This document shows, one piece after another, positions 1-37,272 of a DNA stretch of 37,272 nucleotides. The stretch spans positions 1 through 37,272 of the forward strand of contig JAFUDV010000057.1 in NCBI GenBank assembly GCA_017464245.1, read 5' to 3'. Numbering within the stretch: position 1 is the first letter of the stretch; the number at the start of each line of letters is the position of its first letter. A program made the translations under genes and the position numbers. Source of the DNA: Bacteroidales bacterium. GTDB lineage: Bacteria; Bacteroidota; Bacteroidia; Bacteroidales; UBA932. The notes beneath the pieces were generated by a model, which made no database searches, was not told the origin of the DNA, and saw only the letters and a program-made list of their open reading frames with translations.

Positions 1-1
1 C

Positions 2-1162
2 CTGGTGAACGCCTGGTTCGAGAGCGTGTCGGGCTTCACCACCACCGGCTCCATCATCCTGGAGGACGTGGAGGCGCTTCCCCGGAGCCTGCTGTTCTGG
101 CGGTCCTCCACGCATTTCATCGGGGGCTTGGGTGTCGTGGTGTTCCTCCTGCTGATCATCCCCAACTCCTCGCCCGTCCGCCTGCGCCTGACCAATATGG
201 AACTCTCCTCCCTGGCGCGGGATGACTACCGTTCCCGGGCCAACAAGACCGTCTTCATCTTCGCCTGGGTGTATCTGGGCATCTGCGCGCTCGCCTTCGT
301 GTGCTACCTGCTGGCCGGGATGTCTCCGTTCGACGCCATCAACCACGCTTTCACCGTATGCGCGACGGGCGGCTTCTCCACGCGGAACCTGTCCATCGGC
401 CATTTCCGGTCGGAACTCATCTCCTCGCTCACGATCGTGTTCATGTACCTGGCCTCCATCCATTTCGGCCTCATCTTCATGACGCTGGCGAACCGGTCGC
501 TGCGTCCCCTGAACAACCCTGTCCTGCGGTTCTATACGCTGGGCCTGGTCATCTGTTCGGTCCTGGCTTCCGTCTCCCTCAAGATGGAGAGCGTGGACGC
601 CACCTGGGCGCGTGCCTTCCTGGACGGGACCTTCCATGTGGTGAGTTACGCGTCCACCACCGGTCTCGCCATCAGCGACAATTCCGCCTGGCCGGTGCTG
701 CCCTGCTTCATCCTGGTGATCTGCAGCCTGGTGTGCGGATGCTCCGGCTCCACCACCGGCGGCCTCAAGGCGGACCGGGTCATCGTCCTGTTCCGGGCGG
801 TGCGGATGCAGATCGTCAAGACGCTGTATCCCTCCTCCGTGTTCGAGGTTAAGTTCGGACGCCGCATCCTGCGTGACGAGGAGGTGTATCCGCAGGTCCT
901 GTACATCGCCCTGTTCTTCCTGCTGATCGGGCTTTCCTCCGTCCTGTGCGTCCTGTTGGGGGACCCGAACCAGCACGCCCTGCTGGGCTCGCTCGCCTCG
1001 CTGGCGAACGTGGGCCCTTCCCTGGGTGAAATCGGCTCCCTGGGCAACTACAACGCGGAACCGAATGCCCTCAAGTTCATCTTCACCCTGGACATGTTCC
1101 TGGGGCGCGTGGAGATCTATCCGGTCTTCGCGGTCGTGGCCAGCATTTTCCACCGGAGGTAG
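2..1162 (+). CDS. trkH: TrkH/KtrB-family potassium uptake protein, 5'-truncated by window edge
   Basis: This is the membrane, ion-conducting subunit of a Trk/Ktr potassium uptake system. About 385 residues are present and the reading frame runs open to the window edge, so the true start lies upstream; the family is usually near 480-500 residues, so roughly the first 100 are missing. All four pore-loop signatures are visible in order: SGFTTTG at the very start, CATGGFST near residue 120, ASTTGLA near 215, and LANVGPSLG near 335. Hydrophobic membrane segments separate them, and GSTTGGLKADR, typical of the TrkH C-terminal half, lies between the third and fourth loops. The partner TrkA (NAD-binding regulatory) gene is not in the window and may lie upstream. 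The stop codon lies two bases before the next gene. Function is inferred from the pore loops; confidence in the family is high. Confidence 0.93.
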   Translation: MVNAWFESVSGFTTTGSIILEDVEALPRSLLFWRSSTHFIGGLGVVVFLLLIIPNSSPVRLRLTNMELSSLARDDYRSRANKTVFIFAWVYLGICALAFVCYLLAGMSPFDAINHAFTVCATGGFSTRNLSIGHFRSELISSLTIVFMYLASIHFGLIFMTLANRSLRPLNNPVLRFYTLGLVICSVLASVSLKMESVDATWARAFLDGTFHVVSYASTTGLAISDNSAWPVLPCFILVICSLVCGCSGSTTGGLKADRVIVLFRAVRMQIVKTLYPSSVFEVKFGRRILRDEEVYPQVLYIALFFLLIGLSSVLCVLLGDPNQHALLGSLASLANVGPSLGEIGSLGNYNAEPNALKFIFTLDMFLGRVEIYPVFAVVASIFHRR

Positions 1163-1164
1163 CC

Positions 1165-2595
1165 ATGGACCGGGCGGGATTCCTGTACGATGAGTTCCTG
1201 AAGCGGTTCCCTTATGAACCGACACCCTGCCAGGACCGCCTGCTGCGGGATTTGGGGGAGTTCCTGACGGGGGACGATGCCGACATCCTCGTGGTAAACG
1301 GCTATGCGGGTACCGGAAAGACGACGGCGCTCGCCGCGGTGGTATCCACTTTCACCGCCCTCCATACCCCCTGCATCCTGATGGCACCGACGGGACGTGC
1401 CGCGAAGGTCCTGTCCAATTATACCGGCCGGCCGGCGTCCACCGTCCACAAGCAGATCTATCGGCAGAAGTCCCACGGAGACGACGGCTTCGGCCAGTTT
1501 TCCCTGGCGCCGAACAAGGCGAAGGGGACGCTGTTCATCGTGGACGAGGTCTCGCTCATCGGCATCGACGGCGGGGAACGGCCGGGGGGGGCGGCCTTCG
1601 GCTCCGGGAATCTCCTGGAGGACCTGATCCTATATTTCCGCTCCGGGGTGGATTGCCGGATGATCCTCGTCGGGGACGCGGCGCAGCTCCCTCCCGTGGG
1701 ACTGGACTGCTCGCCGGCCCTTTCGCCCGATTACATGTCCGGCGTGGGCGGCGTCCGTTTTACGGAACTGCGGACGGTCGTGCGCCAGCAGGCCGGATCG
1801 GGCATCCTCGTGAATGCGACCCGCCTGCGGGAAATCCTGGAGGAGGACTGCGAGATCCCCCTGGACGAACTGGGACTCACGGTCAAGGGTTTTCCCGACA
1901 TCGAACGCCTCACCGGCGGCGAACTCATCGAGACGCTGTCCGATGCCTACAGCCGCTACGGTGAGGACGGAACCGTGGTCCTGTGCCGGTCCAACAAGCG
2001 GGCGAACCGCTACAACGCCGGCATCCGCGCGCAGGTGCAGTTCCGGGAGGAGCGCCTCGTGCGGGAGGACAAGCTCATGATCGTGAAAAACTGCTATCAT
2101 TTCGCCGACAAACTGGAAGGGACGGACTACATCGCCAACGGCGATATCTGCAAACTCATCCGGATCGGCGGCTATGAGGAACGCTACGGCCTCCATTTCG
2201 CCGATGCGCGTCTCTCCTTCCCGGACTACCAGGACCAGGAGATCGTCGCGAAGGTCCTCCTGGATACGCTGGATGCGGAAGCACCGTCGCTGACTTATGA
2301 GCAGTCCAACGCCCTTTACCAGGGCGTCAGCGCCGATTACGCGCACCTGTCCACCAAGAAGAAACGCTACGACGCGGTCCGTGAAGACCCTTTCTTCAAC
2401 GCCCTCCAGCTCAAGTATGCGCAGGCCATCACCTGCCACAAGTCCCAGGGCGGCCAGTGGGACTGCGTCTTCATCGACAACCCTTTCTGGCAGGATTACC
2501 TCACTCCCGACGACCTCAAGTGGCTGTACACGGCCCTGACCCGTGCCGTGAAGAAAGTCTATCTCGTGAACTTCAAGGACGAACTATTCCATTGA
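1165..2595 (+). CDS. RecD-like superfamily 1 DNA helicase (AAA ATPase)
   Basis: This is a predicted ATP-dependent 5'-3' DNA helicase of the RecD/Dda (SF1B) type, 476 residues, probably acting in DNA repair or recombination. The Walker A motif GYAGTGKTT is at residues 46-54, and Walker B FIVDEVSLI follows with its Asp-Glu at 127-128. The C-terminal UvrD_C_2-type region contains AITCHKSQGGQWD and the motif VI segment YTALTRAV near the end. It lacks the long N-terminal region of RecD2, so it is a short stand-alone form like those common in Bacteroidota. The ATG at 1165 is chosen because GGAGG sits just upstream, overlapping the trkH stop. An eight-G run at 1584-1591 lies between Walker B and the next helicase motif. 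The fold is clear; the pathway is unknown. Confidence 0.88.
   Translation: MDRAGFLYDEFLKRFPYEPTPCQDRLLRDLGEFLTGDDADILVVNGYAGTGKTTALAAVVSTFTALHTPCILMAPTGRAAKVLSNYTGRPASTVHKQIYRQKSHGDDGFGQFSLAPNKAKGTLFIVDEVSLIGIDGGERPGGAAFGSGNLLEDLILYFRSGVDCRMILVGDAAQLPPVGLDCSPALSPDYMSGVGGVRFTELRTVVRQQAGSGILVNATRLREILEEDCEIPLDELGLTVKGFPDIERLTGGELIETLSDAYSRYGEDGTVVLCRSNKRANRYNAGIRAQVQFREERLVREDKLMIVKNCYHFADKLEGTDYIANGDICKLIRIGGYEERYGLHFADARLSFPDYQDQEIVAKVLLDTLDAEAPSLTYEQSNALYQGVSADYAHLSTKKKRYDAVREDPFFNALQLKYAQAITCHKSQGGQWDCVFIDNPFWQDYLTPDDLKWLYTALTRAVKKVYLVNFKDELFH
1584..1591 (+). repeat. Homopolymeric G8 tract inside the helicase gene
   Basis: Eight consecutive G bases lie in frame within the helicase coding sequence, in a Gly/Arg/Pro-rich linker after Walker B. 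Such tracts are known slippage sites. A one-base change here would truncate the protein after about 140 residues. Whether it varies cannot be told from one sequence. Confidence 0.9.
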
Positions 2596-2599
2596 CACC

Positions 2600-4660
2600 A
2601 TGAATATCAAGAAGCTGCTGCTGGGCCTGGCCCTCTGTTCCCTAGCCGGTCCTGCTCTCGCGCAGGAGTTCAACCGGATGCCGTATGCATACAAATGGCT
2701 GAACGACAAGGAAGTCGTTTTTACCTATAACGGCCGTTACACGGATGACGAGGGCTTCAAGCTGGTGATGCCCAAGGGAAAGAAGGTGGAAGGCGTGCAG
2801 GCGCCGGAGAAGTATGCGGACTTCCCGCTGCATCCGGAAGGCGCCGTGAACCTGACCTATTCGCCGGACTCCACGATGCTGGCCTTCACCCGGGACAACG
2901 ACCTTTATGTGGTGACCATCGAGGGTGGGCGCGAATGCCGGCTCACCTTTGACGGGACGGCGACCGTGATGAACGGATACGCTTCCTGGGTCTATTATGA
3001 GGAGATTCTGGGCCGTGCCTCCCGCTACTGCGCGTTCTGGTGGTCGCCGGACAGCCGCCGCCTGGCCTTCTACCATTTCGACGATACGGAAGTGCCCATG
3101 TTCCCGATCTATTCGCCCTTCGGACAGGACGGAAAGCTCCGGGAAACGCACTATCCCAAGGTGGGGGAGAAGAACCCCGAGGTGAAGGTGGGCTTTGTCG
3201 ATGTCCCCGCCGCCCTGGAGGGCCGTCCGGAGATCGTCTGGGCCGATTTCGACGAGAAGGAGGACCAGTATTTCGGCATTCCTTTCTGGTCGGACGACTC
3301 CCGGACTTTCTATGTCGCCCATGAGCCCCGCATCCAGAATACGCTGGACCTGTATGCGGTGTCGCCCGTGGACGGAGGAAAGAAAGTCCTCTACCACGAG
3401 ACCTATCCCACCTGGCTGGACTGGATCGAGGGCATGCTCTTCACCGGGAACGGCCTGTACATGGTCCGCAGCTTCGAGACGGGATGGCAGCAGGTCTATT
3501 TCCTGGGTTATGACGGGTCCCTGCGCCGCCTGACCGACGGGCCCAACTGGCGCGTCGCCCTGGTCCGTGCGGAAGAGGACGGGACGGTCTATTTCACAGC
3601 CCAGCGCGACCCGCTGCATGTCCGCCAGGCCTTGTACAAGGTCACCCCGAAAGGGGAGATGATTCCCCTGACGGACGAATCCATGAGCGTCGCGGGCGTT
3701 CGGTTCTCCCCGGACGGAAAGTATTTCGCTGCGCAGACTTCCAATCTTTCCACGCCTACGCAACTGCGTGTGTATCAGACTTCAAAGCCCGCCCGGAACT
3801 GGCTTGTCGCGGACCAGAAGGGGCCTCAGTACGAGCCGTCCAAGTATTCTCTCGGGCAGGTGTGCACCATCACCCACGACGGGTTCGAGCTTCCCGGGGT
3901 CATCTACTACCCGGCGGGCTTCGACCCGGCGAAACGCTATCCGGTCCATGTGGACATCTACGGCGGTCCGGACTCGCCGCAGGTCCATGACCGTTGGGCG
4001 TCACCGCAGCGCTATGCCTGGTACGCCGAGAACGGCATCATCGAGTTCATCGCGGACTGCCGCGCCGCCGGCCACAACGGCCGCGCCGGCCTGGACTGCA
4101 TCTACAAGCAGCTTTCCACGGTGGAGGTGGAGGACTTCGTCGCCTGGGCCCGGTGGCTCCAGTCGCTCCCGTATGTGCAGGGAGACAAGATCGGCGTGGA
4201 AGGCTTTTCCTTCGGCGGGACGATGACCACGCTCCTGGTCGCGACGGCCCCCGATGCCTACCATTACGGCATCGCGGGCGGAGGCGTGTATGACTGGATG
4301 CTTTACGACACCCATTATACGGAGCGCTTCATGAGCACGCCGGAGGACAATGGGGAAGGGTACCAGCGCACCCGTACCGTGGACCGGGTGGGCACCTATC
4401 CCGCCCGTCCCGCCGGTTCCGCTCCGGCGGAAGGGACGGTCTCCGACGGATCCGTGATGCTCAAGCTCACGCACGGTACCGGTGACGACAATGTCCATTT
4501 CCAGAATACGCTGCAGCTCATCGACGCCCTGCACCGGATGGGCGCCGACTTCGACTTCATGGTCTATCCCGACGGCATGCACGGCTACCGGGGCTATCAG
4601 GGTTCCCACTTCCAGGCGGAGAACCGCGCGTTCTGGCTCAAATATCTGAAAGGTGAGTGA
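2600..4660 (+). CDS. dpp4: Dipeptidyl peptidase IV (S9B family), secreted
   Basis: This is an exported serine exopeptidase that removes X-Pro/X-Ala dipeptides from peptide N-termini, 686 residues. A Sec signal peptide is clear (MNIKKLLLGLALCSLAGPALAQ, cleavage after ALA). The N-terminal half is the beta-propeller, with the paired glutamates of the DPP4 family (YYEEILGRAS, E134-E135) that bind the substrate amino terminus. The C-terminal alpha/beta-hydrolase domain carries the triad: Ser537 in GFSFGG, Asp629 in GTGDDNVHF and His661 in DGMHGY. The nucleophile elbow reads GFSFGG where many family members have GWSYGG; this is a conservative change and all catalytic residues are present. The ATG is four bases after the helicase stop, and the 3' end overlaps the following gene by 8 bases, so the genes are probably cotranscribed. 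Confidence 0.93.
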   Translation: MNIKKLLLGLALCSLAGPALAQEFNRMPYAYKWLNDKEVVFTYNGRYTDDEGFKLVMPKGKKVEGVQAPEKYADFPLHPEGAVNLTYSPDSTMLAFTRDNDLYVVTIEGGRECRLTFDGTATVMNGYASWVYYEEILGRASRYCAFWWSPDSRRLAFYHFDDTEVPMFPIYSPFGQDGKLRETHYPKVGEKNPEVKVGFVDVPAALEGRPEIVWADFDEKEDQYFGIPFWSDDSRTFYVAHEPRIQNTLDLYAVSPVDGGKKVLYHETYPTWLDWIEGMLFTGNGLYMVRSFETGWQQVYFLGYDGSLRRLTDGPNWRVALVRAEEDGTVYFTAQRDPLHVRQALYKVTPKGEMIPLTDESMSVAGVRFSPDGKYFAAQTSNLSTPTQLRVYQTSKPARNWLVADQKGPQYEPSKYSLGQVCTITHDGFELPGVIYYPAGFDPAKRYPVHVDIYGGPDSPQVHDRWASPQRYAWYAENGIIEFIADCRAAGHNGRAGLDCIYKQLSTVEVEDFVAWARWLQSLPYVQGDKIGVEGFSFGGTMTTLLVATAPDAYHYGIAGGGVYDWMLYDTHYTERFMSTPEDNGEGYQRTRTVDRVGTYPARPAGSAPAEGTVSDGSVMLKLTHGTGDDNVHFQNTLQLIDALHRMGADFDFMVYPDGMHGYRGYQGSHFQAENRAFWLKYLKGE

Positions 4661-6425
4661 TCCCTCTTACATGATTCCCACTTCCGCGAAGGAAGTGCAG
4701 GCGCTCGGATGGGACTACATCGATGTCATCATCCTGAGCGGGGACGCGTTCGTGGACCATCCCTCCTTCGGGACGGCGGTGATCGCCCGCTGGCTCCAGA
4801 AATGGGGGTACCGGGTAGCCGTGGTCCCGCAGCCCAACTGGCGGGACGACCTCCGCGATTTCCGGAAACTGGGGGCGCCCCGGCTCTATTTCGGGGTGAA
4901 TGCAGGAGCCATGGACTCCATGGTGAACCACTACACGGCCTCCAAGCGGTTGCGCCATGACGACGCCTACACGCCCGACGGCCGCGCCGGCGCCCGTCCG
5001 GACTACGCCGTCACCGTCTATACGCAGATCCTGAAGGAACTCTATCCCGACGTCCCCGTCATCATCGGCGGCATCGAGGCCTCGCTCCGCCGCCTGACGC
5101 ACTACGACTACTGGAAAGACTGCCTCATGCCTTCCGTCCTCGTGACTTCCGGGGCCGACTACCTGTGCTACGGCATGGGGGAGCGCCCGATGCTCGCGCT
5201 CACGAAAGGTATCGAGAACGGATGGAACCGTCACCGGATGGAGGCGATCCCGCAGATTGCCGTCTATAAGACCGGGGCCTGGAAGGAGAAGGAAGGCGTT
5301 CTGGTGCTGCACAGTTTCGAGGAATGCCAGAAGGACAAGTTCAAGTTCGCGGAGAATTTCCATTGGATCGAGACACACGCGAACATGATGCATCCCGATA
5401 CGATCATCGAACCGGTAGGGGAGGGATACGTGCAGATCAATCCGCCGTATCCGACGGCGACGACAGGGGAGATGGATTCCTTCTGGGACCTCCCGTTCAC
5501 GAAGCTGCCGCATCCCCGGTACAAGGGACACCGGATTCCGGCCTACGACATGATCAAGTTCTCGGTCAATACGCACCGGGGCTGCTTCGGAGGCTGCAAC
5601 TTCTGCACGATCGCCGCGCATCAGGGGAAATTCATTTCCTCGCGCAGCGAGTCGTCCATCCTCAAGGAGGTCCGGGAGCTGAACAAATTGCCGGATTTCG
5701 CCGGCAACATCTCCGACGTGGGGGCGCCGACGGCGAACATGTACGGGATGCACGGGAAGAACCAGGAGATCTGCGCGAAATGCCGCCGCCGCTCCTGCCT
5801 GTTCCCGGCCCGCTGCCCCAACCTGGACTGCGACCATACGCGCCTCCGGGACCTATACCACAAGATCGACTCTACGAAAGGCATCCGCCATTCCTATATC
5901 GGAAGCGGCATCCGCTACGACCTTTTCCTGACGGAGGACGGGTTCGTGGATGACAGCTCCAAGCCTTATCTCCGGGAACTGGTCCTGGACCATACGTCCG
6001 GCCGCCTGAAGGTGGCGCCGGAGCATACCGAGGACCATGTCCTCCAGAAGATGGGCAAACCTTCCTTCCGGCTGTTCGAGCGCCTGCGGAAGGAGTTCGA
6101 CCAGGTGAACCGGGAAGCGGGGACGCACGTCGGACTCGTCCCTTACTTCATCTCGTCCCATCCGGGCTGCACGCTGAAAGACATGCAGCGGCTCGCCTCG
6201 CATCCGGCCCTGAAGGGAATCTGGATGGACCAGGTGCAGGATTTCACGCCGACGCCCATGACGACCTCTTCCGTGATGTTCTGGTCCGGGTATGACCCGC
6301 GGGACCTCAAACCGGTGTTCACGGAGCGGGATATGGTCCGCAAAAGGGAGCAGAAAGCGTTTTTCTTCAAAAATTCCTCAAAAAAAACGGGACAGGGTAT
6401 TTCCAATTCCAAAAAAAGACATTAA
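4653..6425 (+). CDS. ygiQ: YgiQ-family radical SAM protein
   Basis: This is a radical SAM enzyme of the YgiQ (UPF0313) family; its substrate is not established. The protein is 590 residues. The N-terminal part (about 10-290) has the YgiQ signatures SGDAFVDHPSFG and IIGGIEASLRRLTHYDYW. The 4Fe-4S/SAM motif CFGGCNFC gives Cys311, Cys315 and Cys318, and a further cysteine cluster (CAKCRRRSC onward, near 375-390) may bind another metal centre. The GTG start at 4653 overlaps the dpp4 stop by 8 bases; an in-frame ATG at 4671 is an alternative, but the GTG start keeps the N-terminal length usual for the family. The C-terminal tail is Lys/Ser-rich and encoded by A8 and A7 runs, and its stop codon overlaps the -7 box of the next promoter. 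Confidence 0.92.
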   Translation: MSDPSYMIPTSAKEVQALGWDYIDVIILSGDAFVDHPSFGTAVIARWLQKWGYRVAVVPQPNWRDDLRDFRKLGAPRLYFGVNAGAMDSMVNHYTASKRLRHDDAYTPDGRAGARPDYAVTVYTQILKELYPDVPVIIGGIEASLRRLTHYDYWKDCLMPSVLVTSGADYLCYGMGERPMLALTKGIENGWNRHRMEAIPQIAVYKTGAWKEKEGVLVLHSFEECQKDKFKFAENFHWIETHANMMHPDTIIEPVGEGYVQINPPYPTATTGEMDSFWDLPFTKLPHPRYKGHRIPAYDMIKFSVNTHRGCFGGCNFCTIAAHQGKFISSRSESSILKEVRELNKLPDFAGNISDVGAPTANMYGMHGKNQEICAKCRRRSCLFPARCPNLDCDHTRLRDLYHKIDSTKGIRHSYIGSGIRYDLFLTEDGFVDDSSKPYLRELVLDHTSGRLKVAPEHTEDHVLQKMGKPSFRLFERLRKEFDQVNREAGTHVGLVPYFISSHPGCTLKDMQRLASHPALKGIWMDQVQDFTPTPMTTSSVMFWSGYDPRDLKPVFTERDMVRKREQKAFFFKNSSKKTGQGISNSKKRH

Positions 6426-6430
6426 TATTG
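6400..6430 (+). promoter_or_regulatory. Bacteroidota-type promoter for the small acidic protein gene
   Basis: A -7 box TAATATTG (6423-6430) matches TAnnTTTG at all but one base. TTTC at 6400-6403 is a 3/4 match to the -33 TTTG, with the standard 19-base spacing. The promoter lies across the ygiQ stop codon and would give a leader of about 25 bases before the ATG at 6462. The identification rests on pattern only. Confidence 0.55.
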
Positions 6431-6461
6431 CACCGCATTTATCCCTTAAACCTGATCCAAG

Positions 6462-6830
6462 ATGGCAGATAACAAGAAGAGACACGTCGTTAGCTATGAA
6501 AAGATGGCCTTGAACCCTGAACTGGCAGCCGCCTTTGCCGCCAAGTACCCCAAGGGATTCAACGACTACCTGACGGACCTCGTCAAATATCCGAAGCCGG
6601 ACGGAACTTTCTTCTATGCCGTGACCGTGGAAATCCCGGACGCCATCTATCTGGTGAAGATCAATGTGAAGACGGACGACCTCGAGGACGTCGAGCGCTG
6701 GCTCGAGGGCGAGGAAGACGCCGAGAACGAGGCGGTGGCCGGCGGCAGCGCCGACGCCTCCGACGCCTCCGGCGAAACCCTGCCCGATGACAACATCGCG
6801 CAGTACGCCGGCGGGTCCGATGACGAATAG
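6462..6830 (+). CDS. Small conserved acidic protein of unknown function
   Basis: This is a 122-residue soluble protein with no signal peptide or membrane segment. Residues 1-85 look folded: a basic start (MADNKKRHVVSYEKM), then an alpha/beta stretch including KYPKGFNDYL and FFYAVTVEIPDAIYLVKI. The last 35 residues are Asp/Glu/Ala/Gly-rich and probably disordered (GSADASDASGE and similar). From memory it resembles a short conserved Bacteroidota protein that has no assigned role; I cannot name a function. It has its own promoter within the end of ygiQ and is followed after three bases by the CLC channel gene, with which it is probably cotranscribed. The strong promoter-like site and short leader suggest it may be well expressed. 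Confidence 0.8.
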   Translation: MADNKKRHVVSYEKMALNPELAAAFAAKYPKGFNDYLTDLVKYPKPDGTFFYAVTVEIPDAIYLVKINVKTDDLEDVERWLEGEEDAENEAVAGGSADASDASGETLPDDNIAQYAGGSDDE

Positions 6831-6833
6831 CCC

Positions 6834-8567
6834 GTGGAGAATCAAGGCGTGAAATATCTCTGGGGCCCCCTGCGGGCCCTTTTGCGTAAGTGGCCGGAAC
6901 GTTCCTGGCTGCTGATCCTCTCCGTCGTCACGGGCATCGCCTGCGGCCTGGCCGCCGTCCTGCTGAAAGTGACGATCCACGCCATCCAGCGGGGGCTCGA
7001 GCCGCTGGCCGGCCCCAGGCCCTGGCTGTACCTGATCCTTCCGGGCGCGGGCATGCTCCTGAGCCTGCTTATCGTCCGCTACATCGTCCGGGACGACATC
7101 GGGCACGGGGTGACGAAGGTCCTGCAGGCCATTTCCAAGAACGAGTCCAAGATCAAGAAGCACAATACGGTCTCGTCGCTCGTGACGAGCGCCCTTACCA
7201 TTGGCTTCGGCGGCTCCGTGGGTGCCGAAGCCCCCATTGTCTATACCGGGGCGGCCATCGGCTCCAACCTGGGCCGGTACATGGGCCTCTCTTACCGGGG
7301 AATGACGATCCTGCTCGGTTGCGGTGCCGCCGGCGCGGTGGCGGGCATCTTCAATGCGCCGCTGGCCGGCGTGCTCTTCACCCTGGAAATCCTCCTGTTC
7401 AACCTGTCGATGAGTTCCATCCTCCCGCTGCTCCTCTCCACGGTGTCGGCGACGATGGTTTCCTATCTCCTCCTGGGACGGAACACCCAGTTCGCCTGTT
7501 CCCTGGTGGAGTTCTCCATGCGGAACATCCCGTTCTATCTGGTCCTGGGCGTGTTCTGCGGGCTCTCTTCGCTGTATTTCATCAAGATGACGCTCTTCCT
7601 GGAGGACTGGTTCGGAAAGAGGCTCCGGAATCCGTATCTGAAGTGGGCTGTCTGTGCGGCCGGCCTGGGGCTGCTGATCTTCCTTTTTCCTCCGCTCTAC
7701 GGAGAAGGCTATGAGGATGTCGGGATGCTTCTGAACGGGCAGGGGAGCGGTACGGTCTGGTTCTTTGCCCTGGTCCTCCTGCTCAAGGTGTTTGCCATGA
7801 CTTTCACCAATGCGGGCGGCGGCGTGGGCGGTACCTTCGGCCCCACCCTTTTTGTCGGCGCCCTCGCCGGTTACGTGGTCGCATCGGCCCTGAACCTCAT
7901 CCATCCCGGGCTCGTTCCGGTCCCGAACTTCGTGCTCGTGGGCATGGCTGGCCTGATGGCGGGCGTGATGCAGGCCCCGATGACCGCCATCTTCCTGATC
8001 GCCGAAATATCAGGCGGTTATGAGCTTTTCCTCCCGCTCATCCTGACATCGGCCGTGGCCTATGGCGTCACGCGCCTGTTCGAGAAATACTCCATTTACA
8101 CGAAGCGTATCGCGCAGCGGGGAGAACTCCTCACGCATGATTCGGACCAGGCCGTCCTCACGCTTCTCCGGACGGGGGACCTGGTGGAAACGGACTTCGT
8201 CCCGGTCCGGATCGACGACCCCCTGCAGGCGCTCGTGGACGCTGTGACCCGGTCCAACCGCAATGTCTTCCCCGTGCTGGATGCCCGGGGACGCTTCCAG
8301 GGATATGTGGACCTTTCCGACATCCGCCGCGACATGTTCCGGACGGACCTTTACGAGACGGCCCGCGTGTACAATTACATGCATTCCGCCCCGGAGTATG
8401 TGTACCCCGACGAGCCCATGGACCAGGTGATGCGGAAGTTCGGGAAGACGGGCGCCTGGAATCTTCCCGTCGTGGACCGGGAGGAGCGCCGTTATCGCGG
8501 CTTCGTGTCCAAGTCCAAGATATTCAACGCCTACCGGGAGGAGCTGCGCGACTTCTCCCAGGACTGA
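6834..8567 (+). CDS. CLC-family chloride channel/transporter with tandem CBS domains
   Basis: This is an inner-membrane CLC anion channel or exchanger of 577 residues. The membrane domain covers about 1-420. GSVGAEAP carries the gating glutamate (E132, matching E148 of E. coli ClcA in GREGP), and GGTFGPTLFVGA matches the GxFxP signature. The proton-glutamate region reads LFTLEIL: E185 matches ClcA E202, but the E203 position is Ile186, and the GSGIP-like site reads GHGV. Loss of the second glutamate is seen in channel-type members, so coupling to protons is uncertain. Two CBS domains fill residues about 440-577 (VFPVLDARGRFQGYVDLSD and WNLPVVDREERRYRGFVSK) and probably sense adenine nucleotides. 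The GTG start at 6834 follows the previous stop by three bases. Confidence 0.92.
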   Translation: MENQGVKYLWGPLRALLRKWPERSWLLILSVVTGIACGLAAVLLKVTIHAIQRGLEPLAGPRPWLYLILPGAGMLLSLLIVRYIVRDDIGHGVTKVLQAISKNESKIKKHNTVSSLVTSALTIGFGGSVGAEAPIVYTGAAIGSNLGRYMGLSYRGMTILLGCGAAGAVAGIFNAPLAGVLFTLEILLFNLSMSSILPLLLSTVSATMVSYLLLGRNTQFACSLVEFSMRNIPFYLVLGVFCGLSSLYFIKMTLFLEDWFGKRLRNPYLKWAVCAAGLGLLIFLFPPLYGEGYEDVGMLLNGQGSGTVWFFALVLLLKVFAMTFTNAGGGVGGTFGPTLFVGALAGYVVASALNLIHPGLVPVPNFVLVGMAGLMAGVMQAPMTAIFLIAEISGGYELFLPLILTSAVAYGVTRLFEKYSIYTKRIAQRGELLTHDSDQAVLTLLRTGDLVETDFVPVRIDDPLQALVDAVTRSNRNVFPVLDARGRFQGYVDLSDIRRDMFRTDLYETARVYNYMHSAPEYVYPDEPMDQVMRKFGKTGAWNLPVVDREERRYRGFVSKSKIFNAYREELRDFSQD

Positions 8568-8618
8568 CCGGCCGGAACCATCCGCTCCACTGATTATCAA
8601 ACACTAACACTGAATTAT

Positions 8619-10361
8619 ATGTATCATCGTCCTTTCTCTTTCGCAGCGATCCTGTCGGCTGTCCTGCTGCCGCTTCTGGCCCTGTCGTGCCAGTCCCGGA
8701 AAGTGGAGCCGCTTCCCGTCATGTCCTTCAATGTGCGGTATGGCACGGCCCAGGACGGCGACCATGTCTGGGACAACCGCAAGGACGCCGCCTGCGCGAT
8801 GATCCTGGACCAGCGTCCCGCCGTGTTCGGCGTCCAGGAAGCGCTGGATTTCCAGCTCTCCTACTTCGAGGAGCATTGTCCGGGCTACAAGTATGTGGGC
8901 GTCGGCCGCGAGGACGGCATCCGCGAGGGCGAGCACATGGCCGTATTTTATGATACGGAACGGATCGACCTGGTGGAATGGGGCACCTACTGGCTCTCCG
9001 AGACCCCGTTCCGGCCTTCCCTGGGCTGGGACGCCGCCTGCCGCCGCACAGCCACCTGGACCCTCCTGAAGGACAAGGTGGCGGACCGCCAGTTCTACTT
9101 TGTCAATACGCACCTGGACCATGTGGGCAAGGAAGCCCGCCGGAAGGGCCTGTTGCTCCTGGTGGAGCGCATCGGGCAGATGAATCCGCAGGGCTATCCC
9201 ATGATCCTCACCGGTGACATGAACGTCTATCCGGACGACCCGTGCCTGAACGAGCTCCGCACCCTCATGCGGGACGCCCGCCAGACGGCGCCGGTGACGG
9301 ACAACGACCTGACCTGGCATGACTGGGGCAAGGTGTCCGGCCGTCCGCCCATTGACTATGTGTTCTATTCCGGTTTCGCCGGCTGCGACCGGTTCGAGGC
9401 TGTCCGCCAGCCATACGAAGGCGTGGAATTCGTTTCCGACCACTATCCCGTGAAGGCGACGCTCCGGTACGGAGAGGCTCCGCTCCCGAAGAAGGCGGAA
9501 CCCGTGACCGAGGCGCCCAGGTACGTGGTGGACGTGGAGGCGCACCGCGGCGGCATGGGCCTGTATCCCGAGGAGACGCTCGCAGCGATGCTCAACGCCG
9601 TGAACCTGGGCGTGAACACCCTGGAAATGGACCTGTGCGTCACCCGGGACGGCCAGGTGGTCCTCTCCCACGACAAGTATTTCCATCCCCGCTATTCCAC
9701 CCGTCCGGACGGGACGCCGGTTGTCGCCGGCGAGCCCAGGACCTGGCTGTACCAGTTGCCGTACGACGAGGTGAAGAAATGGGACGTGGGCAACCGGTAC
9801 AACCCTGCGTGGCCGGAGAAGCACTGCCTGCCCGTGTACAAGCCCGTCGCGAAGGACGTCATCGAGGCCGTGGAGGCCTATACCCGGGAAACCGGCCACT
9901 ATCCCATGCACTATGACATCGAGATCAAGAGCGATTTCAGTGACGAAAACGGGGAAGAGGGCCGCGACTGGCCCGAATACCACGAGTTTACGGACAAGTG
10001 CATGGCCGTCCTGGAGTCCCTGGGACTCGGTGACCGCCTCATGATCCAGTGCTTCGACGAGCGCGCCCTCAACTACATCAACGAGAAGTATCCCGGCCAC
10101 ACCCTGGCCTATCTGGTGGAGGACTATGAGACCGATTTCGACGAGTACATGGGCAAACTGGACTTCACGCCGCAGTGGCTCAGCGCTCCGCATGCGAACG
10201 TGGATGCCGAACTGGTCGCGAAGGCCCGCGCCCGCGGGATGAAGGTCAATACCTGGACGGTGGACGACCCCGACGAGATGCGGCGCCTGATCGGCGTGGG
10301 CGTGGACGCCATCATCTCCAACTATCCGGACCGCCTGCTCAAAGTCGTGCGGGAATGGTAA
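8619..10361 (+). CDS. Lipoprotein fusing EEP phosphohydrolase and glycerophosphodiester phosphodiesterase
   Basis: This is a predicted surface or periplasmic lipoprotein of 580 residues with two hydrolase domains. A lipobox LALSC ends at Cys24. Residues about 33-290 form an endonuclease/exonuclease/phosphatase (EEP) domain: MSFNVRYG, the metal-binding glutamate in GVQEAL (E74), FVNTHLDHVG, LTGDMNVYPDDP and FVSDHYPV. Residues about 300-580 form a GDPD domain: EAHRGG (His309), NTLEMDLCVTRDG, VVLSHD, DIEIK, and the C-terminal VNTWTVDDPDEM plus IISNYPD. GDPD enzymes release an alcohol from glycerophosphodiesters; the EEP domain could act on a phosphoester or phospholipid-like substrate. No frameshift separates the domains and the linker is short, so the fusion looks genuine. 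It overlaps the next gene by 7 bases. The substrate is unknown. Confidence 0.9.
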   Translation: MYHRPFSFAAILSAVLLPLLALSCQSRKVEPLPVMSFNVRYGTAQDGDHVWDNRKDAACAMILDQRPAVFGVQEALDFQLSYFEEHCPGYKYVGVGREDGIREGEHMAVFYDTERIDLVEWGTYWLSETPFRPSLGWDAACRRTATWTLLKDKVADRQFYFVNTHLDHVGKEARRKGLLLLVERIGQMNPQGYPMILTGDMNVYPDDPCLNELRTLMRDARQTAPVTDNDLTWHDWGKVSGRPPIDYVFYSGFAGCDRFEAVRQPYEGVEFVSDHYPVKATLRYGEAPLPKKAEPVTEAPRYVVDVEAHRGGMGLYPEETLAAMLNAVNLGVNTLEMDLCVTRDGQVVLSHDKYFHPRYSTRPDGTPVVAGEPRTWLYQLPYDEVKKWDVGNRYNPAWPEKHCLPVYKPVAKDVIEAVEAYTRETGHYPMHYDIEIKSDFSDENGEEGRDWPEYHEFTDKCMAVLESLGLGDRLMIQCFDERALNYINEKYPGHTLAYLVEDYETDFDEYMGKLDFTPQWLSAPHANVDAELVAKARARGMKVNTWTVDDPDEMRRLIGVGVDAIISNYPDRLLKVVREW

Positions 10362-11251
10362 GACGGATGGCAATCGCGATGGCAGCCCTGGCTGCCATCG
10401 CTTGTTCAAGGCCGCAGGCGGAACAGGGGATCGCTTCCCACGTGATCGTCATTGGCCTGGACGGATGGGGCTCCTGGTGCATGGAGAAGGGCGAATGTCC
10501 TTTCATCCGGGAGAAGATGAAGGAAGGCTCCTGGACGCTGGACAAGCGGGCGGTGCTGCCCTCCATCAGCGGCGCCAACTGGGCCGCCATGATGAACGGG
10601 ACGCCGGTGGAATCCTCCGGCATCACGAACAACGACCCCTATCCCACCTTCGAACCGCTGTACCTCACGGAACACCGGGCGCAGCCCACGTTCTTCCACC
10701 TGATGAAACGGCAGCGTCCGGGCGAGGAGTGCGGCGTGGTCTGCGAGTGGGGGGATTTCCTCAACTATGCCGACACCCTGTGCCTGGACTACTGGAAGCG
10801 CATCGACCGCCCGGCCGAGAATCCGGACGCCATCGTGGAGGAAAGCGTGAAGTACATCACGGAGAAGAAGCCGGTCCTGTGCTTCATCCACATCGACGCC
10901 CTGGACCATATGGGACATGCCTACGGGCAGGGATCCGACGCCTATTATGCCGAGCTTCCGCGGGTGGACGAGCGGGTCCGCCGCATCGTGGACGGCGTGA
11001 AAGCCGCCGGCATCTATGACGACAGCATCATCATGATCACGTCCGATCACGGGCATGAGGGGCACAGTCACGGCGGGCACAGCGACCTGGAGATCCGGAC
11101 ACCGTTCGTCATCTGGGGAAAGGGTGTGAAGAAGGATTTCGAACTCACGGATACTTTCATTCAGTACGACATGGCAGCCACGGTGGCGCAGATTCTCGGG
11201 CTGGAAGTCCCGCAGAGCTGGCGGGGCAAGCCGATCGGCGTCTTTGAATAG
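10355..11251 (+). CDS. Alkaline-phosphatase-superfamily phosphodiesterase/nucleotide pyrophosphatase-like lipoprotein
   Basis: This is a 298-residue exported hydrolase of the type I phosphodiesterase/nucleotide pyrophosphatase group. I chose the ATG at 10355, which overlaps the stop of the EEP-GDPD gene by 7 bases; it gives a short basic start, a hydrophobic segment and AAIAC with Cys17 as possible lipid site. An in-frame ATG at 10367 also keeps the signal. Metal-binding motifs are present: VIGLDGWG (Asp36), the nucleophile region PSISGANW (Ser72 where the family usually has Thr), HIDALDHMGHAYG, and ITSDHGHEGHSHGGH. Overlap with the glycerophosphodiesterase suggests the two act on the same phosphodiester-containing material, for example phospholipid head groups or teichoic-like polymers. 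The exact substrate is an inference. Confidence 0.87.
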   Translation: MVRRMAIAMAALAAIACSRPQAEQGIASHVIVIGLDGWGSWCMEKGECPFIREKMKEGSWTLDKRAVLPSISGANWAAMMNGTPVESSGITNNDPYPTFEPLYLTEHRAQPTFFHLMKRQRPGEECGVVCEWGDFLNYADTLCLDYWKRIDRPAENPDAIVEESVKYITEKKPVLCFIHIDALDHMGHAYGQGSDAYYAELPRVDERVRRIVDGVKAAGIYDDSIIMITSDHGHEGHSHGGHSDLEIRTPFVIWGKGVKKDFELTDTFIQYDMAATVAQILGLEVPQSWRGKPIGVFE

Positions 11252-11275
11252 AAACACAAAACGAAACATTTGGAT

Positions 11276-13453
11276 ATGAAACAGTTGCTTACCGTTTTTG
11301 CGCTCAACATGGGACTTGCCGCAGCGGCATGGGCCCAGGACGTGACTTTCAACGAGGCCCGTTTCCGGGTGGGGGACGATCCAGCCTGGGCGGCGCCCGC
11401 CTTCCCCGACGGCGCCTGGCAGACGCTGACGCTGGACAAGGACTGGAATGCGCAGGGCGTCGCGAATGCCAACGCGTTCGCCTGGTACCGGATCCATGTC
11501 ACCATCCCGTCTTCCCTGAAAAAGCGCTCCCCGGAGTGGATCCTCCTGGACCTCGGCCCCATCGACGACAGTGACGAGACTTTCCTGAACGGCCGGCCGG
11601 TGGGGAAGACGGGAACGTTCCCCACCGACCCGGAAGGCTTCTTCGGAGCTTGGGAAGCGCCCCGCCACTATGCGGTTCCGTCGAAGTATGTCCGGTGGGA
11701 CAAGGACAATGTCATCGCCGTGCGGGTGTATAACGGCGGCGACCCCGGCGGCTTCTATGCCGGAGGAGCCTGCATCGGCCAGCCGGCCCTTCCCGACCTG
11801 GTGACCCTTTCCGTCACCGGAAAGGACGGTGATTATCAGGTCGAACTGGTTTCCCGGGTCAAGACCTTCGGAACCCTTTCCATCGAATCCGAGGACGTGG
11901 CCACCGGCGTGGCCGACCCGCGGTCGGAGAAGGAGCTTGCGCTCTCTTCGAAGAAGCCCACACTCGTGCGGGTCCCGGTTTCGGGACAGAAGCGCCTGAC
12001 GGTGAAATATGCAGACCGGGTCTATGGCGGCGTCCTGGAGGCAGGCCTTTGCGAACCGTACATCCTGACGCCTCCGGCGCCTGCCATCCCGCGGTATAAC
12101 GGACCGCTCGTGTACGGCCTCCGTCCCGGTTCCCCGCTGATCTTCCGCCTCGCCTTCTCGGGTGAAAAGCCCATGAAATACGCGGTGGAGGGCCTTCCGG
12201 AAGGATTGCACCTGGATGCCGACGAGGGCGTCCTGAGCGGCTCCCTGGACAAGGCGGGCGACTACCCGATGACCTTTGTCGCCACGAACGGGAAGGGAAC
12301 GGCCTGCGCCGCCTTCACGCTGAAAGTGGGGAAGACCATCGCCCTCACTCCGCCGATGGGCTGGAATTCCTGGAACTGCTGGGGAACCAGCGTCTCCCAG
12401 GAGAAGGTGATGGCCTCGGCCGCCGCCTTCCTCAACCGCGGACTGGCGGATTACGGCTATTCCTACATCAACATCGACGATGCCTGGGAAGCGGAGGAGC
12501 GTGCTGCTGACGGGTCCATCGTCACCAACGAAAAGTTCCCGGACATGAAGGGCCTGTCCGACTGGCTCCATTCGCACGGCCTCAAGCTGGGCATCTATTC
12601 CAGTCCGGGCGACCGTACCTGCGGCGGTTATCTGGGCACCCTGGACCATGAGCGCCAGGACGCCGAGACGTGGAATGCCTGGGGCATCGACTATCTCAAG
12701 TACGACTGGTGCGGTTACGACAAGGTTTTCAAGGCCGGAACCGACCGTTCCGTGGCGGCCTATGTGCGCCCGTACCTGAAAATGGAGGAGTACCTCCGGG
12801 CGCAGCCGCGCGACATCTTCTACTCGCTGTGCCAGTACGGCATGGCCGACGTATGGACCTGGGGACATGCCGTGGACGCCAATTCCTGGCGGACGACGGG
12901 GGACATCACCGATACGTGGAAATCCCTGTACAACATCGGGTTCGAGCGGCAGACGGAACTCTGGCCCTATGCCGGTCCCGGCCACTGGAACGATCCCGAC
13001 ATGCTGGTCGTGGGCAAGGTGGGCTGGAGCGACAACCTCCGCGATTCCCGCCTGACGCCGGACGAGCAGTACACGCATATCAGCCTCTGGTCCCTGCTCG
13101 CGGCCAACATGCTCATCGGCTGCGACCTGGCCCAGATCGACGATTTTACCTTCAACCTCCTGTGCAACAACGAGGTGAACGCCGTGAACCAGGATATCCT
13201 GGGCCGTCAGGCCCGTCAGGACGCCTTCGAGGACGGCATGCAGATCTGGAGCCGCGACCTGTATGACGGGGGTAAGGCCGTGGGCATCTTCAACCTGAAC
13301 GGGGAAACCGTTCCGGTGGACCTGGCCGGCTGCCTGGCCAAGATCGGCATCGAGGGGGTGGAAACGGTCCGTGACCTCTGGCGCCAGAAGGACATCCCGA
13401 TGGGCCTGTACAAGATCCCTTCGCACGGTGTCCTTTACATCAAGGTCAAATGA
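11276..13453 (+). CDS. GH27 alpha-galactosidase with N-terminal beta-sandwich domain
   Basis: This is an exported alpha-galactosidase of 725 residues. The ATG at 11276 gives a good signal peptide (MKQLLTVFALNMGLAAAAWAQ); a TTG six bases upstream is less likely. Residues about 22-180 look like a galactose-binding/GH2-type sandwich (AFAWYRIHVTIP, SDETFLNGRPVG). A small immunoglobulin-like putative-Ig stretch follows (LPEGLHLDADEGVLSG), then the GH27 barrel from about 355 (TPPMGWNSWNCWG). The catalytic nucleophile is Asp477 in LKYDWCGY, and the acid/base is Asp543 in WRTTGDITDTW, by alignment with human alpha-galactosidase A Asp170 and Asp231. GHWNDPDMLVVG is also typical. The stop overlaps the next gene by 4 bases (ATGA). 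It probably removes terminal alpha-galactose from plant or host glycans. Confidence 0.93.
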   Translation: MKQLLTVFALNMGLAAAAWAQDVTFNEARFRVGDDPAWAAPAFPDGAWQTLTLDKDWNAQGVANANAFAWYRIHVTIPSSLKKRSPEWILLDLGPIDDSDETFLNGRPVGKTGTFPTDPEGFFGAWEAPRHYAVPSKYVRWDKDNVIAVRVYNGGDPGGFYAGGACIGQPALPDLVTLSVTGKDGDYQVELVSRVKTFGTLSIESEDVATGVADPRSEKELALSSKKPTLVRVPVSGQKRLTVKYADRVYGGVLEAGLCEPYILTPPAPAIPRYNGPLVYGLRPGSPLIFRLAFSGEKPMKYAVEGLPEGLHLDADEGVLSGSLDKAGDYPMTFVATNGKGTACAAFTLKVGKTIALTPPMGWNSWNCWGTSVSQEKVMASAAAFLNRGLADYGYSYINIDDAWEAEERAADGSIVTNEKFPDMKGLSDWLHSHGLKLGIYSSPGDRTCGGYLGTLDHERQDAETWNAWGIDYLKYDWCGYDKVFKAGTDRSVAAYVRPYLKMEEYLRAQPRDIFYSLCQYGMADVWTWGHAVDANSWRTTGDITDTWKSLYNIGFERQTELWPYAGPGHWNDPDMLVVGKVGWSDNLRDSRLTPDEQYTHISLWSLLAANMLIGCDLAQIDDFTFNLLCNNEVNAVNQDILGRQARQDAFEDGMQIWSRDLYDGGKAVGIFNLNGETVPVDLAGCLAKIGIEGVETVRDLWRQKDIPMGLYKIPSHGVLYIKVK

Positions 13454-15921
13454 CGGGAAAGGGACTTTGGGTGCTGGCGCTCGCCGTCCTGGCGGGGGCT
13501 TGCTCGCCGGATTTCAGCGTGTATGACCTCCGCTGCGAAGGGCTGGAGGAACCGCTGGGCATCGATTCGGGCGTGCCGCATTTCAGCTGGAAGGTGTCCG
13601 GAGACGGGCCGATGGAGCAGGAGGCCTATGAAATCGAAGTGGGCCCCGGCCTGTGGAGGTCCGGGAAAGTGCTTTCCGCCGACCAGGTGATGGTCCCTTA
13701 CGGAGGAGAACCGCTGCCGTCCCGGACACAGGGATGGTGGCGGGTCCGCATCTGGAAATCCGGCTCCGAAGTCAGCCGGTGGAGTCCGAAGCAGCGCTTC
13801 GGCGTGGGCATCATCGGCGAAGACCGCCTGAAAGGGGAGTATATCGGAGCCGTTCCGGGGGAGGGACGTTCCCCGATGCTCCGGAAATCCTTCGATGTGG
13901 CTTCGAAAGGGCGTCAGGCGCTGCTGTATGTCAATTCCCTCGGCTATCACGAGGCCTATCTGAACGGGCGGAAAGTGTCGGAGGCCGTGCTGGCCCCGGC
14001 GGTTTCCCAACTGGACAAGCGGTCGCAGATCGTCGTCTATGACGTGAGCCCGTTCCTCAAGAAGGGAAAGAATGAACTGTTGCTCCGGACCGGATCCGGG
14101 TGGTACAAGCCCACGACATTCCGTGCCGTTTATGACGGTCCGCTCGTGAAGGCGGAGCTGGATGTCGACGGTGCGCCTGCCGTGTGGACGGATGCCTCCT
14201 GGGAGGGTGCCTGGAGCGGATATCGGGACCTCGGAACCTGGCAGCCGCACCGGTTCGCCGGAGAGCGCATCGATACGGGCGCTGAACCCGTGTGGGGACC
14301 GGTCGATGTCGTTCCTGTGGAGGGTGTCGCGGCTTCCATGCAGATGTGCCCGCCCTGCGTGCCCCGGAAGGAATGGACACTGGCCCCTCCGAAGGACCTG
14401 GGAAATGGCAGCTGGCTCTATGATGCCGGGACGGTCCTGAACGGGATGCTCTCCTTCGACCTTCCGTCCCTGCCGAAGGGACATGTCACCCGGGTGTCTT
14501 ACAGCGACGTGTCGGCCGATGTGTTCGACCCGGGCATCTGCGGCTATGACGAACTCGTCTCGTCCGGACGTCCGGACGGCGACCGCTTCGAGAACCGCTT
14601 CAACCATCATGTCTTCCGGTATCTCCGGCTGGAAGGCCTTCCGGAACCGCCGGCATCGGTCCGGGTACGGAACGTCGGGACAGACATCCGGAACGCGCAT
14701 TTCTCCTGCTCGGACGCGGACCTGGAAAGCATCGCGGAACTGGTTGCCCGGACGGTCTCCAACCTGGCTTTCGACGGTTACATGGTGGACTGTGCCAGCA
14801 TCGAACGCCTGGGATACGGCGGAGACGGCAATGCCTCCACGCAGACGCTCCAGACGCTCTTCGAGTCCGGCCCCCTGTACCTGAACTGGCTGCAGGCCTG
14901 GGCCGATGCCCAGCGTCCCGACGGCGGGCTTCCCCATACGGCGCCCAACCCTTACACGGCCGGCGGCGGCCCCTACTGGTGCAGTTTCCTTGTCCAGGCC
15001 GCCTGGAGAACGTACATGAATACGGCGGACCGCCGCCCGCTGGAGCGCTTCTATCCGAACATGAAGCGTTGGCTGGCCTACGTCGATGCCTATACTTCCG
15101 ACGGCCTTCTGAAGCGCTGGCCCGATACGGACTACCGGGGCTGGTATCTGGGAGACTGGGCCGCACCGAAAGGCGTGGACGTACAGGATCCCGCATCCGT
15201 GGACCTGGTGAACAACTGTGCCCTGTGCCAGTCCCTCACGGCATTGGAACAGATCGCCACCGTTCTGGAGGAGGCGGCCGATGCCGGGGAGTACAGGCAG
15301 CGCTGCAAGGCGCTCCGGGGTCGGATCCATGCGGCTTTCTATCACCCGGAAACGGGCATCTATGGCTCCGGGAGCCAGCTGGACATGGTTTATCCGCTGC
15401 TGGTCGGAGCGGTCCCGGAGGACCTGGTCGCCCGGACGGTCGCCGTCCTGAAGGAACGGACGCAGTCCGTCCATGGCGGCCATCTGGCGACGGGCCTTGT
15501 AGGGATTCCCGTCCTCGCGGAATGGGCCGTGAAGGCCCGGGAATGCGACTGGATGTACGGAATGCTCAAGCAGCGGGATTATCCCGGATACCTGTACATG
15601 CTGGACCAGGGCGCGACCGGCGTCTGGGAGGAATGGGACGGCGGGAGGAGCCATCTGCACAATTGCTACAACGGCATCGGAAGCTGGTTCTACCAGGGGC
15701 TGGGCGGCATTGTCGCCGAGGCGCCCGGCTACCGCCGCGTCCGCATCGACCCGCAGGTCCCGGAAGGTATGGAACGGTTGTCTTTTTCCCAGGCGACACC
15801 CTATGGGACCATCGGCGTGGAGGTTGATAGGGACGGCCTGGAGGTCTCCATTCCTGTCGGCGTGACGGCGTCCATCGGCGGAAAAGAATACGGAAACGGC
15901 TTGCACCGGATTCGGAATTAA
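13450..15921 (+). CDS. GH78 alpha-L-rhamnosidase, divergent lipoprotein form
   Basis: This is an alpha-L-rhamnosidase (inverting, GH78) of 823 residues, exported; the N-terminus VLALAVLAGACS suggests lipidation at Cys18. The N-terminal sandwich domains (about 25-400) include ALLYVNSLGYHEAYLNGRKV, and the helical barrel begins near 430. The catalytic stretch reads DCASIERLGYGGDG: Asp447, Glu452 and Asp459 align with Asp567, Glu572 and Asp579 of Bacillus RhaB, and Glu727 in GVWEEW is the second catalytic glutamate. The usual Pro-x-Arg in DCPxRERLGW is replaced by Ala-Ser-Ile, so substrate preference may differ. The ATG overlaps the GH27 stop by 4 bases, which implies translational coupling. It is clearly different from the second rhamnosidase that follows. 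Confidence 0.9.
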   Translation: MTGKGLWVLALAVLAGACSPDFSVYDLRCEGLEEPLGIDSGVPHFSWKVSGDGPMEQEAYEIEVGPGLWRSGKVLSADQVMVPYGGEPLPSRTQGWWRVRIWKSGSEVSRWSPKQRFGVGIIGEDRLKGEYIGAVPGEGRSPMLRKSFDVASKGRQALLYVNSLGYHEAYLNGRKVSEAVLAPAVSQLDKRSQIVVYDVSPFLKKGKNELLLRTGSGWYKPTTFRAVYDGPLVKAELDVDGAPAVWTDASWEGAWSGYRDLGTWQPHRFAGERIDTGAEPVWGPVDVVPVEGVAASMQMCPPCVPRKEWTLAPPKDLGNGSWLYDAGTVLNGMLSFDLPSLPKGHVTRVSYSDVSADVFDPGICGYDELVSSGRPDGDRFENRFNHHVFRYLRLEGLPEPPASVRVRNVGTDIRNAHFSCSDADLESIAELVARTVSNLAFDGYMVDCASIERLGYGGDGNASTQTLQTLFESGPLYLNWLQAWADAQRPDGGLPHTAPNPYTAGGGPYWCSFLVQAAWRTYMNTADRRPLERFYPNMKRWLAYVDAYTSDGLLKRWPDTDYRGWYLGDWAAPKGVDVQDPASVDLVNNCALCQSLTALEQIATVLEEAADAGEYRQRCKALRGRIHAAFYHPETGIYGSGSQLDMVYPLLVGAVPEDLVARTVAVLKERTQSVHGGHLATGLVGIPVLAEWAVKARECDWMYGMLKQRDYPGYLYMLDQGATGVWEEWDGGRSHLHNCYNGIGSWFYQGLGGIVAEAPGYRRVRIDPQVPEGMERLSFSQATPYGTIGVEVDRDGLEVSIPVGVTASIGGKEYGNGLHRIRN

Positions 15922-15934
15922 TTGATTATCTTTG
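15901..15934 (+). promoter_or_regulatory. Bacteroidota-type promoter before the second GH78 gene
   Basis: TATCTTTG (15927-15934) is a perfect TAnnTTTG -7 box, starting six bases after the stop of the upstream rhamnosidase. A TTG at 15901-15903 could be the -33 element, but the spacing of 23 bases is longer than usual. The leader before the ATG at 15951 would be only about 10 bases. Confidence 0.6.
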
Positions 15935-15950
15935 CTCAAACGCTATTGAT

Positions 15951-18530
15951 ATGGATCAGATTCGGAAATGGATGACGGGGATGGCTGCGGCACTTCTGCT
16001 TGCAGCCTGTACCGGTACGGCTCCCGAAGGGGAGGTCGGAAAGAAGGTGGATGCGCTGGATGCATCGGCCTGGGGCGCTTCTGCGTGGATCTCCGCGGTA
16101 GATGCGCCGGTTGCAACGGGGCATGTCTCCAAGAGCGCTCCGGGCGCCTCTTGGTTCCTGTCCACGGTCAAGAACGGAAAAAAGGTCACCCGGGCAGTCT
16201 GGATGACCGCCGGACTGGGCGTCTATGACCTGTACCTGAATGGATCCCTGGTGGGCAAGGAAGTCCTCAAACCCGGGTTTACGCACTTCGCCAAAACCAA
16301 GCGCTCCTTCACCTACGACATCACCGGGGCTTTCGTGAAGAAGGCTGGCGCGGAAAATGTCCTCTCTGTCCAGGTGACGCCGGGCTGGTGGGCGGACAAG
16401 ATCGTCACGCCCGGAGGCTATGACGGGACGTGCGGCAAGAAGTGCGCCTTCCGCGGCGTCCTGGAACTGACCTATGCCGACGGTTCCAAGGAACGGTTCG
16501 GCACGGATACGGAGCATTGGACGGCCGGCGTCGCCGGTCCGGTGAAACATGCCGGCATCTTCGACGGCGAAGAGTATGACGCCCGCTGTCCGATGGGCTT
16601 CGAGACCCCGGAACTGCTGAAGACGCCGGAGGTGAATACGGAGTTCACCGGGGAGATCCTTCCTTCCGAGGGCGCCGAAATCTATCAGCGTGAAGACCTT
16701 GCGCTGGCTCCGGTACAGATGTATGTCTGGGAGGGCGTGACCGGTGCCGTGGTGTCGGAGGTGAAAGAAGACGTGGAATACGGCAAGGTGACCGTCAAAC
16801 GTTCCTATGCCGATGGTGAACTCGTGGAACTCAATCCCGGTGAAACGCTGGTCGTGGACTTCGGCCAGAATGCGGCGGCCGTTCCTTCTTTCGTCTTCCA
16901 GGCGGCGGAAGGGACCCTTCTCCAGTGCCTGCCTTCCGAGATCCTGAACGACGGCAACGGTGCCGAACGACGCGGCATGGACGGCCCCGAGGGCAGCGTG
17001 CACCGCCGGAACCTCCGGGTCGCCCCCGATGAGATCTGGCTCACCTACACATTCGGCCCGTCGGCGGATTTCGTCTCCTATCAGCCCCGGACATCCTTCT
17101 GGGGATACCGCTTCATTTCCGTGACGGCCGACGCGCCCGTCCGCTTCCGCTCCATCCGTTCCGTCCCGGTCACTTCCATTGCGAAGGACCTGGAAACCGG
17201 AACCCTCGAAACCGGCAACGACCTGGTGAACAAACTCATTTCCAACACCCGTTGGGGTCAGCTTTCCAACTATCTCTCCGTCCCCACCGACTGCCCGCAG
17301 CGGAACGAGCGCCTGGGCTGGATGGCGGACACGCAGGTGTTCACCGAGACCGGGACCTTCTTTGCCAACACCGACCGCTTCTTCCACAAGTGGACGCGGG
17401 ACATCCGGGATTCCCAGAGCGGCACCGGGGCTTTCCCGGGCGTCGCCCCGCTGGCGCAGTATGGCGGTGAGTTCATGCGCCTGGGCTGGGCCGATGCCGG
17501 CGTCATTGTCCCGTGGACCGTCTGGAAGCAGTTCGATGACAAGGAGATCGTGGACGAGAACTGGGATGCCATGGAGAAGTTCATGGCCCACGTGGCCGAA
17601 ACCAAGTACGACCATGCCCTGCTGGCGGACGAGAACCGGAATTACCAGTGGGCCGACTGGGTGGGGTACGAACCCCTGGAAAGCTGCAGCGGCCGCGCCT
17701 TCGAGACACCGGAAACCCGTCGTCAGGCGGAGCTTTACTGGAGCTACCTGGGCGGCTGCTACTGGCTGATGGACGCGGAGATGATGCGGGACATGGCCAC
17801 TGCGACCGGCCGCGATGCCGCCAAGTATCAGGTCATGGCCGATGAGGCCCGTGCCTATGTGAAGGAGCGTTTCCTGCATGCGGACGGTACCTTCAAGCTT
17901 CCCATCCTGAACACGATGCAGACCCCGGCCCTGTTCGCCCTGAAGAACAGCCTCGTGGAGGGAACGGCGAAGGAGGGCATGCTCGCCCGCCTGCGTCAGA
18001 ACTTCGCGGATCACGACAACTGCCTGCAGACCGGCTTCCTGGGCACATCCATCCTGATGCAGACCCTGACGGACAATGGAATGGCCGACATCGCCTACGA
18101 ACTGCTTTTCCAGCGGAAGAACCCGAGCTGGCTGTATTCCGTGGACAACGGGGCGACGACCATCTGGGAGCGCTGGAACAGCTACATGGCCGACAGGGGC
18201 ATGGGCCCCAGCGGCATGAACAGCTTCAACCACTACGCGTACGGCTGCGTATGCCAGTGGCTATGGGAAACGGCGGCCGGCCTCTGCGCCGACCCGGCCC
18301 TCCCGGGTTTCCGGCACATCGTCATGCGCCCGGTGCCGGACAAACGCCTGGGGTACCTGGACGCTTCCTTCCAGTCCGCCGCCGGCCTGGTCAAGAGCCG
18401 TTGGAAGTATGAAGGCGACACCTGGACCTGGACGTTCACCGTTCCGGAGGGTGCGACGGCCACCGTCACCCTGCCTGGGGAAAATGAATCCAGGGAGTAC
18501 GAAGCAGGGACGTACACTATCGTGAAATAA
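15951..18530 (+). CDS. GH78 alpha-L-rhamnosidase, canonical lipoprotein form
   Basis: This is a second alpha-L-rhamnosidase, 859 residues, a lipoprotein by its lipobox LLLAAC (Cys20). N-terminal sandwich domains (about 30-420) include VWMTAGLGVYDLYLNGSLVG, the binding-domain signature of GH78. The catalytic helical barrel starts near 430 with DCPQRNERLGWMADTQ: Asp447, Glu453 and Asp460 are the expected acidic residues, and Glu740 in TTIWERWNS is the partner near the end of the barrel. A C-terminal beta-sandwich follows (YLDASFQSAAGLVKSRW). It has its own promoter although only 29 bases separate it from the upstream gene. With the GH27 enzyme it points to degradation of rhamnose- and galactose-containing side chains, such as those of rhamnogalacturonan or glycosides. 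Length and motifs fit the family. Confidence 0.92.
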   Translation: MDQIRKWMTGMAAALLLAACTGTAPEGEVGKKVDALDASAWGASAWISAVDAPVATGHVSKSAPGASWFLSTVKNGKKVTRAVWMTAGLGVYDLYLNGSLVGKEVLKPGFTHFAKTKRSFTYDITGAFVKKAGAENVLSVQVTPGWWADKIVTPGGYDGTCGKKCAFRGVLELTYADGSKERFGTDTEHWTAGVAGPVKHAGIFDGEEYDARCPMGFETPELLKTPEVNTEFTGEILPSEGAEIYQREDLALAPVQMYVWEGVTGAVVSEVKEDVEYGKVTVKRSYADGELVELNPGETLVVDFGQNAAAVPSFVFQAAEGTLLQCLPSEILNDGNGAERRGMDGPEGSVHRRNLRVAPDEIWLTYTFGPSADFVSYQPRTSFWGYRFISVTADAPVRFRSIRSVPVTSIAKDLETGTLETGNDLVNKLISNTRWGQLSNYLSVPTDCPQRNERLGWMADTQVFTETGTFFANTDRFFHKWTRDIRDSQSGTGAFPGVAPLAQYGGEFMRLGWADAGVIVPWTVWKQFDDKEIVDENWDAMEKFMAHVAETKYDHALLADENRNYQWADWVGYEPLESCSGRAFETPETRRQAELYWSYLGGCYWLMDAEMMRDMATATGRDAAKYQVMADEARAYVKERFLHADGTFKLPILNTMQTPALFALKNSLVEGTAKEGMLARLRQNFADHDNCLQTGFLGTSILMQTLTDNGMADIAYELLFQRKNPSWLYSVDNGATTIWERWNSYMADRGMGPSGMNSFNHYAYGCVCQWLWETAAGLCADPALPGFRHIVMRPVPDKRLGYLDASFQSAAGLVKSRWKYEGDTWTWTFTVPEGATATVTLPGENESREYEAGTYTIVK

Positions 18531-18542
18531 AAGGTTTTTTCT

Positions 18543-18550
18543 TATATTTG
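18543..18550 (+). promoter_or_regulatory. -7 promoter box of the stress-signalling gene cluster
   Basis: TATATTTG is a perfect TAnnTTTG box, 13 bases after the rhamnosidase stop and 20 bases before the ATG at 18571. It is preceded by a T6 run. No good -33 element stands at the right distance (TCGT at best), so an activator may be needed. This is the only recognisable promoter for the seven-gene cluster that follows. Confidence 0.6.
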
Positions 18551-18570
18551 TGGGATAAACCGTCCTTGCG

Positions 18571-20649
18571 ATGCACGTGAACGATTTTCCCATATCGACT
18601 CCCGCGATGGTGGTGTGGTTCCTCTGCCTCACCGTCGCGGTGGTCTTTTTCATCCGTCTTCTGAACTACCTTCTCCGGAAGGGTCGCCGGGGATGGATGG
18701 GAGGCATTTTCGGGCTCCTCCTGGTCCTGGGAACGGCTGTCCATGTGGTGATGCTGTCCCGGTCGTCCCATACGGTGACGGACGGAAACTGGATCCAGCT
18801 GGTCCTGACCTCCCTGGTCGCGGGGTTCGAGATGTTCGTAGGCCATACCGTGGTGTTCGACGACATCATCGCCGCGGTCGTCTTCCGGTCTCCGGGCCTG
18901 CTGATGGCCTACCTGACCGTTTTCGCCTTTGTCCTCGCTTTCTCCGTCGCGATGGTCTTCCAGATCCTTCCGCGCCGTCTGCGGGACCGTTTCTGGCTCC
19001 GTATCCATGCCCCTTCCGCCTCCGCCGACCGCAAGAACCATGTTTTCCTGGGCCTCAGCCGCAGTGCGAAGCTCCTGGCGAAATCCATCCTGAAGGACTG
19101 GGCCCGGGAGGAGGACCGGTCGGACCAGGGCTCCCTGATCTTCGTGGACCTGCCGGATACGGAAGGCGTCCATGCGGAGATCTCCCTCGGCGACATCCTC
19201 ACCAACCTGGTAAGCCGCCGGAAGGAGGTGGGTCTCGACGAGGAACTGGAAACGGACCGTTTCGTCCTCCTCAAGGGCCATCGGCCCGTTCCCGGAAGGG
19301 ATGAGGACCTCGCGGACGCCGTCGGGCTGGCCCGCCTGCGTCCCTGGCTCCGGAACCCGCGGACCAGCGTCTATCTCCTGCTGGACGACGAGGAGGAGAA
19401 CCGCCTCATGGTGCGGTACCTTTTCCGGGATCCGGACGTACAGGCCAAGGTGTTCTGCCGGGTGGACCGCATGGACGGTTTCAACTCCCTCTATACCGTC
19501 ACGCAGAACCGTCTGAACCTGGTGGACTTCCATTACCTGTCCGTCCAGGACCTGAAGTTCGGGCGGCCGGAACTCCATCCGGTCCGTTTCGTGGACGTCG
19601 CCCGGGACGGGAAGGGGCAGCCGCTCGGCTATGTGGACGGGGAGTTCCACGCCCTGCTCGTCGGTTTCGACACGACAGGGCAGGAAGCGATGCGGTTCCT
19701 GTACGAGTTCGGCTCGTTCGTGGGACCGGACAACCGGCGCATCCCGACGTCTTTCAATGTGTTCGGGAGCGGGCTCGGGGTCGCCAAGGGCGATTTCCTG
19801 AACCGTTTCCCGGGGCTGCGGGACGATCCGGCCATCATCTGGAACGGCGAGCCCGTGGGCTCCGACGGCTTCTGGCGGAGATGCGAGGCGCTCATGGACG
19901 GCCTGAACTATGTGCTCATCGCCCATGGCTCGGCGCAGCAGAACATCGAACTGTCCATCCTCCTGCTACAACTGGCGGCGCGGCGCAGCAAGGACTTGTC
20001 CCGCTTCGTCATCCTGGTGCGGGTGGACGTGGAGGACGACCGCCTGCAGGACCTGCTCGGTTTCTACAACCGGACCTATCATCCCGGCGGACAGCCGGTC
20101 ATCCGTCCCTTCGGCATGTCCGAGGCGGTATGGACCCTTCCCTCCATTACCGGAAAGGACCTCAAGGACCAGGCTTCCCGTTTCTACGATGCCAGCCAGC
20201 GGTCCATGGGCGGGTCCGGCGACTGGGAATCCCGGCGGAAGGAACTCCTGAACGAACCGGGTGACCGCCTGCGGAACCGGATGGCGCTTCACCGGATGCA
20301 GGGGCAGGACCTGTCCCGTTCCGCTTTCATCCCCACGATGCTGTGGCTTGCCGGAGAGAGGGGCCGGAAGGCGGCGGAAGGGATTCCGCTGGTTTATGAC
20401 GGGGTGCATTATCCCGGAAAAGGGGCCGTGGCCGACACCCTGGAACATCTGGCGGCCCAGGAACACCTGCGCAGCAACGGTTTCCACCTGGTCTGCGGAT
20501 ATGTCTCGGGCGAGCTGGACGAACTGCTGCGGCGGGTCCCTGACCTGAAAGATTATGACGAGGAGGACGATCCTCGGAAACAACATGCCGACTGGGTGGT
20601 CGTCCGGACCGCCCTCGCCGGTGATAATACGGACCATACCGATGAGTGA
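18571..20649 (+). CDS. Membrane protein with two Rossmann-like segments and a RyR-like C-terminus; function unknown
   Basis: This protein has 692 residues and no confident family. Four hydrophobic helices are visible near 11-35, 42-63, 74-96 and 108-133. A large cytoplasmic part follows. Residues about 156-172 (NHVFLGLSRSAKLLAKSI) and 357-375 (FHALLVGFDTTGQEAMRF) both look like the first beta-alpha turn of Rossmann/RCK-type domains, as in TrkA or in the paired gating domains of CASTOR-like channels. No potassium selectivity filter (TVGYG) is seen. The C-terminus has QEHLRSNGFHLVCGY (about 629-643) and RKQHADWVVV near 675, which resemble the EHxRW...GW and KxHPxLVP patterns of bacterial RyR domains. 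It heads a tight operon and may be its sensor. The domain readings are tentative. Confidence 0.75.
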   Translation: MHVNDFPISTPAMVVWFLCLTVAVVFFIRLLNYLLRKGRRGWMGGIFGLLLVLGTAVHVVMLSRSSHTVTDGNWIQLVLTSLVAGFEMFVGHTVVFDDIIAAVVFRSPGLLMAYLTVFAFVLAFSVAMVFQILPRRLRDRFWLRIHAPSASADRKNHVFLGLSRSAKLLAKSILKDWAREEDRSDQGSLIFVDLPDTEGVHAEISLGDILTNLVSRRKEVGLDEELETDRFVLLKGHRPVPGRDEDLADAVGLARLRPWLRNPRTSVYLLLDDEEENRLMVRYLFRDPDVQAKVFCRVDRMDGFNSLYTVTQNRLNLVDFHYLSVQDLKFGRPELHPVRFVDVARDGKGQPLGYVDGEFHALLVGFDTTGQEAMRFLYEFGSFVGPDNRRIPTSFNVFGSGLGVAKGDFLNRFPGLRDDPAIIWNGEPVGSDGFWRRCEALMDGLNYVLIAHGSAQQNIELSILLLQLAARRSKDLSRFVILVRVDVEDDRLQDLLGFYNRTYHPGGQPVIRPFGMSEAVWTLPSITGKDLKDQASRFYDASQRSMGGSGDWESRRKELLNEPGDRLRNRMALHRMQGQDLSRSAFIPTMLWLAGERGRKAAEGIPLVYDGVHYPGKGAVADTLEHLAAQEHLRSNGFHLVCGYVSGELDELLRRVPDLKDYDEEDDPRKQHADWVVVRTALAGDNTDHTDE

Positions 20650-21715
20650 AATGAAACTGGATCCCCATTCGGAGGCCATCCTCCGGGAATACCGGGAGCA
20701 GCTTCCCGTGTTCGGGAAACTGCAGGCGACGGTGCCTGAGCAGATCCGCTCCGTCTTCGCGGAGGCGGGCATCATCGTCGCATCCGTCGAGAGCCGGATC
20801 AAGACGGAGGACTCCCTGGCCGGCAAACTGGAGCTCAAGGGAGCGAAATACGCTTCCCTGAAGGATATCACCGACATCTTCGGCGTACGGATCATCACGT
20901 TCTACACTGATGACGTGGACAAGGTCGCCTCCGTGGTGGACCGCCTCTTCGACGTGGACTGGGAGAATTCGGTGGACAAGCGGAAGCTGCATGAAATCGA
21001 CAGTTTCGGCTACCTGTCCCTGCACTATATCTGCCGTGTCCCGGACTGCCCCTATCGTTTCGAGGTCCAGATGCGGACCATCCTCCAGCATGCCTGGGCC
21101 AACATGAACCACGACACGGGCTACAAGTCCGGCGTGGAGGTCCCGAAGGAGTACCTCCGGAACATGAACCGCCTCGCCGGAATGCTGGAACTGATCGACG
21201 AACAGTTCAGCCGCATCCGCACCGACATCAACGACTACCGGCGCAAGGTCCAGTCCCTGGTCGCTTCCGGTCATCTGGAAGAGGTCCCGCTGGACGGTGA
21301 CAGTTTCCGGAGTTACCTCAAGCTGGAGCCGTTCGACAAGCTGAACCGGCGGATCGCTTCCGTGAACCAGGCCGAGATCCAGGAGGTCACCCTGATGCCG
21401 TACCTGGCCATCCTGAAAGCCCTGGGATTCCAGACGCTCGGGGACGTGGACCAGCTCATCCTGAACTATTCCGAGGCCGCCTACCAGATCGCCTGCTACC
21501 AGATCAGCCTGACGGACCTGGACATCCTGGCCTCCTCCGTGGGGCCGCAGAACCTGTGTATCGCCTACCTGCTCAAGCAGGGAAGCGGCCGGGCCGGCAT
21601 CCGCCTGATGCTGGACACGCTCAACGGCCCGTCCGACAGCAATGACATGATGGCGGAATTCATCGTGGAACAGGCGAAGGACCTTTCCTTCATGCATACA
21701 AAAAACGAGATATGA
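20642..21715 (+). CDS. RelA/SpoT-domain pyrophosphokinase (small alarmone synthetase-like)
   Basis: This is a 357-residue protein with one RelA/SpoT nucleotidyltransferase domain and no HD, TGS or ACT domain. The ATG at 20642 overlaps the upstream stop by 8 bases. The synthetase signature is intact: TDIFGVRIITF (Asp78 equals Rel Asp264), GYLSLHYI (Tyr124) and FEVQMRTILQHAW (Glu141 equals Rel Glu323), ending in NHDTGYK. It should transfer pyrophosphate from ATP to a 3' hydroxyl, making (p)ppGpp or a related alarmone; toxic members of the wider family pyrophosphorylate tRNA or make (p)ppApp. Residues 170-357 are mostly helical and of no family I recognise. A separate HD hydrolase-like gene lies two genes downstream. 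The domain is certain; the product is not. Confidence 0.9.
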   Translation: MSEMKLDPHSEAILREYREQLPVFGKLQATVPEQIRSVFAEAGIIVASVESRIKTEDSLAGKLELKGAKYASLKDITDIFGVRIITFYTDDVDKVASVVDRLFDVDWENSVDKRKLHEIDSFGYLSLHYICRVPDCPYRFEVQMRTILQHAWANMNHDTGYKSGVEVPKEYLRNMNRLAGMLELIDEQFSRIRTDINDYRRKVQSLVASGHLEEVPLDGDSFRSYLKLEPFDKLNRRIASVNQAEIQEVTLMPYLAILKALGFQTLGDVDQLILNYSEAAYQIACYQISLTDLDILASSVGPQNLCIAYLLKQGSGRAGIRLMLDTLNGPSDSNDMMAEFIVEQAKDLSFMHTKNEI

Positions 21716-22356
21716 ATACCAAAGAAAGATTCCTGGTGACCGTGAACCGGGAACTGGGTTCCGGCGGCCGCACCGTCGGCCGGAAACTGGCAGAAAGGCT
21801 GGGTGTCCGATTCTATGACAAGGTCCAGCTTGAAGGCCTGGTGAAAGAATACGAGATGTCCGAGGAACAGATCGAGCTCCTCAAGGCCCGCAAGCGCAAT
21901 TGGTGGACTGAAATCTGCGACAAGATTTCCCGTGCGCCGGGGGCTGATTTCTATCGGCCCGACGAGAAGGGAATCCCGGAGCTGGTCACTTCCGACGACC
22001 TGTTCCGGTCGGAGAGCCGGATCCTCCGCGAGATTGCTGCCGAGGAGTCCTGCGTCGTCGCCGGGCGGGCTGCCTTCTTCGTCCTGAAGGCCCACCCCAA
22101 CAGTCTCCGGATCCTGATCCGGGCTTCCATGGCTTCCCGGATGGAACGGGTGATGCGGAAGCAGGGCCTGACCGAGGAGGCGGCCGCCTCCGTCATCGAG
22201 AAGGTGGATGCCGGCCGGGAGAACTACACGAAGAAGTTTGCGGGCGTGAGCCGGTATGACACCCGGAACTACGACCTGGTCCTCAACATGGACGGGCTCA
22301 CGGAGGACGATGCCGTGGACCTCATCATGCAATACATCGAACGCAGTGAAAAATAA
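21712..22356 (+). CDS. Cytidylate kinase-like family protein
   Basis: This is a 214-residue soluble protein of the cytidylate-kinase-like P-loop family (Cytidylate_kin2 type). The N-terminal motif VNRELGSGGRTVGRKLAERL (residues 11-30) is the family's modified P-loop. The next segment (GVRFYDKVQLEGLVKEY) resembles the FYDxxLI stretch following the P-loop in these proteins. CVVAGRAAFFVL near 118 and RILIRASMASRMERVM near 133 fit the later kinase core. It is not the housekeeping cmk, which has a GPSGSGKS-type loop and NMP-binding insert. The real substrate of this family is unknown. It overlaps the RelA/SpoT gene by 4 bases (ATGA) and the HD gene by 11 bases, so stoichiometric expression with both is expected. 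Confidence 0.87.
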   Translation: MNTKERFLVTVNRELGSGGRTVGRKLAERLGVRFYDKVQLEGLVKEYEMSEEQIELLKARKRNWWTEICDKISRAPGADFYRPDEKGIPELVTSDDLFRSESRILREIAAEESCVVAGRAAFFVLKAHPNSLRILIRASMASRMERVMRKQGLTEEAAASVIEKVDAGRENYTKKFAGVSRYDTRNYDLVLNMDGLTEDDAVDLIMQYIERSEK

Positions 22357-22918
22357 ACCGCTCGACACTGAACTGCTGGACCGTGCGATCGAATTCGCGG
22401 TCCGGGCCCATGCCGGGACCGAGCGCAGGGGCAAGGGATTCCCGTACATCGTCCATCCGATGGAGGCGATGGCCATCGTCGCCACGATGACCTCCGACCA
22501 GGAACTCCTCGCCGCTGCGGCCCTCCACGACGTGGTGGAGGATACGGACATCGGCCTCGACGAGATCCGGGCCCTGTTCGGGGACCGCGTTGCCGCCCTG
22601 GTGCAGACCGAGAGCGACCGCAAGGACGAAGCCCTGGACTGGCATGCCCGGAAGCAGGAGTCCCTGATGCGTCTTTCGGAGGCCTCCCGGGACGAGAAGG
22701 TCGTGGCCCTCGGGGACAAGCTTTCGAACATGCGCGCGATCGCCCGAGACTACACCACCCGGGGCGAGTCCTTCTGGGACATGTTCCGGGTCAAGGACAA
22801 GTCGGTCCATGGCTGGCGTTACCACGCCCTGGTGGAAGCGCTGTCCGAACTGAAGGATACGTATGCCTACCAGGAATTCGAGTTCCTGGTGAACCGGGTT
22901 TTCCCGACAGGAGAGTAG
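22346..22918 (+). CDS. HD-domain alarmone-hydrolase-like protein (SpoT/MESH1 type)
   Basis: This is a 190-residue stand-alone HD protein resembling the hydrolase domain of SpoT and the small hydrolase MESH1. The GTG start at 22346 lies within the end of the kinase-like gene (11-base overlap); no ATG is available before the conserved core. Metal and catalytic residues are intact: His22 in RAHAG, His37 in PYIVHPMEA, His61-Asp62 in LHDVVEDT with Glu65-Asp66, and Asp124 in ALGDKLSNMRA. The expected activity is manganese-dependent removal of the 3' pyrophosphate from (p)ppGpp or a similar nucleotide. Its presence close to a RelA/SpoT synthetase without HD domain suggests that the pair sets the level of one alarmone, or acts as toxin and neutralising enzyme. 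Confidence 0.88.
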   Translation: MKNKPLDTELLDRAIEFAVRAHAGTERRGKGFPYIVHPMEAMAIVATMTSDQELLAAAALHDVVEDTDIGLDEIRALFGDRVAALVQTESDRKDEALDWHARKQESLMRLSEASRDEKVVALGDKLSNMRAIARDYTTRGESFWDMFRVKDKSVHGWRYHALVEALSELKDTYAYQEFEFLVNRVFPTGE

Positions 22919-23767
22919 ATGATGGAGGAACTGAAGGCGATATCCGTCGACATGGCGGACTACGAGTATGCCGGGGAAGGCGCGAATGCCGTGAGCTACC
23001 ATCACCGGCGCGATCCCGATGTACTGCTCAAGTTGTATCAGCCCGGTAAGGTCCGGCAACCCCAGGACGAGGTCCTGATGGCCCGGAAAGTCTATGCGCT
23101 GGGGATCCCTACGCCCGAACCCGGGGACTACGTGACGGACGGGGAACGTTTCGGGATCCGCTTCCGCCGGATTCCGGACAAGGTTTCCGTGGCGCGGGCC
23201 GTCGGCCTCCATCCGGAGGAAGCCGTACCGCAGGCGGAGGCGTTCGCCGCCATGTGCCGTTCCCTCCATTCCGTCCATGTGGACCCTTCCGCTTTCGAGA
23301 GCGTCAAGTCGCGCTATCTGCGTCTGACGGAGGAGTCGCCCCTGTTCACCGCAGCGGAGAAGGACCGCCTCGTCCGCTTCATCGGCGATGCTCCCGATAC
23401 GGACACGGCCGTCCATGGAGACCTGCAGTTCGGGAACCTCATCTTCGACGGGAACGGCCGGTACTATTTCATCGACCTCGGCGATTTCGGTTACGGCTGT
23501 CCGCTCTTCGACGTGGCGATGGTCTATGTCACCGCCTATCTCAGCGACCCGGATTTCGTCCGGGAGGCCTTCCACATGGAGCCGGCGACGGCCGTCCGGT
23601 TCTGGGAAGCTTTCGCTTCCGCCTATTTCGGGAAGGACCGTCCGCTGTCTGCCATCGAGGAGGAGATCCGCCCCTATGCGGGCCTGAAGACCCTGATCGT
23701 GGAACGGGACATGGGTATCCGGATGCCCCGTTTCCGCGCCGCCTTGCAAACCGTCCTTCAACCTTAG
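22919..23767 (+). CDS. APH-fold phosphotransferase (aminoglycoside phosphotransferase/choline kinase-like)
   Basis: This 282-residue soluble protein has the protein-kinase-like fold of small-molecule phosphotransferases. The N-lobe has a glycine-rich start (YAGEGANAVSYHH) and a VLLKLYQPG strand holding the probable ATP-binding Lys. The catalytic loop is VHGDLQFGNLIF (about 164-175), and the metal-binding motif is YFIDLGDFGYG. It resembles the TIGR02172-type family whose substrate is unknown. Although the fold includes antibiotic-resistance enzymes, nothing here points to resistance; the position between an HD hydrolase and a SpoIIE phosphatase suggests that it phosphorylates a cell component or a partner protein. 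The ATG directly follows the upstream stop, with no spacer. Four bases separate it from the next gene. Confidence 0.85.
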   Translation: MMEELKAISVDMADYEYAGEGANAVSYHHRRDPDVLLKLYQPGKVRQPQDEVLMARKVYALGIPTPEPGDYVTDGERFGIRFRRIPDKVSVARAVGLHPEEAVPQAEAFAAMCRSLHSVHVDPSAFESVKSRYLRLTEESPLFTAAEKDRLVRFIGDAPDTDTAVHGDLQFGNLIFDGNGRYYFIDLGDFGYGCPLFDVAMVYVTAYLSDPDFVREAFHMEPATAVRFWEAFASAYFGKDRPLSAIEEEIRPYAGLKTLIVERDMGIRMPRFRAALQTVLQP

Positions 23768-23771
23768 CGAC

Positions 23772-25991
23772 ATGGCCAGGAAGAAACTCAACAAAGCCGC
23801 CGTCAACTACGTGCTGCAGAGCCTTGCGCTGATCATCATCTCGATGGTCACCCTGGAAGGGACGTCCCTGATCCAGTTCTTCTACTCCCGCGATATGATG
23901 CAGGAGGAGGCCACCCTTCGTGCCCAGGGACGGATCACGACGACCAACATGCAGATCACCAGCGTCATGGACCAGGTGGAAACGGCCTTGAACAACAACC
24001 TTTGGTCGGTCCATACCCTGCTTTCCAATCCGGACAGCCTGTGGTCGCTGACCCACCGGATCGTGGAAAACAACGACTTCATCTCCGGATCGGCCATCGC
24101 CTTCGCCGAAAACTTTTTCCCGAGGACGGGCCGCCTGTTCTCCCCCTATTCGTTCCGACGCGGGGACCAGATCGACAGCACCCAGCTGGGTACCGAATCC
24201 TACAATTACCTCGAGAAAGAATGGTTTACCGCGCCGATGGAATCGGGGGAGGGGTACTGGTCCGAACCTTATTTCGACACTGGCGGAGGCGAGATGCTGA
24301 TGACGACTTTCAGCGAGCCGGTCCGGGACGGGGAAGGGAACATCTTTGCCATCCTGACCGCCGACGTTTCCCTGAAGTGGCTCACGGACCTGGTCGGGAA
24401 GGTGGAGGAATACCCCGGCGCTTTCAGCATGCTCATCAGCCGGAGCGGGAAACTCATGGTCAGCCCTGCCCCCGCCTTCGTGATGAAGAGCACGGCGCAG
24501 GAGATCACGGCCACCCTGGAGGACACGACCGCCGTATCGGTCGCCCGCGCGATGCTGGCTGGACTGAGCGGCAGCGCCACCGTCATGTACAAGGGTGAGA
24601 AGGAGATGGTGTGCTACGCCCCGATCGAGCGGACCGGCTGGTCGATGGCCGTCATCATCCCCGAGGACGACATCTACGGAAGCATCCGGAAGGTGAACGG
24701 CTTCGTCCGGGTACTCCAGTTCATCGGCCTTCTGCTGCTGGCCTTCATCCTGTACCTGACCGCCCGGAACCAGATGAAACTGAGGGATGTGTCCGAGAAG
24801 AAAAGCCGGATCGACAACGAACTCCACATTGCCCGCGACATCCAGATGTCCATGTTGCCCAAGACCTTCCCGCCCTACCCGGAACGGCAGGACCTCGAGA
24901 TGTACGGGACCATCATCCCCGCGAAGGAGGTGAGCGGCGACCTGTACGACTTCCACATCCAGGGCGACAAGTTGTATTTCTGCATCGGGGATGTGAGCGG
25001 AAAGGGCATTCCCGCCTCCCTCGTCATGGCAACGACCCGGAGCCTGTTCCGGACCACTTCGGCCCATGGGGAAAGTCCGGAACGCATCGTCACCTCGATG
25101 AATGATTCCATGGCGGAGGGGAATGAGCGCAACATGTTCGTGACCTTCTTCGTGGGCGTGCTGAACTTGAAGGACGGCCGCCTCCATTACTGCAATGCCG
25201 GCCATAACGCACCCGTGCTGGTATGCCCCGGCATGCCGGCCCGCCTGCTGAAAGTGGAGCCCAACCTGCCGCTGGGCGTTGTGCCCGGATTCCGCTACCG
25301 CGGACAGGAGACTTCCATCGCCCTGGGTGAGTCCCTGTTCCTGTACACGGACGGTCTCACGGAGGCCGAAGACGGAGGCCATGTCCTGTTCGGCGAAGAT
25401 CATTTGCTGCGGACGGTGACCTGCGAGGCCTCGGATTCGGCGGAAGAGTTGGTCAAGGGGATGGTGAAGGCCGTCCGGCTGCATGTGGGAGAGGCGGCCC
25501 AGAGCGATGACCTGACGATGCTTGTGATCCGGTATGTCCGGGCTTCCGGAGCCGTCTCCGGCGTCCGGCGCCTGGAACTGAGGAACGATATCCGCGAAAT
25601 TCCTCTCCTCGCCGATTTTGTAAAAGGGATCGCCGCCGACGCCGGTTTGGACGAGGCGACGGCCATGAACTTGAACCTGGCGCTGGAAGAAGCGGTCTCC
25701 AACGTCATGCTGTACGCCTACCCGAAGGATTCGGAGGGAACGGTGGAACTTGAAGCCGGCATCCGGGAGGACCGGATCGATTTCACGGTCATGGACGGCG
25801 GAAGCCCCTTCGACCCGATGCAGGCATCCAGTCCGGACCTGTCCATGAGGGCGGAAGACCGTCCCATCGGAGGGCTTGGCATCTATCTTGTGAAGAAGAT
25901 CATGGACTCCGTGTCCTATTCCCGCGAGAACGGGAAGAATATCCTGTCAATGACAAAAAAACGATCAGCAAATGGAAATCCACATCACTGA
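23772..25991 (+). CDS. Membrane sensor with dCache, SpoIIE PP2C phosphatase and RsbW-like HATPase domains
   Basis: This 739-residue protein joins signal input and both enzymes of a partner switch. A first membrane helix (about 13-37) and a second (about 313-332) flank an extracytoplasmic dCache-like sensor domain of about 270 residues. The SpoIIE/PP2C phosphatase follows: AREIQ-like helix HIARDIQMSMLP, VSGDLYDF, GDVSGKGIPASL (about 406) and SDDLTMLVI, with the metal-binding aspartates in place. The last 140 residues are a GHKL ATPase like RsbW/SpoIIAB: LALEEAVSNVMLYAYP (N box), VMDGGSPFDP and GGLGIYLVKK. So one chain may both phosphorylate and dephosphorylate a STAS partner, and such a gene overlaps its 3' end by 20 bases. 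Ligand unknown. Confidence 0.92.
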   Translation: MARKKLNKAAVNYVLQSLALIIISMVTLEGTSLIQFFYSRDMMQEEATLRAQGRITTTNMQITSVMDQVETALNNNLWSVHTLLSNPDSLWSLTHRIVENNDFISGSAIAFAENFFPRTGRLFSPYSFRRGDQIDSTQLGTESYNYLEKEWFTAPMESGEGYWSEPYFDTGGGEMLMTTFSEPVRDGEGNIFAILTADVSLKWLTDLVGKVEEYPGAFSMLISRSGKLMVSPAPAFVMKSTAQEITATLEDTTAVSVARAMLAGLSGSATVMYKGEKEMVCYAPIERTGWSMAVIIPEDDIYGSIRKVNGFVRVLQFIGLLLLAFILYLTARNQMKLRDVSEKKSRIDNELHIARDIQMSMLPKTFPPYPERQDLEMYGTIIPAKEVSGDLYDFHIQGDKLYFCIGDVSGKGIPASLVMATTRSLFRTTSAHGESPERIVTSMNDSMAEGNERNMFVTFFVGVLNLKDGRLHYCNAGHNAPVLVCPGMPARLLKVEPNLPLGVVPGFRYRGQETSIALGESLFLYTDGLTEAEDGGHVLFGEDHLLRTVTCEASDSAEELVKGMVKAVRLHVGEAAQSDDLTMLVIRYVRASGAVSGVRRLELRNDIREIPLLADFVKGIAADAGLDEATAMNLNLALEEAVSNVMLYAYPKDSEGTVELEAGIREDRIDFTVMDGGSPFDPMQASSPDLSMRAEDRPIGGLGIYLVKKIMDSVSYSRENGKNILSMTKKRSANGNPHH

Positions 25992-26274
25992 AACTGAAGG
26001 AACCCTGACGGCCCGTTTTGCCGGCCGTCTTGACACGCCGGCGGCCGCTGACGTGATGCATGAAGTCCAGCCCCTCCTGGACGGCGCCGACAAGACCATC
26101 GTCCTGGACTGCCAGGACATGACCTATATCTCCAGTTCCGGCCTCCGCATTTTCCTGACCATCCGGAAAGCGGCTGCGGCCAAGGGCGGGAAGGTCATCA
26201 TCCAGGGCCTTTCCAACGATATCCGCCAGGTCTTCATGATGACCGGTTTTCTCCAGCTCTTCGAGATCCGGTAG
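25972..26274 (+). CDS. STAS-domain anti-sigma-factor antagonist-like protein
   Basis: This is a 100-residue single STAS domain, like SpoIIAA/RsbV. It starts MEIHITETEG, and the phosphorylation loop reads YISSSGLRIFL; Ser56 aligns with the phosphorylated Ser58 of SpoIIAA, with Ser54 in place of the usual Asp. The start lies 20 bases inside the SpoIIE-HATPase gene, so the two are translationally coupled and very probably act together: the HATPase phosphorylates it and the PP2C domain removes the phosphate. No sigma factor of the SigB type is visible in the window, and such factors are not typical of Bacteroidota, so the output target is unknown. Three bases separate it from tex. Confidence 0.9.
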   Translation: MEIHITETEGTLTARFAGRLDTPAAADVMHEVQPLLDGADKTIVLDCQDMTYISSSGLRIFLTIRKAAAAKGGKVIIQGLSNDIRQVFMMTGFLQLFEIR

Positions 26275-26277
26275 CCT

Positions 26278-28416
26278 GTGAAAGAAATCTACATCAAGCA
26301 CATTTCCGGCCTCCTGAACGTGAAGGACTGGCAGGTGGAAAACTGTGCGGAACTCTTCGCTGAGGGCTGCACGGTCCCCTTCATCAGTCGTTACCGCAAG
26401 GAGCGTACCGGCGGCCTTTCCGATGTGGAAGTGGCTGAGATCAAGCATTGGACCGAGGTCTTCACGGAGATGGAGAAGCGCAAGGCTTCCATCCTCGCAA
26501 CCATCGCCGAGCAGGGGAAACTGACGCCCCAGCTGCAGAAAGCGATCGAAGACTGCGTGGAATCCGGCATCCTGGAGGACCTTTACCTTCCGTACCGTCC
26601 CAAGCGGAAAACGCGGGCGACAGTCGCGGTCGCAAAGGGGCTTGAACCCCTTGCCGACCTGCTGTGGAACGGCAAGTCCCGCCGTCCGGAGGCCGATGCC
26701 GCACCTTATGTGAAAGGGGAGGTCGCTTCCGTGGAGGATGCCCTGGCCGGTGCGCGGGACATCATTGCGGAGCGCCTGTCGGAGACGGCCCGTGTGCGGG
26801 AGAACCTCCGGAGCGTGTTCCGGACCCGCCGGGTACAGTCCAAGGCGACGAAAGCGGCGGAGAAGGATCCGGCAGCGGCGAAGTACCGTACCTACTTCAA
26901 TTATTCAACGCCGGTTTCCAAGATTCCTTCCTACGCGCTCCTGGCCATGCTGCGTGCGGAGAACGAAGGTTTCCTCCGTCTTTCCATCGATGCCGACGCG
27001 GAAAAGTGCGGCAACAAGATCTACTACGACTTCTGCCAGGAAAAGGGATATCCCGCTCCTGAAGCGGGCCGGGAAATCCGGACCGCCGTGGATGATGCCT
27101 ATAAGCGTCTGCTGGAACCCTCCATCACCGGGGAAGTGCTCCGGGAAGCCAAGCGCAAGGCCGATGCCGACTCCATCCGGGTGTTCGGGGAGAATCTTCG
27201 GCAGCTTCTGCTGGCCGCACCGGTGGGGCAGAAGCGGACGATGGCCATCGACCCGGGATTCCGGACCGGCTGCAAAGTCGTGTGCCTGGACGCTCACGGG
27301 AATCTGCTGGACCATACGGTCATCTTCCCGCATCCGCCGGCCGCCAAGAAGGTGCAGGCCATCATGACAGTGGCCGGCCTTGTGGAAAAATACGGAATCG
27401 AAGTGGTCGCCATCGGCAATGGAACGGCCGGTCGCGAGACGGAGGAATTCATCCGGAAAGTGGGCCTGGACGAGCGTGTACGCATCTTTTCCGTCAGCGA
27501 GGACGGCGCCTCGGTCTATTCGGCCTCCGACGTCGGCCGGGAAGAGTTCCCGGATCAGGACGTGACGGTGCGCGGGGCTGTTTCCATCGGCCGCCGGCTG
27601 ATGGACCCGCTCTCGGAACTGGTGAAGATCGACCCGAAGTCCCTGGGTGTTGGCCAGTATCAGCACGACGTGGACCAGTCGCTCCTGAAGGAGCAGCTGG
27701 ACAATACGGTGGAAAGCTGTGTGAACAACGTGGGCGTGAACCTGAATACGGCGAGTCCCTATCTGCTCCGTTATGTGTCCGGCATCGGCCCTGTCCTGGC
27801 CGGCAACATCATCGAACACCGCACCCGGGTGGGCGGATTCAAGACCCGTGAACAACTCCTGGACGTGCCCCGGCTGGGAGCGAAGGCGTTCCAGCAGTGC
27901 GCGGGCTTCCTTCGGATCCCGGATGCGGAGAACCCCCTGGACGGCAGTGCCGTGCATCCGGAAGCCTACCATATCGTGGACCGGATGGCGAAGGACCTGC
28001 ACGTCTCCACCCGCGAACTGGTCGGGAATGCGGACTTGTGCCGGAGCATCAAGGCACAGGACTACGTGGAGGGCGATTTCGGCCTCCCGACGGTGAACGA
28101 CATCCTCCAGGAACTGGCGAAGCCCGGCCTGGATCCGCGCGAATCGGCCCAGGAATTTTCCTTTGCCGACGACATCCATGAGATCGAAGATCTCAAGGAG
28201 GGGATGGAACTTCCCGGCATCGTCACGAACCTGACGGCCTTCGGCGCCTTCGTGGACATCGGCCTGCATGAGAACGGCCTCATCCACGCTTCCCGGATGG
28301 GCGTGAAGGGCATGGCCGACCCTTCCCGGATCCTCAAGCTCCACCAGACTGTGAAAGTGCAGGTGGTTTCCGTGGACCTGGACCGCAAGCGTATCGGGCT
28401 GAAACTGATCAAGTAA
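26278..28416 (+). CDS. tex: Tex-family S1 RNA-binding transcription accessory protein
   Basis: This is a 712-residue cytoplasmic RNA-binding protein of the Tex family. The N-terminus is typical (CTVPFISRYRKERTGGLSD, about 30-49). The YqgF/RNase H-like domain begins near 318 (TMAIDPGFRTGCKVV), tandem helix-hairpin-helix motifs lie around 490-560 (YVSGIGPVLAGNIIEHR, LLDVPRLGAKAFQQ), and a C-terminal S1 domain occupies about 640-712 (GIVTNLTAFGAFVDIGLHEN). The domain order and length match the family. GTG is the start, three bases after the STAS stop. Tex is widespread and usually a housekeeping gene, so its place here may be chance or may give the stress cluster an output at the transcription level. 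The family call is secure. Confidence 0.95.
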   Translation: MKEIYIKHISGLLNVKDWQVENCAELFAEGCTVPFISRYRKERTGGLSDVEVAEIKHWTEVFTEMEKRKASILATIAEQGKLTPQLQKAIEDCVESGILEDLYLPYRPKRKTRATVAVAKGLEPLADLLWNGKSRRPEADAAPYVKGEVASVEDALAGARDIIAERLSETARVRENLRSVFRTRRVQSKATKAAEKDPAAAKYRTYFNYSTPVSKIPSYALLAMLRAENEGFLRLSIDADAEKCGNKIYYDFCQEKGYPAPEAGREIRTAVDDAYKRLLEPSITGEVLREAKRKADADSIRVFGENLRQLLLAAPVGQKRTMAIDPGFRTGCKVVCLDAHGNLLDHTVIFPHPPAAKKVQAIMTVAGLVEKYGIEVVAIGNGTAGRETEEFIRKVGLDERVRIFSVSEDGASVYSASDVGREEFPDQDVTVRGAVSIGRRLMDPLSELVKIDPKSLGVGQYQHDVDQSLLKEQLDNTVESCVNNVGVNLNTASPYLLRYVSGIGPVLAGNIIEHRTRVGGFKTREQLLDVPRLGAKAFQQCAGFLRIPDAENPLDGSAVHPEAYHIVDRMAKDLHVSTRELVGNADLCRSIKAQDYVEGDFGLPTVNDILQELAKPGLDPRESAQEFSFADDIHEIEDLKEGMELPGIVTNLTAFGAFVDIGLHENGLIHASRMGVKGMADPSRILKLHQTVKVQVVSVDLDRKRIGLKLIK

Positions 28417-28428
28417 CTGATAACCAAT

Positions 28429-30399
28429 ATGAAAAGGACTCTTCTGATTTTTGCCGCCCTCCTGTCGACGGCCCTCCTTCAGGCCAAGGACGCCGTACTG
28501 GCATCCCCGGATGGAAAAGTCGTCGTCACGGTGAAGACGGGCGACCGCGTCTCTTACTCCGTCGAAAGGAACGGGGTGTCCCTGCTGGCTCCGTCCCAGG
28601 TCTCGATGACCCTGGGTGACGGAACCCTTTACGGCGGAAAGGACCGTTTCCGGATTTCCCGCCGTTCCGTGGACCGGACCGTCCCCGCGATGAATTTCAA
28701 GCGTGCTTCCGTGAGGGACCATTTCAACGAGATGACCCTTTCCGCCCGCGGATACGAGATCGTCTTCCGGGCCTATGACGACGGCGTGGCCTACCGCTTT
28801 GTAGCCAAGGACAAACGTCCGGAAATCTCCGTGTCTTCCGAGCAGGCGGAGTTCGTCTTCGCCGGCGACTGGAAGGCCTATGTCCCGTATGTGGCACGCG
28901 CTTATGAGACGTACGAGACGCAGTTCTTCAGCTCCTTCGAGAGTACCTACGCCCATCACGCCGTCTCCGAGTGGGAGCAGGGGCGCCTGGCCTTCCTGCC
29001 GATCACGGTGGAGGCTGCGGACGGACTCCGGCTGTGCATCACGGAATCCGACCTGCTGGACTATCCGGGCATGTACCTGACCAACCTTGGAGGAAAGACT
29101 TCTCTCCAGGGCGTGTTCGCGCCTTGCCCGGACAAGGTGGACCAGGGCGGGCACAACATGCTCCAGGGGCTGGTCCGTTCCCGCCATGACTATATCGCCA
29201 AGGTCCCCGGCCAGACTTCCTTCCCGTGGCGTACGATGATCATCGCGACCAAGGACAGCGAACTTGCCCAGAGCGACATGACCTGGCGCCTGGCCCGTCC
29301 GGCCGACGGCCGTGACTGGTCCTGGGTGAAGCCCGGAAAAGTCGCGTGGGACTGGTGGAACGACTGGAACATCTATGGCGTGGACTTCGAGGCCGGCGTG
29401 AACAACGACACGTACAAGTACTACATCGACTTCGCTTCCGAAAATGGCATCGAGTATGTCATCCTGGACGAGGGATGGTCCGTGAACAAGGCGGCCGACC
29501 TGATGCAGGTGATTCCCGAGATCGACCTCCCGATGCTGTGCAGCTATGCGAAGGAGAAGAATGTGGGGCTGATCCTCTGGGCAGGCTACTGGGCCTTCGA
29601 CCGGGACATGGACGCCGTGTGCCGCCATTATTCCCAGATGGGGGTCAAGGGCTTCAAGATCGACTTCATGGACCGGGACGACCAGCAGATCGTCCAGTTC
29701 TACACACGGGCGGCCGAGACGACGGCGAAGTACGGGCTCCTGGCCGATTTCCACGGCGCCTACAAACCTTCCGGACTTCAGCGCACCTGGCCGAACGTCA
29801 TCAATTTCGAGGGCGTCCATGGCCTGGAGCAGATGAAATGGGGAGGACCCGAGATCGACGAGGTGACCTATGACGTGACCATTCCGTACACCCGCCTGGT
29901 GGCCGGTCCGGCCGACTACACGCAGGGTGCCATGCGCAATGCTACCCGCGGCAACTACCGTCCGGTGAATACGGAGCCGATGTCCCAGGATACCCGCTGC
30001 CACCAGCTGGCCGAGTACCTGGTGTTCGATGCACCGCTTACCATGCTGTGCGATTCTCCTTCCAACTATCTCCAGGAACCGGAGTGCACGGAGTTCATCG
30101 CATCGGTTCCGACGGTCTGGGATGAGACCGTCGCCTTGGACGGAAAGATTGCCGAATATGTCGTCATCGCCCGCCGCAGCGGTTCCACCTGGTATGTCGG
30201 CGTCCTCGGAAACTGGGATGCGCGTGACCTGGAGATCGACCTGTCGCCGCTCGGAATCGGAGTGGCCCGGGGCGTATCCTTCGTGGACGGAGCCAATGCC
30301 CACCGGGCAGCCCGGGATTACCGGAAGGCGGACGTCCGGGTGAACGGCAAGTGGAATGTCCATCTCGCTCCCGGCGGCGGAGCCGTCCTGGTCCTGTAG
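28429..30399 (+). CDS. GH97 glycosidase, probably the retaining alpha-galactosidase type
   Basis: This is an exported glycoside hydrolase of 656 residues in family GH97. The signal peptide is MKRTLLIFAALLSTALLQAKD. Domains in order: an N-terminal beta-sandwich (about 25-290), the catalytic barrel starting at KPGKVAWDWWNDWN (about 300), and a small C-terminal sheet domain. Asp412 in VKGFKIDFMDRDDQ lies where the retaining member BtGH97b has its nucleophile (Asp415), and Glu461 in NFEGVHGLEQ is a candidate acid/base. Inverting GH97 enzymes such as SusB use other glutamates, so an alpha-galactosidase-like retaining activity is predicted, though not proved. It starts 12 bases after tex and precedes the transporter gene by 10 bases. 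Confidence 0.9.
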   Translation: MKRTLLIFAALLSTALLQAKDAVLASPDGKVVVTVKTGDRVSYSVERNGVSLLAPSQVSMTLGDGTLYGGKDRFRISRRSVDRTVPAMNFKRASVRDHFNEMTLSARGYEIVFRAYDDGVAYRFVAKDKRPEISVSSEQAEFVFAGDWKAYVPYVARAYETYETQFFSSFESTYAHHAVSEWEQGRLAFLPITVEAADGLRLCITESDLLDYPGMYLTNLGGKTSLQGVFAPCPDKVDQGGHNMLQGLVRSRHDYIAKVPGQTSFPWRTMIIATKDSELAQSDMTWRLARPADGRDWSWVKPGKVAWDWWNDWNIYGVDFEAGVNNDTYKYYIDFASENGIEYVILDEGWSVNKAADLMQVIPEIDLPMLCSYAKEKNVGLILWAGYWAFDRDMDAVCRHYSQMGVKGFKIDFMDRDDQQIVQFYTRAAETTAKYGLLADFHGAYKPSGLQRTWPNVINFEGVHGLEQMKWGGPEIDEVTYDVTIPYTRLVAGPADYTQGAMRNATRGNYRPVNTEPMSQDTRCHQLAEYLVFDAPLTMLCDSPSNYLQEPECTEFIASVPTVWDETVALDGKIAEYVVIARRSGSTWYVGVLGNWDARDLEIDLSPLGIGVARGVSFVDGANAHRAARDYRKADVRVNGKWNVHLAPGGGAVLVL

Positions 30400-30409
30400 G
30401 CTGCATCCC

Positions 30410-31330
30410 ATGAAACAACCTGGACGAAAAACTTCTTCGCTGCTGGTCTATGCCAGTACGCTCGTCGCGGTCTCACTGTGGGGCTTGTCCTACATCTGGT
30501 GTGACCGCTTGATCCAGCAGACGATTCCGGTGGAATTCTTCCTGCCGGTCCGGATTCTCAGCGCCGGTCTCATCCTGCTCGTGGTGAACCTGGCGCTGGG
30601 ATTCAACATCCGGATCCGGAAGGAGGACATGACGACCTTCCTCCTGCTGGCCTTGTGCGAGCCGTTCATCTACTTCTTCTGCGAAACCTACGGCATCAAG
30701 CTTACCGGCTCGCCCACGATCAGTGCGCTCGTGATCGCATCGACCCCGGTCGTCGCGGTGTTCGCCGGCCTGTTCTTCTTCAAGGAGAAAGTGACGGCCC
30801 TGAACATGGTGGGCATCCTGATCTGCCTTTCCGGCCTGTTCCTGGTGAGTCATGCCCGGTCGGAGACCGGCCGGTTCTTCGTGCTGGGCATCCTGGTGCT
30901 CCTGATCGCCGTTTTTGCCGAGGTCGGGCATGCCAGCTGCACGAAAGCCCTGACAAGCGGATATGCGCCTTCGGTGGTTGTGATGTACCAGTTCCTCATC
31001 GGCGCCGTGTACTTCTTCCCGTTCTTCCTGGCCCGCGGCCTGGAAACGTACGACCCGGTGCTGTACTGGTCCTGGGATGTCTGGCGGCCGATCCTGGCCC
31101 TTACCATCCTGTGCTCCAGCCTCGCGTTCTCGCTGATGGCCTTCTCCATCAAGCATCTGGGCGTTGCGAAGTCCACCATCTTCCTGGCGATGATCCCGGT
31201 CGCGACGGCGGTCTGGGGACTTCTTCTCGGGGATGAGATCCTCCGCCCCTTGCAGTGGGTGGGACTCGCCATCGCCTGCGCAGGCCTGATCCTGACACAG
31301 TGGAACGCAAAAAAAACGAAGGACGCCTGA
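30410..31330 (+). CDS. EamA/DMT-family transporter
   Basis: This is an inner-membrane permease of 306 residues with ten predicted helices in two EamA repeats, the usual size of the drug/metabolite transporter family. The ATG at 30410 is chosen because it gives a short basic start (MKQPGRKTSS) before helix 1; the longer open frame upstream lies inside the GH97 gene. Signs of the family are SLWGLSYIWCDRLI in the first helix, the SPTISALVIASTPVVAVFAGLFF stretch at the end of the first repeat (cut here for length to about residues 103-125), and a matching LGVAKSTIFLAMIPVATAVW stretch at about 248-267. The substrate cannot be predicted. Its stop codon lies in the loop of the terminator hairpin, so it ends the long plus-strand run. 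Confidence 0.9.
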   Translation: MKQPGRKTSSLLVYASTLVAVSLWGLSYIWCDRLIQQTIPVEFFLPVRILSAGLILLVVNLALGFNIRIRKEDMTTFLLLALCEPFIYFFCETYGIKLTGSPTISALVIASTPVVAVFAGLFFFKEKVTALNMVGILICLSGLFLVSHARSETGRFFVLGILVLLIAVFAEVGHASCTKALTSGYAPSVVVMYQFLIGAVYFFPFFLARGLETYDPVLYWSWDVWRPILALTILCSSLAFSLMAFSIKHLGVAKSTIFLAMIPVATAVWGLLLGDEILRPLQWVGLAIACAGLILTQWNAKKTKDA

Positions 31331-31346
31331 TCCTTCGTTTTTTTTT
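31309..31346. terminator. Bidirectional intrinsic terminator between convergent genes
   Basis: A perfect 15-base-pair stem is formed by A8-CGAAGGA (31309-31323) and TCCTTCG-T8 (31331-31345), with a 7-base loop that contains the EamA stop codon. The T9 run on the plus strand and the A8 run (T tract on the minus strand) let it work both ways, for the EamA gene and for the glycosyltransferase gene that ends 19 bases further on. Confidence 0.93.
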
Positions 31347-31364
31347 GAGTTCCGACGCGTGTCC

Positions 31365-32087
31365 TTACCGTCCCCGGATCTTCCGGAACCGTAGTTTGAT
31401 GACGCCCCAGAAAGCCTCCCCGAAGATGCCGCTGGACATTTTCGAGGTGCCTACCTGGCGGTTTGTGAAGATGATGGGAACTTCCTGGATCCGGAAGCCC
31501 AGCTTGTAGGCGGTGTACTTCATCTCAATCTGGAAGCCGTATCCTTTCATCCGGACGTCGTCCAGGTCGATGGTTTCCAGGACTTTCCGCGTATAGCACA
31601 CGAATCCGGCCGTGGTGTCGAAGACATGCATCCCGAGGACGCCCCGGACATAGGCTGATGCGTAGTAGGACATCATGATCCGGCTCATCGGCCAGTCCAC
31701 GACGCTCACGCCGTGGCAGTAACGGGAGCCGACCGCGAGGTCCGCGCCACCGTCGCTGCAGGCGGAATACAGGCGCAACAGGTCGTCGGGGTTGTGGGAG
31801 AAGTCCGCATCCATTTCGAAGACGTAATCATATCCGTTCTCCAGCGACCACTTGAAGCCGGTGAGGTAGGCGGTCCCGAGTCCCTGTTTGCCGCTCCTCT
31901 CGAGCAGGTGGAGCCGCTCCGGGAATTCTGCCTGGAGGCCTTTCACGATAGCGGCCGTCCCGTCGGGGGAGCCGTCGTCGATGACGAGGACCTGGAAATC
32001 CAGCGGGAGGGAGAAGACCTTGCGGATGATGGCCTCGATGTTCTCCTTCTCGTTGTAGGTGGGGATGATGACGATCTTCTTGTCCAT
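31365..32087 (-). CDS. Polyprenol-phosphate glycosyltransferase (dolichol-phosphate mannosyltransferase-like, GT2)
   Basis: This is a 240-residue family 2 glycosyltransferase that probably transfers mannose or another hexose from a nucleotide sugar to a polyprenyl phosphate at the membrane. Motifs: IIPTYNEKENI at the start, VIDDGSPDGTAAI near 36, and the metal-binding FEMDADFSHNP near 92. GLGTAYLTGFKWSL, VGSRYCHGVSV and KGYGFQIEMKYTAYK are characteristic of dolichol-phosphate mannose synthases. No C-terminal membrane helices are present, as in the short soluble-domain class. It starts 19 bases after the purA stop and is probably cotranscribed with purCBA, ending at the shared terminator. The sugar donor is inferred from family similarity. 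Confidence 0.9.
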   Translation of the reverse strand: MDKKIVIIPTYNEKENIEAIIRKVFSLPLDFQVLVIDDGSPDGTAAIVKGLQAEFPERLHLLERSGKQGLGTAYLTGFKWSLENGYDYVFEMDADFSHNPDDLLRLYSACSDGGADLAVGSRYCHGVSVVDWPMSRIMMSYYASAYVRGVLGMHVFDTTAGFVCYTRKVLETIDLDDVRMKGYGFQIEMKYTAYKLGFRIQEVPIIFTNRQVGTSKMSSGIFGEAFWGVIKLRFRKIRGR

Positions 32088-32106
32088 GGAAGTGCGGGGG
32101 TTGGAA

Positions 32107-33372
32107 TTACCGGATGACGATCTCGGAACGGTCCGGGCCCACGGAGATGATCTTCACGGGACAGCCGGTCTCGCGTTCGATGAAATCGACATAGTTCTTG
32201 AAAGCGACAGGGAAGTCCTCGTACCGGCGGACCTTCGTGATATCCTCCTTCCAGCCCGGGAAGTCGGTATAGACCGGCTTGACGTCGTCCGTGCATTCGA
32301 ACGGGAAATCCTTCGTGACCTTTCCGTCGATCTCGTAGGCCGTGGCGACACGGACCGTGTCGAAGCCGTTCATCACGTCGGCCTTCATCATGATGAGCTC
32401 GCTGACGCCATTCATCATCACGGCGTATTTCAGGGCCACAAGGTCCAGCCAGCCGCAGCGGCGGGGCCGTCCGGTCGTAGCGCCGTACTCGCGTCCGATC
32501 TGGCGGAGACGTTCCCCGTCGGCATCGAACAGTTCGGTGGGGAAGGGACCGCTGCCCACGCGGGTGCAGTAGGCCTTGAAGATACCCATCACCTTGCCCA
32601 CGCGGTTCGGGGCCACGCCCAGTCCGGTGCACACGCCGGCCGTCATCGTGTTGGAGGAGGTGACGAACGGATAGGTGCCGAAGTCGATGTCCAGCATCGC
32701 GCCCTGCGCACCCTCCGCGAGGATGGGAACGTTCTCGTCCAGGTAGCGGTTCACGGCGAACTCGCTGTCGATGAAGGTGAAGCGCTTCATGCTTTCCACG
32801 GCGTTGAACCACTTGACCTCGTAGTCGGTGATGTCAAAGGGGAACTTGTACTGGGCAAGAAGTCCGAAGTGCTTGTATTTCAAGGCTTCGTAGCGCTGGA
32901 GGAACTCGGGGGAGAGGATGTCGCCCACGCGGAGCCCGTTCCGGCCGGTCTTGTCCATGTAGGTGGGGCCGATGCCCTTGAGGGTGGAGCCGATCTTTCC
33001 CTTGCCCTTGGAGGCCTCGGACGCCGCGTCGAGCATCCGGTGGGTCGGGAGGATCAGGTGCGCCTTCTTGGAGATCAGCAGTTTCCCGGAGATGTCCACG
33101 CCCTTGGCCTCGATGGCCTCGATCTCATCCTTGAGGATGACCGGGTCGATGACCACGCCGTTGCCGATGATGTTCACTGAATCCGGACGGAAGATGCCGG
33201 AAGGAACCGTGTGCAGCACGAAACCGTCCCCGTCGAAGACGAGGGAGTGACCGGCGTTGGGACCGCCCTGGAAGCGGGCAATCACCTTGTAGTCCGGGGT
33301 CAGTACGTCAACCACCTTGCCTTTGCCCTCGTCGCCCCACTGCAGGCCGAGGACCACGTCTACCTTGCTCAT
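32107..33372 (-). CDS. purA: Adenylosuccinate synthase
   Basis: PurA joins IMP and aspartate with GTP to make adenylosuccinate, the first step from IMP to AMP, in the cytoplasm. The protein is 421 residues, usual for the family. The P-loop-like signature [15 protein letters not shown] is at 8-22, and [10 protein letters not shown] follows. Further conserved parts are [39 protein letters not shown] and the [14 protein letters not shown] active-site segment near 290. The ATG overlaps the purB stop by 4 bases (ATGA on the minus strand). With purB and purC it forms an operon for three steps of purine synthesis; GTP dependence makes it sensitive to (p)ppGpp in many bacteria. Confidence 0.97.
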
Positions 33373-34664
33373 AATATGCCAGTTCGTTTGAAGATATAAT
33401 CCACGTTCTTGAAATAGTAATCCAGGGTGAAGCAGCCTTCCAGCTCATCGACGGTGAGGAGCTTCATCACGGCGTCGCTTTCCTTGAGGAGGGTGCGGTA
33501 GTCCAGGCCTTCGGTCCAGGCCTTCATGGCGATGGGCTGGACGGTGTCGTAGGCCTGTTCGCGGGTGAGTCCCTTGCCGATGAGTGCGTTCATCACGCGT
33601 TGGGCGAAGATGACGCCCCGGGTGCGCCAGATGTTCGCCATCATGTTCTCCGGATACACCGTCAGGTTCTCGAGGATGCCCTTGAAGCGGCACAGCATGT
33701 AGTCCAGGAGTTCCGTGGCGTCCGGCAGGATGATGCGCTCCGTGGAGGAGTGGGAGATGTCCCGCTCGTGCCACAGGGCCACGTTCTCGCAGGAGGCGGA
33801 CATGTAGCCGCGCATCACGCGGGCGCAGCCGCAGATGTTCTCGCTGGAGATGGGGTTGCGCTTGTGCGGCATGGCGGAGGAACCCTTCTGGCCCTTGCCG
33901 AAAGCCTCTTCGGCCTCGCGGACCTCGGTCCGCTGGAGGTTCCGTACCTCGAAGGCCATCTGCTCCAGGGTGGAGGCGATGACGGCGAGGGTGGCGATGT
34001 AGTAGGCATGGCGGTCCCGCTGGAGAACCTGCGTGGAGATATCGGCGGAGGCGATCCCCAGCTTGTCGCACACATAGTCCTGGATGAACGGCGGGATGTT
34101 GGCGAAATTGCCCACGGCGCCGCTCATCTTGCCGGCTTCGACGCCCTTGCGGGCGAACTGGAAGCGCTCGATGTTACGCTTCATCTCCTCATGCCACAGG
34201 GCCCATTTCAGGCCGAAGGACGTGATGTCGGCGTGGATGCCGTGCGTACGGCCGATGCAGGGGGTTTCCTTGAATTCGAGGGCGCGGCGCTTCAGTACCG
34301 CGAGGAACTCTTCCAGGTCCTTCTCCAGGATCGCGTTGGCCTGCTTGATCAGATAGCCGTTGGCCGTGTCCACCACGTCGGTGGAGGTGAGCCCGTAATG
34401 GACCCACTTCCGTTCCGGACCGAGGCTTTCGCTGACGGCGCGGGTGAAGGCCACGACATCGTGGCGGGTGACCTGCTCGATCTCCTGGATGCGGGCCACG
34501 TCGAACGTCGCGCCAGCGCGGATCTTCTCCACGTCCTCGCGCGGGATGACGCCGAGCTCGCTCCAGGCTTCGCAGGAGAGGGTTTCGACTTCGAGGTAGG
34601 CCTGGAACTTGTTCTGCTCGGTCCAGATGTCCCTCATCACCTTGCGGGAGTAGCGCTCGATCAT
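33369..34664 (-). CDS. purB: Adenylosuccinate lyase
   Basis: PurB removes fumarate from SAICAR and from adenylosuccinate, serving both the IMP and the AMP branches. I chose the ATG at 34664, which gives 431 residues starting [10 protein letters not shown], as in the family; the open frame upstream is only overlap with purC. Signatures include [11 protein letters not shown], the [13 protein letters not shown] segment, the [15 protein letters not shown] active-site histidine region, and the flexible signature loop [16 protein letters not shown]. The start overlaps the purC stop by 4 bases (ATGA), and the stop overlaps the purA start in the same way, so the three genes are translationally coupled. 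Length and motifs are ordinary for a bacterial PurB. Confidence 0.97.
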
Positions 34665-35605
34665 ATCTTCTTCAGGAAGTCTTCGATGTTCTTTCCGATG
34701 CGGGCGGCGAGGTCTTCGTCGGCGGCCTTCTCGAAGGGCACGCCGGTAATGTGCTCGTAGAGCTCGATGTAGCGGTCGGTGATGCCGGAAATGACCTGCT
34801 CCGTCATCTCGGGAACCTGCTGGCCTTCCTGGCCCTGGAACCCGTTCGCCATCAGCCACTCGCGGACGAACTCCTTGGAGAGCTGCTTCTGGTGCTCGCC
34901 GCGGGCGAGGCGCTCCTCATAGCCGTCGGCATAGAAATACCGGGAGGAGTCGGGGGTGTGGATCTCGTCCATCAGGAGGATCTCGCCATCCCGCTTGCCG
35001 AACTCGTATTTGGTGTCCACGAGGATGAGTCCCTTCTCGGCGGCCATCTCGGTCCCTCTCCGGAAGAGGGCGCGGGTGTAGGCCTCGAGCTTCTCGTAAT
35101 CCTCCTTTCCGACGATGCCGCGGGCGATGATCTCTTCCTTGGAGATATCCTCGTCGTGGCCTTCGTCGGCCTTCGTGGTCGGGGTGATGATGGGCTCGGG
35201 GAAGCGTTGGTTCTCCACCATCCCGTCGGGGAGGGGAACGCCGCAGAGCGTGCGCTTGCCGGCCTTGTATTCACGCCAGGCGTGTCCGGTCAGGTAGCCG
35301 CGGATGACCATTTCCACCTTGAACGGTTCGCACCGCCAGCCGATGGTGGCCATCGGGTCCACCTCGGCGATCTTCCAGTTGGGGATGATGTCGGCGGTGG
35401 CGTCGAGGAAACGGGAGGCAATCTGGTTGAGGACCTGCCCCTTGTAGGGAATGCCCTTGGGGAGGACTACGTCGAAGGCGGAGATGCGGTCGGTGGCGAC
35501 CATGATGAGGACATTGGAACCGATGCTGTACACATCGCGGACCTTGCCGGTGTACTTGGACACTTGGCCGGGGAATTGGAAATCGGTACGGACTAGAGCT
35601 TTCAT
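34661..35605 (-). CDS. purC: Phosphoribosylaminoimidazolesuccinocarboxamide (SAICAR) synthase
   Basis: PurC joins aspartate to CAIR with ATP in purine synthesis, giving SAICAR, the substrate of the next gene's product PurB. The ATG at 35605 ([11 protein letters not shown]) is preferred; an upstream ATG at 35650 would extend the protein across the predicted promoter. The protein has 314 residues, longer than the E. coli enzyme (237) and close to the longer class with a C-terminal extension. Signatures: [54 protein letters not shown] and TPDSSRYF (all within about 20-245). It leads the purC-purB-purA-glycosyltransferase operon and faces a divergent glycosyltransferase gene. Confidence 0.96.
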
Positions 35606-35627
35606 AAGGAATTTGTTAATCCGTGCA

Positions 35628-35658
35628 CGAAGGTACGGACTTTTTTTCACACTTTAAA
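35628..35658 (-). promoter_or_regulatory. Predicted promoter of the purCBA operon
   Basis: On the minus strand, TACCTTCG (35635 down to 35628) matches TAnnTTTG at all but one position, with TTTA (35658 down to 35655) as a -33 element at the standard 19-base spacing. The resulting leader would be short, about 15-20 bases. It overlaps the oppositely directed promoter of the glycosyltransferase gene. Confidence 0.5.
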
Positions 35659-35676
35659 AGATAAGTGGTATATTTG
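35645..35676 (+). promoter_or_regulatory. Predicted promoter of the tandem-domain glycosyltransferase gene
   Basis: TATATTTG (35669-35676) is a perfect -7 box. TTTC at 35645-35648 is a 3/4 -33 match with 20-base spacing. The ATG at 35680 begins only three bases after the box, so the transcript should be leaderless or start inside the first codons. This rules out the earlier GTG at 35665 as the start. Confidence 0.6.
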
Positions 35677-35679
35677 TGT

Positions 35680-37071
35680 ATGAAAAAAATCGATTGTTTC
35701 GTCTCCCTGGCCTCCCAGGCCGGAACGTTCTCCTCCGAACCCGAAATCGCCTCCGTACAGGTAGCGGTGGGCCCTTTTACCCGCAGCGAAACCATCCGGC
35801 AGGTCGCCTCGGCGGCATCTGCCGAATTCACCCTTCTCTACACCCGTACCACCAGCGTCTCGCTGGTCCATTATGCCTTGGAGCGGATGCTGCAGGTGGC
35901 CGGCGATACCGGCGCGGACTTCCTGTATGCCGACCATTTCGCTTCCAAGGGCGGCGAGACGGCCCCGGCACCCGTCATCGACTACCAGGAGGGTTCCCTC
36001 CGGGACGACTTCGATTTCGGCGGGCTGCTCCTCCTCCGGACATCGGCCCTGAAGGATGCGGCATCCCGGATGGACCGGAACTATGAGGCGGCGGGGCTGT
36101 ATGACCTCCGCCTGAAGGTCTCACAGAAGGGGAGACTGGAGCACATCGGCGAGTATCTCTATTATGAGATCGAGACCGACCTCCGCACTTCCGGCGAAAA
36201 ACTGTTCGACTATGTGGACCCCCGCAACCGGAATTCCCAGTTGGAGATGGAACAGGCCGTAACGGACCACCTCAAGGCCGTCGGTGGCTATCTGGAGCCG
36301 GTTTTCCGGGACGTGGACCTCTCCGAAGGGGATTTCCCGGTGGAGGCTTCGGTGGTGATTCCCTGCAAGAACCGCGTGAAGACCATCGGCGACGCCCTCC
36401 GGTCCGCGCTTTCCCAGAAGACGGATTTCCCTTATAATGTCATCGTGGTCGATGACAATTCCACGGATGGTACCGTGGACGTAATCCGGTCCTTCCTCGG
36501 CGATCCGAAACTGGTCTATATCGCCCAGGATCCTACCTGGCATGCCATCGGCGGAAACTGGAATGCGGCCATCCATCATCCGTCCTGCGGCCGTTTCGCC
36601 CTCCAGCTGGACTCGGACGACCTCTATTATGACGGGAATACGGTGCAGAAGTTTGTCGATGCCTTCCGGGAGCAGGGATGCGCCATGGTTGTCGGCTGCT
36701 ACCGGATGACGGACTTCGACCTGAACCCGCTGCCGCCCTTCGTGGTGGAGCACAGGGAGTGGACCCCGGAAAACGGGCGGAACAACGCCCTCCGGGTCAA
36801 CGGGCTCGGTGCTCCGCGCGGCTTTTGGACACCGCTCCTGCGGAAACTGAATTTTCCCACGACCAAGTACGGGGAGGATTATGCCGTAGGGCTCCGCATT
36901 TCCCGCGAGTACCGGATCGGCCGGGTGTGGGATGTCCTCTACACCTGTCGTCGATGGGGCGGAAACTCCGACAGCGACCTGTCGGTGGAAAAGGTCAACG
37001 CGAACAACTTCTATAAGGACCGTCTCCGCACTTGGGAGCTTCAGGCCCGCATCGCCTTGAACAATAGGTAA
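35680..37071 (+). CDS. Family 2 glycosyltransferase with a degenerate N-terminal domain
   Basis: This is a 463-residue soluble protein with a family 2 glycosyltransferase domain in its C-terminal half. The active domain starts near residue 222 ([18 protein letters not shown]), with [14 protein letters not shown] near 254 and the metal-binding [12 protein letters not shown] near 308. The first 210 residues ([12 protein letters not shown], then [20 protein letters not shown] and [12 protein letters not shown]) look like a second, degenerate GT-A-like fold without a complete DxD motif. No membrane segment is visible. The ATG at 35680 follows the promoter directly. The gene stands alone between the purine operon and a probable rRNA promoter, so its acceptor is unknown; a role in lipopolysaccharide or surface polysaccharide assembly is only a guess. 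Confidence 0.85.
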
Positions 37072-37081
37072 TTGCGGCACT

Positions 37082-37107
37082 CCAGCCCCTTTCTGGCCTG
37101 TTTTTTT
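37082..37107 (+). terminator. Weak possible terminator after the glycosyltransferase gene
   Basis: CCAG (37082-37085) and CTGG (37093-37096) can form a short stem, followed four bases later by seven T. The stem is only four pairs, so termination is doubtful; the T run may instead belong to the A/T-rich region upstream of the next promoter. Confidence 0.3.
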
Positions 37108-37170
37108 GGAAAATTTTTTGCAAAAAAGTTGCGAAAAAATTTGTCAGTTCAGAAAAAAGGTGTACCTTTG
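37101..37170 (+). promoter_or_regulatory. Strong Bacteroidota promoter with upstream A/T tracts, rRNA-operon type
   Basis: TTTG at 37140-37143 and TACCTTTG at 37163-37170 are perfect -33 and -7 elements with the ideal 19-base spacing. Upstream, 37101-37142 alternates T and A runs (T7, A4T6, A6, A6T3), like UP elements that boost rRNA promoters. The combination of A/T tracts, TACCTTTGCA and a GC hairpin directly after it is what I recall in front of Bacteroidota rRNA operons. Confidence 0.8.
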
Positions 37171-37272
37171 CAATCCCGTTCGGAACACGAGCGGGTTTTT
37201 AAACGCCCGGCGGCGAGTCGGGGGATGAAAAAAGCTCATTGAAAAGACTGAAAGGAAAGTACAAGCAAGTAC
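37171..37272 (+). other. Probable rRNA operon leader, continuing past the window
   Basis: The last 100 bases contain no open frame of note; an ATG at 37225 ends after five codons. The segment from 37214 is A-rich (CTCATTGAAAAGACTG, then two AGTAC repeats around AAGCA) and resembles the untranslated leader before 16S rRNA in Bacteroidota. No part of the mature 16S sequence is recognisable yet, so the downstream gene is inferred, not seen. Confidence 0.55.
37175..37200 (+). other. Hairpin at the predicted RNA 5' end followed by T5
   Basis: CCCGTTCG (37175-37182) pairs with CGAGCGGG (37188-37195), giving eight pairs including one G-U, with a 5-base loop. Five T follow. Transcription should begin within a few bases of the stem. 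It looks like a small intrinsic terminator or a 5' end protective/processing hairpin. Confidence 0.7.

Follow-up and report, generated by a model that had tools for sequence, protein, structure and literature searches.

A conserved five-gene operon of Bacteroidales links a SpoIIE-STAS partner switch with a predicted alarmone synthetase and hydrolase

Within a 37,272-nucleotide stretch of Bacteroidales DNA (here called the window) lies a run of seven genes, g1 to g7, five of which constitute a conserved unit encoding a small alarmone synthetase (SAS, g2), an HD hydrolase (g4), an APH-fold kinase (g5), a sensor combining dCache, SpoIIE and HATPase domains (g6) and a STAS protein (g7). We put at roughly 55% the probability that this core is a membrane-sensing partner-switch operon, the output of which is the alarmone synthetase/hydrolase pair. 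Alarmone synthesis is usually viewed as depending either on amino-acid starvation at the ribosome or on induced transcription of small synthetase genes; were the switch to act on the enzyme pair, an outside ligand would have a direct path to the alarmone level in rumen and gut bacteria. A literature search returned no description of a partner switch paired with an alarmone synthetase/hydrolase operon. That this is the first partner switch whose output is an alarmone, one in which a periplasmic-ligand sensor, through STAS phosphorylation, directly sets a dedicated (p)ppGpp-type synthetase having its own hydrolase and HD-coupled kinase, so as to give rumen and gut Bacteroidales an outside-triggered, ribosome-independent stringent-type signal tied in many species to K+/H+ antiport, is a fuller claim to which we would give a little less than even odds.

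All seven open reading frames lie on the forward strand at the positions and in the order initially proposed, and the original prediction of seven tightly packed genes behind a -7 box is borne out alike by coordinates, junctions and Pfam/NCBIfam matches (RelA_SpoT, Cytidylate_kin2, HD_4, APH, dCache with SpoIIE and HATPase_c_2, and STAS). The first gene, g1 (18571-20649), encodes a membrane protein with putative TrkA_N-like and RyR-like parts and overlaps by 8 nt the long SAS gene g2 (20642-21715; the start is taken as the ATG at 20642, the ORF caller picking an earlier ATG at 20555). An overlap of 4 nt leads to g3 (21712-22356), a cytidylate-kinase-like P-loop kinase (CMK2), and one of 11 nt to g4 (22346-22918), a small alarmone hydrolase of the Mesh1/SAH type. 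This abuts, at 0 nt, g5 (22919-23767), an APH-fold phosphotransferase resembling TIGR02172, which is followed after a 4-nt gap by g6 (23772-25991), a single-chain sensor of dCache/PDC, SpoIIE (PP2C) and RsbW-like HATPase domains, itself overlapping by 20 nt the single-domain STAS gene g7 (25972-26274). The element TATATTTG (18543-18550, forward strand), which conforms to TAnnTTTG, taken by us to be the Bacteroidales -7 box, starts 28 nt ahead of the first ATG. Of 41 relatives in which the gene preceding the operon is divergent, 40 have the same pattern in the last 140 bp before the operon, against 2.7 expected from shuffling, and since the core junctions across loci have medians of only -4 to +4 bp, the core can be regarded as a transcription unit.

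The synthetase assignment of g2 is based on a match to PF04607 (2.1e-19; 70.3 bits against a cut-off of 27), the sole family matched, and the protein is monofunctional, its synthetase domain being unaccompanied by HD, TGS or ACT domains. The N-terminal catalytic domain (about residues 10-200) resembles B. subtilis SAS1/SAS2 and is followed, beyond the reach of the profile matches, by a conserved, mostly helical C-terminal domain of some 150 residues (about 210-352). Against the PDB the g2 profile found small GTP pyrophosphokinases at 3e-16 to 4e-14 and CapRel at 0.006; likewise, the top Foldseek match of the AlphaFold model (mean pLDDT 85.7, pTM 0.61, with loop 121-123 under 50) was B. subtilis SAS1 with pppGpp, CapRel standing lower in the list. 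Residues R52, K54, D78, G81, R83, G123-Y124-x-S-L-H128, E141, Q143, R145, H157, Y161 and K162 are invariant in 38 aligned rows and align with those of solved SASs, and fixed catalytic patterns were matched in 71 (R.K), 106, 115, 104 and 116 of the 116 operon-type loci. The product would be of the (p)ppGpp type.

The stand-alone HD protein g4 (PF13328, 3.9e-18) retains intact metal and substrate motifs, including HD and ED, and matches the solved small alarmone hydrolases 4yf1, 7qoc, 3nr1 and 5vxa; across loci the GDKLSNMR-type motif is kept in 102/103, HD..ED in 101/103 and an RRGKGxPY..H-type motif in 103/107 hydrolases. The kinase g5 matches PF01636 (1.9e-19) and scores 212.9 bits with TIGR02172, under its cut-off of 228.2, and profiles reveal HD+APH fusions in six loci (L113, L114, L116, L119, L242 and L243, with a Pfam check on L113). 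The kinase g3, for all its clear match to PF13189 (1.3e-45), is an optional accessory, CMK2 genes being found near the SAS in 13 of 96 loci. The same holds for g1, present near the operon in 2 of 116 loci, the window and L161. The Rossmann/RyR character originally ascribed to g1 is upheld in part: distant homologues match RyR or TrkA_N, whereas a Pfam search with g1, even relaxed to E 5, gave no match, and its AlphaFold model (pLDDT 39) is unusable. Among six homologues scanned, L071 matched RyR above cut-off (1.8e-6) and L075, L076, L077 and L079 matched TrkA_N below it (best 3.5e-4, L079); together with inspection they suggest probable N-terminal transmembrane helices, followed by Rossmann repeats of the TrkA_N kind and, at the C-terminus, a part resembling RyR.

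Pfam resolves g6 into PF22673 (1.1e-28), PF02743 (1.1e-19), PF07228 (1.2e-50) and PF13581 (3.7e-28), and PDB searches relate it to RsbW (6m36, 1.6e-11), SpoIIE (3t91) and Rv1364c (3ke6); the dCache part would be periplasmic. It also matches, below cut-off, the NCBIfam model (6.3e-9) of SiaA, a SpoIIE-type phosphatase. In the 72 proteins of 690-800 aa the SpoIIE motifs GDVSGKG and YTDGxxEA and the HATPase N box and GGLG are universal, with D.G.PFDP in 64 and, in a fixed search range, GDxYD and SDDxT in 62. The STAS protein g7 (PF01740, 2.5e-17; TIGR00377 above cut-off) carries at position 55 a serine which, on alignment to SpoIIAA and RsbV, falls on what we take to be the SpoIIAA phosphoacceptor, and which is kept in 95/95 single-domain STAS proteins near an SAS (YISSSGL 83, YTSSQGL 11, YISSTGL 1). 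The SAS, HD, SpoIIE, HATPase and STAS parts of the core all retain their motifs.

We identified 116 distinct operon-type SAS loci, 96 of them with at least 5.5 kb of downstream sequence, in which HD (92), SpoIIE (90), HATPase (90), STAS (88) and APH (86) lie within 7 kb of the SAS, a clustering that exceeds chance. The exact seven-gene set is confined to close relatives, and the idea that all seven genes make one system is not supported, g1 and CMK2 rarely accompanying the core; the five-gene core, however, recurs across at least five Bacteroidales families. Gene order varies (33 label strings among 97 loci away from contig edges, a few being ORF-caller artefacts), with variants that include SpoIIE-STAS ahead of the SAS as well as the HD+APH fusions, so that inertia alone is insufficient to account for the linkage. 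The linkage is also specific: a tree built from 34 + 24 sequences unites the operon SASs in one clade with 100/100 support, and in the 7-20 kb stretches examined around 24 lone SAS loci outside it none had HD, APH, SpoIIE or STAS. Among 199 family genomes 41 have an operon-type SAS, in one case as a fragment at the edge of a contig; every one of these genomes matches a SpoIIE-HATPase query, as do 39 of the 158 others. In some relatives the operon is split: the SAS locus lacks SpoIIE/STAS in L202 (SAS alone), L204 (SAS-HD only, like L244), L216, G484, G425 and G101, and a SpoIIE match lies elsewhere in all six genomes, five of which also have a STAS, either together with that match or at another place. 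HD, which may sit elsewhere in the genome, is not in the stretch at L202 and L121, nor at L115, L163, L166 and L172, where SAS, SpoIIE and STAS occur together; a six-frame search found no APH at L084, L093 and L195. Distance correlation across 73 loci ranks STAS first for the SAS, ahead of HATPase, APH and HD, under each of the four settings (0.65, 0.42, 0.56, 0.32), while STAS itself correlates better with APH than with the SAS by Spearman (0.47 vs 0.42) and, after removal of the three most divergent loci, with APH at 0.38, HD at 0.35 and the SAS at 0.32, all these values being confounded by shared ancestry and thus suggestive only.

The arrangement has informative parallels. In P. aeruginosa SiaABCD (PMC8457831), how active a nucleotide-second-messenger synthetase is depends on the phosphorylation state of a STAS-like protein, SiaC, HsbA and BgrV controlling diguanylate cyclases by partner switches in Pseudomonas and Sinorhizobium. 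A SpoIIE/STAS switch outside Gram-positive sigma-B pathways is therefore not in itself the novelty originally claimed, but the alarmone output would be. SiaABCD, HsbA-HsbD and BgrV-BgrR resemble the core in placing a kinase and a STAS-like protein in one pathway with a nucleotide synthetase; their output is a GGDEF diguanylate cyclase and that of the core would be alarmone enzymes, a scan of ten proteins encoded around the cluster in the window having found no GGDEF. Moreover, SiaC is a DUF1987 protein and g7 a classical STAS, and compared with SiaABCD the core usually has phosphatase and kinase in one chain and adds hydrolase and kinase genes. RsbU-RsbV-RsbW and SpoIIE-SpoIIAA-SpoIIAB share with it SpoIIE/PP2C, an RsbW-like HATPase and a STAS with conserved serine, but the core differs in its dCache-fused sensor and alarmone enzymes, and no sigma factor gene is among its recurrent members. 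RelP/RelQ-type SASs (YwaC, YjbM) have the catalytic domain, motifs and predicted fold of g2, but not its extra helical domain or the switch genes often nearby, and g4 departs from other Mesh1/SAH proteins in its operon setting and in the APH-kinase fusions of its relatives. The core is best read as a counterpart of SiaC-SiaD and HsbA-HsbD in which an alarmone, and not c-di-GMP, is the output of the switch. The dCache domain would pick up a periplasmic signal, the SpoIIE phosphatase and HATPase kinase of g6 would set the phosphorylation of Ser55, and one form of g7 may then bind g2 and alter its activity, perhaps via the C-terminal helical domain; g4 would hydrolyse the product away and the HD-coupled kinase g5 could tune or modify it. 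We infer the direct STAS-SAS contact, its sign and the signal sensed, and the presence of the C-terminal domain does not prove that STAS binds, because related lone SASs carry a comparably long extension.

The operon could instead be co-regulated while the switch targets a K+/H+ antiporter with TrkA_C, or transcription or secretion, the SAS and HD forming a parallel stress branch without direct STAS contact. A CPA antiporter (Pfam assignment made on L088) lies near 32 of 96 loci, with 20 STAS-antiporter junctions of median -1 bp, and stays with SpoIIE-STAS where the SAS sits elsewhere (G425, G484, G478). SpoIIE-STAS modules also exist without a nearby SAS, their neighbours being NRPS-like genes or genes of NMT1-like binding proteins, so an alarmone output is not a requirement for switches of this family. 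We nonetheless think this rather unlikely, as the antiporter is absent within 7 kb in the other 64 loci, every SAS-bearing family genome matches the SpoIIE query, and STAS is the best distance correlate of the SAS. Very improbable, in our view, is a different nucleotide signal, made by APH-fold kinase and CMK2 modification of the SAS product and answered by g1 or the antiporter: the frequency of APH, its fusions to HD, the occasional CMK2 and the partners of ion-transport or RCK type (CPA with TrkA_C, g1) would suit it, yet APH is missing from three loci and we know of no substrate for such kinases.

A further alternative makes g2 a toxic synthetase (acting on tRNA or adenosine nucleotides) and g4 its antitoxin, the switch genes being later riders. 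An SAS adjoining a small alarmone hydrolase is indeed the faRel-aTfaRel arrangement (PMC11782079). In addition, g2 matches the PADLOC candidate family PDC-S33 across the synthetase domain (1.1e-13), and some lone SAS relatives are phage- or plasmid-borne, including phage-like plasmid and phage records. These two observations could point to a toxic origin of g2. As an account of the operon, though, the toxin reading seems distinctly improbable: the profile places g2 nearest the small GTP pyrophosphokinases and the fold nearest B. subtilis SAS1/SAS2, CapRel being a marginal profile match and FaRel2 absent from the profile matches at E 0.01, four loci carry SAS, SpoIIE and STAS with no HD in the stretch, and HD accompanies the SAS hardly more regularly than SpoIIE, STAS and HATPase do. 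Neither plasmid nor phage collections held an SAS match above 60% identity, two viral-contig relatives being 35% and 28% identical. The same absence leaves a defence role with little support, despite the PDC-S33 match and that of g3 to a viperin-kinase model (9e-7), the other five cluster proteins having no match in the defence-model scan; of the stress or defence circuit first envisaged, it is the recurrent unit of synthetase, hydrolase and switch, with its varied orders and fusions, that stands.

Returning to the partner switch acting on the alarmone enzymes, the natural variants (the HD-APH fusion, split loci and minimal SAS-STAS forms) should be useful for probing how STAS proteins choose enzyme targets. 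In the window, the tight run continues beyond g7: a gap of 3 bp separates it from a Tex-like RNA-binding protein gene (26278-28416, forward strand), and one of 12 bp separates that gene from a GH97 gene, so that position 26274 is no evident operon end. The Tex-like gene lies outside the conserved unit, but is perhaps co-transcribed with g7; a gene of about its size also follows in L160, L161, L162 and L192, and different genes elsewhere.

Conserved around the small alarmone synthetase (SAS, g2) is a five-gene unit, which comprises in addition a small alarmone hydrolase (HD, g4), an APH-fold kinase (APH, g5), a dCache-SpoIIE-HATPase sensor (g6) and a STAS protein (g7). Among 96 loci with 5.5 kb or more of downstream sequence, in which partners were sought within 7 kb, the SAS is accompanied by HD in 92, by SpoIIE and HATPase in 90 each, by STAS in 88 and by APH in 86, whereas a K+/H+ antiporter is found in 32. 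The original description from the sequence holds for all seven ORFs at 18571-26274 of the forward strand, for their overlaps and for the -7 box, and Pfam/NCBIfam assign RelA_SpoT to g2, Cytidylate_kin2 to g3, HD_4 to g4, APH to g5, dCache, SpoIIE and HATPase_c_2 to g6 and STAS to g7. The proposal that the seven constitute one system is, however, not borne out, the membrane protein g1 (2/96) and the cytidylate-kinase-like g3 (13/96) being add-ons. Within 8 kb, g1 occurs in the window and at L161 only, out of 116 distinct loci (126 less 10 duplicates removed before counting); it has no Pfam/NCBIfam match, and its structure prediction, made from a two-sequence alignment, is uninterpretable (pLDDT 39). 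Since both accessory genes are missing in the near relatives L160, L162 and L192, where the SAS stands first in the operon, 41 bp past an 858-aa gene, but present in L161, they were gained or lost inside the window's own small clade. Ten distant g1 homologues (L071-L080) with a Rossmann and RyR-like architecture, for which no Pfam family of its own was found, lie elsewhere in the order, without operon genes in the searched stretch.

The core junctions are tight, with medians of -4 to +4 bp, and in the window the run extends past g7, with tex following after 3 bp and a GH97 gene after a further 12 bp. Of the 41 operons whose upstream neighbour is divergent, 40 have the motif TAnnTTTG within 140 bp upstream, mostly 24-40 nt ahead of the start, against 2.7 expected from shuffling. 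The order of the genes is variable: the 97 loci away from contig edges display 33 arrangements, a few of which (e.g. L227, L241) are artefacts of ORF calling. The commonest is SAS-HD-APH-SpoIIE-STAS (32/97), followed by the same order with an antiporter (13/97); in others SpoIIE-antiporter-STAS or SpoIIE-STAS precedes the SAS. HD and APH form a single protein at six loci, while at six loci of one genus in the family the HATPase resides on its own protein, roughly 430 aa long, and not on SpoIIE; at L113 the HATPase-bearing protein is a YegS/DAGK-like lipid kinase by Pfam. An RsbW-like HATPase off SpoIIE, either as a small protein or as this lipid-kinase fusion, was noted at L112, L113-L119, L120, L242 and L243.

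Key residues of the components are retained. The catalytic positions of the SAS are invariant across 38 aligned operon SASs and line up with those of solved SASs; in profile comparison small GTP pyrophosphokinases come nearest to it (3e-16 to 4e-14) and CapRel is marginal (0.006), and in Foldseek its predicted structure matches B. subtilis SAS2 and the pppGpp-containing structure of SAS1. In the predicted structure, residues 210-352 make up a largely helical domain modelled with confidence; of 302 matches from Foldseek the best 50 belong to SAS/Rel-type enzymes, none of which identifies this domain. HD retains its hydrolase motifs, and the main SpoIIE and HATPase motifs are present in all 72 full-size proteins. 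Ser55 of the STAS protein aligns with the serine of SpoIIAA and RsbV and is retained in 95/95 sequences, as YISSSGL (83), YTSSQGL (11) or YISSTGL (1).

Among the SAS loci compared, the association is peculiar to this type. ORFs were called by codon score with a script tuned for GC-rich loci, which put some starts in the wrong place, split some genes and found few ORFs where the sequence is AT-rich; the controls were therefore repeated in six frames. In this profile search HD, APH, SpoIIE and STAS were all absent from the searched stretch of 24 SAS loci that fall outside the clade (19 in genomes of Bacteroidota, L246, two viral contigs and two plasmids). In a tree, the 34 operon SASs included group together as a single clade (100/100), apart from 24 lone sequences, several of which sit on long branches. 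Genome-wide, a SpoIIE-HATPase query matched in 41/41 family genomes with the SAS versus 39/158 of the rest; in a 40-genome test, in which the SAS-less genomes were hand-picked (15 of the same genus and 3 others), SpoIIE below 1e-40 and a single-domain STAS occurred in 22/22 genomes with the SAS versus 1/18 without. Where the switch is not beside the SAS, the genomes checked carry components elsewhere: SpoIIE-STAS-antiporter in G425, G484 and G478, SpoIIE-STAS in G101, APH-SpoIIE-STAS in the genome of L202, a HATPase-STAS pair and separate SpoIIE in that of L204, and SpoIIE and HATPase, the two sought there, in that of L216.

A search with g2 matched 46 of 199 family genomes. In 40 of these the match spans all or almost all of the protein (the window itself, plus 39 genomes at 51-71% identity), in G478 it is a fragment at the edge of a contig (62% identity) and in five it is weak; the operon-type SAS is thus present in 41/199, once as a fragment. 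The full-length type recurs in 6 of 295 order genomes, spread over four other families, and so the core is not confined to close relatives. Besides the window's own, 395 phylum genomes yielded distant SASs only (25 genomes), and 14 fetched matches had no partner genes. Scanning 84,980 species genomes gave at least 553 SAS relatives; each of the 80 loci kept comes from a record with Bacteroidales, Bacteroidia, Bacteroidaceae or Prevotellaceae in its title, and many of these records carry ruminant host or organ names.

We consider the operon probably to be a partner switch acting on a nucleotide-signal enzyme. Partner switches on c-di-GMP enzymes are known (SiaC-SiaD, HsbA-HsbD, BgrV-BgrR; PMC8457831), as is an SAS-SAH pair, faRel-aTfaRel (PMC11782079). 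A review of stand-alone STAS proteins does not mention ppGpp or SpoT (PMC8256260), and full-text literature searches on alarmones together with partner switching, anti-anti-sigma factors, STAS or SpoIIE revealed no such coupling by title or start of abstract, many subscription papers lying outside the coverage. The kind of system is therefore known, and the alarmone enzyme class would be new as its output. Whether STAS acts on the SAS is a matter on which the sequences are suggestive only. Across 73 loci with all five genes, SAS distances correlate best with those of STAS (0.65 Pearson, 0.42 Spearman; 0.56 and 0.32 once the three most divergent loci are left out). The immediate neighbour of the SAS, HD, reaches 0.35 and 0.25 (0.36 and 0.22). 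The best correlate of STAS is the SAS by Pearson, but the ranking shifts under Spearman, where it is APH (0.47 versus 0.42 for the SAS; minus three loci, 0.38 versus 0.32, with HD at 0.35). At L121 STAS directly follows the SAS, the HATPase and SpoIIE of that genome being on another contig. Against an action on the SAS count the SpoIIE-STAS modules without a nearby SAS, beside NMT1-like binding proteins or NRPS-like genes.

One such module is found in the window's own genome (L247, contig C27), where a second SpoIIE-STAS pair lies upstream of 9603-17569, a stretch encoding an NRPS of 2,226 aa (AMP-binding, Condensation, reductase) and a protein with a borderline likeness to Alginate_exp; genes of 2,394-2,542 aa, known by size and position, adjoin SpoIIE-STAS in relatives L252-L255 and L277. 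NMT1/THI5-like binding proteins stand directly ahead of SpoIIE at SAS-less L248, L249, L250, L271-L275, L278, L279, L281-L284 and L286, and likewise in the SAS operons L115 and L166 (assigned by Pfam for L166 and L248, otherwise by similarity); the evidence suggests a ligand-binding partner of the sensor.

A mobile-element reading was rejected: plasmid and phage collections (49 and 19 records matched) gave no SAS match above 60% identity, viral contigs gave two distant relatives, and four fetched plasmid or viral loci had no partner genes. On a Bacteroides finegoldii plasmid (L269, 5025-6098) a lone long SAS, annotated as a (p)ppGpp synthetase and 40.5% identical to g2 across residues 1-209, lies amid phage capsid, portal and terminase genes.

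For Bacteroidia, a 2011 RSH survey records Rel and RshB, the eight genomes having between one and three RSHs each (PMC3153485). The window genome (2.37 Mb, 97 contigs, 85% complete) contains two longer RelA/SpoT frames, and the g2 SAS is therefore additional to the usual enzymes. Purine enzymes are alarmone targets; about 5.8 kb past g7, at 32107-35605 of the reverse strand, lie genes for adenylosuccinate synthetase, adenylosuccinate lyase and SAICAR synthetase, a neighbourhood that may be plain lineage synteny.
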